From positions 38,866,573 through 38,930,572 of the forward strand of contig NC_054712.1 of the NCBI RefSeq assembly GCF_016097555.1: a stretch of 64,000 nucleotides of DNA, written 5' to 3'. Both the position numbers and the translations under genes were made by a program. Below are positions 1 through 64,000 of this stretch, piece by piece. Source of the DNA: Gigantopelta aegis. Lineage: Eukaryota; Mollusca; Gastropoda; Neomphalida; Peltospiridae. Each line of letters starts with the position of its first letter. Position 1 is the stretch's first letter. The notes beneath the pieces were generated by a model. The model did no database searches and had not been told where the DNA came from. It saw nothing but the letters and a program-made list of their open reading frames with translations.

Positions 1-116
1 TTGTAGTTATCAAATTCCATTATCCATCCCTAAGCTCCCTAAGGATCATGTATCTCTTTAAATTTTTATTACAGTACATAGCATGACAATAGTGTGTATC
101 TGTTTGACTATTTCAG

Positions 117-257
117 TTTTCTCTGTGAACACATTGGGCATTGTGACTGTGATTTTCCTCAAGTTGGTTTCGTACGCCTGTGTCAACAATTGGTGCCGTA
201 GTCACAGGAAGAACAGAACACTCATACGTCGGAAGACAATCAGTGTTTCTGATGAAA
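117..257 (+). CDS. DGAT1: DGAT1 exon a (first in window)
   Basis: The acceptor is the tttcag ending at 116, and the split codon completes a valine. The exon encodes a membrane helix followed by FLKLVSY, NNWCR and a basic loop. An alternative acceptor at 74 also keeps the frame open, but the 117 start aligns without a gap to vertebrate DGAT1. The donor gtgagt follows 257, leaving one base. Confidence 0.82.
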
Positions 258-3200
258 GTGAGTACTGTATATTGCTGGTGTCAAGTGTAAGCTAATCGCC
301 AATTCTTGTCTCTGTAACCTCCATATTGGGGTCGCAAAAGCTCCATATTGGTGTCAGAAACCTTCATATTGGTTTTATTTTGCTTAACAACACCACTACA
401 GCACATTGATTTATTTGTCATCAGCTGTTGGATGTCAGTTCTCCATATTGGTGTCACAAACCTGTATATTGGTGTCACAAAAACCTCCATATTGTGTTGG
501 AATCCTCCATGTAAGTCTCGGAAACCACCATATTGGTGTTTGAAACAATGATTATGGTGTTTGATATCACTAAGATTTGTTTATTTGTAGATATATCTGT
601 TTATCTCTTTGATCATGACAGAAATTATGATATGGGCATGAATGTCTTAAGAAATTTCAAATGAGGGAAATATTACTGTGACATTTTCTTCTGGGATCTG
701 TATGTATTCGTGTGTGTGTGTATGTGTGTGTCTATCTCTGTGTCTGTGTCTGTGTCTGTGCATGCATGTCTGTGTGCCAGATATGTGTTTTATTACAATT
801 TTATTTGTGTGGATGTGCTATACATTATTTACAATGATGTTTTCAACCAAATGAATACTAGAAGGCGAAATATTCACTCATGGAAAATAAATGTATGGGA
901 AATAAGTACATGTACGTTCATATGGTTTGTCTAACAAAATAAATGCACAGTTTACTACATGTATTTTATTACCTGTTTTAGTTTGTAGCTGTGTGAAGAA
1001 ATCTCTAAGTCTTGAATAAACTGTTTGTTGATTGTTTTTCAGTGAGTAACTCAACTAGTAATAAAGCTGTGGTATTTCATTATCTAATAGTATGTGTTTT
1101 AGTTTGTAGCTGTGTGAAGAAATCTCTAAGAGTCTTGAATAAACTGTTTGTTGATTGTTTTTCAGCTAGCAACTCATCTAGTAATAAAGCTAATGGCAAA
1201 GTGGAGACCAAGTTGTGCTACCCGGACAATCTCACACTTTCAGGTGAGTTTCGGTGTCCAGATAAAAATGGAGGACATGTTTATATTTTGTTCTATGACC
1301 TAAATAATGGTCTTTAATTGGCATTTTATTTTATTAGTTTTCATCTTTGATGGGTTATATTATTGTGTATTGCATTGTCTGTCCATCTGTACATTCATCT
1401 GTACTTATGTCTGTACTTCCTCCATACATACATACATACATACATATACTGATGGAAAGAAATAAAGGATCACACAGATAGCAACAAGAAATAATGACTG
1501 CATCAAAAATCAATTCATATTGTCAGAGGTTGACTGGGAACATATAGGCAGCACATTCAACACTACAGACATTCAATCCCACATTACAACTTGGTATGAA
1601 ATACAGACATTACTATGCTAGTAGTGAATTAAATTTGGTCTACAATTTGATGTGTTCCCTTATTTCTTTCCATCAGTATATGTCCTTCTGTAAACTTTTC
1701 ATTTCCGGTGTCTTGTCTTTCTTATCAGTTCATGTCGAATCACCACAACCTACTTTTCATTCATTACTACACTTTAAAGGAAGTCATTGTCCAGGCCGTA
1801 TCTTCCTTATCAGTTCATATAAGATCATCAAACTTTGCATGCATGTGTGTCGTGTGCCATAACTAGGTCACTGTGACCTATTTTTATCAAACTCCTGATG
1901 GGCGAATCATGTCCCTGAACCGTACTCTTGTTAACAACAAAACTACATATTAAATATATTTTCTTCTTTAACATACCAATGTCCAGCGCTCTACCAATAT
2001 AATATGTACCTGTACTTGGTTTGATCTGGAGAAAATGTTATTTAATTTTATTTTATATTTTATGACTTATCTTGTAGATCTGTACTATTTCATCTTTGCA
2101 CCGACCCTCTGCTATGAACTGAACTTTCCACGATCTGCAAGAATTCGCAAGCGCTTCCTTCTCAAGAGGATCCTGGAAATGGTGAGAATTTTAAAACCTG
2201 ATCTATTTAACACTGTCAACTATTGCTTGTTCTTTATATTCAAGGACCCTATAGTTCTGAAGGGATGGAGAGCTAAATAATTGCTTTCTTTTAGGTTTTC
2301 TCAGAATTTTTAAACATTAATTTAAAAAAATTTTTTTTATTAAATCACGACTTTTGACATAACAAATTCTGGTTGTCAGTCATGAAGTGTAGGTTATGAC
2401 TACTCACAATACTTGTTTTTACTTCAGTGATTACAGTGCAGCTTGTCATGTCATGAAGTATACGTTAACTTGTGATCACTAACAGTAACTTTGTACTTTC
2501 AACTTTTTCTCTGTCAGCTGATTGTGTGCTTGTCATGTCATAAAGTATATTATAATAATGACTACTAACAGTAACTTTATAATTTCAGCTCTTTTTCGGT
2601 CAACTGATTATACTGTTTGTCGTGTCATGAAGTGTAGGTTATAATGATTACTAACAGTAACTGTTTGTGGTGTCAACTCTTTCATTACTCGAATGTGTTG
2701 CTTGTCATGTCATGAAGTGTACATTATTTATGACTACTAACAGTAACTGTTTGTGCTTTCAGCCTTTTCTGTGTCAACTGATTATACTGCTTGTTATGTC
2801 ATGAAGTGTACATTATAATGACAGTAACTGTTTGTGCTTTCAGCTTTTTCTCTGCCAACTGATGCTTGGTTTGGTTCAGCAGGTAAGAGTGATATTAAAG
2901 TGATAGATGTATTTTAAATAATACAAATCACCATAATCTATACATTATAATGATTTATTTCTCTAATGAGAAATTGAATGTTTTTAAATGTTTAAAAGTG
3001 TATTAAAATAATACTTTAATTTGCTTAATGATTAAAATACTTTTTTTTACATTATTACGACTAATCAAAATAGCAATGATAGTTGTTTATTTTTATTCTG
3101 GAATGTATTTTTATTTTGTAAAGATAGATTAATTTTTTTTAATAAGTACTTTTTTATTTAAAATGTTTGAATTAATTACAATTGGATTATACTTTAAAAA

Positions 3201-6200
3201 ATGCCATCTGTATATTTTTTATAAATAGTTTATAAAATAAACTATCAGTGTATGTGGTTTGAACCATGGGCATCAATCAGGCTTTAAAAGTGGTGGTGGG
3301 GGGGGGGGGCATGTTTGTGTGCGTGCGTATGTGTGTGTGGGTGTGTTATGTGATAAAGGAAAGTCAATGAAAATCATAAAGCTACACATTAGTGGTTAAA
3401 CTTAGTTTTTGTTTGTTTTTTGTTATTGCTGTTGTTGTTTTTGTTGTTGGTGGTGTTGTTGATTTTGCTAAACGAAAAAGTGGGGGGGGGGGGGGGGGGG
3501 GGACACTTATATAGATTGTCCCCCGGTGTTGAAAAGTCCCCCTGTCCCCCACTGATCGACGCCCATGGTTTGAACTTATATATAGTAAAAGTATATTTTA
3601 GTCAAGTACTTTTGTGATATTTATTACCTGTAAAGTATTTAATTGTTATCAGTGGGTTTTTCAACATCTGTAGTAGTACTGTAGTAGCTATAATCTTGCT
3701 ACATATTTTGGCATCACAATTGAACTATAGTGATAAATTATGTTTTTTTTTTTTATAGATAACTGATAATAAAACAATTAAAGACCAATATTTAAAACTT
3801 TTATCAAACAAATATGCCAACAGTTAATTTTGAGTACTAAATTTAAAGGTATTTCGAAATTTAATAAACAACAACCCGTATAGCAATTTTCTGTACATTT
3901 GCAATTTAAAGTTTTAATGAAAGAAATGTGTTATTATTCATAATGTATTCGGCAATATTAGTTACATGGACTTGGACAAAACTAGATTAAATGGTAAGTG
4001 ATCCCCAACAGTAAGTCATCAATAAACGACAAAACTTTTAATAATTATTTTCTCTACTAGCAAGATTTGTCATTAGGGCAGTACCAATATCCGTTGTCGG
4101 TCTCACACCGTGTTGAATGATACCATTTTTTTTTCTCTTTCTTTCAGTGGATAATACCAACAATAAACAACTCCATGCAGCCACTAGCCGACATGAACAT
4201 CAGCAAAGTGGTGGAACGATTGCTCAAGTTAGCTGTAAGTGTCTTAATTGATCTATAACCATGGTAATAAATGTAGGCTACTTTTAATGTACTTATGTGG
4301 CATAGGGCTGTTCCACCCTTGGGAACATAATTTGATACAAGCAAGCCTCGTTCGTTCCTGACAACAAATGATGTAGCTTCAGGTGGAATAGCCCTATAGG
4401 TACATATAAATGATTCTTTTAATACTCTAAATCATAAATTATTAGTGATCTTAAAGGGAAATACCCTAGTTTTTAAACACTAAGGCATATTTTTTACTAT
4501 TAAAGCTGTTTTTGATAACTGAAATCATACTTTACTTAGATTTTATTGTTTAGATTATCCATTTCCGTACATTAGAAGTGTTTTGGTCATCCTGGTGTTT
4601 TTAATATCACAAAATGCATTTCTCATATTTTTAAAAACGTACATGCTTATGAGAAATAACAGTTATGGAGTCGAGTTTTAATCGATTTTTGGAGGGTATT
4701 TCACTATTTCAAAGTCACAGACTCATGTTTCACTCAATTGTAACTTTATCCAAATGTGTTACAGGTTTGTAGATTAACTAAACTTAGTGTTAATTTACAT
4801 GTGTTGAAACTAGAGTCTGTCCCTTTAAAATATAATAAAATGCAAATAAATGACATATTAGCAACATAAAACTTTAATGAGGTCGGTGTATCAGACACTA
4901 AATTCCCTAATTTACAGTCACTATCATTTGTGGGGCTCTGGTTGGGATGGAATAAGAAGCTGACAAAGTGTTTGGTCCTATGACCCATTTGTACCTCGGA
5001 TAAGAGTGCTCTATCATGAAACTATTCTGCTCTTGAATTATTAAAATGTATAGAAATACTTTTAATGATAAGGCTTCACTGTTCAACTGGTTTTATCTTG
5101 CAGATACCAAATCACTTCATCTGGTTGATATTTTTCTACTGGTTTTTCCACTCGTGTTTGAATGTCTTGGCAGAGTTGCTGCGATTTGGAGATAGAGAAT
5201 TCTATAGAGACTGGTGGTAAGTCTAGATATACAGAATTTAAAGGTGTACTCAACTGAATTATGAATGTAAAAGTTTATACAGTGAAACCTTTCAAAACCA
5301 CACCCATTATAAACTGGAATTTCCTCTAAACTGGATGTTTTACAAAGTCCCTTTTAATAATCAGTACAGAACTTAACCTCTCTGAACTGGAATCCTCTTA
5401 AAAGTGGACATTTTTCTTGGTTCCAAATGGTGTCCACTTTAGAAGGGTTTCACTGTACATAAATGCATCACAAGTATGTAGTCTTAATTAGTATATATCG
5501 AGCAAAAGAAGCACAATGACTTTTGTAAAGTAATATTTACTGTTGTCCTGTCACCTGGCCATGTATTTTTATCTTGTGTGAGAGACAACAATAACAAATA
5601 TATCAGAGAGAGAGAGAGAGAGAGAGGGAGGGAGGAGGGGGAGGGAGAGGGAGTGGGAAGGGGTTAGAGAGAGAGAGAGAGAGAGAAGTGTGTGAGTGAG
5701 TGAGTTAGTGACAGTGAGAGTTAGTGAGAGGGAGAGAGAGAGTTAGTGACAGAGAGAGAGAAAGACACACAGACACAGAGGGAGACAGAGAGAGAGTAGG
5801 AAGGAAGACTGGCGTCTTGCTGTGTTTATGTGGAAGCTGTTATGTAAGATGCATAAGAGATATTCTTCGTTATATAATGTTTATGTAATATTTATTTTGA
5901 TTGATTGTAGGAATGCTGAAACGGTGACTGACTTCTGGAAGAGTTGGAATATCCCTGTGCACAGATGGGCCACACGGTAAGCCATATTTCTGTTACACAA
6001 CAACTCTACGGATCTATTCATTTCTTTATTGTCATCTATCTGTCTGGGCTATCTGTCCAGAACCGGCAAAGTTTAATGGAAGAGAAGTCAGTATAGTGAC
6101 CTTACATTTCCCACTACGCTCTGTACTCTTTCTCTCTCTGGGTTGTAGTTGGTGTTGCGATATGAACTCGGTATCTAGTAGCCTGATGGCCTTGACCACT

Positions 6201-9200
6201 TGAACTACTGTGACATAGTTACAAGTACAGGTGGTATGTGGGCGTGGATACCTTTTGCAACAGGGACAGGTCATACAATGATTCATACAGGTTATATAGG
6301 GTGAACTACAAGCCACAGCTCCTGCCATCATTCAGATTGTGGGTTTTTTCCACACACTTCACAGTTAAAATTAGTTTTGTTGTGGGGGTTTTCCGCACAC
6401 TTGCAAAGTTAAAATTAGTTTTGTTGTGGGGGTTTTCCACACACTTGCAAAGTTAAAATTAGTTTTGTTGTGGGGGTTTTCTGCACACTTGCAAAGTTAA
6501 AATTAGTTTTGTTGTGGGGGTTTTCTGCACACTTGCAAAGTTAAAATTAGTTCTGTTGTGGGGGTTTTCCGCACACTTGCAAAGTTAAAATTAGTTTTGT
6601 TGTGGGGGTTTTCCGCACACTTGCAAAGTTAAAATTAGTTTTGTTGTGGGGGTTTTCCACACACTTGCAAAGTTAAAATTAGTTCTGTTGTGGGGGTTTT
6701 CTGCACACTTGCAAAGTTAAAATTAGTTTTGTTGTGGGGTTTTTCCGCACACTTGCAAAGTTAAAATTAGTTTTGTTGTGGGGTTTTTCCGCACACTTGC
6801 AAAGTTAAAATTAGTTTTGTGTAACGACACCAGTTTAGCACATTCATTTATTAATCATTAGCTATTGGATGTCAAGCATTTGATAATTGTGACATATAGT
6901 CTTAGAGAGGAAAACTGCTACATTTTTGTATTAGTACCATCCCACAGACAGGATAGCACATACCACAACCTTTGATATATTTGTTGTGGTGCACTGGCTG
7001 GAACAAGAACTAGCCCAATGGGCCCATTGATGAGAATCGATCCCAGACCGACCTTGCATCAAGTGAACGCTTTATCACTGGGCTTTGAAGATTAAAGCGG
7101 CAATGACTAAACCACAACCGGTAGATGATGATTAATAAATCGGTGTGCTCTAGAGGTTCTGTTAATACTTTCTCTTCCATTCTCGACTGCAGTTGAGATG
7201 TGCAAAACTAACATAAAAAACCTTTCTCGACAGTAGTCAAGATGTGACTGGTCTTCGTAAACACAGGTGTCAATATTCACAGGAGTTATCCATATTGATT
7301 CTGTGAACACTAGAACATAGTAGAATGACAATCGAACATGTTGAGTATATTTTGATGACTGGAATTCAAATTTAAGTTGTTATTATAATATTGAAAAGAA
7401 AACCAAAAAATGTTTAAATGTTATTGATGATGTAACACGCACATGGGTTCGATTTCTCACTATTTGTATAATATTATTATTTTAAAAAACTTTGGACATT
7501 TATTGTTTAATGAAAATTGAAGGTTTGTAAAAGATGTATTCGCTAAAAATAACTGATGGTGGATGGGATTACTCGTCGTCGATGGAAAGTGAAAATAAAC
7601 TTTGTGAAAGCGTCATAAACGTCATGGATCGTGATCATAAGGTTTTAAGAAAATGTTTTTTAAATATTAATTAAGTTCTTCTGTAAATATTATTTTGGTA
7701 ATTAGATTCACTAAGATGTCATCTAAACTACGACACATCATCAGAGTGTTACATTAGTTATTTCTTTACAATTTGAGGTTGAAAAATGGAGGTTAAAAAT
7801 TACATATTTCACGTTGGAAACTTGGGTCAGTGATGACTTTTCCTGATTTAAATGTTGTTGTTTTTTCTAGACACTTGTACACGCCTGTACTTCGAAAATT
7901 AAAGTTTCCGTGACTAAATGACAATCAGTAGGCGATGATGAATCAATCGGTGTGCTCTACAGGAGCTGTTAAAACAAACTTTTATTTTTAAAATGTTTTT
8001 ATTTTTATTATTTTTCAGTCACTTGTACAAGCCCATGCTGAGGCGAGGTATCTCGAAGATTAAAGCTGCCATAGCTGTCTTTTTTGTCTCCGCTTTTTTC
8101 CATGAGGTAATGAGATTAAATCATTTTTTTAAATTTAAAAATCATAGTATCAGCTATTCACAAATGATGAAATATACTAACATTAAAATTTTGCAAATGT
8201 GCGTAAATTAAAGAAAATCTATGACTTTCAGACTGAAATCAAATACTGGATTTAATTAATGTAACATAATTTTGTGAAGATAAGTAACAGGAAATGTTCA
8301 GTGCAAAATGAAATGTGTACGTGTCACGCCATTGAAAGTAGCTTACTTTTAAAGTACAATGCAGTAGAAGGAAATTGATAAACATTTTTTGTCTTAGTAT
8401 GGTACAATTGAGATAACAAAATGGATACAGATAACATTTTTCTTCTGCATTACTAAAGGGAATAAGTCATCATTGGACATTGGTTATATAAAGTTTGCTC
8501 CAAATAATTACTGCATTTTCAAGTTTACTTTAGCAGAGTGAAACGTTGCATGTGAACTGTTGTCTCAGATTATTATTGTGACTACATATATGCATATTGT
8601 TATACCAGTAGGGTATTGTTATTAAGGATTGTCTGTTATTTGTTTTTACTTTCATCCAGGTATGGAAAAAAAAATCATCCACAAACTATGAATCAGTGAA
8701 GCCTTCTCACATAATTTTTCAGATTTTTTTTTGTTCATATCCAGATGAACGTAAAAGAAATAACAGACAATGGTTATAATTAAATTTGAATCATACTTGC
8801 TAATAATAACACTAAAACTGCATTTTTTCTTTTGAATTATTTTTGGGTCATAAAGAATAACACTCGGTAAGACAACTTGCCCATATAAAATGACGTCATC
8901 AGATATGTTCCCTGACAACGTAATTTTTACGTTCATCGAGAAATGAACAAACTCCCATTGCTATGCCTGGACCAATGGGATGACGTTATGTTGTAATTAA
9001 TGTAACGGAAATTTAATTATTAACAAAGGATCATTATCATACTGTTCTGTCTGGGATGTAATATAAAAGATTCCTTGCTGCTAAATGGAATAATGAGTAG
9101 ACCAAATGTATCAGTTACATCCAATAAATGATTAATAGCTGCTGATTATTAGGGCTGCAACGATACGGTCAAAACCGTATTGCGATATATTGCGATATAA

Positions 9201-12200
9201 GAAACCGTATTGCAATATGTATTGCAATATAGTTGATATTATTTAAATTTAATATTTATGGGGTTTTTAAAAAAATGAAAGCAGTATGCATAAACTTATT
9301 AATGATCTTTATTAGTTTCAGCTGTCAGGCTAAACCCATCATCAGAAACATGAAACACGTCGGCGTTTCTTTGATGGTCAATTGCTAAATAATTGTTGCA
9401 CGCGTTTTTCGTGAATAAAACTTAACATAGCTAGTTTAAGTTAAATAAGTAGTACTAAGTATATAAATCAAAATATTTGTAATATTGATTCCATCATAGA
9501 CCTAAATGATTATATAAACCACGACATTTATTAGTAGCATAATGTTCTTCTTGGTAATTTTTATTTTTTAACAAAATAGTAGTCTACTAGAACACCGGTG
9601 TGACGGTGTCAAACTGTTTTTAAATTGTCACATTTGGAAATCCTTGCTATCGGGCTTTTCCGTTGCTGCTCGCTTGACACGGAAATGTACATATTGAATC
9701 GCAATATTTCGGCAGATCGACCGAACCAGAGGTTATTGGTCGAGGTGTTTTGAACGATCGGCCGAAGTATTCAGAGTTCAGGGAAAAACAGCTAAGTGCG
9801 ATTCTCACTTATTGGTTTATTTCTTTGAATGTGATAGCCGTAGCCGTATTCCATTGTGAATGAACAATGAATAATAATGTGAAAGTAACAAAACATTTAT
9901 TTGTAATTATCGTTAACTGGTTATTTTTATTGGACTTTTAACCGACCTATCACTTCGTATGCCAACAAGTAAGCCGACGACGCTTGACGTGGTTGTTAAT
10001 TTCCTGTCATCACCAATTAATAAAATGATGGGTGTTTTTGTTTGTTTGTTTGTTTGCCTATTTCAAGTCAAATAAGATACACGGAAAAAGATAGCGTGTA
10101 AAAATCGCGATACGCAAAACTGTACCGCGGTTCGTATTGAGCTGATCAATTATCACGGTATACCGGTATATCGGTTTATCGTTGCAGCACTACTGATTAT
10201 GCATGTCTGTCTGTCTGTCTGTCTGTCTATCTTTTTATTCATTAACCTGACCTCTTACCTCCATGCATTTCCCCCATTCCCATGAATGGCAAAACTGCAC
10301 TGAGGTAAAAGAAAATGTCAGATTAAGTATTCAAGTGGTAGGTCAAATTATGTATTACAAAATGTTGGAGGAGGAAGACTGAGTTATTTTTACAACAAAA
10401 CATCAGACATAGTTACACATCATGTCATGGCACACGTTTTTTTTAGTTAGCATTTTAGCGAATTGGTTCAAACTTATCCAAATTCAACTTTTAAATAAGT
10501 TTTTTTAGCCAAACCTTCAAAGTGTTACGTAGTCGATGTATGTTTATTATATTATGCCTATATTTTTCAGTATTTAATGAGTATTCCACTGCACATGTTC
10601 AGAACTTGGGCTTTCACCTCCATGGTAATGCAGGTTAGTATTGTTTACTTACCATTTATTATTATTATTACAGTTCCATGATAAAAAATGCTGTAAATGT
10701 CATACTGGGTTTAAACTGAATGCCAAAAATCATTAGCAATCATGATAGTGTCGTGGTTAAGCCATCAGAAATAAGGCTGGTAGGTACAGTGTTTGCAGCC
10801 CAGTACAGTAACGAATCGATGGGTAGGTATAAGACTACTAAACCCTCTTCTCTCTCACTAACCACTAACTTACTGTCCTAGACAGACAGCCCAGATAGCT
10901 GAGGTGTGTGCCCAGGACAGCATGCTTGAACCTTAATTGGATATAAGCATGAAAATAAATTGAAATGAAAATGAAATAGCAGTTTGGAGAATTTGTTCAG
11001 ATAATCTGTAGCCAAATTGAAGTAACATTTAGCTAAACAGAATTATTTTTCAAAAGTACTATACACAGTTTTTAAGTTAGCATTTTAGCGAATTGGTAGA
11101 GACTGCACCAAATTCAACTTTTAAATCGCATTTGGAAATTTGGCGAATGACATCTTAAACCCTGGTTATATATGAGATATATTATGGTTGGGTATTATAC
11201 ATTTTTGAGAATTGCAAGTTCAAGATTTGGTGATTTTTTAATTTTTTATTTGTGATGGTCTTGCCATTGTTCAAGTTATTTTTGCAACAAAATATCAGAC
11301 AATAGTCACTGAAATTTACAAACAAGTGTAATCAAAGAAAAGAAAGAAAGAAAGGTTTTATTTAACGACGCACTCAACACATTTTTTTATGATTATATGG
11401 CGTTGGACATATGGTTACGGACCACACAGAGTTTGAGAGGAAACCCGCTGTCACCACTACATGTGCTACTCTTTCCGATTAGCAGCAAGGGATCTTTTAT
11501 TTGCACTTCCCACAGGCAGGATAGCACAAACCATGGCCTTTGTTGAACCAGTTATGGATCATTGGTCGGTGCAAGTGGTTTACACCTACCCACTGAGCCT
11601 TGCGGAGCACTCACTCAAGGTTTGGAGTCGGTATCTGGATTAAAAATCCCATGCCTCGACTGGGATCCGAACCCAGTACCTACCAGCCTGTAGACCGATG
11701 GCCTAACCACGACACCACCGAGGCCGGTCAAGTGTAATCAAAGAAAGAAAGAAAGAAGTGTTTTATTTAACGACGCACCCAACACATTTTATTTACGGTT
11801 ATATGGCGTCAGAAATATGGTTAAGGACCACACAGATTTTTAGAGGAAACCCGCTGTCGCCACTACATGGGCTACTCTTCCGATTGGCAGCAAGGGATCT
11901 TTTATTTGCGCTTCCCACAGGCAGGATAGCACAAACCATGGCCTTTGTTGAACCAGTTATGGATCACTGGTCGGTGCAAGTGGTTTACACCTACCCACTG
12001 AGCCTTGCGGAGCACTCACTCAAGGTTTGGAGTCGGTATCTGGATTAAAAATCCCATGCCTCGACTGGGATCCGAACCCAGTACCTACCAGCCTGTAGAC
12101 CGATGGCCTAACCACGACACCACCGAGGCCGGTCAAGTGTAATCAAGTACACTCATAAACAGGTGAAGAAAGTATAAATATATATTGTTTAGAAGCTTTA

Positions 12201-12977
12201 GTTTTATATTTTTTGTTAGTTCCAAGTCTGCCTCTGGAAGTTGACCTCACTGTTCTTGCTTAAAAATGATGTAATTTGAGTGTTCTTTATGTACTTTTTA
12301 AGTACACTGATGTCTTGAGTATATGATGCACGTCTTTCTAATAATGTTATGGGGGCAGGAAGTATCCCAGTGGTGAAGCACTTGTCTTATGTACTGTCAG
12401 TCTAGGATCCATCCTGTCTGTGACTATATATACACAACTGGTATAACAAGGGACATGGTATATACATGTACTATCCTGTCTGGGATTCTGCATTTAAAAA
12501 ATCCCTTGCTGCTAATTGAAAAGATTAGCCCATTGCATGGAAGTGGTGGTTCTCATTATCTGTGTGGTCCTTAACCATATATTCAATGTCATATAACTGT
12601 AATTAAAATATGTATAATGTGTGTCGTTAAATAAAAACATTCTTTCCTTTCTTATAAGGATCTGATGATCAGCCTTTTAACATTGTGGTAATATTAATAT
12701 TCTGTCCTAAATTTTATAAACTATTTTTAAAAGATCATGTTCTAAAATATTAAAAATCTATATTTGATTGTTTTACTATTTTTAAAGCTGCCTGTTTTCT
12801 TATTTTTAGGTTCCACTAGCAATAGTAACGGCCAAGTTTTTGTCTGGGAAAGGTGGAAACATCGTGGTATGGCTGACGCTTATCTTGGGACAGCCAGTGG
12901 CAATACTTGCATACGTCCATGACTATTACGTCCGAAATGTTGGAACTCTTCATGATCAGACATTTTCTATCAACTAA
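117..12977 (+). CDS. DGAT1: DGAT1, diacylglycerol O-acyltransferase 1 (3' ten exons)
   Basis: Acyl-CoA:diacylglycerol acyltransferase of the MBOAT family. It makes triacylglycerol in the endoplasmic reticulum membrane. Ten exons join in phase: 117-257, 1166-1243, 2078-2181, 2844-2882, 4148-4234, 5104-5216, 5911-5976, 8019-8106, 10571-10633, 12810-12977 (stop TAA 12975-12977). They give about 314 residues, roughly the last two thirds of the family. Diagnostic segments: FLKLVSY and [44 protein letters not shown] (the family FYxDWWN signature, split over a junction), [14 protein letters not shown] with the MBOAT catalytic histidine at 8101-8103, and YVHDYYV near the C-terminus. The 5' exons (disordered N-terminus and first membrane helices) lie left of the window. 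The coding phase is unbroken, so the gene looks functional. The family could be confused with ACAT/SOAT, but the CYELNFPR and FYRDWWN wording is that of DGAT1. Confidence 0.96.
300..545. repeat. Degenerate ctccatattggtgtc repeats
   Basis: Seven to eight copies of ccatattggtgtc separated by short spacers in a DGAT1 intron. About 374-436 between them reads like a reversed SINE tail. Confidence 0.7.
982..1098 (+). repeat. Upstream duplicate of DGAT1 exon b acceptor
   Basis: Tttgtagctgtgtgaagaaa at 982 and 1101 start two copies of about 120 bp, each ending in tgtttttcag and then exon-like agtaactcaactagtaataa or agcaactcatctagtaataa. Confidence 0.9.
1166..1243 (+). CDS. DGAT1: DGAT1 exon b
   Basis: Encodes a serine/asparagine-rich loop and CYPDNLT. 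The acceptor ttcag ends at 1165 and the donor gtgagt starts at 1244. It takes up the single base left by the previous exon and leaves one base for the GAT of DLYYF. An in-frame duplicate acceptor lies 123 bp upstream (see findings). Confidence 0.9.
1421..1446. repeat. (cata)n microsatellite
   Basis: About six cata units ending at the left edge of the MITE at 1447. Confidence 0.85.
1447..1678. mobile_element. MITE with tactgatggaaagaaataa ends, copy 1
   Basis: About 232 bp with near-perfect inverted ends and TA flanks, Tc1/mariner style. Located in the DGAT1 intron after exon b. Confidence 0.8.
2078..2181 (+). CDS. DGAT1: DGAT1 exon c
   Basis: Encodes [19 protein letters not shown] and [12 protein letters not shown], the most conserved block of DGAT1. 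The donor gtgaga follows the ATG codon at 2179-2181, phase 0. Confidence 0.97.
2370..2882 (+). repeat. Ladder of 71-89 bp repeats ending in DGAT1 microexon d
   Basis: The word gtcatgaagt or gtcataaagt recurs at about 2380, 2451, 2538, 2625, 2710 and 2799. Before several lie acceptor-like tttcag and exon-like ctttttctctgtcagctgat. The last unit ends in the real 39-bp exon. Confidence 0.85.
2844..2882 (+). CDS. DGAT1: DGAT1 microexon d (39 bp)
   Basis: Thirteen codons, [13 protein letters not shown], matching the vertebrate LFFTQLQVGLIQQ segment. The flanks are a tttcag acceptor and gtaaga donor. It is the last unit of a ladder of tandem repeats whose earlier units resemble its acceptor and 5' half. 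Confidence 0.92.
3266..3566. mobile_element. G-rich short inverted-repeat element
   Basis: Inverted ends atgggcatcaatcag and ctgatcgacgcccat, flanked by the direct repeat ggtttgaac (3256-3264, 3567-3575). The interior has long G runs at 3300 and 3481-3502. Confidence 0.65.
4148..4234 (+). CDS. DGAT1: DGAT1 exon e
   Basis: Twenty-nine codons starting [10 protein letters not shown] and ending VVERLLKLA, phase 0 at both ends, ctttcag acceptor and gtaagt donor. It matches the vertebrate WMVPTIQNSM to RIIERLLKLA exon. Confidence 0.96.
5104..5216 (+). CDS. DGAT1: DGAT1 exon f
   Basis: Encodes [19 protein letters not shown] (membrane helix), then [11 protein letters not shown]. It ends inside the second W of the FYRDWWN signature, with donor gtaagt at 5217. 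Confidence 0.96.
5279..5456. mobile_element. MITE with acagtgaaac ends, copy 1
   Basis: About 178 bp between acagtgaaacc and ggtttcactgt, with AG- and TT-rich internal half repeats. In DGAT1 intron after exon f. Confidence 0.75.
5605..5800. repeat. GA-rich microsatellite tract
   Basis: Impure (ga)n, with gagagggagg and gtgagtgagt phases, in a DGAT1 intron. Confidence 0.9.
5911..5976 (+). CDS. DGAT1: DGAT1 exon g
   Basis: Completes WWN and encodes [20 protein letters not shown]. The acceptor ttgtag ends at 5910 and the donor gtaagc starts at 5977. Two bases of an arginine codon carry into the next exon. Confidence 0.95.
6034..6230 (-). mobile_element. SINE, family S4, reverse
   Basis: The reverse complement carries a tRNA-like gtggtcaaggccatcag head and a body ending at ctggacagatagcc. 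Same family as 10745 and 24829. Confidence 0.5.
6338..6822. repeat. 44-bp minisatellite, 11 units
   Basis: Unit: gtgggggttttccgcacact, tgcaaagttaaaattagttt, tgtt, with c/t variants. In the DGAT1 intron before exon h, next to a SINE. Confidence 0.95.
6821..7087 (-). mobile_element. SINE, family S1, reverse
   Basis: The tail word taacgacacc leads to the head aagcccagtgataaagcg with box-B-like gggatcgattctc. Full-length but diverged; next to the 44-bp array. Confidence 0.75.
8019..8106 (+). CDS. DGAT1: DGAT1 exon h (catalytic histidine)
   Basis: Encodes [20 protein letters not shown] and then FFVSAFFHE. The histidine codon at 8101-8103 matches the MBOAT active-site histidine. Acceptor tttttcag, donor gtaatg. 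Confidence 0.96.
8620..9003 (-). repeat. Dispersed repeat R58, single-unit copy
   Basis: About 380 bp. Its reverse complement matches the repeat at 32992-33951 over the flank (ccattggtcca, ttcgatgaacgt-like and cgtcagggaac blocks) and over one copy of the 58-bp unit. Confidence 0.75.
9040..9141 (+). mobile_element. SINE core fragment
   Basis: Ctgttctgtctgggatgtaa and aaaagattccttgctgcta match the shared core. Truncated at both ends; borders the hAT element. Confidence 0.6.
9150..10192. mobile_element. Non-autonomous hAT-type element with 8-bp TSD
   Basis: Ends tagggctgcaacgat and atcgttgcagcacta are inverted repeats. The perfect 8-bp duplication ctgattat lies at 9142-9149 and 10193-10200. 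The 1043-bp interior has no long frame. Eight-bp duplications and this terminal style point to hAT. Confidence 0.88.
10201..10231. repeat. (gtct)n microsatellite
   Basis: About seven gtct units immediately after the hAT target duplication. Confidence 0.85.
10571..10633 (+). CDS. DGAT1: DGAT1 exon i
   Basis: Twenty-one codons, [20 protein letters not shown] and a final Q, phase 0 both ends. They match the vertebrate [21 protein letters not shown] segment that follows the catalytic histidine. Confidence 0.95.
10745..10965 (+). mobile_element. SINE, family S4
   Basis: tRNA-like head gtcgtggttaagccatcag, then gatagctgaggtgtgtgccc and a gaaaataaattgaaatgaaa tail. Confidence 0.65.
11336..11728 (-). 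mobile_element. SINE, family S2, tandem copy 1
   Basis: Head (reverse) ggcctcggtggtgtcgtggt, box B gttcggatccca. Flanked by caagtgtaatcaa at 11323 and 11729. Confidence 0.93.
11742..12133 (-). mobile_element. SINE, family S2, tandem copy 2
   Basis: Almost identical to the copy before it. The same caagtgtaatcaa follows at 12134-12146. Confidence 0.93.
12355..12655 (+). mobile_element. SINE, family S1
   Basis: Diverged full-length copy: tatcccagtggtgaagcact head, aaaatcccttgctgctaatt core, gtcgttaaataaaaacattc tail. In the last DGAT1 intron. Confidence 0.85.
12810..12977 (+). CDS. DGAT1: DGAT1 terminal coding exon
   Basis: Encodes the last membrane helices and [20 protein letters not shown], then a short tail and TAA. 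The acceptor tatttttag ends at 12809. The tail after YVHDYY is lineage-specific. Confidence 0.95.
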   Translation, partial: VPLAIVTAKFLSGKGGNIVVWLTLILGQPVAILAYVHDYYVRNVGTLHDQTFSIN

Positions 12978-15180
12978 ATGTGATATTATTGCCATGCTTA
13001 CCTATCACAACAATTGTACATGATGATTTTATGTTATAAATGATGACCAAGCCAACTTTACTGATTTGTTGTCCACACTGTTGATTGTCTATGTGCTCAA
13101 ATATTAACCAAATGATCAAATTTTGCTCAAAAGTTTATCTTGCCAAAACAAACTGCTATGAAGGCTGTTCTGTGAATTATCATATAAGTTTGTTAGAAGT
13201 AATAGGTTTTTTTTTTTATATTCACCACAGTGTTTAAGATGGTCAAACAATATTTAACTTTGATAACATTTACTATAAATCCTTGCATAGAATCCTAGGC
13301 TTGTATTTTTTTCACAATGCTCTATTCAAAGCAGGCTTCTAATTTTGTTCATGCAGAATTATAAGCTTTTGATGTCCTGCAATGGAAGTGAGGAGTATAC
13401 CACAGTCATTAATCTAACAAAGCTAGAATAGCGAAAAAAGGCCTTTATGTAAGGCAGGCATCTATTCAAGGCAGGCCTATATTGTTTTCGCAATGCTAAA
13501 AATGTGTAGCCAAATTCCCCCTTTCCATAGCCAAGTAAACAAGTGCATATTAAACAGGTGAATTGTTGAATTAATGGGTCAGGATTTAGCTTACATGTAG
13601 TCGGTTGAGTGCTTGCTTGAGGTGCTTGCGTCGCAAGATCGAAACCACCTCAGTGGATCCATTCAGCTGATTGGAACTACAACTGGACAAAGGCTGTGGT
13701 ATCTGCTTTCCTGTCTGTGGGAAAGAGCATATAAAAGATCCCTTGCTGCATTAGGAAAAATATAATGGGTTTCCTCTGATGACTAGGAGTGAGAATTACC
13801 AAATGTTTGACATCCAATAGCCAGTAATTAATTAATCAATGTGCTCCAGTTTAAACAAAACAAACTTTGTCCAAATAACTGTTTTGTGGCTGTATTATGA
13901 AGTATATTTTTTCAACTTGTTTTGAGTGTGTGTGGTGGGGGGGGGGATGGGGGGAAGGCATAAAATACAAATACATAGGAGATCACATATAATTCTGAAA
14001 AGGGGACACACTCAAGGTGTGTCTCAATTTTTATTTTACAAATTGATAAGCAACTAATTATTAAGCCCTGCACCATCCAAAGATTCAAGTTAAATTTGAA
14101 ATAATGCACTTTTTTTTTTAATTCAGCAGATAATATACCAATAATCCCACTGCTTAACACCCCCTTGTGATCATTTGTGGAATGGCCCTAAGGCAGGCTT
14201 CTAATAGCTCAAAATAAGTGGACGTAAATACATTAAAAAACCCAGAAGAAAATTGTGGGTTAATTGTACACTGAAATTCCACTGTCTGCCACTCCATTTA
14301 TGGAATGGCCCTAAAATACAAGAATTGAATTCTTTTTGAATTACCACACATGATTTCAGAATGGTTATTACCTAGTCACTTCCTTAATTACATTTCTCGC
14401 CATAACCTTTAGCACACCTGTATAAAACTATGACTTGACTTCTAAATATACTAGCCTGAAAAATTTAATTACAGTGTATTTTGGGGAATTTGGTATGTTA
14501 CAAATGGTAAGAGAAATTTATACACATTTTTAAGTAGATAGTTTACTTAATAAAAGTTTACTGAAAATAAAAACATATTTTGATGTTATTGTCAAGGTGT
14601 TTTTTTTTCTCACTTTTCAGCTGCTGTTTATGTTTCCATGGTAGCATGGTAAATACTGTTTCAGACTGTTTAATTTTTGGGCACATTGTTATTTAATTCA
14701 CAAGCATACATGTAGTGATGCAGTGTGCTGCAACATTTTAATTGAAGAGCAATTGACCTATTTTGTGTACATAATGTTTAAAGTGCACTTTATTAATTTT
14801 GATAGGTATTATTCAAATCATATCCATTGTATTTCATTGTGTGAATTCCAAAATTTTATACTAAAATTATTTATTTAGTCAGTTTCTTTATAACTAAAAA
14901 TGAGAATACATTTTCACAATTGTTATAGGTCACCCATATATTACTATTTGTTAATAATTCTTACATGTTCTCTTACACAACTATATTATTATTTTTTCTA
15001 TGAATGGACCAATAGGTCCCTCTTTTTATACTTTGAGAGGCTATGTACTTGATGTATATATTGTAAAAAATTTGAATTTTGTATCGATGTATTAAAGATT
15101 TTTTTGCATTGACGTATTGAATGATTGAGACGAATGATAAAATATGCATATTTTGCCTTTAATAAATTACTGTTACAGTA
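12978..15180 (+). other. DGAT1 3' UTR and flank
   Basis: Non-coding DNA after the DGAT1 stop. Candidate AATAAA polyadenylation hexamers lie at 14549-14554 and 14567-14572; which one is used cannot be read from sequence. A SINE occupies about 13590-13870. No other gene is seen. Confidence 0.4.
13590..13870 (+). mobile_element. SINE, family S3
   Basis: Head gtcggttgagtgcttgcttg, core aaaagatcccttgctgc, tail tcaatgtgctcca. In the DGAT1 3' flank. Confidence 0.85.
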
Positions 15181-15390
15181 AGGGGCCGTCCATAATTTTC
15201 AACATTTTAACGAGCGTACAAACTATGCAGGGGGAGGGGTTAAGGGGCCAGCGTACACTCTTTTTGAAAACGAAAAATGTCGATCAACATTTTTCATTTG
15301 GGGGATGTACACTTTTAGGGGGGAGGGAGTTGGTCAAAAGTGTACTCTTTGTACATTTGTGAAAATGTTGAAAATTATGGACGGCCCCTA
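15181..15390. mobile_element. MITE with aggggccgtccataatttt ends
   Basis: 210 bp with about 28-bp inverted repeats (aggggccgtccataatttt and its inverse) and short TA-type flanks. About 2.2 kb past the DGAT1 stop. Confidence 0.85.
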
Positions 15391-16197
15391 ATAAACCTAG
15401 GAACGGAACAGTAGCAGCATTCACATTTTATTCTCAGTTAAACACATTTCGTTACAGTTAAAATGATTACAGAATTATATGAAGGCTTCATGGGAATAAC
15501 CTGTGATGTCATATTTTTATTAAGGTGATATTTGTTTTTAATTTAACGTTTACAACTCTGCAATCGTGAACTATTTATGTCTAAGAAAGCATAATTTACC
15601 AACTACTTTTAATGGCCTACCTTAATTATAGATTTTTAATTTAGTGTATCATTGTGACCTTGACATACACGGCCATTATAATACATTTGTATCTGTTTGG
15701 ACATCATAGATTATTTACATGGACCCTTCATATACATTTCAGTTATTTTCTTTTACCATTTGCCAAGATTAAAACGGTGTTAACTAACAGCAAAGAACAG
15801 CTGTAATAGCCAAAACTATCTTTACATAGCCTGATAACTAGTTAACTAGGACAGGTGGATTTAAGAAAGTTTTAAATTTGTTGAAAAGATTTAAAAACTT
15901 TTTCGTCTAGCAAAATTTTAGCAAAACTGAAAAGTCTCAGGCAGAACCTGAGGCCGCCATTTCCCATTCGTTTCTGTTGTGTTTTACAGTTAATTTTGTA
16001 ATTATGTTTTACTGTTGAATGTTGCTGCTGTTCTCTTTAACAACTAAAATTTCCTTTGGTCACCTACATTTTTTATACATAATTATATATATATATATTA
16101 AAGAAACATTCCATTTCAGGGATTTACTGAGTGTTTATTGCATTAAAATGTATGATTGTAATTGTTACTGTACATTGTACAGCATTTCATTGATATA

Positions 16198-16528
16198 TAC
16201 TGATTGAAAGAAATAAGGGATCACATAAAGTGCACTTCTCCATGGACTGATTATTGGGTTGTGGTATGTACTGTTCTGCCTGTGGGGAAAGTACACATAA
16301 AAGAACAAATGTAGCGTGTTAAACTGTTTCCTCTAACACTGTATGTCAGGATTACCAATGGTTTCACATTCAATAGCCACTCATTAATAAATCAATGTGC
16401 TCTAGTTGTGTTGTTAAACAAGAAAACCTTTTAACTTTTCTTGCTATTTGATACATGCATTATTACACTAGTAGTGAACGAAATTTGGTTTACAAGACCA
16501 GGTATTCCCTTATTTCTTTCTATCACTA
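16198..16528. mobile_element. MITE copy 2, interrupted by a SINE
   Basis: Same ends as the 1447 copy (tactgattgaaagaaataa and its inverse) and a shared interior near the right end (ctagtagtgaa). A SINE body occupies about 16225-16433. Confidence 0.75.
16225..16433 (+). mobile_element. SINE core and tail inside a MITE
   Basis: Gttgtggtatgtactgttct to tcaatgtgctctagttgtgt; head missing. Lies inside the 16198-16528 MITE. Confidence 0.75.
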
Positions 16529-16654
16529 TAGTATTAGGACTGTTTCAAAATTAATCGCATTGCAAAAGGACAAGGGGTAATTGATCAAAGTACAAAGATA
16601 TTTATTACCTTTCCGGCGGTGTCAGTTTTTGCATTAAAGCTTAACTGTAAAAGT

Positions 16655-16735
16655 TTCTCTGTCCGGGTCTGGTCCCTGGCTATCCAGAGACAGGACCCGG
16701 GATGGCTGAAACCTTACTGGTACAGGGGCATGTTT
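16655..16735 (+). repeat. Short dispersed repeat (ggctatccagagacagg)
   Basis: Also seen at about 43727-43835 (same strand) and reversed at 43405-43475; common words are ggctatc(c/t)agagac and ggggcatgtt / tgggcatgtt. Confidence 0.6.
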
Positions 16736-17727
16736 AAAAAGTTCAAAGTCAAAGTAAAAGTTTCACATTTGGATAAGTTTCCGACACACTATGTTCTAGG
16801 TCAGTGAAACTTGGTTTATAGTTGCACCTACAGTTGAACCTTTTTATGTACTAGGTAGGCGAAACATTTAATTCCATTGAATTTTTGTTCTTAATACCAA
16901 CCACCAATAAAATAATCTTTTATTTAAACCACGTATGCAGAGAGAGAAAAATAATTGTGCTGCCACATTAGAATTGAAAAATTTAAGTAAGGTGCCTTCC
17001 ACCCCGAAACCCCCATGTGATAAATTTTGGAGAAGTCCTTTTACTTATAATGTAAATTATAAATCTGTCCATTCATATGTATCATGTTGCAGTCACGGCC
17101 ATATACATAAAAGTGTGTATGTGTTTGTTATCACTGAATTCTGTTCTACTGGAAATGAAAGTATGCAATCCCAATGCAAAATGCAGATAATTATGTGTGA
17201 TTTTTGAACAAAAGTTCCAATACAAAAATCATAAATGTTTTATTTTTATTATACATCTGTTAAGAAAAACAAAAAAACCCAAACATTTTAATCCGCAACT
17301 TAACTTAAACAGTTTGTTCCAGTGTCAAAAGTGCAATGTGCTTAGCATGGCTGACTTTCGGGCAAAGGGGAAGCAGATTAGAAGGCTGACTGAATTATTT
17401 TTCAATTTATTTGTTTACTTTTTTTTTTACAACGATCTGTTTAGAGAATATTTTAATGTGTGATTAATGATTTGTTTTAAGGTTACAATTTCAAGGTCCA
17501 CAAGCTATATGTAACTTGGAACTAATTGAAAATGTGATAGTGAGTTGAGATTGTAATGAATAGACTTAGCCCCAAACACATTTTATTTTTTAAGAAATCT
17601 ATTAAGAATATTAAAAAAAATCTTTTTATGTTTTGTTTCAAGGTCAGATTTGTAAGGTTCACTATTTATTATCAACTAATGAAAATAGCAGGTAAGAAGG
17701 GAGGGATGAGATAATGACTTCATATGT

Positions 17728-17938
17728 TATGGCATTTCAAAGGTCGTGGTATGTGATATCATGTTGTCCTGTCTGTGGGATGGTGCATATAAAAGATCCC
17801 TGGCTACTAGTTGACAAATGTAGCAGGTTTCCTCTCTAAGACTATATGTCATATTACCAAATGTTTGACATCCAATAGCCAATCATTATTAAATCAATGT
17901 GCTCTAGTGGTACTGTTAAACAAAACAAACTTTAACTT
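17728..17938 (+). mobile_element. SINE, 5'-truncated
   Basis: Caaaggtcgtggtatgtgat to gtactgttaaacaaaacaaa; intergenic. Confidence 0.8.
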
Positions 17939-17939
17939 T

Positions 17940-20600
17940 TCATGTGTTATGGCATATTACCTGGTAATGTCCCTCCCCCTCTGACGTTGATATAGAAAGT
18001 AAGACAATGTTTTCATAATGACAATTATCCTGTGTACAGAACTTCATCACTTCTACCTCAAATAAAATGTGAGATCGTGACATTATGCAAAAGGCCTTCA
18101 ATTCAGTGACTTGGTATCATTTCACAGTGTTCTTACTGAAAACATTTATCTGTTCACTTTACATCTTGCTATCTAAAACCTAATCAACAATTATATTGTG
18201 CTAAAGTATTTTTTTCCTTTTTCTCTCATCATAACATTTTGAAATGTTAAAATCGCTAAAATGTACACAGGGCTTGTGTCGCCCTCCAACCTTTCATTGC
18301 GACTTATATAATCTGACCAACATTTACTGTCTTAAAGTATCATATATAAATGTATTTCTAACAAAATAACTTAGCCATTGTTAATAGCATTTACTTCATG
18401 AACCAAAAAAAGACATCGTTTTAAAACAAGACTCTCAACATACATCTCTCCCTCTATAATGTTTGGTAGCATTTACTTTACGAACAGAAAAAAAAAAATT
18501 ATACTCTTTAACAAATATCTCCCTTGATAATGTTTTGTAAAACCACAACAAAAGATCTTTTCACCCCTCTAAAGTATTATATAATTAATTAAATTATTGA
18601 ATGGGCCATTATATTGTCTCCTGTATATTTGTCTCAATTGTCTTACCATATTTCTGTGATAATGTTTATATTCATATTGGCAACAAGTACAAAAATAAGT
18701 TGTGTGCAAATGGTAATTAAGGTGTGAAAAAAATATTGTGTAGAAATAGCTGGAATATACAGTGAAATAGTAACTAGAGTGTAAACAATGGTCACCTGTG
18801 TTAAAAGGCCACTTTTTGTTCTCCCTCTCGTGGCTGCTTAACACAGGTTGGACTGTGGTTCTTATGCAATACACTTTTTGACAACCATGTTTAGTATGGT
18901 ATACTGTAGTTAATATTACTGTTGATGACAGTTGAATTTCATCACTGGTGGGGTTGGGTTTTTGTTTTTTTGTATGACAAGACTTGGTTACATTTGGTTG
19001 TGATAGTTCACAGTTTTTAAAATGTTTTTAGTTGTAACAATACCTTCTAACCAAAGGACAGGGGTGAGACGTTTGGTCTATTTCTTAAGTTCTGTTATTT
19101 TAAAAGATTTTTGTTAAGTTTATGATTTAGTTTTTAGGGCTAACAGGTAAAATGGCCCAGGTATTTCTCCACCCAAAGAGAGTGCGAGTACATGGTTTAA
19201 GTTCTTCACATTTTAATTTATCATATGTGTCATTTTGAGTTACTGATTTGACAGGATTTCATTCATTTTATATTTTAACTATTGTTCTGAATTTTATCTT
19301 GTTCAGTGTAAGGCCATTTTTCCATTAACACAATTTTGCATGCATTTCTGCACGCGAGTCTATCAATGAAGTGCATATACATAGTACATTGTTCATATAC
19401 ATGGTGATTCCGTGTGTGGGCATTCAGCGAGTTTCTCAGTGCAGTGATGTCATAACTCAAAGTTATTTACTTTCAGCTTAAAAGTACACTTCGAAGATGG
19501 CAAATGTTTTATAGTTATCCACTTGAGAATATGCAGATATGGAATTGTGTGGAATTGCGTCAATTATGGAAAGAGGGCCCAATGTAGAATTGATATTTTT
19601 CTAATTCAGTTTACTTTGCCCATTTGCATGCCAAGATCTGCAGCATGTCGAGTAGACTCAGCTCGGCACCCATGGATAGGCGGCCTGCTAAATTTGCTAC
19701 AAATCATGGTCGGAAAAAGAGAGAGAGACCAATTTAAATAAAATTGTATTGAAAGTGCTCTTCACATTTTGTATTGAAATGCTTGATACTTTTTTATATT
19801 ACATTTTAACATTTTAAAATGTTTTTGTCTAGTCTTTGTGAAATAAAAAGGTGAGATTTAGGTATCACTTTTGTGATTCTGATGTTGTTGACGGGGTCAA
19901 ATTTTGCATTGATCTCAATATTAAAATTTAACGTGTAGCTCCATCTCTCACAAAGTGCAAGTTTTACATCAGTGAAACTTGGTTTATAGTGTGGCACCAT
20001 TGGATGTTCATCACAAGGCATGTGAAAAAAAAACGTTTTTAAAATTTAATATATTTTTTTAGTTTTTTTTTTAACATGCAATGATATGAACATCTGTGGA
20101 TGCAGCCGTCAGCAACACAGAGTAAAATACTGTATGTGGTTGGTGAGAAATTTAATTATGCAGAGTTCTTGTTATATAGTGCGGTGTGACGAGTCCAGTA
20201 CAAGGAATTTTCATTTAAATATCACACACTTACACTTTTGTATCTTTTTTAAAATAGTGGTCAGTCGACTAGTCAAAGATATGCTTTAAAATCAGATTTA
20301 TTCATGAAAAGAAAGCAACTTAATATATATTTTTAGTGGGTTTTAAAAAAAGAAGAAGAAATATATGTAGTTTTTGTTTTCTTGAAACTGGATTCGAAAT
20401 TATTGTTAAAGACATGCTGTGTACATGATGCATTTACTTGGCATACATGAGTATGCTTGTGTAATTGGGCCGGAGTGGTATTGGTATATATATATATATA
20501 TACATGTATTGTTACTAGTCAGTATTGACAATTATCATATTCCATGCAATTGTTGTTCATTAAACCTTTGCTGTGCAGATGTAATGTGTGTGTGTTGTTA
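17940..20600. other. Intergenic DNA, nothing recognised
   Basis: AT-rich sequence with only short chance frames. No gene, RNA gene or clear repeat family was recognised. Confidence 0.5.
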
Positions 20601-20604
20601 TTCA

Positions 20605-20776
20605 GCAAGGTGGCGGGACGCAGCCCATTGGTAAAATCCTGCCTTGATGCGCGGTCGGTTTGGGATCGATCTCTGTTGATGGGTCCATTGGGCTATTTCT
20701 CGTTCTAGCCAGTGCACCACGACTGGTATATCAAAGGCCGTGGTATATGCTATCCCGTCTGTGGGATGCTTCACTA
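20605..20776 (+). mobile_element. SINE, family S1, 3'-truncated
   Basis: Head gggacgcagcccattggtaa, box-B-like gggatcgatctc, core to gtgggatgcttc. Confidence 0.82.
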
Positions 20777-20889
20777 TGTTTTGGGTCACTGAATTGCCTA
20801 TATGTCGGCAGCAAATTTTCTGTCTTCTAGCTGTGGTTATTTAGACACAAACTAGTGGTTGAAACATAATAAAATTTCAAAATCTTTTA

Positions 20890-21068
20890 CAGTGAAACAT
20901 CTCAACACTGGAGGACCCTCTGTAAACCGGAATTCCCCCAAAACCAGATGTTTCAGAGTCCAGTTTTAAAAACCAGGACAGAACTTGACCTCTGTAAACC
21001 GGATCCCTCTAAATCGGATATATGTCTTGGTGCCAAGGGTGTGCGGTTTAGAGGGGGTTTCACTGTAC
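20890..21068. mobile_element. MITE with acagtgaaac ends, copy 2
   Basis: Same terminal repeat and shared interior with the 5279 copy, including the cagaacttgacctct / cagaacttaacctct box. Intergenic. Confidence 0.78.
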
Positions 21069-21114
21069 ATGGATGAACACAATGTTAACTTGCAGGGTGA
21101 TGTATATAAAAAAA

Positions 21115-21505
21115 AGTAGTTTTTGTTTTATTTAACGACACCACTAAGAGAACATTGATTCTTTATCTTATCATCGGCTATTGGACGTCAAACATATGGT
21201 CATTCTGACACCATTTTTTAAAGGAAACCCGCTGTCGCCACATAAACTACTCTTTTACGACAGGCAGCAAGGGATCTTTTATTTGCACTTCCCACAGGCA
21301 GGATAGCACAAACCATGGCCTTTGTTGAACCAGTTATGGATCACTGGTCGGTACAAGTGGTTTACACCAACCCATTGAGCCTTGCGGAGCACTCACTCGG
21401 GGTTTGGCGTCTGTATTTGGATTAAAAATCCCATGCTTCGACTGGGATCCGAACCCAGTACCTACCAGCCTGTAGACCGATGGCCTAACCACGACGCCAG
21501 TCAAA
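21115..21505 (-). mobile_element. SINE, family S2, reverse
   Basis: S2 head (reverse gtcgtggttaggccatcgg) with the tail version gtcgttaaataaaaca/ctagtggtgtc; intergenic. Confidence 0.9.
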
Positions 21506-22252
21506 AAATGACATCGGGTGATGTGTAATTTTTTTCCTTTCCAATCTACACACAGACACAAGAGGATGGCAGTATTCTTATAACCTTTTGTTTGAGGAAT
21601 AAAAAGACAATACTAAAACAAGTACAGACAATGGATTTAATTTTATTTTTGACTGAGGCGGCCAAGCCCTGAGATTCACATGATCAAAAAATCTAAATTA
21701 TCAACTGACACAACATGAACTGATGGTTGACAACAATCTTCTGATGTTGGTATACTCTCCCACATCCACAACACAATGAAAACACGTTGAAAATGTTCGG
21801 ATGACATGATACATATCATTATTGCAAAATATAGGCTGTGTAGACAATACTAACATTTAAAAAAAAAGGAAAAAACAAGAGGGAAAATTTACAATGAATG
21901 AACAGACTTATGAGGTTCACAACAAAGAGGATGCCTTGAGTTTATAAAACTATACAAAATGTATTTTAAACAACAATTACCTGTCCATAAATAACACTTT
22001 GGTACGAATCTTTCTGTGCACATTGGTATATATTTTACCTCTGTACAAATTTCATTTTTCATGTTATATATCCAATTAACATTCAAGTATGCTAACCTGG
22101 GCACACACCTCAGCTATTCGCACGGTCCAGAACGGAGGTTATTGGTTAATAAACTTCACCGAGTTCATACCCCTCCCCATAGAGATGTGCATCTACACTG
22201 ACATGAAGCCGGTTCCGACACAAAACCCAGGATATAGCAAATGTAAACCTCT

Positions 22253-22575
22253 GGGGATGGGACCTAGCTCAGCGGTACAGCGCTCGCCTGATGCGCAATC
22301 GATCTAGGATCGATTCCTGTCGGTGGGCCCATTGGGCTATTTCTCGTTCCAGCCAGTGCTCCACAACTGGTGTAACAAAGGCAGTGGTATGTACCATCCT
22401 GTCTGTGGGATGGTGCATATAAAAGATCCCTTGCTGCTAATCGAAAAGAGAAATGGAAAAGCTCATGAACTGGCTACTGCAGGTTTCCTCTCAATATTTG
22501 TATGGTCCTTAACCAAATAACCGTAAATAAAATGTGTTGAGTGCATCGTTAAATAAAACATTTCCTTCCTTACTT
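22253..22575 (+). mobile_element. SINE, family S1
   Basis: Gggacctagctcagcggtac head with a classic box A (tagctcagcgg), box B ggatcgattcc, core, tail ending atttccttcctt. Confidence 0.9.
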
Positions 22576-23183
22576 CCTTAAACTTCCTGAATTAACAACT
22601 ACTTCAATGAGGTCATCAGTCATTATATCGAGTACCGACAACCAGAGCAGTAGCCCAAGTTTTGCATTTCCTTATAGAGGAACATACAGTACATGTAAAG
22701 CTAAACTAATTTGAAGAAATAAAGACCGGTTAAATTGCTCTCTCTTTTTTTGTTTGTTGTTCAGATTTAAAAAATATTTTAGTCATTGAAAATAGTTTTA
22801 ATTAAAGACAGGACTTTGGACAAAACTAGTTCTGGTTTTCAGCTCCCGATATATATACATGTATATATATACATCAACTTCTCGTAAAGGCCATAATTTT
22901 TCAAAGATGTTCTTTATAGACAGGTTTAAGGCATCTGTTAATTTATCTTTGTATAACAAAGATGATGTGCTCCACAGACTTTTGATTGTGTCTTGCTCGA
23001 CAGACAAGAAGGACTCGGACTAGATTTGTTTAGACAATGTTAATTAAAGAGACAGTCCCGAGTTTGCCGTACAACTGTTTAAAAAGGTAGTTCTTAAGTA
23101 ACAGAGCCTTTCTTAAGTACTAAAATTACATATTAAATACACTTTCTTCTTCAGAATATCAGTGTCTCTATATTCAATGGTGG

Positions 23184-23887
23184 GGTGAGACGTAGCCCAG
23201 TGGTAAAGCACTCGCTTGATGCGCAGTCGGTTTGGGATCGATCCCCGTCAGTGGGCCCATTGGGCTATTTGTCACTCCAGCCTGTGCGTCATGACTGATA
23301 CATCAAAGAAAGAAATGTTTTATTTAACGAAGCACTCAACACATTTTATTTATGGTTATATGGCGTCAGACATATGGTTAAGGACCACACAGATTTTGAG
23401 AGGAAACCCGCTGTCGCCACTACATGGGCTACTCTTCCGATTAGCAGCAAGGGATCTTTTATTTGCGCTTCCCACAGGCAGGATAGCACAAACCATGGCC
23501 TTTGTTGAACTAGTTATGGATCACTGGTCGGTGCAAGTGGTTTACACCTACCCACTGAGCCTTGCGGAGCACTCACTCAGGTTTTGGAGTCGGTCTCTGG
23601 ATTAAAAATCCCATGCCTCGACTGGGATCCGAACCCCGTACCTACCAGCCTGTAGACCGATGGCCTGCCACGATGCCGGTAACTGATACATCAAAGGCAG
23701 TAGTATGTGCTATCAGATCTGTGGGATAGTGCATATAAAAGATCCATTGCTGCTAATCGAAAAGAGTAGCTCATGAAGTGGCGACAGCGGGTTTCCTCTC
23801 TCAATATCTGTGTGGTCCTTAACCATATGTCTGACGCCATATAACCGTCAATAAAATGTGGAGTGCGTCGTTAAATAAAACATTTCC
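23184..23887 (+). mobile_element. SINE, family S1, split by another SINE
   Basis: Left part 23184-23308, right part 23697-23887. The break is at tgatacatcaaag, duplicated as the target site of the inner SINE. Confidence 0.92.
23309..23681 (-). mobile_element. SINE, family S2, nested
   Basis: Reverse S2 element flanked by a perfect 15-bp duplication, actgatacatcaaag (23294-23308, 23682-23696). Confidence 0.93.
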
Positions 23888-24828
23888 TATATTCAATGCA
23901 TTTCTGGTTATCCTAATATTTGTATTTGCTCAAATTTCATTTTATTTCCGAAAATAATGTTTTTAATACTAATGAAATTATTCGGGAGGTAAAATCCAGT
24001 TTGGGCTACTTACAAACACTGGGACGACTAGAAACACACTGGATATACAGACACTGACAGTCTAAACAAGAAAATATATTAAAGATGTAATTTTAGTAAT
24101 CAGAAAGAAAGGGCTCTACTAGTGGGAAATATCTTAACAATGGGAGACAACTCAGAACATGCTCTGTAATGTTTCTGAAGACCGACACAACCACACGAAT
24201 GTGAAATAAAACCTAACATAACAATTATAACAAATGTTGTTTATGTGCACTGTGTTATACAGTAACGATGATACAAGGACAGTTATTCATTGTATCGTGA
24301 TTAGTAAAGTCTGGTCCCTCAGGTTAAATAGCTACAATCAGAGACATGTTCAGGAGGGTGAGAGACTGTGGTCACTCGCTAACCCAGTATTCGTTCCTAA
24401 TGTTAGATGAATGTGATATGATAGAAGAGGAAGGTACCAGTCAAACTATTTGTGATCACTCGGCCTCCGGAACATGTCACTGTTAAAAAGGCTTTTGCCA
24501 CATTGTGCAAATAAGGAACAAAGGAAATGTACATTTTTATCTGCAAGCAATCCCATTGTTTTATCTGCAAGCAATCCCAATGTATACAAATAAACAATTT
24601 ACCAAAAAATTTCATGAAAAAATTATCCTAAATCAAGTAGGTGAAAAACAAATGTGCAAAAAAAAAGAAGGAAAAAAACAAGGACCCACACATTCATTTA
24701 AAAATAACAAATGTGCAACATGGTGGTTTGTGAGTTTCAATGACTCAGGAACTGTGCTCAATACTGTCTAGAAACAAGAATATTTTACATTTTGATTAAT
24801 TTTATATTCAGCTAATTTTCATGCTTGT

Positions 24829-25052
24829 CTCCAATAAGGTTCAAGCACTGAACTGGGAACACACACACCTCAGCTTTCTGGACTGTCTGTCCAGGACAGT
24901 GGGTTAGCGGTAAGACAGAAGTCAGTGCAGTGTTCTTACGTCACAATGCTGATTTGTCACACCTTACTTTAAATGGGAGCTGGTGCTAGAATCTGAACTT
25001 GGTATCTGCCAACCCTCGATACTGACGGCTTAACCACTGAGGATGGAATTTT
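24829..25052 (-). mobile_element. SINE, family S4, reverse
   Basis: The reverse complement starts cctcagtggttaagccgtca and ends near aaccttattgg; intergenic, about 500 bp before the UBA2 3' UTR array. Confidence 0.65.
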
Positions 25053-25471
25053 TCAAATAACAAGGCAAATCCCTGTATACCACATATACAGGTACACCTG
25101 ATACCAACCACAGAATACTAGTCAGTTGATGTGGTTTACAATTCCCTATTAATCATAATGGTGCACTTACAGATTCATCTTATTTTCTTCCACACAGCAG
25201 AATAATATTTAGATTTTTAATTTATTTTTGTTCCATAATAAAAAATAAAGGTTTCACTTTGTTTTATGTTACTTATTAAATTTCTTTTCTTTCTATAGGC
25301 CTCCACAAATTGATGGTTTTGTTCGTATGTTGATTATACAACTTTATTGGGTATAACCAATTTACCATTCATATATAAAATATACTGAATGAGCAATGCG
25401 TTTCTTATTTTGGTTTTCCATTTTCAAAACAAAAAAAAAGATTATGAAAACCAAATCGGATTATGTATATT

Positions 25472-25477
25472 TTTATT
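25472..25477 (-). terminator. Candidate UBA2 polyadenylation hexamer
   Basis: AATAAA on the minus strand about 490 bases after the UBA2 stop and just past the 21-bp array. Other hexamers lie nearby, so use is unproven. Confidence 0.3.
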
Positions 25478-25534
25478 TCGGCAAAACTCCCTGTCAGGTT
25501 ACACTAATTTTTTATTTGTGGAGGCCTATCCTAC

Positions 25535-25935
25535 ACAACCTTGGAAATGAATTTACTGACACATAACTTGAATTTACTGACAGGTAACCTGAATGTACTG
25601 AATTTACTGACATGTAACCTATATGTACTGACATGTAATCTGAATGTACTGACAGGTAACCTGACTGTACTGACAGGTAACCTGACTGTACTGACAGGTA
25701 ACCTGACTGTACTGACAGGTAACCTGACTGTACTGACAGGTAACCTGACTGTACTGACAGGTAACCTGAATGCACTGAAGGTAAACCTGACTGTACTGAC
25801 AGGTAACCTGACTGTACTGACAGGTAACCTGACTGTACTGACAGGTAACCTGAATGTACTGACAGGTAACCTGAATGTACTGACAGGTAACCTGACTGTA
25901 CTGACAGGTAATCTGAATGTACTGACAGGTAACCA
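25535..25935. repeat. 21-bp minisatellite in the UBA2 3' UTR
   Basis: About 18 units of roughly actgacaggtaacctgactgt (written in full only here as its 21-base period minus one: actgacaggtaacctgactg). It ends 32 bases below the UBA2 stop codon on that strand. Because 21 is divisible by three, several frames stay open, giving spurious repeat ORFs on both strands. Confidence 0.95.
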
Positions 25936-25966
25936 CTGTGAAGATGAACAAAACGATTACAGACTA

Positions 25967-26481
25967 CTAATCGATCTCTATAACATCGTCTGGATTACCC
26001 AGACTCCCGTGTGCTGCTGACACTGGAATCACCGGTACAGGGTCGTCTTCGATCTCAATAACCTCCCCAGAGTCCATCGCAGCCTCAGTGTGTTGCTGAT
26101 TATTCACTTTGGAAACCGACGGCTCTATCTCGATCACCTCCCCCGAGTCCACCATGATTTTGCTCTGTGGTTTCACTCCTTTCAGATATGTAGGCTCGAT
26201 ATCGATTTCTATGACATCATTGCTGTTGTCACTTTCATCCATCTTGGCCTTTTTCGACAAAGTTGAATCATTATCGCCAGTTTCGTCCACCTTTCTCTTC
26301 TTTCCTGTTGTCTTTTCCTCCGCGGCTGACTCAGTCGGAGTAACATCGTCATCCATCTCCTTTCTTTTGGCTGGTGGTTGTGTGTCTTCGGTTTCTTCGA
26401 GTTTTCTCTTCGTTGGTAACGATTCTTCTTCCGCTTCAACGTCTTCCTCTTCCATTATTACCAAATCATCGTCGTCATCTT
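25967..26481 (-). CDS. UBA2: UBA2 terminal exon 18, acidic tail with VIEI repeats
   Basis: Acceptor atttcag ends at 26482. It encodes 170 residues and the stop: acidic DDDDDLVIM start, three basic clusters, then four VIEI motifs at residues 662-665, 688-691, 713-716 and 739-742. The spacing is 25-26 residues, and the protein ends DDVIEID. Motifs of this kind flanked by acidic residues are typical SUMO-interacting motifs. Confidence 0.95.
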
Positions 26482-29400
26482 CTGAAATAATGCAATGAAT
26501 AGAATCTGACAATTCAACAACAACAACAAAAAAAAAAAATATTCAGTTATGAACTTTGGAAAAAAATCTGTAAAACTTTCCTGGGTTTTATAAAGTAGGG
26601 AGTTAAAGAATAAGAACAACAATACTTTCTGGGTAGAACTAAAAATAATCTCTATTTTTTGGGTGAAAATTCCATAATATTCCCTAGGGTACCTCTAGTA
26701 TAATACCAAAAATATCAAGTATGGTAAGCACCACCTTTAAACAGATCCAAATATATACAGCGTCAATATGTAAATATTAATAAAAAAAAAAAAAAAAAAA
26801 AAAATATCAACAAAAATTAACAGGAATAATTTTTATGCAGAGGTTGAATTACAACAAACATAGATGGAAGTAACTTACTTTGTTGTTGCTTCTTTTGATC
26901 CACATCATTTGTTTTAGCATCACCCGAATCCCCATTTTCTCCTGACTTAGATTTCAAGTCTGATATATCACCAATTATTTCAAACTCTTGTTCGTCTTCA
27001 AATTTGTCACTGTAAACACAAAACAAATCTTTGATTTCTGCATCCTTTAAATGCAGTCATATGGTCTTTGACCAACTAACATGATTATTGCATGTGAATC
27101 TTCTAATATATATATACTCTTCAAAAGAAGAAACGCAAAACCACATTGTCGTAACATTTGGAGAATTGATTTAATTATTGAATGGTGAGTCCGATAATTA
27201 CCAAATGTTGCAGGATTGTTCACAATTCACTCTAGTCCATTGTGAGTAAGTGATAGGACACACCACCAAGGTCAAGGTCATCTGGAGTCAATACCGGGTG
27301 TGGCCTCCGCGTGTGTTGACAACTGCCTGGCACCGCCTGCCCATTGAAGCAACCAGAGTACGGATGACGTCCCGGGGGATGGTGGCCCACTCGGCCTGCA
27401 AGGCTGCTGCCAGCTCGGGCAGGGTCTGGGGCTGTGGTTGTCGCTGTCGGAGGCGTCGGTCCAACTCGTCCCATAGATGCTCAATTGGGTTCAAATCCGG
27501 TGATATCGATGACCAAGGAAGGACATTAATGTTGTTGTTCTGTAGGAAAGCCGTTGTGAGACGTGCTGTGTGAGGCCTGGCGTTGTCATGTTGGAATACT
27601 GCGTTGGCGTTGGCCATAACTGGAACGATGTGTGGCCGGAGGATCTGGTCAATGCAGCCCTGTGCATTCAGGTTGCCCTGCACGTGGACCAGGTCAGTTC
27701 TGCCAGTGTGTGAGATGGCTGCCCACACCATGACACTACCCCCGCCGAATCTGTCCACTTCCTGCATGCAGTTTGCCGCATAACGTTCACCACGACGCCT
27801 ATACACGCGACATCTTCCATCATGACGTCGGAGCAGAAATCGGGACTCGTCACTGAACCACACCTGTCTCCATCGCAGTTGAGGCCATTGTCGATGAATC
27901 TGGCACCACTGCAGTCGGAGTCGACGGTGTTGTGGTGTTAAGATGACACCTCGAACTGGACGTCTGGCTCGAATTCCTACCTCACGTAGGCGGTTCCGTA
28001 CGGTCTGGTCGGATATCCTGCGCAAACCTGGTATTGCTGCGGCTGTGGAGGTGGCAGTAGTCAATCGTTCCCGAAGGTGGTGTACCCGGATGTAGCGGTC
28101 CTGCCCGGGGGTAGTGACCCGTGGTCGACCGGATCTAGGGAGGTCACGTGTTGATCCATGTTGCTGGTAACGGTCCCACAGTCTGGAGATGGTGCTTGGG
28201 GACACATGGAATGCCCTGGCAACGGCCGTTCTGGATTCGCCTGCGTCTAGTCGGCCGATGGCATTGTTTCTCTGCGGTTCACTGAGACGTGGCATGTCCT
28301 GGATTGTCAACTGTCGGCCAGATACAGAGGCCAGGCAAGCGAACACCCTGCACTTTTATACTGTCGGTGTTCATGTTGCACGTGCAGACAACGCACGTGC
28401 AGTGGTGACATGGTTTGCACGTGGCTGCGTTTTTGCGAATATTCACATTTTGGAACTTTATTTTACAATAGCTGCGTTTTATCGAATGTAACCGTGGGAA
28501 TGTGTTTGGGACATGCAATGACCTTATATTCACAAAGCATGAACCGGTAGGAAACATAAAATCGGAGTTATAACCCATTTGTACCCTTTTGCGTTTCTTT
28601 TTTGGAAGAGTATATATACATGTGTATATATATTCATCTCATTGCCCCTTTTTTTTTCTCCTTTGAATTCCATCTAGTTTTTTTCCAATCTGGCAGAAGT
28701 AGTTCTGGTACTCACCAAATTTGCTAATTTTAATTTAATTTGGCAAAATAATTTTATTTACTGATTAATATTTTGTGGGAAAATTTAATTCAGGGCACTG
28801 TGCTTATAAAACTGTCAACAGTTTAATGACACCAGAAGCATGCCATTTGTATGAATTTGTCATGACGTTAAAGTCTCTGACTCTCCAGATGCTATTAAAG
28901 ACTTGAGTCTAGACTGAGTATCACAATAATTCTATTTGAGGCACCAAACAGCTATAACAAGCCACACAATTTCAAATTTTTATGGGAGACATTTTTTCAA
29001 TTCTGTGCCCTGTGATCATCAGAATCCATGGAAAACTATTTTTCAGTAATTGTGGTAATGGTGGATTCTGTCACATGATACTGATTAACAGACTTTTGGT
29101 TCTGTGATTTTGCTGACACATTACCGGAAACGATCGTTTTCGTGAGATCCTATGGCTTGCATAGTCTATAGTACACTGGAATGTAGCTAAACATTCTTGT
29201 CATTCCTTTACTGTAACAAAACAAAATTAATAAATGCATTATTTCTCTGCAACTGACAGTTACTATGCTTACACGTGTGCAATTATAACAACCAGCTCGT
29301 AGTTCTGTAGAAAGTCATCGCACTTTAACCGGGTTCCATTGTTAATTGCAAAGTCACTCAGCAATTTGTCCATATTTTCTAAAACAAAAATAATAATAAC

Positions 29401-32400
29401 AATTTGACACAACTGGTCTAAACCAGGGCTTCTAGAAAAAAAAATTAAATCCACTAGGCATGGGATCAGTGATTTTAAAAATTGACTAGCCACGATTAAA
29501 TATTCACTAGCCCTACTTTACTTCAAGTTAATACCATTTTACTAAATAATAGTAATAATTAGATATGTCACCTAAAGAGGGAGAAAGAGCTTAAAAACAC
29601 TAACAATCTGGGTTGGGGTAGTGTCAGGATATTTATATTTACAAAATGGACTTAACTGCAACATTTGACCCCCCCCCCCCCCCCCAAAAAAAATAATTCA
29701 CAAGCCATCTGACATGACAACAGTAGTCATTTACTAGCCCAACATTGAATATCACTAGCCATGGGAGTGGGGCCACCATAATCTAGAAGCCATGTCTGAA
29801 GATACTATGCTTAATAGTTTTAAACCTTTAATTTTTATGGGCTTATCTTTTCATGGTTGTGCTAAAACATACATTTCCTGGGGTACTTAAATTTGTGTTT
29901 CTAAAAGGTAGTCTCATAAATTGGTTTTACATGTATACATATTTTCATTGTGCTCTTAAATTCGTTAACTGCACAAATCCACGAACTGCAAGAAAATTAG
30001 CCTACCACAAACAAAAGTGATTTCACATTAAAATAATTGATAATTTTGTTTTCACATTTGTTTTGCATATCACTTACTAATAGTTACTTTTACAAATAAA
30101 ATAGTGTCTTTATTTACCATCTGTTTCCCCTTCCTCACTGGACACCACGATGCTACCTAGAACAAAACAAAACATTCAACTGTGAATAATGGATTGACAA
30201 AACAAACTGACATGGGACTGATTTTGTCGGATACTGCTACATCTATTCCACTTACTTGTGACAAAAAATCTGGACTTTATTATAGATTAGGGAAATAGGA
30301 AATGTTTTATTTAATGACACACTTAACACATTTTATTTACGGTTATATGGCATCAGACATATGGTTAAGGACCACACAGATATTGAGAGAGGAAATCCGC
30401 TGTTGCCACTTCATGGGCTACTCTTTTCGATTAGCAGCAAGGGATCTTTTATATGCACCATCCCACAGACAGGATAGCACATACCACAGACTTTGATATA
30501 CCAGTCGTGGTGCACTGGCTGGAACGAGAAATAGCCCAATGGGCCCACCGATGGGGATTGATTTATTAGAGATTAATTACATTGTTTTGGGGTGTGCTTA
30601 ACATAGGTGAGTACTTCGAATCAGTAGCCTCCTACTTTGCAATCAGAAATATATTAAATACCCTGACTGAAACAAATTTAACTAGTGATATTGTATGAAA
30701 TTAGGTAAAATATGACCAATATGTCCACTACCATACAATATTTGACATAAGCAAAAAACAAACAAACAGGTTTTTCTTTTTTTCTATGCATATCTAATAC
30801 ATACTGATAGAAAAACACATAAAGGAAGTCATTTAGGAACGAATTAATTAATAATTAATTACTTGAGTAGTTATGTTTGTATAAAATACAGAGATGTAAT
30901 GTCAAGACTAAATGTTAGCACTGTGGGATTAACTGCCAGGCAGTAACAGGGTTAACTTCCTGACACTGTGGATGAGAGTTTTGGTATCACTCAATATTTT
31001 GTTTCTTTTATATGTCCTTTCCAACACGCATAATTTGTTGGTTGTAATTTTTAAATATTCTATCTGTATATATTTACTTTTTGTAAATGTACATTTACCA
31101 CCGTCCCCTCCCCAAAAGCATATTTCATATCCACCCGTAACAAGAGTACCAGTGATGATGATCCTATATGAACTGATAATAAAGATATTCTCCGGAAACG
31201 AAATGTTTATGGACAGACAACACCATACCATAATATTGATAATATGACCCGACAAAGATGGGCGTATAAAAATGCTAAAAATGTTGAATCACATCTAATA
31301 AAATGATGTTTACTCTTTACTAAATATAATATATCAATGAAAGAAAGGAAGGAAGGAATATTTGCTTAACGACACCTCAGCACATCCTAAATTATGGCTC
31401 TTTGGTGTGTAACATATGGCTATATATATATCAATGGAAAAGAAAGAAATGTTTTATTTAAAGACACACTCAACACATTTTATTTACAGTTATATGGCAT
31501 CAGAAATATGGTGAAAGGACCACACAGATAGTGAGAGAGGAAACCCGCTGTCGCCACTTCAGGGGCTACTCTTTTTCGATTAGCAGCAAGGGACCTTTTA
31601 TATGCACTATCCCACAGAAAGGGTAGTACATACCACGGCCTTTGATATACCAGTCATGGTGCAGAAATAGCCCAATGGGGATCGATCCCAGACCGACTGC
31701 GCATCAAGCGAGTGCTTTACCACTGGGCTATGTCCCGCCACCATATATATCACTGGAGAAAGAAAAATAATTTACCAACCTGTTCCTTCAATCTCCACAT
31801 CTGGAGCAACCATGTTCAGTTCACTCTTGAGAATCTGGTGATGGAAATATTAAACTGAACATCAGAACGAAAACAATGCACCAAGTTTATAACAGTATTC
31901 GACTGAATTATTTGATTTAACTTGAATGGTCTTGAAGAAAACGATTATTTTATAGTATTATATGATACAAGTAACTTACTTCCAGTTATATTATGTTAAG
32001 GAGAAAATAACAATTATATTATTGTGAAAACAAAATAATTAAATGAAATTATGTTTGTCAACATTAATCCATTTTCTACTATTTTACTCAATTCTTCACT
32101 AGTTAATTTCTTCTAAGACCTCAAGAGCCAGTTACTACCACAGCATAACAATTCAGCCCCAAAAGGTAGTAACAGGTTTACCTTCTCCTCAAAATACTTG
32201 ACAGTAATCTTGTTGGTGTTGAGAGCGACAGTGACCTCAGGCTTAGAAGAACACACGTAACACTTGGGGTTCGGTTTATCCAATTCACACGGAATCAGCA
32301 ACTTTTTTCTAGGGTTCGGCTGTCTATTTAAGTAAACCTGCAAGCATCAAAAAGTCATTTTATAACTATCTAAGACATTTCAATAAAAGAACTGCTTCAG

Positions 32401-35400
32401 CTTTGCAATAGCAAAACAAAGCAAATAAATAAAAATCTAATAAATATGTGAAAAACAAATACATTAATTAAATAGCCACTGACTCAAGTTCCCGAGATAT
32501 CTATTATTTATGTTCTACATCAAATGTAGTAGGAGCTACAACAAATGCCAATACAACCAGAAAACAATTGGGACTATCAAATTTTTTAATTTAACCAAAA
32601 CATATAGTTTAAGAATGAGTAATTTAATGGTCAGAAAAGCTGTAACAGCCTAAATATTTTACACTGCCAAACAGCCTTAGTCGGTGCCTCTAAGACGACA
32701 CTATAATCAGACACTCACCGCTCTACACTGGTCAATACGGCCGGCTAGGATCTTCAAACCTTCCATGACAAGCAGACCAGCGATTATTGCATTAGTCGTT
32801 GCTATAGCCGGGATGATGTTACCTGCCATGGCTAAAACAAAAACACACACAAAACCCAATTAATAAATGAATTTGGATTCTATCTAAAATACTTTTAACA
32901 TCACATTATTGAATGTTTATTATGTATTCCAAACCATCATGCTGTTTAGATCACTTGTTCCTGATATCATGTAATAATAAAATTTCCCCATAACATTAAT
33001 TACAATTTAACGTCACCCAATTGGTCCAGCTGTACCAATGCAGGTTTGTTAATTTAACGATGAACGTGAAAATAACCTCGTCAGGGAACGTCATAACTGA
33101 TGATGTAACTTTATATTGGTACTGTGTCTTACTGAGCTTTATTGTTTAAGAATAAAAACTCAAAAACTCAAAATCAATATGCTATTACAGGCTTTTAGTG
33201 TTATTAGTGAGCATGTTTCAAATTTAATCATAAGGATTGTCTGTTATTTCTTTTAGTGTTGTTAGTGAGCATGTTTCAAATTTAATCATAAGGATTGTCT
33301 GTTATTTCTTTTAGTGTTGTTAGTGAGCATGTTTCAAATTTAATCATAAGGATTGTCTGTTATTTCTTTTAGTGTTGTTAGTGAGCATGTTTCAAATTTA
33401 ATCATAAGGATTGTCTGTTATTTCTTTTAGTGTTGTTAGTGAGCATGTTTCAAATTTAATCATAAGGATTGTCTGTTATTTCTTTTAGTGTTATTAGTGA
33501 GCATGTTTCAAATTTAATCATAAGAATTGTCTGTTATTTCTTTTAGTGTTGTTAGTATGTTTCAAATTTAATCATAAGGAGTGTCTGTTATTTCTTTTAG
33601 TGTTGTTTGTGAGTATGTTTCAAATTTAATCATAAGGATTGTCTGTTATTTCTTTTAGTGTTGTTAGTGAGCATGTTTCAAATTTAATCATAAGGATTGT
33701 CTGTTATTTCTTTTAGTGTTGTTAGTGAGCATGTTTCAAATTTAATCATAAGGATTGTCTGTTATTTCTTTTAGTGTTGTTAGTGAGTATGTTTCAAATT
33801 TAATCATAAGGATTGTCTGTTATTTCTTTTCCCTTCACTGGGGTACGAATAATAAAAATAAAAAAACATCAGCAAAGTTATAAGTGAACGCCTTTTTTTG
33901 GTTCATACTTTGACATATGAAAAAGAAATATCAGACAATCCTTAATTATAGCGGAAATATACAGTTAACACCACAAAAGAAACACAAATCAAAGTTATGG
34001 TTGAAAATCTTAAATTCTAGAAAATGCTAAAAGGTATACGAACCTGAAATTTTCCTAAATTTCAACACATGTTAAAAACCTTCTGAAAAAATGTTATTTT
34101 ATTTTTTAGCTGAAAATAATATTTGTATTTTTTTGTGTGTACAGTTTAGTTGAAAATGGTCACTTACATTTAATATCGAAGCGAGACTTAAGCGGAATAC
34201 CAAAGATGTGAGCCCTGATGTTGGCGACACACGTCACAAAATTCATGGCCACGTCATCATCCTAATAAAAAAATAATTTCATAGTATTAAAACATCAGTC
34301 TAATAACAAAACAATTTCATATAGTATTAAAACACCATCCTAATAACACAGAACAATTTCACATACTATTAAAACAAAACACATTCTCTAATGCATAAAT
34401 AATGAACAAGTATTCTGAGAATCCTGCTAAAGCAATACATGTCCCCTACTGCATCCAACAGATTTTCTTCTCCTATATTCAGGAAAAAGAGGTAAATTGC
34501 CATGAAGGGTAAACTTAATCTGTAACAGTGTATAACAAAGCTATATACAAAATTTCATTTCAATATCTTGAGGCATTGTAAAACAAATTTCATATATCGT
34601 AAGTTCAAGGGCCATAACTCTGTGCAAAAAGGATACATTGCCATGAAAATCAAACTTGATCTGTAACAGAACATGATAAAGCTATACACCAAATTTCAGC
34701 TCAATATCTTGAGGCATTGCCAAACAAATCCGGAAAACAAATTTGCATATCTCATAAGTTCAAGGGATATAATTCTGTGTTAAAAAGGTAAATCGACATG
34801 AAAGTTACACTTGATCTGTAACAGTACATAATAAAGCTATATATAAAATTTCAATATTTTAAGGTACTGTGACAGACAAGACAGAAATGATAGTCCACTG
34901 GGTTACATCCTCCCCACTCCTCCATGTAATAATACCCCCCCCCCCCCCCAATACTGAAAAATTAAAGTTTGTTTTGTTTAACAACACCATTGATTTATCA
35001 ATCAGGGGCCACTGACTGTCCCATCATTTAGTAATTTTGACAATCTTTAGGAGGAAACCCACTTCGTTTTTCAATTAGTAGCAAGGGATCTTTTAAATGA
35101 ACCATCCCACATTCCACAGAGAGGATAGCACATATCACTGCCTCTGATATACCACTTGCGATACACTGGCTGGAACAAGAAATTTCCCGATGGGCCCCAT
35201 CATCAGGGATCGAACCTAGACCAACCGTGCGTCAGGCGAACTCTTTACCACCAAGTTAAGTCCCACCCATGGGATCTTTTATATGCACCATCCCACAGAC
35301 AGGATAGCACATACCATGGTCTTTGATATACCAGTCGTGGTGCACTGGTTGGGAAGTAGGAAATATTTTATTTATCGACGCACTCAACACATTTTATTTA

Positions 35401-38400
35401 CAGTTATATGGCATCAGACATATCGTAAAGGACCACACAAATATTGAGAGGAAACCTGCTGTCACCACTTCATGGGTTACTCTTTTCGATTAGCAGCAAG
35501 GGATCTTTTATATGCACCATCCCACAGACAGGATAAGACATACCACAGCCTTTGATATACCAGTGCACTGGCCGGAGCAAAAATAGCCCAATGAGCCCAC
35601 TGACGGGGATCGATCCCAGACCGACCACGCATCAAGCGAACGCTTTACCACTGGGCTACGTCCCGCCCACACACTGGTTGGGATGAGAACCTGTAATGAA
35701 GCCACAATACAGTGAACATGGCATTGCACTGTTTACCTTGTCCCAGATGAGCATGCCGCCGTCCCCTTGCTGAAGAAACTGGCTCTTGAGTTCGGCCAGA
35801 CACTTGCTGAACGTACTGCCACACTCCTTCACTGTCCAGATCTGCTGGTCTCTCATGCAGCTCACCTCACCGGCAGTTCCTGAAGAACAGCAGCAGCAGC
35901 AGTGGTAGATAAAGAAAGGAAAATCAGTGTGCTGTCTCTTAATTCATTGTAACACCAGGGCTAGCTATGGCACTGGCACTTGCCAAATTCGCCAATCGTC
36001 AATTTTATTTTAATTTGGTGAAATTATTTCATGTAACAGTTGACAATCTGTGACAAAAATAACTGTATTTCTCCACCTTTTGTTTGTTTAGTTCAATAGT
36101 TCATTTGTCGGAATTTTCTGCTCACCTAGACCTAACCCTTGAAGGTAGGAAGGAAATGTTTTATTTAATGACGCACTCAACACATTTTATTTTACGGTTA
36201 TATGGCTTCAGACACATGGTTACGGACCACACCGATATTTAGAGAGGAAACCCTTTAAAAGTAGACTACCTGTATCCGGCAGTTTGTCCCAATCAAGTGG
36301 CTCCGGTGACCTGCGCTTCTTCCATAGTGTCTCCATTGACAACAAGTACTTGATGTCATCTCGAAATAACTACAAATACAAAATAATAAAACTAACAAAT
36401 ACTTAATGTCATCTCGAAATAACTACAACAAATCACATGCATCCAAACCTTTTTAAAAACTTGAATACATCATAAGAGTTATACTGTAAATAAAAAAGTA
36501 TCCAAACCTCATTAAATATAAGAGTTATACGACTGCAAATCACAAGTATCCAAACCTTATTAAATACTTTAATACATCATAAGAGTTATATGACTGCAAA
36601 TCACAAGTATCCAAACCTTATTAAATACTTTAATGCATCATAAGAGTTACACAACTGTAAATCACAAGTATCCAAATCTTATTAAATACTTTAATACATC
36701 ATAAGAGTTATACGACTGTAAATCACAAGTATCCAAATCTTATTAAATACTTTAATACATCATAAGAGTTACACAACTGTAAATCACAAGTATTCAAATC
36801 TTATTAAATACTTTAATACATCATAAGAGTTATACGACTGTAAATCACAAGTATCCAAACCTTATTAAATACTTTAATACATCATAAGAGCTATATGACT
36901 GTAAATCACAAACATCCAAACCTTATTAAATACTTTAATACATCATAAGAGTTATGCGACTGTAAATAACATGTATCCAAACCTTATTACTTTAATACAT
37001 CATAAGAGTTATGAGACTGTAAATCACAAGTATCCAAACTTTATTAAATACTTTAATACATAATAAGAGTTAAACGACTGTAAATCACAAACATCCAAAC
37101 TTTATTAAATACTTTAATACATCATAAGAGTTATACGACTGTAAATCACAAACATCCAAACCTTATTAAATATTTTCTGTGGATCGTGCCCAGTCTCCAT
37201 AGCCCACGCCCTTGTCGACTTCCTCTCAATACCTCCAACCTTGTCATCCTTGGCACTAGTTTTCAAAGCTGAATCCCCAGCCTCCGCTGAATGAAAACAT
37301 CACAAGAACTTTATATCATTATTTTACTACATATACATGCATGTCATAATCAAAGACATATTGGAGTATTTGGAGCTCCTAGGCAACAAATAATATAGGC
37401 ACTCCCCCACACACACCCCCACCCCCAAGGGGCAGGACGTAGCCCTGTGGTAAAGCATTCGCTTGATGTGCAGTCGGTCTGGGATCTATCCCTGTCAGTG
37501 GACCCATTGGGCTATTTCTTGTTCCAGCCAGTGCTCCACAATTGGTGTAACAAAGGCCGTTGCATGTACTATCCTGTCTGTGGGATGGTGCATATAAAAG
37601 ATGCTGCTAATCGAAAAGAGTAGCCTTCCTTCCTTCTAATGCCCACACACACCATTCATGACTCCAAAACCACAATAAAGAATAGATTCTACTAGGCTAC
37701 TCGGGGAGGGGAGGGTGGGGAGATGAGGCAGATGAATCTGGCATAAAGAGCTAGTAGGTTCTAATTATAAAATGTTGCTGCCCCCAAACTTTTGGCGCCC
37801 TAGGCCTGGGCCAGTTCCGAGAGCTAGTGGATTTGCCGAACCATGCTTTTTTTTTTTCTCACCTGTCAGTTCTGGATCCTCTGTGTCTGGTGACACTTCT
37901 TGGTCTGGGTCCTCCTCTCCAAACAACTGGCTGCAATTATACAAATTTATTACACAGCAGTGGAAGATATTGCTCATGTCATAACAATCACTCAATATTT
38001 AACTAGTGTAATATCGGCGTGACATAGATCACATGCTGACCCAATTCGTAGACAAATAATGTGTAGTAGGTCTTGACATCTGCTTATTTCGGTGTTGCAG
38101 TTTGTTTGTAGTTGTTTTGTAATAAATAAAATACTAAACTAACTTGCCTGTCATACCATTTTCATGAAACTTTTGAACAGTGTTGGTATCTGACTCGCTT
38201 TCGCTCGTCAGATACCAAAACTGTTCACTCATTTCATAAAAAGTATATGATTCTATATGTACACCCCTAGTAACAGTCAGCTAAGTCAGATGCTTCAGAA
38301 AATCAATCCGTCAAAAGTGCTGGGATAACACAACCACTTGCCAAATTCACCAACTGTAAATGTCATTTTAATATGTCCAAATTTATTTTAAATTAGTAAT

Positions 38401-41400
38401 TCTTATTTTAATTTGGCAAATTTAATTAAGTTTTTAAATTGGTAAACTTTAAGTTGATTTGGTAAAATTATGTTTTGTAACAGCATTTTATTTTCAACCC
38501 CCCCACCCCCCACCCTTACACCATCCCTCAGGCTATTGCTAGTTTTTTTAATTTTCAAAATTGATACATTTTCTCCTCACCCAGAGCTAACCCTGCAATG
38601 TTTTGATGGAAACATTATTGTCGTATTGTTCACGACTAACTCCAAAATCTGGAAATCAGCATATTATATATTGTGTTTTATATATAAAGAGTTTTTAATG
38701 ATGTCAGACTCACTTGAACAGATGTTTGGCCCACACCACACAGTGTATCGGTTCGGACGGAGTGTTTCTAATGGTGCAGCCCGGAAATGTTTTCTGGGTG
38801 GGTTTCGGCTGACATTCATAACACTCTGTGACACCCTGAAAACAAGATGGATGTTTTAACACGGACTCAGTCTGTGCTGAAAATTCACAATACTAGCATC
38901 TGATCTGCGTAGAATCTTTACACAACAATGCAGTGTTCGACAAATGTTTGAGAAAGTCTCCAGCCCTCACAGAATCTTTGGCCAGTGCCCTTTATGTCTG
39001 TTAATAGTGTTATACACATCAAGCAATATGTTAGTAGTGACCTCAATCCGATTAAAATTAGCTCTACTGGTCTACCAGTAGATCTAACAGCATTGCGTGG
39101 ACTCCCATGTCTATGTGACATTTCATCTATAAATAACAATTTAAATATCAAACAATTACACTTCGCCTTTTATAGTGTTATTCGGGAGCATACAAATTAT
39201 AAAAATATCGGGTGAGACTATTTATGCAATAGGTGAACTTGTTGGTCATATTTTAACATTAAAAAATAGGGGGAAAAGTGCAGTAATAAACTCTGGATTG
39301 CATACTAGTATAAATAGATTTTATGGCTATACCATGACAGGTTTTTTTTCTTCTTGAAATAAATTTTATATAAAATTTATATTGAAATTAGTTTCAGGCA
39401 TACTTCGTAATTCACCCGAATAATTTTTTCGTATACCCTCGGCATAATCCTAAATGTTTTCAAATTCTTTTCAAATCACTGGCATGATTTTGCAAGTAAG
39501 GTTTTGATTGGTCGTATGAAAGGTCAACTAGACATAAGCTCCAACGGGGTGCTGTTAGATCCACAGGTAATAGTAATTAACCAGTGGAGCTAATTTTAAT
39601 TTGATTGTAGTGACCTTCCAATTCTAGAAGGATCGGTGATAGAAATAAGCAGAAACCTTCACTAGTCCACTGGACAAATATATCCAGAAATCAACTTGTC
39701 CAAATAAATGTGTTATTCAACTACAAAGACCATGTTTTCATTGCTCAAAATTAAACCGTATTGAACATTTTGACTTGTCCACCGGATAACAAGCAAGGTA
39801 CATTTTTGTTGTCCGATCAGTTATTTACTTGTCAGGACAAACAGACAAGCGCTTATTTCAAACGCTGAGTATGGATATGTTGCACAGTGGTACAGTGGTA
39901 ATCTAATGTAACATGGATTGTAGGACTGAAAGATCCCAGATGGATCCAAATGTTGAGTTTTTACCTCATCCCAGCCAATGAACCATGGTATATCAAGGTC
40001 ATATGATTAATGTGCATGTTCAGAACAAGCTGTTGTAGCACACACTGGTATATCAAGGTCATATGATTAATGTGCATGTTCAGAACAAGCTGTTGTAGCA
40101 CACACTGGTATATCAAGGTCATATGATTAATGTGCATGTTCAGAACAAGCTGTTGTAGCACACACACCGGTATATCAAGGTCATATGATTAATGTGCATG
40201 TTCAGAACAAGTTGTTGTAGCACACACTGGTATATCAAGGTCATATGATTAATGTGCATGTTCAGAACAAGCTGTTGTAGCACACACTGGTATATCAAGG
40301 TCATATGATTAATGTGCATGTTCAGAACAAGCTGTTGTAGCACACACACTGGTATATCAAGGTCATATGATTAATGTGCATGTTCAGAACAAGCTGTTGT
40401 AGCACACACACTGGTATATCAAGGTCATATGATTAATGTGCATGTTCAGAACAAGCTGTTGTAGCACACACACCGGTATATCAAGGTCATATGATTAATG
40501 TGCATGTTCAGAACAAGCTGTTGTAGCACACACCGGTATATCAAAGTCATATGATTAATGTGCATGTTCAGAACAAGCTGTTGTAGCACACACTGGTACA
40601 TCAAGGTCATATGATTAATGTGCATGTTCAGAACAAGCTGTTGTAGCACACACACTGGTATATCAAGGTCATATGATTAATGTGCATGTTCAGAACAAGC
40701 TGTTGTAGCACACACTGGTACATCAAGGTCATATGATTAATGTGCATGTTCAGAACAAGCTGTTGTAGCACACACACCAGTATATCAAGGTCATATGATT
40801 AATGTGCATGTTCAGAACAAGCTGTTGTAGCACACACACCAGTATATCAAGGTCATATGATTAATGTGCATGTTCAGAACAAGCTGTTGTAGCACACACA
40901 CACCGGTATATCAAGGTCATATGATTAATGTGCATGTTCAGAACAAGCTGTTGTAACACACACACACCGGTATATCAAGGTCATATGATTAATGTGCATA
41001 TTCAGAACAAGCTGTTGTAGCACACACGGGTATATCAAAGTCATATGATTAATGTGCATGTTCAGAACAAGCTGTTGTAGCACACACACCGGTATATCAA
41101 GGTCATATGATTAATGTGCATGTTCAGAACAAGCTGTTGTAGCACACACCGGTATATCAAAGTCATATGATTAATGTGCATGTTCAGAACAAGCTGTTGT
41201 AGCACACACACCGGTATATCAAGGTCATATGATTAATGTGCATGTTCAGAACAAGCTGTTGTAGCACACACACCGGTATATCAAGGTCATATGATTAATG
41301 TGCATGTTCAGAACAAGCTGTTGTAGCACACACCGGTATATCAAAGTCATATGATTAATGTGCATGTTCAGAACAAGCTGTTGTAGCACACACCGGTACA

Positions 41401-44400
41401 TCAAGGTCATTTGATTAATGTGCATGTTCAGAACAAGCTGTTGTAGCACACACTGGTACATCAAAGGCCATGGTCAATTATACGTGGAAACAGATCAAAT
41501 TTAAACAAACATCTGGACAGACTATTTATTCCTAATGAAGAAGGAATTTATTTATTTAACTAATAGAATATCTCTAAACTTTAATAAAAGATTTTCAAAT
41601 ATCATGTATACCAAATGATTTTGTTTCATATTATAAATAGCAGGGCAATGTTAATTGATTTTATGGACGATAAAAAATTATGTTCGATTCCTGTTAATAT
41701 CCACAGCAATTTTAAAAACCACAGTACTTAAGGAGAGCAACATTTTGTACTAACTTACCTTCTTAATGACTGTGACCTGTCCCAGATAACCCGCGGACCC
41801 ACTCTCGATTAATGGAATGTCTGCCGCCAAACACATCCTGTTCACATGGTTACGAGCAGCTACGGAAACAAAAACATTATGTTAGTTTTAAATAACAGTC
41901 TACATGAATCTCACTGAGGTGAATGAAGAAATAATGTCCATGTAGTGTTACAAAATAATTTTAAATCACAGTGACTCTAAAATAGCTTATTTCCTTTCAT
42001 TATACCAGATTAATTCACAAATAATATGTGAAGATAAATATTTCATCAGTATGTGAAAATTAAATTTTGAAACTAAACACATGACTAATGGCTGTTTTCC
42101 GTGTGTATGGTTTCTGGCTCTGTTTTGGGCACGCAATGTGAAAAATAGATGCATCAAAAATTAAATTATGTAGTTATTAATAGCAATGTTTCCATGTGAG
42201 CGGTCATTTTTTTTTTAAACAGTGCCCACACTGCATCAAAAATCACAAACATGATGGGAAAAGGTCCTAACAAGGAATATAAACAGTTTTATTTTATTTT
42301 ATTTTTTAATTTAACCAACCTTTTGCATAATGGTAATTTATAAGTTATCAGGCCCTAATCCTGCCGGCGAAATAAGTGCTTTATTCAAAAGTCAACTCAA
42401 GTCACCAAGTTATTAGCAGTAGAGAGAAGTCGAAGGTGCCGTAATATTCTGAACCTAATCCAATTTGATAAATGAAATCACTCAACAGACGTCAAGACCC
42501 TGACTTTTTTATTTTCATAGCTCACTTGGCATCTTGTTGCCGTATGTTGGACAGTGTTTTTACTTTGGTGCCAGACTGTATCCTCAAGTAATCCTGAACA
42601 TGCCTATTAACGGAAAATGGTTTCTGCGTACGTGCACTGTAATGTACAATTGATCTGATGCAATGTTTTGCCGTGTTCAATTTATTATCAAACTCAACCA
42701 ACAAATTTTAAAAACTCATGCCAGTTTCTGTTGTGAAGACATTAAATACATGTCGTAGTCTAATGCTGATGTTTTTCAAGTACATCTGTAAACCGGGCTA
42801 TTGTTTTTCAAAGTGACATGTGTCTTGCCGTGTGCTGTGTGTGACCAGTCAAGAATTATTAATCCTCGGCCACATTCATTTCAGTAATATTTTAATTTTA
42901 ACATAACGACACATGATCACCTACTTAATAATATCACATTTTTAATAAAACATACAACTGTTTTGTTTAAATTTGATTACCGGAAGTAGTATTTTATATG
43001 GAAATATTACAATTAGCACAGAGTGTAAAATTCTGAATTTTCCTGATGGAAGGTGGACACTGGCGAAAAGTTACGAAGTCACTTCTACTTTTTCAATTTT
43101 AGATTGGGCTTGAATCATGTAATTGTACAGAAACTCACAGAATACAAATAATACTGCCCTAGTAACGATACAATTTTGATTTAAAAAATTCCAAAGGGTG
43201 TCACACATGTGCTTAAACATCTATTTGATATAAGTATGTTAATTTCTAATGCTTGACCTAACATAATTTTCGGGGCATACTGTTACATAAATACATTGTG
43301 TTACATTAATGGCACTGGATATCAAAACATGACATATAAAGCCATTCATCAAGTTTACTATGCTGAATGCTGGCTGGCTAATTGTATCATGCTCCTATAT
43401 CACGAAGGTTTCGAGCATGTCTATCCCGAGTCCTGTCTCTGGATAGCCAGGGGCTTGACTCGGGTCAGTCGGGACAGATAATTTACTGGGCAATTTTGAC
43501 ATTAATGGTCTAAAAATAAAAAATAATAAGTGTGACAATATGTTGAATGCAAGAACATCTTAGAAGGTAAATCATGTCAAATACAGACACTGATATATAC
43601 TTGGCAATAAAAAGTTAACAGGGCTTTAGATTGCATGTTGTGTCCAAAACAGATATAACCAAAATAATCACGCCCAAATGAAGTACAAACATGCTGACCT
43701 AAAAATATTTCACCTCAAAACCACTTCTGTTCTGGACCAAGCCACTGGCTATCTAGAGACTTGGCCCGTGACGGACATGCCTGAAACCGTAGTGGTATAT
43801 GGGCATGTTAAAAATACTCACTCACTCAAAACCACTAACATGTTAAGTTTAATTAGATTAAAATAACTTGAAACACATTTCTGAATACTGACAACTCTCC
43901 AGCAGCTGTTAATGACAGTACTGAACTAAACCAACCTTCCTGCGCTTAGAAGCCCTAGGATCTAAAATCCAGGGACCTAATTCACTAAACTCTCGCAACT
44001 TTGCAATCTCGCAGTGCTATGCTAAAAGACTTGCAAAGAGGATGCTTTGTCGTCTAGCAGAGCCTAAGAGACCTTTGTGAATTAGGCCCCTGGGACCTAA
44101 TTCACTAAACTCTCGCAACTTTGCGATCTCGCAGTGCAATGCTAAGACTTGCAAAGAGAATGCTTTGTTGTCTAGCAGAGCCTAAGAGAGCTTTGTGAAT
44201 TAGGCCCCTGGTTAATATTAGTTCAACCTAATAGGCAAAGGAGCCAGTTTTTGGTGGGGTATTATTATTAATGATTTCATTTTACCTCTATTATCCAGAG
44301 CATTCATAACCAGGTTAAACTTCTTGAAGAAATCAGCACCATAATCAGGACTGGAATGAAAATGGAATATTTTAATGGAAAACTGTATAAATTAAACATT

Positions 44401-47400
44401 AACTATAATGTCAGTGCCTGTACCACAGACAATATTAATTTTCATGACAAAACTAAATCAATTTTTTTTATTATACAGAATATATTATCATATCTGTGTT
44501 GTGTACAATATACATGAGGGATGAAAATGACACTGATAAAAAAAATATATAAAAATTTGTATGGTCTTATGGTGTGGGATCTAAATGTATCTTAGTTGGT
44601 ACAGCACTCGCTTGAGGCGCTTGAGGTGCTTTGATCATCGGATCAAACCTCCCCAGTGGACCCATTCTCTGTTTAGTCATCCCCTCCCTACATCTCAACC
44701 AGTGCCCTACAACTGGAATATATATATCAAAGATTGTGGTATGTACTGTCCTGTCTGTGGGGAAAGTGCATATTAAAGATCCCTTGCTGCAAGTGGAAAG
44801 ATGTAGCAGGTTTCTTCTAAAGATTACTTATAACATTTTCAATATTTGACATCCAACAGTCTGTGAAAGTAATATGCTCCAGTGGTACTGTTAAACAAAA
44901 CAAAAAACAAACTTAAGTTTTAACTCTTTGTAGGGTCTTGAAACATACATGTACATAAATAATATGATTACATTAAAGGCATTTTGTCACAGACCACTGA
45001 CCTATTTAATGGTGTAACAAAGTATTACCTGAACAAAAATAATTTGATTGGTCCCTAAATGTACTTTATTCAACCATCTTCATTACCACCATACTCCATT
45101 TATTAATGACATTTTGTAAAAATAATTGAATTTTGGCAATGGTCCATAATTCAAAAACTAAAATTGCCGAGAGGGATGACATGGATTTCACTCCATCATA
45201 GTTCAGTTACGGTGATGCGATAGCTAGATTTGATTTTCAACAATTAATGTAATTTTTATTTATTATACATTTCTAGAGAAATAAGGTCCTTAATTCCGTG
45301 ACACTATGCCTTTAAGTCTTTTTATTAAAAAACAAAACAAGGATGGGAACAGTTTTCAGTATAAATCTTGAAATAGTTTATCTCACCCAATCTTCATAAA
45401 TTTCAGTCAAATTCCATCCGAAAAAACTTACCTCATTACACTATCATGGTAGGCTACAATTGTAGCATCTGGATTAAACTTCATGGCACTTTCTTTAGCG
45501 ACCTAGTTTGAAGTAAAAAAAAATACCAACAAAAATAAAACATTTACTTGTACATGAATGTAATTTGTATTATACTGTACCTGTACATGTATATATCTAT
45601 AACTAAAGGTAATGGTAGCCCAACTCCCATGACTAGTGATATTCAATGTTGGGCTAGTAAATACCTACTATTGCCATGCCAGACAAGGCTTCTAGATAAT
45701 GGTAGCCCAACTCCCATGACTAGTGATATTCAATGTTGGGCTAGTAAATAACTACTATTGCCATGCCAGACAAGGCTTCTAGATAATGGTAGCCCAACTC
45801 CCATGACTAGTGATATTCATCATTGGGCTAGTAAATACCTACTATTGCCATGCCAGACAGGGCTTCTAGATAATGGTAGCCCAACTCCCATGACTAGTGA
45901 TATTCATCGTTGGGCTAGTAAATAACTACTATTGCCATGCCAGACAGGGCTTCTAGATAATGGTAGCCCAACTCCCATGACTAGTGATATTCAATGTTGG
46001 GCTAGTAAATACCTACTATTGCCATGCAAGACAGGGCTTCTAGATAATGGTAGCCCAACTCCCATGACTAGTGATATTCAATGTTGGGCTAGTAAATACC
46101 TACTATTGCCATGCCAGACAGGGCTTCTAGATAATGGTAGCCCAACTCCCATGACTAGTGATATTCAATGTTGGGCTAGACAGGGCTTCTAGATAATGGT
46201 AGCCCAACTCCCATGACTAGTGATATTCAATGTTGGGCTAGTAAATAACTACTATTGCCATGCCAGACAGGGCTTCTAGATAATGGTAGCCCAACTCCCA
46301 TGACTAGTGATATTCAATGTTGGGCTAGTAAATAACTACTATTGCCATGCCAGACAGGGCTTCTAGATAATGGTAGCCCAACTCCCATGACTAGTGATAT
46401 TCAATGTTGGGCTAGTAAATAACTACTATTGCCATGCCAGACAGGGCTTCTAGATCATGGTAGACCCACTCCCATGCATGACTAGTGATATTCAATGTTG
46501 GGCTAGTAAATAACTACTATTGCCATGCCAGACAGGGCTTCTAGATAATGGTAGCCCAACTCCCATGACTAGTGATATTCAATGTTGGGCTAGTAAATAC
46601 CTACTATTGCCATACCAGACAGGGCTTCTAGATAATGGTAGCCCAACTCCCATGACTAGTGATATTCAATGTTGGGCTAGTAAATACCTACTATTGCCAT
46701 GCCAGACAGGGCTTCTAGATAATGGTAGCCCAACTCCCATGACTAGTGATATTCAATGTTGGGCTAGTAAATAACTACTATTGCCATGCCAGACAGGGCT
46801 TCTAGATCATGGTAGACCCACTCCCATGCATGACTAGTGATATTCAATGTTGGGCTAGTAAATAACTACTATTGCCATGCCAGACAGGGCTTCTAGATAA
46901 TGGTAGCCCAACTCCCATGACTAGTGATATTCAATGTTGGGCTAGTAAATACCTACTATTGCCATACCAGACAGGGCTTCTAGATAATGGTAGCCCAACT
47001 CCCATGACTAGTGATATTCAATGTTGGGCTAGTAAATAACTACTATTGCCATGCCAGACAGGGCTTCTAGATAATAGTAGCCCAACTCCCATGACTAGTG
47101 ATATTCAATGTTGGGCTAGTAAATAACTACTATTGCCATGCCAGACAGGGCTAGCTCTGGCACTCGCCAACTGTGAATTTTAAAAGCAGTTGGCGAATTT
47201 TGTTTTAGTTTGGCGAAATAATTTCATGTAATAATTGATTTTTTTTTTTAATAACTGACAATTCTGCAATTTTTCAAGTTTAATAGACAATTTGGCGAAA
47301 TGTGTTGCTCACCCAGAGCTAGCCCTGCATGCCCAATGGCTAATGAAAAACATTTGTCAAATGTTGCTGTTAAGTCTATTTTGTAAATATGAATATCCTG

Positions 47401-50400
47401 TCCACACCCCAACCCCGCAATGTTAGTGTTTTAAGCTCTATCTCCCTCTTTAGGTGACATATCTGATTATTCCTATTTAGTTAAATTGTATTAGCTTAAA
47501 GTAAAGTAGGGCTAGTTAATTTTTAATCATGGCTAGTAAATTTTAAAAATTACTGATCCCCTGGCTAGTGGATTTTATAAAAATTCCAGAAGCCCTGGTA
47601 CTAACTCACACATACCTACAGTTAATATGAGCAATTTTACAGTCGGGAAAATAAAAACATTTCATACATGATAAATATATTTTTATGACATTAATAATTA
47701 TTAACAGATCTGTAAATCACACATACCTACAGTTAATATGAGCAATTTTACAGTCGGGAAAAAAAAAAAATTCATACATGATAAATATATTTTTATGACA
47801 TTGATAATTATTAACAGATCTGTAAAAAAGAAAAAAACAGAGAAAAATGTGAACATTATCTACCATTGCAAATAATTATAACATATTTAACATTCCAGAA
47901 TGAAGTTACCAAAATCTACATTCTATTAGTATTACATTACAGTAGATGTTATACGATTGGAAAATAAACTCACCTGTGCTTTCGCTTTGCCAACATGTTC
48001 TTTTCTGAAAAGAAACTGACGATTCAGGTTGCTTACATCAATTGTGTCAAGATCAATCTGAAATAAAAGAAGTCCATTTTAACATACGGTGTAAAAACCC
48101 CAGTGAAAGTAGGTTTTCATTTTTTTTTTTAAGAAGTGACTAAGTCCATAATTTAACTAAATATTTCAAATGAGAATCCCACATAACAATAACTTATTCA
48201 GTGTTGCTGATAGGAAGGAAATGTTTTTATTTAACAACACACCCAACACATTTTATTTATGGTTATATGACGTCAGACATATGGTTAAGGACCACACAGA
48301 TATATAGACAGAGGAAACCCGCTGTCGCCACATGGGCTACTCTTTTCAATTAGCAGCAAGGGATCTTTTATATGCACCATCCCACAGATAGAATAATACA
48401 TACCACATGTGTTGCTGATAGTTGCATCAATAGGTGTTGATCTCAAAATTAAAATTAAAATTAAAATTAAAATATTGTTAATGTCCTTAACTGTGATATG
48501 TTTTAACTCTGTTTGGTTTGTTTTCTTATGCACTGTTCGCACAATCAACATCCTATTTCTTGTTGTCTGCTTGTCGTTCGTATGTGCTTTGGGAACAGTT
48601 TGGGAACATTTTCATCAATAATAAAATTCACACTTGTAAGTATCTAAATTTGTACAAAACTTTACAAACTCCTAAAACCATTAATTTTACTACCGGGCAG
48701 GGGTGCAGAAATTGAAATATTTCACTAGCCCTCTGGGCCAGAACCAACTAAAATGTACTAGCCCGCCAGTATTTCTACTAGTTTGCCAGCCCATAGATCA
48801 AAATATACTCTTCAAAAGAAGAAACGCAAAACCACATTGTCGTAACATTTGGAGAATTGATTTAATTATTGAATGGTGAGTCCGATAATTACCAAATGTT
48901 GCAGGATTGTTCACCATTCACTCTAGTCCATTGTGAGTAAGTGATAGGACACACCACCAAGGTCAAGGTCATCTGGAGTCAATACCGGGTGTGGCCTCCG
49001 CGTGTGTTGACAACTGCCTGGCACCGCCTGCCCATTGAAGCAACCAGAGTACGGATGACGTCCCGGGGAATGGTGGCCCACTCGGCCTGCAAGGCTGCTG
49101 CCAGCTCGGGCAGGGTCTGGGGCTGTGGTTGTCGCTGTCGGAGGCGTCGGTCCAACTCGTCCCATAGATGCTCAATTGGGTTCAAATCCGGTGATATCGA
49201 TGGCCAAGGACATTAATGTTGTTGTTCTGTAGGAAAGCCGTTGTGAGACGTGCTGTGTGAGGCCTGGCGTTGTCATGTTGGAACACTGCGTTGGCGTTGG
49301 CCATAACTGGAACGATGTGTGGCCGGAGGATCTGGTAAATGTAGCCCTGTGCATTCAGGTTGCCCTGCACGTGGACCAGGTCAGTTCTGCCAGTGTGTGA
49401 GATGGCTGCCCACACCATGACACTACCCCCGCCGAATCTGTCCACTTCCTGCACGCAGTTTGCTGCATAACGTTCACCACGACGCCTATACACGCGACAT
49501 CTTCCATCATGACGTCGGAGCAGAAATCGGGACTCGTCACTGAATCACACCTGTCTCCATCGCAGTTGAGGCCATTGTCGATGAATCTGGCACCACTGCA
49601 GTCGGAGTCGACGGTGTTGTGGTGTTAAGATGACACCTCGAACTGGACGTCTGGCACGAATTCCTACCTCACGTAGGCGGTTCCGTACGGTCTGGTCGGA
49701 TATCCTGCGCAAACCTGGTATTGCTGCGGCTGTGGAGGTGGCAGTAGTCAATCGTTCCCGAAGGTGGCGTACCCGGATGTAGCGGTCCTGCCCGGGGGTA
49801 GTGACCCGTGGTCGACCGGATCTAGGGAGGTCACGTGTTGATCCATGTTGCTGGTAACGGTCCCACAGTCTGGAGATGGTGCTTGGGGACACATGGAATG
49901 CCCTGGCAACGGCCGTTCTGGATTCGCCTGCGTCTAGTCGGCCGATGGCATTGTTTCTCTGCGGTTCACTGAGACGTGGCATGTCCTGGATTGTCAACTG
50001 TCGGCCAGATACAGAGGCCAGGCAAGCGAACACCCTGCACTTTTATACTGTCGGTGTTCATGTTGCACGTGCAGACAACGCACGTGCAGTGGTGACATGG
50101 TTTACACGTGGCTGCGTTTTTGCGAATATTCACATTTTGGAACTTTATTGTACAGTAGCTGCGTTTTATCGAATGTAACCGTGGGAATGTGTTTGGGACA
50201 TGCAATAACCTTATATTCACAAAGCATGAACCGGTAGGAAACATAAAATCGGAGTTATAACCCATTTGTACCCTTTTGCGTCTCTTTTTTTGAAGAGTAT
50301 ATTATTGTTTAACAATACTACAATATACACTTAAAATGATAGATATAAATTTGACAAAAACATTATTAATAACACTTGGTTGGCCAAGTGATCACATGGC

Positions 50401-53092
50401 AAACAAACAAACAAAAAACCCTGACACACCCTCCCTGCAACCTTGATTAACAAAACCAGATCGCCCGTCAGACAAGTTGTTGTATTGTTTAACTCGTCCG
50501 TCAGAATTTTAACTCGCATTTGGCGAGCACTTGCTGCACCCCTGACCAGGTACGTAGTAATTTTTTATTCAGCACTTTAAATTACTGATATCGGGTCAAC
50601 TAGACGTGTAGAAATTTACTTAAAATGGAGGAAGATGAATTCAATTAACATTCGGTGCGTGTCACATGACCTCACACGTGCCAGATCAACAACTTGAACA
50701 AGACTAAATCATTTAATTTTTATGATTTTGATGCTCCCTGTTGTTAGATTTTTTTTCCAATTATTATATTTGATTTGTTAAAAGGGCTGTGCAGTTTTGT
50801 GCCTCTGCTGTAGTGAACAGTAGACATAGTCCATTCAAAACAGTTTTGAGTGTATAAATAGTTCTAATTAAGAATCTGTTCATTAGAAATTTTATATTTT
50901 ACAAACTACTCACTGGTATGATTCTGAACGTATTGCCTACTGTATTGACATCGTGTTGTTAGTGATCATGGTGGAAAAACAAGAGCTCCTGACAAACAGA
51001 ATTTTTCCTCTTAAAAAATATTAATCAAAGTGTTTGTCCACTGCATATATTTCAGAAACATATATTTTATCATGTAGTGGCTTTAAAAACTGAAAATGCT
51101 GAACTACGCTTGTGTGATATGATTATTTGTTCAAACAAGTGTCTGAATGGTTAGAAACTAGCATGCTTTCCTGTTTACAGGATGGTGTTACACTTTTGTT
51201 TACTAGAATGGTTAGAAACTAGCATGCTTTCCTGTTTACAGGATGGTGTTACACTTTTGTTTACTAGAATGGTTAGAAACTAGCATGCTTTCCTGTTTAC
51301 AGGATGGTGTTACACTTTTGTTTACTAGAATTTTTAGTTTGTTTTTGTTTAACAACACCACAAGAGCACATTGATTAATTAATCATCAGCTACTGGATGT
51401 CAAACATTTGGTCATTCTGACACGTAGTCATCATAGGAAACCCGCTACATTTTTCCTAATGCAGCAAAGGATCTTTTATATTCACTTTCCCAGACAGAAA
51501 GCACATACCATGGCCTTTGCCCACTTGTGGTGCACTGGTTGGAACAAGAATTTTGAATGGATCCACCAAGGTGATTTGATCCTGTGACACAAGCACCCCA
51601 AGTGCTTTCCAGACGGTTCGTCCTCTGGACGTTTTGTCCACAGACAATTCGTCCACGTACAATTCATCCACCCACCTCGGACAATTCGTCCACTCGATTA
51701 CAACATTTAGACCAATAAATCTAAAATGTTATTTCTTAGCCATTGAAATGGTTAATTGGTTTCATTTTGTGGTAAACTACTAGTATATGAAACAAACTAA
51801 ATTTTAGTGGCACTATCAACTTGTTATTGTCTGTCTGTGTCCATTATAGTTCTTTATAGTATTGATATGTTGTTATTCTTGAATGATCAGCTATATTTAC
51901 AGCTATATTTTGAGACCTCGTTCAAAAATAGCGTCATAATAAATTTGTAAATTTTTATAATAATCATAAATTTACTTTAATTGTCTCCATCATACTTGGT
52001 AACCCCCCTCTGCCATGGGCAAAGCCAATGGCGATGTCAGTGATATAGGCATGGCAAAGCTGTTAGGTTAGGTTACAATCTGCACTTCTCTGACAATTCT
52101 CTGTGTCGATATTCCACTAAAATAAAGTGTCCGTATATTTATTTAATCTGTGGATGTAATATATGGTAAATAACTAATACAAAAAACACTATAGTGGACG
52201 AATTATCCAAGAACAATTTTTTGTTGTGGATGAATCGTCTCGAGTTCAACAGTGGACAAATTTTTGGTGGACAAATCGTCTGAGGACGAAACGTCCAGAG
52301 GACGAATTATCTGCATCCCCCTCAGGCTCAAGTGAGCACCCAATCGACTAAGCTAAATCCGGCTCCTATTAACTAGAATGGGCATGTTGTTAATTATTTT
52401 TATTAATTGATTGCAATAAAGGCCTTATTTTATTTCATGTACCGTAACTGAAAAATATTGAATATTCTTTCTGTAAGTAAGCCTATCATAGTTTTTTTTT
52501 TTGTCGCTAGCCAAATGTCAAATGACGTCGATCGGATCTTAACTAAAAAAGTTTGAAAAATAAAATAATTAAAAAACAACATGCATTGAGATTAACATTC
52601 ATAGATGTAACTACATATGTGGTAGTGTTGTTTTTGTTGGGGTTTTAAAATCATAATTCGATGGAAACCACCTGCCAGTGCCACAAGAGTTGAAGAGATA
52701 ACAGACCTGTTTATTTTTGATACTGATACTATGATAGGGCTTAAAAACATTTTTTTTTAAAGCTCTAACGGTAACATTAATTTATGTCACAGTGCCAAAA
52801 GAAAATTACACATCTTAAAATGCTATATATATTTACTTTTTAAATTTTCGATTGCATTACAGTTCAGTTGCACCATAAACGATAAAGCGTACGGTTCCGT
52901 ACGAATAGGCCAAATTGGTTTGTCTAAAGAAAAAACATTGATAATTACCACTTCAATATCTCTAAATCCAGTTAAAACTAGATTCTTTAATAGTTCACAT
53001 CCTATTCCGCCAGCACCAACAACCAGTATTTTACTGTTGTGTGTATTTTCTTGCACGCTTTCACACAAAACACCTTTGATGGCGGCTGCCAT
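25967..53092 (-). CDS. UBA2: UBA2/SAE2, SUMO-activating enzyme catalytic subunit (18 coding exons)
   Basis: Catalytic half of the SAE1-UBA2 SUMO E1. It adenylates SUMO, holds it as a thioester and passes it to UBC9, mainly in the nucleus. Eighteen exons join in phase to 743 residues (human about 640). Domains: nucleotide-binding VGAGGIG at 25-31; [14 protein letters not shown] at 50-63; catalytic-site Asp in NALDN near 119; zinc pairs C160/C163 and C436/C439 (CYVC); catalytic Cys175 in [23 protein letters not shown] in the Cys-domain linker; ubiquitin-fold domain about 463-570 with [13 protein letters not shown]; then a long acidic tail with basic nuclear-localisation clusters (TKRK, AKRK, GKKRK) and repeated VIEI motifs, ending DDVIEID (human DDVIALD). 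Start 53092 is chosen because its context (AAAATGG) is strong and gives MAAAIKG; in-frame ATGs at 53107 and 53137 are weaker. All key residues are present. Confidence 0.97.
26879..27009 (-). CDS. UBA2: UBA2 exon 17
   Basis: Encodes [20 protein letters not shown] and a polar stretch ending KKQQQ; gtaagt donor leaves one base. Confidence 0.92.
27117..28610 (-). mobile_element. Tc1-type DNA transposon, copy 1 (intact)
   Basis: 1494 bp between inverted repeats of about 24 bp starting ctcttc and ending gaagag, flanked by TA target duplications. It sits in UBA2 intron 16 in the host gene's orientation. Almost its whole length is the transposase frame plus short leaders. Confidence 0.95.
27288..28295 (-). 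CDS. Tc1/mariner-superfamily transposase, DD34E
   Basis: An uninterrupted frame that cuts and pastes the element through a DDE nuclease. From MPRLSEPQ it has 335 residues, the usual length for Tc1 transposases. An N-terminal helix-turn-helix ([20 protein letters not shown]), then the linker SGRPR and a second DNA-binding segment ([15 protein letters not shown]) give the paired-like bipartite domain. The catalytic triad is D in WFSDESRF, D in [11 protein letters not shown] and E in [11 protein letters not shown], with 34 residues between the last two. [11 protein letters not shown] is the usual glycine-rich box. An ATG 17 codons upstream (28346) is in frame, but MPRLSEPQ is the usual type of start. 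Confidence 0.95.
   Translation of the reverse strand: MPRLSEPQRNNAIGRLDAGESRTAVARAFHVSPSTISRLWDRYQQHGSTRDLPRSGRPRVTTPGQDRYIRVHHLRERLTTATSTAAAIPGLRRISDQTVRNRLREVGIRARRPVRGVILTPQHRRLRLQWCQIHRQWPQLRWRQVWFSDESRFLLRRHDGRCRVYRRRGERYAANCMQEVDRFGGGSVMVWAAISHTGRTDLVHVQGNLNAQGCIDQILRPHIVPVMANANAVFQHDNARPHTARLTTAFLQNNNINVLPWSSISPDLNPIEHLWDELDRRLRQRQPQPQTLPELAAALQAEWATIPRDVIRTLVASMGRRCQAVVNTRGGHTRY
28675..28800. mobile_element. MITE with agggctagc ends, partial
   Basis: Actcaccaaatttgctaattt and aatttggcaaaataatttta resemble the family body; ends are not clear. Confidence 0.35.
29273..29378 (-). CDS. UBA2: UBA2 exon 16
   Basis: Encodes [20 protein letters not shown] and [13 protein letters not shown]. 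The donor gtaagc after 29273 is required: reading on to the next GT would put a stop at the start of exon 17. Confidence 0.95.
29424..29792 (+). repeat. Dispersed repeat R87, single-unit copy
   Basis: About 370 bp with mirror ends ccagggcttctaga and tctagaagcc. Contains one copy of the 87-bp unit in reverse (ctagcccaacattgaatatc). In UBA2 intron 15, just upstream of exon 16 in UBA2 orientation. Confidence 0.75.
30118..30156 (-). CDS. UBA2: UBA2 microexon 15 (39 bp)
   Basis: Encodes [13 protein letters not shown], matching vertebrate GTILISSEEGETE; ctag acceptor, gtaaat donor. Confidence 0.93.
30298..30572 (-). mobile_element. SINE, family S1, reverse, head-truncated
   Basis: Aaatgttttatttaatgaca to cccaccgatggggattgat; the box A part is missing. 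UBA2 intron 14. Confidence 0.88.
31340..31425 (-). mobile_element. SINE tail fragment
   Basis: Gaatatttgcttaacgacac, then a degraded gtaacatatgg; ends at a ta-rich tract. Confidence 0.5.
31438..31737 (-). mobile_element. SINE, family S1, reverse
   Basis: Full-length; head (reverse) gtggcgggacatagcccagt. Flanked by similar tatatatatca(a/c)tgga words that may be its target duplication. UBA2 intron 14. Confidence 0.88.
31780..31834 (-). CDS. UBA2: UBA2 exon 14
   Basis: Encodes [18 protein letters not shown], part of the ubiquitin-fold domain; phases match both neighbours. Confidence 0.93.
32182..32337 (-). CDS. UBA2: UBA2 exon 13 (second zinc pair)
   Basis: Fifty-two codons including [20 protein letters not shown] and [14 protein letters not shown]. 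Supplies zinc ligands C436 and C439. Opens the ubiquitin-fold domain. Confidence 0.97.
32719..32831 (-). CDS. UBA2: UBA2 exon 12
   Basis: Encodes [38 protein letters not shown], the adenylation-domain crossover segment; donor gtgagt. Confidence 0.97.
32992..33951 (+). repeat. Dispersed repeat R58 with expanded 58-bp array
   Basis: Left flank 32992-33190 and right flank after 33830 match the 8620-9003 copy. The 58-bp unit between them is amplified to about 11 copies. In UBA2 intron 11. Confidence 0.8.
33197..33830. repeat. 58-bp minisatellite, about 11 units
   Basis: Unit begins ataaggattgtctgttattt and contains ttttagtgttgttagtgag. Units are nearly identical, with a few variants (one short unit near 33545). 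Confidence 0.95.
34168..34261 (-). CDS. UBA2: UBA2 exon 11
   Basis: Encodes [20 protein letters not shown] then [11 protein letters not shown]; gtaagt donor. Confidence 0.96.
34410..34890 (+). repeat. Dispersed repeat with three internal 130-150 bp units
   Basis: Words gatctgtaacag, aaagctatatacaaaatttc and caatatcttgaggcattg recur three times. A shorter reverse copy lies at 61020-61175. In UBA2 intron 10. Confidence 0.75.
34963..35275 (-). mobile_element. SINE, reverse, diverged
   Basis: Tail aagtttgttttgtttaacaa, head (reverse) gggtgggacttaacttggtg. UBA2 intron 10. Confidence 0.8.
35268..35355 (-). mobile_element. SINE core fragment
   Basis: Gggatcttttatatgcacca to gtgcactggttggga; interrupted at its right edge by the next SINE. 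Confidence 0.75.
35356..35674 (-). mobile_element. SINE, family S1, reverse
   Basis: Full-length, flanked by cactggttggga (35344-35355 and about 35675-35686). Ends 50 bp from UBA2 exon 10. Confidence 0.9.
35737..35879 (-). CDS. UBA2: UBA2 exon 10
   Basis: Encodes a region ending [16 protein letters not shown], matching vertebrate EKGDGAELIWDKDD. A SINE lies next to it at about 35356-35674. Confidence 0.93.
35957..36142. mobile_element. MITE with agggctagc ends (UBA2 intron 9 copy)
   Basis: Diverged copy: cagggctagctatggcac start, caattttattttaatttgg body, and ctcacctagacctaaccct end. Confidence 0.65.
36146..36256 (-). mobile_element. SINE tail fragment beside UBA2 exon 9
   Basis: Aggaaggaaatgttttattt to agagaggaaaccc; stops 14 bp from the exon 9 donor. 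Confidence 0.8.
36270..36369 (-). CDS. UBA2: UBA2 exon 9
   Basis: Encodes [20 protein letters not shown] then [13 protein letters not shown]. The acceptor gtag and first 27 bases are duplicated 53 bp upstream. Confidence 0.95.
36396..36426 (-). repeat. Duplicate of the UBA2 exon 9 acceptor
   Basis: Repeats the gtag acceptor and about 27 bases of exon 9 (ttatttcgagatgaca) 53 bp upstream of the real site. Using it would shift the frame. Confidence 0.85.
36422..37161. repeat. 60-bp minisatellite built on the UBA2 exon 8 donor
   Basis: About 12 units of cacaagtatccaaaccttat, taaatactttaatacatcat, aagagttatacgactgtaaat minus variants. The word ccaaaccttattaaata is the reverse of the exon 8 end plus donor, and the array runs straight into exon 8 at 37162. 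Confidence 0.92.
37162..37286 (-). CDS. UBA2: UBA2 exon 8
   Basis: A divergent, low-complexity first half, then [20 protein letters not shown] and K, matching the vertebrate ISTKEWAKSTGYDPVKLFTK. The donor is a weak gtttgg, and 60-bp copies of this exon edge and donor fill the following intron. Confidence 0.9.
37428..37640 (+). mobile_element. SINE, family S1, 3'-truncated
   Basis: Ggggcaggacgtagccctgt head to gaaaagagtagccttcc; antisense in UBA2 intron 7. Confidence 0.88.
37863..37930 (-). CDS. UBA2: UBA2 exon 7
   Basis: Encodes (N)[20 protein letters not shown] and LT. It is a near match to the vertebrate NQLFGEEDADQEVSPD linker of the catalytic-cysteine domain. Confidence 0.97.
38174..38226. 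repeat. Strong hairpin
   Basis: Tgaacagtgttggtatctga and its inverse around the loop tcgctttcgctcg form an almost perfect stem of about 20 bp in UBA2 intron 6. Confidence 0.75.
38310..38600. mobile_element. MITE with agggctagc ends (UBA2 intron 6, diverged)
   Basis: Cacttgccaaattcaccaact start and ctcacccagagctaaccctg end match the family; the interior is enlarged by extra aatttgg repeats. Confidence 0.5.
38714..38835 (-). CDS. UBA2: UBA2 exon 6 (catalytic cysteine, first zinc pair)
   Basis: Encodes [40 protein letters not shown]. It carries zinc ligands C160 and C163 and the SUMO thioester cysteine C175. Donor gtgagt leaves AA for an asparagine codon. Confidence 0.97.
39987..41465. repeat. 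60-bp minisatellite, about 24 units
   Basis: Unit: ggtatatcaaggtcatatga, then ttaatgtgcatgttcagaac, then aagctgttgtagcacacact. The length varies by CA steps. In UBA2 intron 5. The flanks (ccagccaatgaacc, tacatcaaaggccatggt) read like the SINE core, so the array seems to lie inside a SINE. Confidence 0.95.
41759..41859 (-). CDS. UBA2: UBA2 exon 5
   Basis: Encodes [20 protein letters not shown], then [13 protein letters not shown]; phase 0 end, gtaagt donor. Confidence 0.96.
43405..43835. repeat. Two copies of the ggctatccagagac repeat, opposite strands
   Basis: Reverse copy 43405-43475, forward copy 43727-43835, in UBA2 intron 4; same family as 16655. Confidence 0.6.
43973..44092. mobile_element. 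Palindromic MITE, tandem copy 1
   Basis: About 120 bp from gggacctaattcactaaac to gtgaattaggccc, inverted ends. Abuts a second copy. Confidence 0.8.
44093..44213. mobile_element. Palindromic MITE, tandem copy 2
   Basis: Head-to-tail with the 43973 copy and about 92% alike by eye. The shared ctggg junction suggests a tandem duplication or a second insertion into the end of the first. Confidence 0.8.
44286..44350 (-). CDS. UBA2: UBA2 exon 4
   Basis: Encodes [20 protein letters not shown] then R. It holds the conserved ALDN aspartate of E1 adenylation sites. Confidence 0.95.
44572..44912 (+). mobile_element. SINE, family S3
   Basis: Head tcttagttggtacagcactc with cttgaggcgcttgaggtgc, core, tail actgttaaacaaaacaaaa. 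UBA2 intron 3. Confidence 0.85.
45432..45502 (-). CDS. UBA2: UBA2 exon 3
   Basis: Encodes [20 protein letters not shown] then SVM plus two bases; ctag acceptor and gtaagt donor. Confidence 0.95.
45608..47142. repeat. 87-bp minisatellite, about 17 units
   Basis: Unit contains ggtagcccaactcccatgac, tagtgatattcaatgttggg and cagggcttctagataat. In UBA2 intron 2. One unit is shortened near 46175, and a variant unit with acccactcccatgcatgac occurs twice, showing block duplication. Confidence 0.95.
47143..47332. mobile_element. MITE with agggctagctctgg ends (copy in the 87-bp array region)
   Basis: Inverted ends agggctagctctgg and ccagagctagccct enclose a body with repeated ttggcga words. Inserted between the 87-bp array and the rest of its host repeat. 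Confidence 0.8.
47608..47826. repeat. 109-bp tandem duplication
   Basis: Two copies of cacacatacctacagttaat to aacagatctgtaaa, nearly identical, in UBA2 intron 2. Confidence 0.9.
47974..48057 (-). CDS. UBA2: UBA2 exon 2
   Basis: Twenty-eight codons, [20 protein letters not shown] and HVGKAKAQ; ttcag acceptor and gtgagt donor. This is the adenylation-core strand and the N-R-Q-F signature. Confidence 0.97.
48211..48406 (-). mobile_element. SINE, reverse, head-truncated
   Basis: Aggaaggaaatgtttttatt to agaataatacataccaca; UBA2 intron 1. Confidence 0.85.
48808..50297 (-). mobile_element. Tc1-type DNA transposon, copy 2 (broken)
   Basis: 1490 bp, same ends and TA flanks as the 27117 copy and nearly identical to it by eye. 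It lies in UBA2 intron 1, inserted into a different inverted-repeat element (48698-50544). Confidence 0.93.
48979..49982 (-). pseudogene. Tc1-type transposase, disabled copy
   Basis: Same protein as the 27288-28295 transposase, but the tryptophan of WFSDE is a TGA and a four-base deletion shifts the frame after NNNINVL. It should need a working transposase from elsewhere. Confidence 0.93.
50545..51145. other. UBA2 intron 1 DNA, nothing recognised
   Basis: Unremarkable AT-rich intron sequence between the split element and the 61-bp triplication. 52371-52948 and 41860-43400 are similar. Confidence 0.5.
51146..51330. repeat. 61-bp tandem triplication
   Basis: Three near-identical units starting gaatggttagaaactagcat in UBA2 intron 1. 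Confidence 0.9.
51338..52370 (-). mobile_element. SINE, family S3, split by an inverted-repeat element
   Basis: Tail and core 51338-51610, head part 52310-52370 (reverse gccggatttagcttagtcga). The 51611-52309 element lies between. Confidence 0.75.
51611..52309. mobile_element. Element with about 47-bp inverted repeats inside a SINE
   Basis: Left end cagacggttcgtcctctgga and right end tccagaggacgaattatctg are inverted, and the repeat motif gtcctctggacg and ggacgaattgtcc variants recur near both ends. The interior is 600 bp of AT-rich DNA with no gene. Confidence 0.7.
52949..53092 (-). CDS. UBA2: UBA2 exon 1
   Basis: Forty-eight codons from MAAAIKG through [20 protein letters not shown] to IEV, donor gtaatt, phase 0. 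It carries the glycine-rich ATP loop. Confidence 0.93.
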
Positions 53093-53371
53093 TTTAGTTT
53101 CAAACATAGACTTCCGGTTACCTAAAATTAACACCATCTATTAGATCTAAAACACGGACTGCTATCGACATACTAATAACACATTTCATAAAGGAAATCA
53201 AAGACCATATCAAATTATCAGTAAATTTATTTTTAAAATGAAAACTACACACAATTAAAAACAAAAATTTAACATAGGCTTTTTTTTATTAGAATGGGTA
53301 TGGAAATGCGAAGTTAGCGATCCGCGTCCTTGGTTATCCCGGGATTCCCCACATCACCGCCAAGTTCGAAG
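53093..53371. promoter_or_regulatory. Divergent UBA2/HAUS4 promoter region (putative)
   Basis: A short region upstream of UBA2, with somewhat more CpG than its surroundings further right. A CCGGAAG ETS-type motif (minus strand, 53111-53117) sits about 20 bases above the chosen UBA2 ATG, a layout common in animal housekeeping promoters. Activity and transcription start sites are inference. Confidence 0.4.
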
Positions 53372-53426
53372 ATGTCAAGTTCTGAGCGCGACAAATTGGA
53401 CCAGGCTTCTATAACTGCAGACAAGC
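53372..53426 (+). CDS. Possible HAUS4 first coding exon (tentative)
   Basis: An ATG at 53372 opens 18 codons (MSSSERDKLDQASITADK) and one base before a weak gtcagt donor. That single base fits the two-base start of the exon at 56270. No sequence similarity to HAUS4 N-termini can be claimed, and the intron would be 2.8 kb. A different upstream exon is equally possible. Confidence 0.22.
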
Positions 53427-53606
53427 GTCAGTCTTCATAGAATATTGAAAAAAGGCTTATACATCGACCTCCAAAATTTAAACACAAATAATAATTTTTC
53501 AACACTACATTTTAAGTATATATCAGAAACTTTTAAGTTAGGTACTATTTATCCGGAATTGGAAAGGCTACATAAAACACTATTTTAACCAACATGTCAT
53601 TGTTAT

Positions 53607-54338
53607 GGTTACTAGTCATTTTGTACCATCCATTTCGTACCATAGTTTATAGTCATTTCCTACCATAGTCATTTCCTACCATAGTGCTTTGGACCATTTG
53701 GTCATTTCGTACCATAGCCATTTCGTACCTACTTTTTACCATCTTGTAGCATAATGTTTGGTCATTTTATACCATTAGTAGTTTTGTACTTGGTATCTTA
53801 TTTTTGTCATGGTATGCCACTTCTTATTTTTATTGTTGACGAATAAACGTTGATGTGTAAACATACCTTAGAAAGTTAGCAAAGGTTTAAATGAACATAT
53901 GTATATTGCCACTGATGATCATTTCATATGATACAAGACTCCCCCACTATCTTATATAGGCTGACGTCCTTAGCCCACTGTTGACAGATTCTTTGCCTAT
54001 GCTTGCCTTATTGCTGTTGGATAATCAACAGTCACATCAGTATCGATGTAGAATATCACTGTGTGGTCTAGTCTATGATTAAGTATAACAAAATATACAG
54101 ATCTTGAAATCATTATAACTTTATTTCACAGTAATTTGACATTTTACTGTCTATCAGTCAACTAAACTGCACAATAAATGATTGTGGTACGAAATGACCA
54201 AGGCACGAAATGACCAAACAGACATGGTATGAAATGACTATGGTACGAAATGACCAGATAACTATGGTATGAAATGACCAGGGTACGAAATGGTAAAATT
54301 GGGTACGAAATGATTATGGTACGAATTGACTGGTTACC
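53607..54338. mobile_element. Foldback element with iterated ggtacgaaatg ends
   Basis: 732 bp flanked by the 8-bp duplication attgttat (53599-53606, 54339-54346). The left end holds repeated catttcgtacc, the right end repeated ggtacgaaatg, so the two ends are long inverted arrays. The interior has no gene. It lies about 500 bp above the UBA2 start. Confidence 0.85.
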
Positions 54339-54833
54339 ATTGTTATAAGTGATGACTTGCAAGCATTTCCACGAGTTTACTATTTTTTGCTAGCATGGAA
54401 ACAAAAAGTAAGACATTTTTGTTTGCACCATGAATTAACGGAAATCCAGGAAGTTGGAATTTGAAAACACAATTTTCCATTTTTAATTGGAAATTGTTAT
54501 TCATAATTTTTTTTGATTGGGTAAAATAATAAAATTTAGTTACGGTTTAGCAGCAATTAAAGAAACAAGTTTCACATTTTTACACATGTATGACATCCGG
54601 TTGCTTAAATTATTATTAGTACTTATTGACAGGGTTTTTATGAGCACTTGATAAAAATTGTGAAAACTTTTTTTTAAAAATATGTGAAATTTATGACTAA
54701 GCAGACTTTATTACATTAACCTACATGTACATGTAATATTGTATTCATTGGCAGCACGATTGTTTAGAAGTTTAAAAAGTATTGGTCAGGCTAGCTAACC
54801 AGTGCTGACCATTGTAAATAGACCCCTGAGTTA

Positions 54834-55012
54834 AGCTGCATTGTCATGATGCGATTAGTTGCACCGACTTATCATATTCAATTTATCAGCCCTAAAAATT
54901 GGAACAGATGACACTAAAGTCATTCCAAGTTAGGTGTTCTTACAGTACGATTTGATCATGTGACAAATTGGTGCGACTAATTGCATAATGAGAACGCCGC
55001 TTTAAGTGACTT
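54834..55012. mobile_element. Short foldback element with TTAA-like flanks
   Basis: Left end ttaagctgcattgtcatgat and right end near gaacgccgctttaa are imperfect inverted repeats of about 40 bp around gcgattagttgcacc and ggtgcgactaattgc. TTAA at both edges suggests a piggyBac-type MITE. Confidence 0.55.
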
Positions 55013-55371
55013 TGTCATGTCCACTGTTGTTCACTATATTAAATTTAAATAGTTTCTTACAAGTGCACAAGTATTTGTAAACAAGTTGTACTTAAGAGTT
55101 TACAATTTCGATTACCATGCAATTTACGAGCACACTCAAATGCAGCAATAGCATTAGCATACTCTTATTGAGAAAATGTAAACATTTATTATTCATGATT
55201 TAAATGTAGTTTTGGGACCTATTCTAAACTGTTTAATAGTGCAGTGTTGTATAAAAACAAAACAAAAAGAAAAATCAATGTATATGTGACAGTCATTAAC
55301 AATCCAGAATCAGCAGACTTGTAACTGAAGTATCAAAGCAGTTTACTATATATGGTCTAATCACTAATATG

Positions 55372-55893
55372 GAAGGAAGGAAATGTTTTATTTAATAACG
55401 CACTCAGCACATTTTATTCACGGTTATATGGCGTCAGACATATGGTTAAGGACCACACAGATATTGAGAGAGGAAACCCGCTTTCGCCACTTCATCCGTG
55501 TTCGAGATTTAATTTTTTGGCCAGTATCCCAGTTGGATACTAACATTTCCAAATCTGGTATCCCACCTGAGAATTTAGTATTATATGGTATCTCTGTGGG
55601 ATACTGGGTTCTTGAAGTTGGGTATCGAAAATTAAATTCTGGTATCCCTGGGATATCAGAATACCGTTAATCTCGAACACTGCTTCATGGACTATTCTTT
55701 TCGATTAGCAGCAAGGGATCTTTTATATGCACCATCCCACAGACAGGATAGTACATACCACAGCCTTTGTTACACCAGTTGTAGAGCACTGGCTGGAACG
55801 AGAAATAGCCCAATGGGTCCACCGACGGGGATAAATCCGTAAACCGATCACGCATCAAGCGATCACACATACTGCTTGGCTACGTCTTGCCCT
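55372..55893 (-). mobile_element. SINE, family S1, with nested MITE
   Basis: Aaggaaggaaatgttttatt tail, head (reverse) ggcaagacgtagccaagcag; the 55496-55682 MITE sits in the core. Confidence 0.88.
55496..55682. mobile_element. 187-bp MITE inside a SINE
   Basis: Ends cgtgttcgagatttaa and ttaatctcgaacactg are inverted. The host SINE word cttcat is repeated on both sides (55490-55495, 55683-55688). No other copy was seen. Confidence 0.75.
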
Positions 55894-56269
55894 AATCATT
55901 TATATATATACAACTATATGTAAAACATTGAAATTATTGAAACTGGTTGTGTTTGTATTTTATATTAGGAAATAATGAACATTGTAAAATGGTACTGCAG
56001 GCAAAATACATGTAGCAGACGTAAAAATATTTATACTGAAATGGTGTTTGTCTTGGCATTTGTTCCAGTGTTTCTTTATAATTAATACATTTTACAAAAT
56101 GTGTGTTATTGAATTTACTCTTGTTTTGTTTAATAATTGGATATGTTTTGTTACTACCCCGGTAATACTGATATCTACAGGTAATTGTTTTTAAATCTGC
56201 AATGTGTGTCTTTCCTTCTTTTTTTTTAAATATTTGACATCTTTTCTGATTATATTTTCTTTCTTTCAG

Positions 56270-56406
56270 TTAGTAACAGTTTGTCTCTGAATTTGACTGG
56301 CCAAGATGTCCACCAACACCCTAAGTTTGTTGAACTGTTGACTTCATTGACATCCCACATTAATGAATCTGGAGTAGGTATCCAGGTATTCAAGGATCTC
56401 ACTCAG
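56270..56406 (+). CDS. HAUS4: HAUS4 exon
   Basis: Encodes SNSLSLNLTGQDVHQHPKFV then ELLTSLTSHINESGVGIQVF; ctttcag acceptor, gtaaga donor, two-base start and phase 0 end. Confidence 0.92.
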
Positions 56407-59400
56407 GTAAGACCACAGCACAATGTCTTTTTTCCCCTTCAGGACTCGGGGCTAGCTCTGCATGGCACTCGCCAAATTCGCCAATAACGAATTTTGAAAG
56501 CAGTTGGCGAATTTTATTTTAATTTGGCGAAATAATTTCATGTTTTAATTGACATTAAAAAAAAAAAAACTGTTGATTTCTGCAATTTTTAACGTTTAAT
56601 AAACAATTTTGCGAAATGTTTTGCTCACCCAGAGCTAGCCCTTTCAGGTACCTGTATGTGGGAACAGGATAGAATTCTGAAATACATGTATTTAACAAAT
56701 CCTTAGCATACATGTAGGCATCGGTAGCTGGGTTAGATGGGATGGGGTCATGGAGGGCATGGTCCTCCCCAACTCAGAAAGGCAAAATAATATCAGGTGG
56801 GTGTGTGCATGAATTTTAGTAGGAGGGGGCATAGACTATATGTTGAGCAAATTTTATAGGGGGTCAAGACATGCTCTTCCTGAAAATGTATTGAAAAAGT
56901 TGCTTGAGCAGGGAGGGGTGTTCATCTCCAAAAAATCCACCCTGCACAAGTGCCTGACTATTTACCCCCCCCACCACCCACCCAGAGGCCTGTTTAAAAA
57001 TGTTAAAACTGGTTAAACCATGATTTTGGTCATGGACACTTGTCATTCTCGAAATTAAAGCTATGTTTTTTTTAATATTATAATGGTAAATCTAAATGCT
57101 ATAGGGGCTAGATGTAGCTCAGTGGTAAAGCACTCGCTTGATGAGCGGTCGGTTTGGGATCGATCCCTGTTAGCGGGCCTATTGGGCTATTTCTCGTTCC
57201 AGCCAGTGTGCCACGACTGGTACATCAAAAACTGTGGTATGTACTAGTCTGTCTATGGGATGGTGCATATAAAAGATCCCTTGCTGCTAATCGAAAAGAG
57301 TAGCCCATGAAGTGGCGACAGCGGGTTTATTCTCCTTCAATATCTGTGGTCCTTAACCATATATCTGACAGGTCAGGTCATATGGCTTTACGTGCACATT
57401 CAGGGCAAGTTGTTGTAGCGCACGCTTATGTCTGATGCCATATAACCGTAAATATAATGTGTTGAGTGCGTCGTTAAATAAAACATTTCCTTCCTTCCTA
57501 AATGCTGTATTTATTTATTCTATTACTGAAATGTTTGTAGGCTGAAGATGTTCTTCACCATGAGAAACACAGTTGGTTACTCGTTCACATTCTGTACCAT
57601 GAACTACAAGAGATGCTTCTTGACTACGATATAAATAGTCAGGATGTTTCCGTGACAACAGAAGACAAGCAAGTAAGCACTTTTGATTAGATTTTCTGTT
57701 TGTGGTACACTGAAGATTATATTTTAAAACACTAATAAAAATAAAATGCAAAGGATTCACTTTTCCAACCTTATTTAACTGTAATAATTTCAATGTAATG
57801 CTCAGAAGAAAATCTTCTGAATTTAAATAGCTGAATTGTGGATTTTAGCGTTACTCAGGAACTGTTTCTATCTCTGTTCCTTGATGGAAAAGCACATTGT
57901 AACCTTGTTTTCACAATCAAGAACATTTTTTTTCTGGAATATTTGTTCAGTGTAATTTTCTTGTCAGAACACGTAACTCGGCAGATGTCGTTCCTACGGG
58001 CCCAATATGCTACGTCATATTGCAGCTTTTTTTTCCCCTCAAAATATATAGTGTTTTGGAAATGAACTCTTGATATATAGGCCTATGCATTTTTGCTTCT
58101 GGAGAAAGCTAATACCCCCCTCCTCCCAAAACCCCCAACAAAAACACCCCTACCAAGTAATGATAAACATAACCTATGTACTGGCAATGGCTTTTTTCAT
58201 TCGATAGACCATATGCTGCCTTTTAATTTAAAAGTGCTGGTGTGTCATTTGATAATCATTAAGCCACATTGTATTACTGTATAATATTATATCTTGGGTT
58301 AAGCTGATATAAATTCTATTTTCAGTTTAAAGATATTTTACAACATTGTCTGACCTATGCTGAGCTTGGCGACTACCTAGATTGCGACCCTGATATAACT
58401 TCCAAAACCACCTTGTTGGGTATTAGTCATGGTGATGTTCAGAGACTCAATCAGTATAAAGAGGTGAGATTCACTACAGGACTGGAGGTGTGACAGTTTG
58501 TAGGGTCAATCCCCACCTTCAGTTTTTTTTTGGTTTTTTCCTGTTCAAACCTCAGCAAGTGATATTCTAAAGCCACTGTGGTTGCTATCCATGTAAAAGT
58601 AGGCCTCTGCAAATTGTGAGAACGGTCATTTCGTTCACACATTGCTCGCACACATCTAATTTTGCGTAACCTTTTTTTTTGTTTGCGCAAAATTTCAAGC
58701 AACATTCACATGGATATAACGGGTCATGCAAAAATGAAATGGGTTACCTGCATTTATTTACGCAGATTTTCAATTATCAGAGGCCTGAATTTTTTTTTTT
58801 TTAAAGTATTTGCTGTTAACAACAGTGTAACCTATGTGGTAGCATAGCTGTGTAAACATTATGGTGCAGCATGTTTCTTTTCTTACTGATAAATGGGTCA
58901 TGCAGATTTTCAATTCTTAGAGGGCTGGTAAAAAGAAAAAGAGTCTTTGCTGTTAACAACAGTGTAACCTATGTGGTAGCATAGCTGTGTAAACATCATG
59001 ATGCAGCACGTTTCCTTTCTTACTTTCAACCGTCTTACACACAATGTACTTGTAACAAATCTAAAGTTTTTAATTGGAAAGTTCTTCAGGAATTGACCTA
59101 CATTGTATTAGTATTCCTTTAGTAAACTGGCCTCGGTGGCGTCGTGGTTAGGCCATCGGTCTACAGGCTGGTAGGTACTGGGTTTGGTACCCAGTCGAGG
59201 CATGGGATTTTTAATCCAGATACCGACTCCAAACCAGAGTGAGTGGACCGCAAGGCTCAATGGGTAGGTGTAAAACTACTTGCACCGACCAGTGATCCAT
59301 AACTGGTTCAACAAAGGCCATGGTTTGTGCTATCCTGCCTGTGGGAAGCGCAAATAAAAGATCCCTTGCTGCCTGTCGTAAAAGAGTAGCCTATGTGACG

Positions 59401-62400
59401 ACAGCGGGTTTCCTCTGAAAAACAGTGTCAGAATGACCATATGTTTGACGTCCAGTAGCCGATGATAAGATAAAAAATCAATGTGCTCTAGTGGCGTCGT
59501 TAAATAAAACAAACTTTACTTTTTTCCTTTGCTAAATTTAGGGAGGGGCGTAGCCCAGAGATAAAGCGTTCATTCACTTGATGTGCAATCCGTCCAGGAT
59601 CCCTGTTGGTGGGCCCATTGGGCTATTTCTCGTTCTAGCCAGTGCATTACGACTGGTATTTCAAAGGCTGTAGTATGTGCTATCCTGTCTGTAGGTTAGT
59701 GCATAGAAAAGATCCCTTGCTACTAATGAAAAAAATGTAGCAGGTTTCCTCTATAAGTCTAGATGTCAAAATTACTAAATGTTTGACATCCAATAGCCGA
59801 TGATTAATACATAAATGTACTCTAGTGGTGTTGTTAAACAAACAAACAAACTTTATCTTACAAATCGAAGGTTTTTAATTTGAAAGTTCTTGAGGCATAT
59901 AACCTACATGTACATTGTATTAGTATTCCTTTAGTAAATTACACCCCCCACCCCATTTTGTTTTCAGATTATGTTTTACTCTTATCCATTGTATGATTAT
60001 CATTTAATTTTTTTTTAATCTATAGCATTTACCCAGCATACAGCAAAAGTTGATTCCTGAAATTGAAAAACGACTGCGGAAGAAATGCGAACATCTTGTA
60101 CATCTTCAAGAACCAGACCACATGGGTATTCTCATTTATTCCTTTTATAACAGCAGATCTGATTGGCTGATCTGTCAGTGTTCAACCAAGGCTAAGTTTA
60201 CAGCACAGCTTACTGTAATATGTCTATAATATATTTTTTAAAAGATGACAGTGATTGAACTTATGTTATATTCCCCCTCCACCACGCCAAACACACTAAA
60301 AATAGAGCTATAATTGTTTGGGTTTTTTACATTGCATTTCGAGTTAATTGTCCCCATCATAGAATTGACTGAAATGTTTTTAGTGAAATTTGTAACTTCA
60401 GTTTATCACTTTATTAATCTATTGAAATGATTCTGTCGGCTTGCGTATAACAAAATAAAATGAAACATCTGTGATAAATAGAAGATAGTGTGTGTCTTGT
60501 GATATTATAACTTATCAGCACGAGTTGATTAAAGTATGAAATCTGAGGCTTGCCGATGATTTTTATACTTTTATCAGCAAGTGCTGATAAATTATGATAT
60601 CACAGGACCCGAGGGCAGTATTCTTCTTATCATCCATTATCATTCTTTTCATCTGCAACAATTGTAAACAATGTCAGTAATGTGGGTTGAATGTCACTAT
60701 ATTTGGCAGCGGTAGACTCGTTAACTAGCAGAACAACAGTGGTGTGACATCACTAATGATAGGTTTAGCAATGAAACATACCATACACAGTGACATAACA
60801 AAAGAAGTGATCTCTCCTAGGAGAATATCACAGGAGATATCGCAAATTATAGTGCCAGCGATATCTCCTACAAAAACCTTTAATGGATGATAAACTCATT
60901 TAATGTCAATTTAAGTAAATGGCAATAATACAGTTTTAAAAATAAATATTTTTTTATTTGTTGTGTTTTATAACTTTAGTACATATAGTAGGGTTTTCTG
61001 GATCGGTATTGGGCTTGCTGTATCATGTAGGTTTCTGTTACAGATCAAGTTTAACTTTCTTGCTGATTTATCCGATTTTTTTGTTTATAGTTATGGCTCT
61101 TGAACTTAGGAGATAAGAAAATTAGTGGGGCCCGGTAGGGGACATGTATTGCTTTAGCAGTACTCTCAGAATGATTGTTTTATATTATTATTAAAAAAAA
61201 CAAAAAAACTAACAGTTTATTGCCTTTGGTGTGGTAATTTGTACACATTTTATATGGTATGTGGATTTCTTCTGACTAGTCTAATATCGATTATATGGAT
61301 TTGATATTGGTGTAGCCAAAAAAGTTTAGTTTTTGGTGTTTTGCTTTAATTACAGATAGTGCCCAAATGACATTAGCGAAAGCTTCCCAGCTGCCCAGTC
61401 AGATTGAGAAAAGTAAACTGAGATTGGAGGAAAATAAGAGATTGTTAAAAGAAGACAAATGTCAAAGAGATCGACAGTTCTGGCTTTACTTTCAGGTACA
61501 CAGTATAAAATAATGGTGATGAGTTGACTGTGTTTGTAGTGTACAAATTTAAATAAACTATTCATATTTGTACTGACCCTTTAAAGCATAGTGATTTTTT
61601 AACCTTTTTATTACTGGATTAATTTTTGACATAAACGATGATAAAGGGATACAAGTTTATAACTTTTGCACATATATTTTCACTTTAAAAGTTTATAAAT
61701 ACATCAAATAATGTTAAAATGTTAAGTGTAAGTATTATTTACATTAGTTTTACTAATTTTTAATTTTAGAGCAGTTAATTTTTTTTTAATTAAGCAAAAA
61801 TTTATAAAAGTTGAGTTTATTTTCAGTCATTACTCCCCTACTGAAAGAAAGAAAGAAATGTTTTATTTAACGATGCCCTCAACACATTTTATTTATAGTT
61901 ATATGGCGTCAGACATATGCTTAAGGACCACACAGATATTGAAAGAGGAAACCAGTTGTCGCCACTTCATGCGCTACTCTTTTCGATTAGCAGCAAGGGA
62001 TCTTTTATATGCACCATCCCACAGACAAGGTAGTACATACCACAGCCCTTGATATACCAGTCGTGGTGCACTGGCTGGAACGAGAAATAGCCCAATGGGC
62101 CCACTGACGGGGATCAGTCCCACACTGACCGCGCATCGAGCGAGCGCTGTACCACTGGCCCTAGTCCCCTACCGGTCCATCGGAAGGGTGCTGTAGATTT
62201 CGTGTCCGTCCTTTTGTCAGTTTGTCTGTATCACATATATAATTTTATTGAGCTGAAATTTGTACACACACACACTTCTAATCTGATTATTTGGTGATAA
62301 AATCGATCCTTCTTGCTGTATCAAAGGCTGTGGTAGGTGCTGTCATTGTCTGGGAAAATGGATTATTTAAAAGATTTCTTTCTGCTAAATGCTAATAAGT

Positions 62401-62942
62401 AACCGGATTCTTCTCGCATGGTGCAGACCAAGTACAACTGGCCTGTGTACTGCATGTAGAGTGTTGCTAAAAACATTCCATTAAAAGCATCCAATCAGTA
62501 TTAAATTATACACTCTATCATGGTACGGATGGAATTGTGTGCAATATCCAGTGTATAATACAGCCCTCCATGGTAAGAGAGACAATGGTATGCAATGTCC
62601 AATCATTATAACACCCCTCCACTACGGTAGAGTTGAATGGTACATGTGTACAAACTCATTGTTTAGTATTTATCGGTACTTTTGTCGATGTATACATCAG
62701 TGATAGAAGTATCAATTATTTCATTCTTTATTCTTCCACTTCTCATCTTCCATAATGACTTTTCTCAACGAATGTTATTTAATTGTTTTTTTTTGTCTTT
62801 TTAACCCTTAGACTTTGGTGGACTCGCTGAAAATTTTGGTGGAGATAACAAAGAAATACTGTCTTCAAGGCCAGTCCGAGTTTGACACACACACCAGCAA
62901 CTGGCTGGTTACCAAGTGCGATGCCATGTGTCTGAAAGTCAA
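56270..62942 (+). CDS. HAUS4: HAUS4, augmin complex subunit 4 (partial)
   Basis: HAUS4 is a coiled-coil subunit of the eight-protein augmin complex. It recruits gamma-tubulin to spindle microtubules for branching nucleation in mitosis. Six exons join in phase: 56270-56406, 57541-57672, 58326-58463, 60026-60125, 61356-61495, 62812-62942. They give about 259 residues. The translation aligns stepwise with vertebrate HAUS4: LSLNLTGQDVHQHPKFVELL with the CNLSKEDLLQNPYFSKLL block, TTEDKQ with TSEDKK, LIPEIEKRLRKKCEHL with LQQEVEEQLKKKCFTL, and QSEFDTHTSNWLVTKCDAM with QSELDRINAQYLEVKCGAM. The long polar stretch in the last two exons is helical and coiled-coil in character. The first exon is uncertain and the C-terminal exons lie right of the window. 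The reading frame is intact. No other family fits this run of matches as well. Confidence 0.9.
56447..56643. mobile_element. MITE with agggctagctc ends (HAUS4 intron copy)
   Basis: Same ends and same cagttggcgaattttattt body as the 47143 copy. It begins 40 bp after the donor of the HAUS4 exon ending 56406. Confidence 0.8.
57105..57500 (+). mobile_element. SINE, family S1, with a 60-bp-array-like insert
   Basis: Full-length S1. At about 57370-57425 it carries aggtcatatggctttacgtg, cacattcagggcaagttgtt, gtagcgcacgc, an unmistakable relative of the 39987 array unit. Confidence 0.88.
57541..57672 (+). CDS. HAUS4: HAUS4 exon
   Basis: Forty-four codons including HSWLLVHILYHELQEMLLDY and VSVTTEDKQ; ttgtag acceptor, gtaagc donor, phase 0 both ends. 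Confidence 0.93.
58326..58463 (+). CDS. HAUS4: HAUS4 exon
   Basis: Forty-six codons, FKDILQHCLTYAELGDYLDC onward to LNQYKE; ttttcag acceptor, gtgaga donor. It aligns to the vertebrate FHETLEQRLLVTELMRLL segment. Confidence 0.92.
58811..59018. repeat. Spaced duplication (138-bp period)
   Basis: Gctgttaacaacagtgtaac to gtgtaaacat occurs at 58811 and 58949, with partial matches (tcatgcagattttcaatt) before each. HAUS4 intron. Confidence 0.8.
59127..59519 (+). mobile_element. SINE, family S2
   Basis: Ggcctcggtggcgtcgtggt head, box B-like ggtttggtaccca, tail gtggcgtcgttaaataaaac. HAUS4 intron. Confidence 0.92.
59541..59853 (+). mobile_element. SINE, family S1
   Basis: Aggggcgtagcccagagata head to gttgttaaacaaacaaac tail; 20 bp after the preceding SINE. 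Confidence 0.9.
60026..60125 (+). CDS. HAUS4: HAUS4 exon
   Basis: Encodes HLPSIQQKLIPEIEKRLRKK and CEHLVHLQEPDHM plus one base; ctatag acceptor, gtattc donor. Confidence 0.92.
60495..60610. repeat. Palindromic element in HAUS4 intron
   Basis: Arms tcttgtgatattataactta / tcagcac and their inverse ending gatatcacagga; likely a small foldback MITE. Confidence 0.5.
61020..61175 (-). repeat. Second copy of the 34410 repeat family
   Basis: The reverse complement reads actgctaaagcaatacatgtcccctac and later gatctgtaacag, as at 34425-34520 (quoted words split: actgctaaagcaatacat, gtcccctac). In a HAUS4 intron. Confidence 0.65.
61356..61495 (+). CDS. HAUS4: HAUS4 exon
   Basis: Encodes SAQMTLAKASQLPSQIEKSK and a charged helical run ending RQFWLYFQ; attacag acceptor, gtacac donor. 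Confidence 0.92.
61848..62170 (-). mobile_element. SINE, family S1, reverse
   Basis: Gaaatgttttatttaacgat tail to the head (reverse) ggggactagggccagtggta. HAUS4 intron. Confidence 0.9.
62318..62412 (+). mobile_element. SINE core fragment
   Basis: Tatcaaaggctgtggtaggt and aaaagatttctttctgctaa; diverged. Confidence 0.55.
62812..62942 (+). CDS. HAUS4: HAUS4 exon (last in window)
   Basis: Encodes TLVDSLKILVEITKKYCLQG, QSEFDTHTSNWLVTKCDAM, CLKVK. The donor gtatgt after 62942 leaves two bases; the next exon lies beyond 64000. Confidence 0.92.
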
Positions 62943-64000
62943 GTATGTCTTTGTTTTAGTAAATAACCTATTTTCAGATGTCACGCTAGATAATCTAATG
63001 TTTAGTTTTCTTCTTTTCTAATGAATGTTTTTTTAGGATATAAGAATTCTGCATAGTAAATGTTGCTATAAATGCTACTTTGTATGATGACCTGTCTAAA
63101 AAGACCAATTCAAATATAGCTATTCCATACATATTTTACCTCTATCCAGTATTGGTAAAACAAATTCTCAAAAAAAAAATTGGTATTGAAAAATCGAAGA
63201 GTAATAATAAAAAAAAATATTGAAAAAAAAAAAAAAAGGAAAGTATTAGTCAAGCAGTTACATTTTTCGTGAGTATTAATCTTTTAATTACTGTAGAATA
63301 CTTTATTTTCCAGGGATAAAATTTTCACGATTTAATGAAAATGAATCAATTCGCGAACATTTATTTTTCACGAATCCCCCAACCCCCATCAATAAAAAAA
63401 CGAAGTACAGATGTCAATAATTTTGTTTTAAAAACGGAACTTAGTTTTGCTGGTTGTTACGCTAATCTGTGCAACTAATCCTATATGTACACACGAGTGC
63501 TATACACATAAAACAATAGTTTTCCTGCTTTAACCAATCAAGACTTTATTGTTTACAAGTTAATAAGCTTACAGAAGGTGCTTACCGCGTGCAGTTTTTC
63601 TTAATCCTTATAATTGTTATAGCCCAGTCCGGATTTTTTCACTTCCACATTTTTAATATACTGTGATAATGCATGTTTACTTCCGTCGTTGAACACGTGT
63701 AGACTCTGTCCGATGAACTGATCGCTAGCACATGCGAAGGAAAACAGCATAACGTTAAACCTTTTTAGTGTTAGTATTGTTTTATTATCATGTATGTACT
63801 TATCATCGTGTTCTTGATTTAAAGTTTTAAACAGCTTTTGTGTTTTGTGGTTTGTTCTGTGACAGGAGGGAGCACCGCTTTGTTACTACTAGCCTCGTAC
63901 ATCGGAAACTAATGTGGTATAGTTGAACGAGACTACATATTTTTTTTTATTTTTTGTCGGCCTTTATTTTCGTGTGGAATATATTTTCACAAATTTCATT
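62943..64000. other. HAUS4 intron DNA to the window edge
   Basis: AT-rich with poly-A tracts near 63170-63240 and a ttcgcgaacatttattttt block near 63350. No further HAUS4 exon was found. Confidence 0.45.

What the first reader, a model, noticed from the sequence alone, without database searches (positions are those of the whole stretch)
36370..37161. UBA2 intron 8 made almost entirely of copies of its own splice edges
About 12 units of 60 bp run into exon 8, each carrying the exon 8 end and its donor (reverse of ccaaaccttattaaata). At the other end the exon 9 acceptor plus 27 exon bases is duplicated. The intron therefore offers many equivalent donors with a weak gtttgg, all preceded by the same exon-like bases.
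Basis: seen in the sequence. Interest (0 to 1): 0.7.

Follow-up and report, generated by a model that had tools for sequence, protein, structure and literature searches.

The report
Intron built from copied splice sites
In this animal's UBA2 gene one whole intron is a short tandem array that copies the end of the exon before it, with its splice signal, and similar arrays sit at exon edges of other genes in the same genome, so the gene must pick the right splice site out of many near-identical ones.

Summary
Window 36370-37161 is exactly intron 8 of a UBA2 gene on the minus strand. It consists of 13 units of about 61 bp that repeat, with changes, about the last 11 exon-8 bases and the donor, then a copy of the exon-9 acceptor with 29 exon bases. 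Corrections: 3 of the 12 intronic copies have lost GT, 2 are weakened, 7 pair with U1 as well as the real donor. Any downstream donor reads into a stop after 45 nt. This is a "mirage", the minisatellite across an exon-intron boundary named in amphioxus, and it resembles the human IFI6 minisatellite that supplies extra donors. It is not alone: in 120 sampled kinase and myosin exons of the same genome, arrays copied the donor edge in 6 and the acceptor edge in 2 clear cases, and UBA2 exon 11 has a small acceptor-edge array. Some arrays keep 4-8 downstream donors as strong as the real one. Best reading: a passive minisatellite seeded at the junction, spliced from the exon-proximal donor. Splicing was not testable. 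New here: the kind in a probably molluscan genome, and its frequency (8 of 120 sampled exons).

The parts
37162..37286 (-). UBA2 exon 8, ending ...PQKIFNK, AATAAG at its 3' edge
   Evidence: translation and alignment to human UBA2; tblastn E 3.5e-5 for this exon; one search lists its start one base off
36370..37161 (-). intron 8 (792 nt), real donor AAG|gtttgg at 37161, real acceptor tttgtag| ending at 36370
   Evidence: exon map with in-frame phase-0 junction IFNK|LFRDD
36459..37171 (-). twelve array units; unit 1 contains the real exon edge and donor, units 2-12 are intronic copies
36423..36458 (-). degenerate 13th unit: donor copy followed directly by a decoy acceptor (gatttgttgtag|)
36394..36422 (-). 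copy of the first 29 bases of exon 9 (2 mismatches) behind the decoy acceptor
   Evidence: tblastn also reads [10 protein letters not shown] here
36270..36369 (-). UBA2 exon 9
34258..34376 (-). small acceptor-edge array at UBA2 exon 11: period 40, about 3 copies, units contain a TTATTAG|GATG-like acceptor; overlaps the exon by 4 nt

Best explanation
Intron 8 of UBA2 is a 'mirage': a minisatellite whose seed duplication spanned the exon 8/intron 8 junction and then grew into the intron by slippage or unequal exchange, with a second, two-copy duplication at the exon 9 acceptor. The copies are passive. The spliceosome normally uses the exon-proximal donor and the exon-9-proximal acceptor, and the decoys are spliced out with the intron. 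Slips onto a decoy donor give a premature stop. Shown: the anatomy, the copying of exon edges, the predicted U1 pairing, the in-frame stop, and recurrence elsewhere in the genome. Inferred: the direction exon to array, the growth mechanism, and the splice choice.
For: Exon 8 ends in a stretch conserved with human UBA2 (human VKLFTKLFKDDI, here QKIFNKLFRDDI), so the exon edge is the likely source and the array the copy. A diverged second UBA2-like locus on contig C895 has an intron at the same phase-0 place, 54 nt long, and TRF lists no array in the 3 kb fetched there, so the intron can exist without the array. The array matched one place in the genome (that search skips very common words), so it is probably not a dispersed satellite. 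Units differ by 2-16% and some have donor-killing changes, as expected of idle copies. The same anatomy recurs: 6 of 120 sampled exons at the donor edge (L020, L022, L037, L040, L077, L086) and 2 of 120 at the acceptor edge (L114, L117). In amphioxus such structures are reported not to disturb splicing (passages of PMC3087553 and PMC3902484).
Against: No transcript data exist here, so splice choice is untested. In the human IFI6 case downstream units are used as donors (passage of PMC4526556). No second haplotype or relative was available to show growth or shrinkage. The C895 locus has a stop in its exon 8 and may be a pseudogene or another organism.
Confidence: 0.77

Rival explanations
1. The array is a splicing regulator: several unit donors are used, most products carry the early stop and are destroyed, and array length tunes UBA2 output, as the IFI6 minisatellite supplies used alternative donors.
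For: 7 of 12 copies equal the real donor in predicted U1 pairing and the real donor is weak; every downstream donor lies behind the stop at +45 nt; IFI6 precedent.
Against: No sign that copies are maintained: 3 lost GT and 2 lost the -1 G. Similar arrays occur in unrelated kinase and myosin genes, which fits a mutational habit of the genome better than a UBA2 device. Amphioxus RT-PCR is reported as normal splicing.
Confidence: 0.13
2. The founding duplication spanned the whole exon8-intron-exon9 junction, so each unit is a decayed exon-9 start + exon-8 end + mini-intron, and the intron is a nested array of complete junctions.
For: Unit 13 puts a real-looking acceptor and exon-9 copy where other units have TTTACAG and ATGATGTATTAAAGTATTT; an anchored alignment of the first 26 bases of the exon-9 copy is reached by 42 of 5000 shuffles, and that of the 53-base block by 10 of 1023 AT-matched window segments ending in AG.
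Against: The anchor was chosen after seeing the sequence. Unanchored local alignments are not above shuffles, 244 of 5000 shuffles reach the 53-base score, and the score of the true exon 9 start is reached by 329 of 5000.
Confidence: 0.15
3. A pre-existing satellite or mobile array landed next to exon 8 and its edge happens to resemble the exon end.
For: The L022 unit aligns with a unit of another array of the window (39987-41453; score 81 against at most 30 in 500 shuffles), and that unit recurs in scattered genome places, so dispersed sequence does enter local arrays.
Against: The UBA2 array matched one place in the genome and the copied edge belongs to a conserved exon.
Confidence: 0.05
4. 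Assembly artefact.
For: Short tandem arrays are misassembled easily (general knowledge; PMC3087553 reports one amphioxus mirage as aberrantly assembled).
Against: Unit-to-unit divergence of 2-16%, precise register with exon edges, recurrence at independent loci.
Confidence: 0.02

Closest known systems
'Mirage' minisatellites of amphioxus (Adh3, globins BflGb6 and BflGb9, PGBD5, troponin C)
   Same: Minisatellite-like tandem duplication of an exon-intron boundary, 5' or 3', units of 10-160 bp, splice signals in many but not all copies (passages of PMC3087553; of PMC3902484).
   Different: Here a genome that is most likely molluscan; both edges of one intron are copied and the copies fill the whole intron. 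Normal splicing and length differences between alleles are reported there and untested here.
Minisatellite of human IFI6 (6-16/G1P3), Turri et al. 1995
   Same: A minisatellite that provides multiple splice donors in a transcript (title in reference lists; the original is not held). That it begins at the exon's donor is recalled.
   Different: There two downstream units are used as donors, giving three mRNA species (passage of PMC4526556); here units are about 61 bp, hold an in-frame stop, and use is unknown.
[quoted passage not shown] AGGT model)
   Same: A tandem duplication across an intron-exon boundary copies splice signals (abstract of PMC4974935).
   Different: There a new intron arises; here the intron position is shared with the second UBA2-like locus, so no new intron is indicated.

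Membership tests
mirage minisatellite | tandem repeats that span an exon-intron boundary | tested here: met
   array 36518-37176 runs 15 nt into exon 8; exon edge recurs in the units
mirage minisatellite | minisatellite-sized units (10-160 bp in the published cases) | tested here: met
   period 61; published sizes
mirage minisatellite | many but not all units keep splice signals | tested here: met
   9 of 12 intronic copies keep GT
mirage minisatellite | regular splicing is not disturbed | not testable with these tools
   no transcripts available
mirage minisatellite | length instability between alleles or somatically | not testable with these tools
   one assembly only
IFI6-type donor minisatellite | downstream repeat donors are actually used | not testable with these tools
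   no transcripts available
intron gain by tandem duplication | the intron is new at this position | tested here: not met
   intron of 54 nt at the same phase-0 place in the C895 UBA2-like locus; caveat: origin of that contig unknown, no other species available

The most novel reading that the evidence does not exclude
This genome has an active mutational process that seeds minisatellites preferentially at exon-intron junctions, above all at donors, for instance through transcription- or RNA-linked breaks at the 5' splice site, so that a sizeable share of its introns is built from copies of their own splice edges.
Probability: 0.22. Interest if true: 0.78.

Novelty: new member of a known kind. 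Interest (0 to 1): 0.5.

Why it matters
The mirages I found in print were described gene by gene in amphioxus. If several percent of exons in a probably molluscan genome carry one (8 of 120 sampled), there would be a large set of natural tests of how the spliceosome chooses among equal donors in a row, and a direct way to find what seeds minisatellites at splice junctions. L040 (8 of 8 downstream donors as strong as the real one), L077 (5 of 5) and L086 (4 of 4; all) are especially clean cases.

Tried and rejected
Tried without result: the paper on the IFI6 minisatellite is not held; paper searches for mollusc or gastropod cases gave nothing relevant in the listings and passages seen, nor did wider wording. 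Considered and set aside: selection against decoy donors. The GT losses in units 7-9 are adjacent and the AAA changes in units 2-3 are adjacent, so each is probably one event that spread; two events are too few. L118 was dropped from the donor count after reading because its units hold no exon bases, and L070 was left out of the clear acceptor count as doubtful. The myosin gene on C1 shows two more donor-edge arrays outside the matched exons (L065/L058 and L058/L037); they are not counted. Junction counts for L022 and L058 are incomplete or shifted by one base and are not used.

Full report
What was checked. The stretch 36370-37161 lies in a UBA2 gene on the minus strand. I located 18 exons by translation and alignment to human SUMO-activating enzyme subunit 2 (best E 1.2e-142), from the ATG at 53092 down to the end of the frame at 25970 (a short exon near 31849, [10 protein letters not shown]). 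The splice edges of that short exon and the start of the last exon were not fixed. Exon 8 ends ...PQKIFNK at 37162 and exon 9 starts [10 protein letters not shown] at 36369, phase 0. The finding's coordinates are exactly the 792-nt intron between them.

Anatomy. On the coding strand the unit reads ATTTAATAAG|GTTTGGATACTTGTGATTTACAGTCGTATAACTCTTATGATGTATTAAAGT. Unit 1 contains the true exon end and donor; units 2-12 follow at spacings of 48-61, mostly 61. Unit 13 is degenerate and passes into a decoy acceptor and a 29-base copy of the exon 9 start with two mismatches, both at synonymous third positions of exon 9. Then come 24 more intron bases, ending in the true acceptor. TRF scores the array 1080, with 91% matches. 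An 18-base junction probe hits 15 times in the window against 0.26 expected, 13 of them here. In the whole genome the stretch matched one place, with the tool's caveat that it skips very common words.

Donor quality. With the 5' end of U1 (recalled) and ViennaRNA, the real donor scores -5.4; the 16 UBA2 donors scored range from -4.4 to -12.2 and three are weaker. Of the 12 intronic copies 9 keep GT and 7 equal or exceed the real donor; 3 read AAG|at and 2 read AAA|gt. Reading on from exon 8 past its donor reaches a stop after 45 nt, so any downstream donor yields a truncated product. The decoy acceptor would add 53 nt and shift the frame.

Origin. The exon edge is the likely source, because it encodes a conserved stretch. 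A second, diverged UBA2-like locus on contig C895 has a 54-nt intron at the same phase-0 position. TRF listed no array in the 3 kb fetched there. That locus has a stop in exon 8 and short introns; whether it is a pseudogene, a paralogue or foreign DNA is open. It still shows that the intron does not depend on the array. Whether units also include a decayed exon 9 start is suggestive only: 42 of 5000 shuffles and 10 of 1023 AT-matched segments reach the anchored scores, but 244 of 5000 shuffles reach the 53-base score, 329 of 5000 reach that of the true exon 9, and unanchored alignments are ordinary.

Is it alone? I sampled exons chosen by family match, not by repeats: the 30 best kinase matches, the 30 best myosin matches, and 60 further kinase and myosin matches picked by hand from the tables (no stops inside, on contigs C1-C15, ends inside the domain). 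That makes 120 exons, 103 of them on C1-C15; several come from the same gene. TRF arrays that start inside the exon match were then read by eye. Donor edge copied: 6 of 120: L020 (..CHIRIGDFG|gtaagt), L022 (..GVICYVL|gtaagt), L037 (..HYHYLVQ|gtaaat), L040 (..CIDLIER|gtgagt), L077 (..IDMAAQ|gtaagt), L086 (..RLSNTE|gtaggt). Acceptor edge copied: 2 of 120 clear (L114, L117), 1 doubtful (L070). One overlap was dropped (L118). All 8 clear cases lie on C1-C15: 8 of 103, 7.8%, 95% interval 3.4-14.7%, an interval that treats exons as independent. The idea arose on seeing L022 in the kinase set; the 90 exons of the other sets give 4 donor and 2 acceptor cases. Many matches do not end at an intron, so the rates are likely lower bounds. 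No TRF array of period 15 or more and 2.5 or more copies lay wholly inside or across an exon match.

Are donors favoured? In the 43 C1-C15 loci with 1500-nt flanks, 4 of 19 donor-side arrays have their near edge 1-60 nt inside the exon match against 0.73 expected if uniform (p 0.005), and 0 of 13 acceptor-side arrays against 0.5. This set includes the discovery locus, and the short-flank set gives acceptor cases too (3 overlaps on each side). I take it as a hint, not proof. UBA2 itself has a second, small case at the exon 11 acceptor (34258-34376), and one myosin gene on C1 has three introns with donor-edge arrays, two of them not in the count.

What the most uniform arrays say. L040, L077 and L086 keep 8 of 8, 5 of 5 and 4 of 4 downstream donors as strong as the real one. 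In 7 of 8 arrays tested the read-through meets an in-frame stop within 1-81 nt; L086, with a 60-bp unit, stays open over the fetched stretch. If the genes work, the exon-proximal donor must win often enough, or losses are tolerated.

Known kinds. Seen in passages only: PMC3087553 describes 'mirages', minisatellite-like duplications of 5' or 3' intron-exon boundaries in amphioxus, with regular splicing and unstable length; PMC3902484 adds PGBD5 and troponin C. The paper cited for the name (Canestro 2002) was seen as a reference only. PMC4526556 states that human IFI6 uses two downstream repeat units as donors, citing Turri 1995. The potato case of intron gain was seen as abstract. By the features I could test, the UBA2 array is a mirage.

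Host. The genome has 1.149 Gb in 5216 contigs and molluscan haemocyanin domains, though on small contigs. Size and the run of very long contigs up to C15 agree with Gigantopelta aegis (1.15 Gb, 15 pseudo-chromosomes, host DNA read with PacBio; passages of PMC7895826). That name is inference. Arrays of five or more copies make up 8.2% of the window and 4.3% of a 140-kb sample, so this genome makes minisatellites freely.

Verdict. Observation confirmed with corrections; interpretation partly supported. New member of a known kind, more interesting for its frequency in this genome than for UBA2 alone. That I found no report of mirages in molluscs rests only on the searches.

Noticed in passing
L126:906-2406 (G000:C895:106600-109600): A second, diverged UBA2-like locus with short introns (54 nt at the place of intron 8) and a stop in its exon 8; pseudogene, paralogue or foreign DNA in the assembly.
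   Followed up: partly
L022:1848-3210 and window:39987-41453: The 137-bp unit of the L022 kinase array aligns with the unit of the window array at 39987-41453 (score 81, at most 30 in 500 shuffles), and that unit also matches scattered places on other contigs: a dispersed sequence that becomes part of local arrays.
   Followed up: partly
L065:3870-5000, L058 and L037 (G000:C1:27045846-27057234): Three introns of what looks like one myosin gene hold arrays copying the upstream exon's end and donor (NLFIRYMENQIY|gtcagt, EANPIMEG|gtgagt, HYHYLVQ|gtaaat).
   Followed up: partly
L086:417-759 (read on the gene's strand): A tyrosine-kinase exon edge repeated with a 60-bp period stays open in frame through all fetched units, so downstream donors could insert 20 residues per unit.
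   Followed up: partly
window:27235-28355 and 48926-50042: Two copies of a transposase-like reading frame (DDE, Tc1/mariner-like by eye), one open over more than 350 residues.
   Followed up: no
window:25548-25934: A 21-bp array of about 16 copies lies just behind the UBA2 stop codon, probably in the 3' untranslated region.
   Followed up: no
L046:8-1496 and L064:5-1491: Long arrays run up to within 4-9 nt of a myosin exon match on the acceptor side; in L046 the pyrimidine-rich stretch is copied but not the AG.
   Followed up: partly
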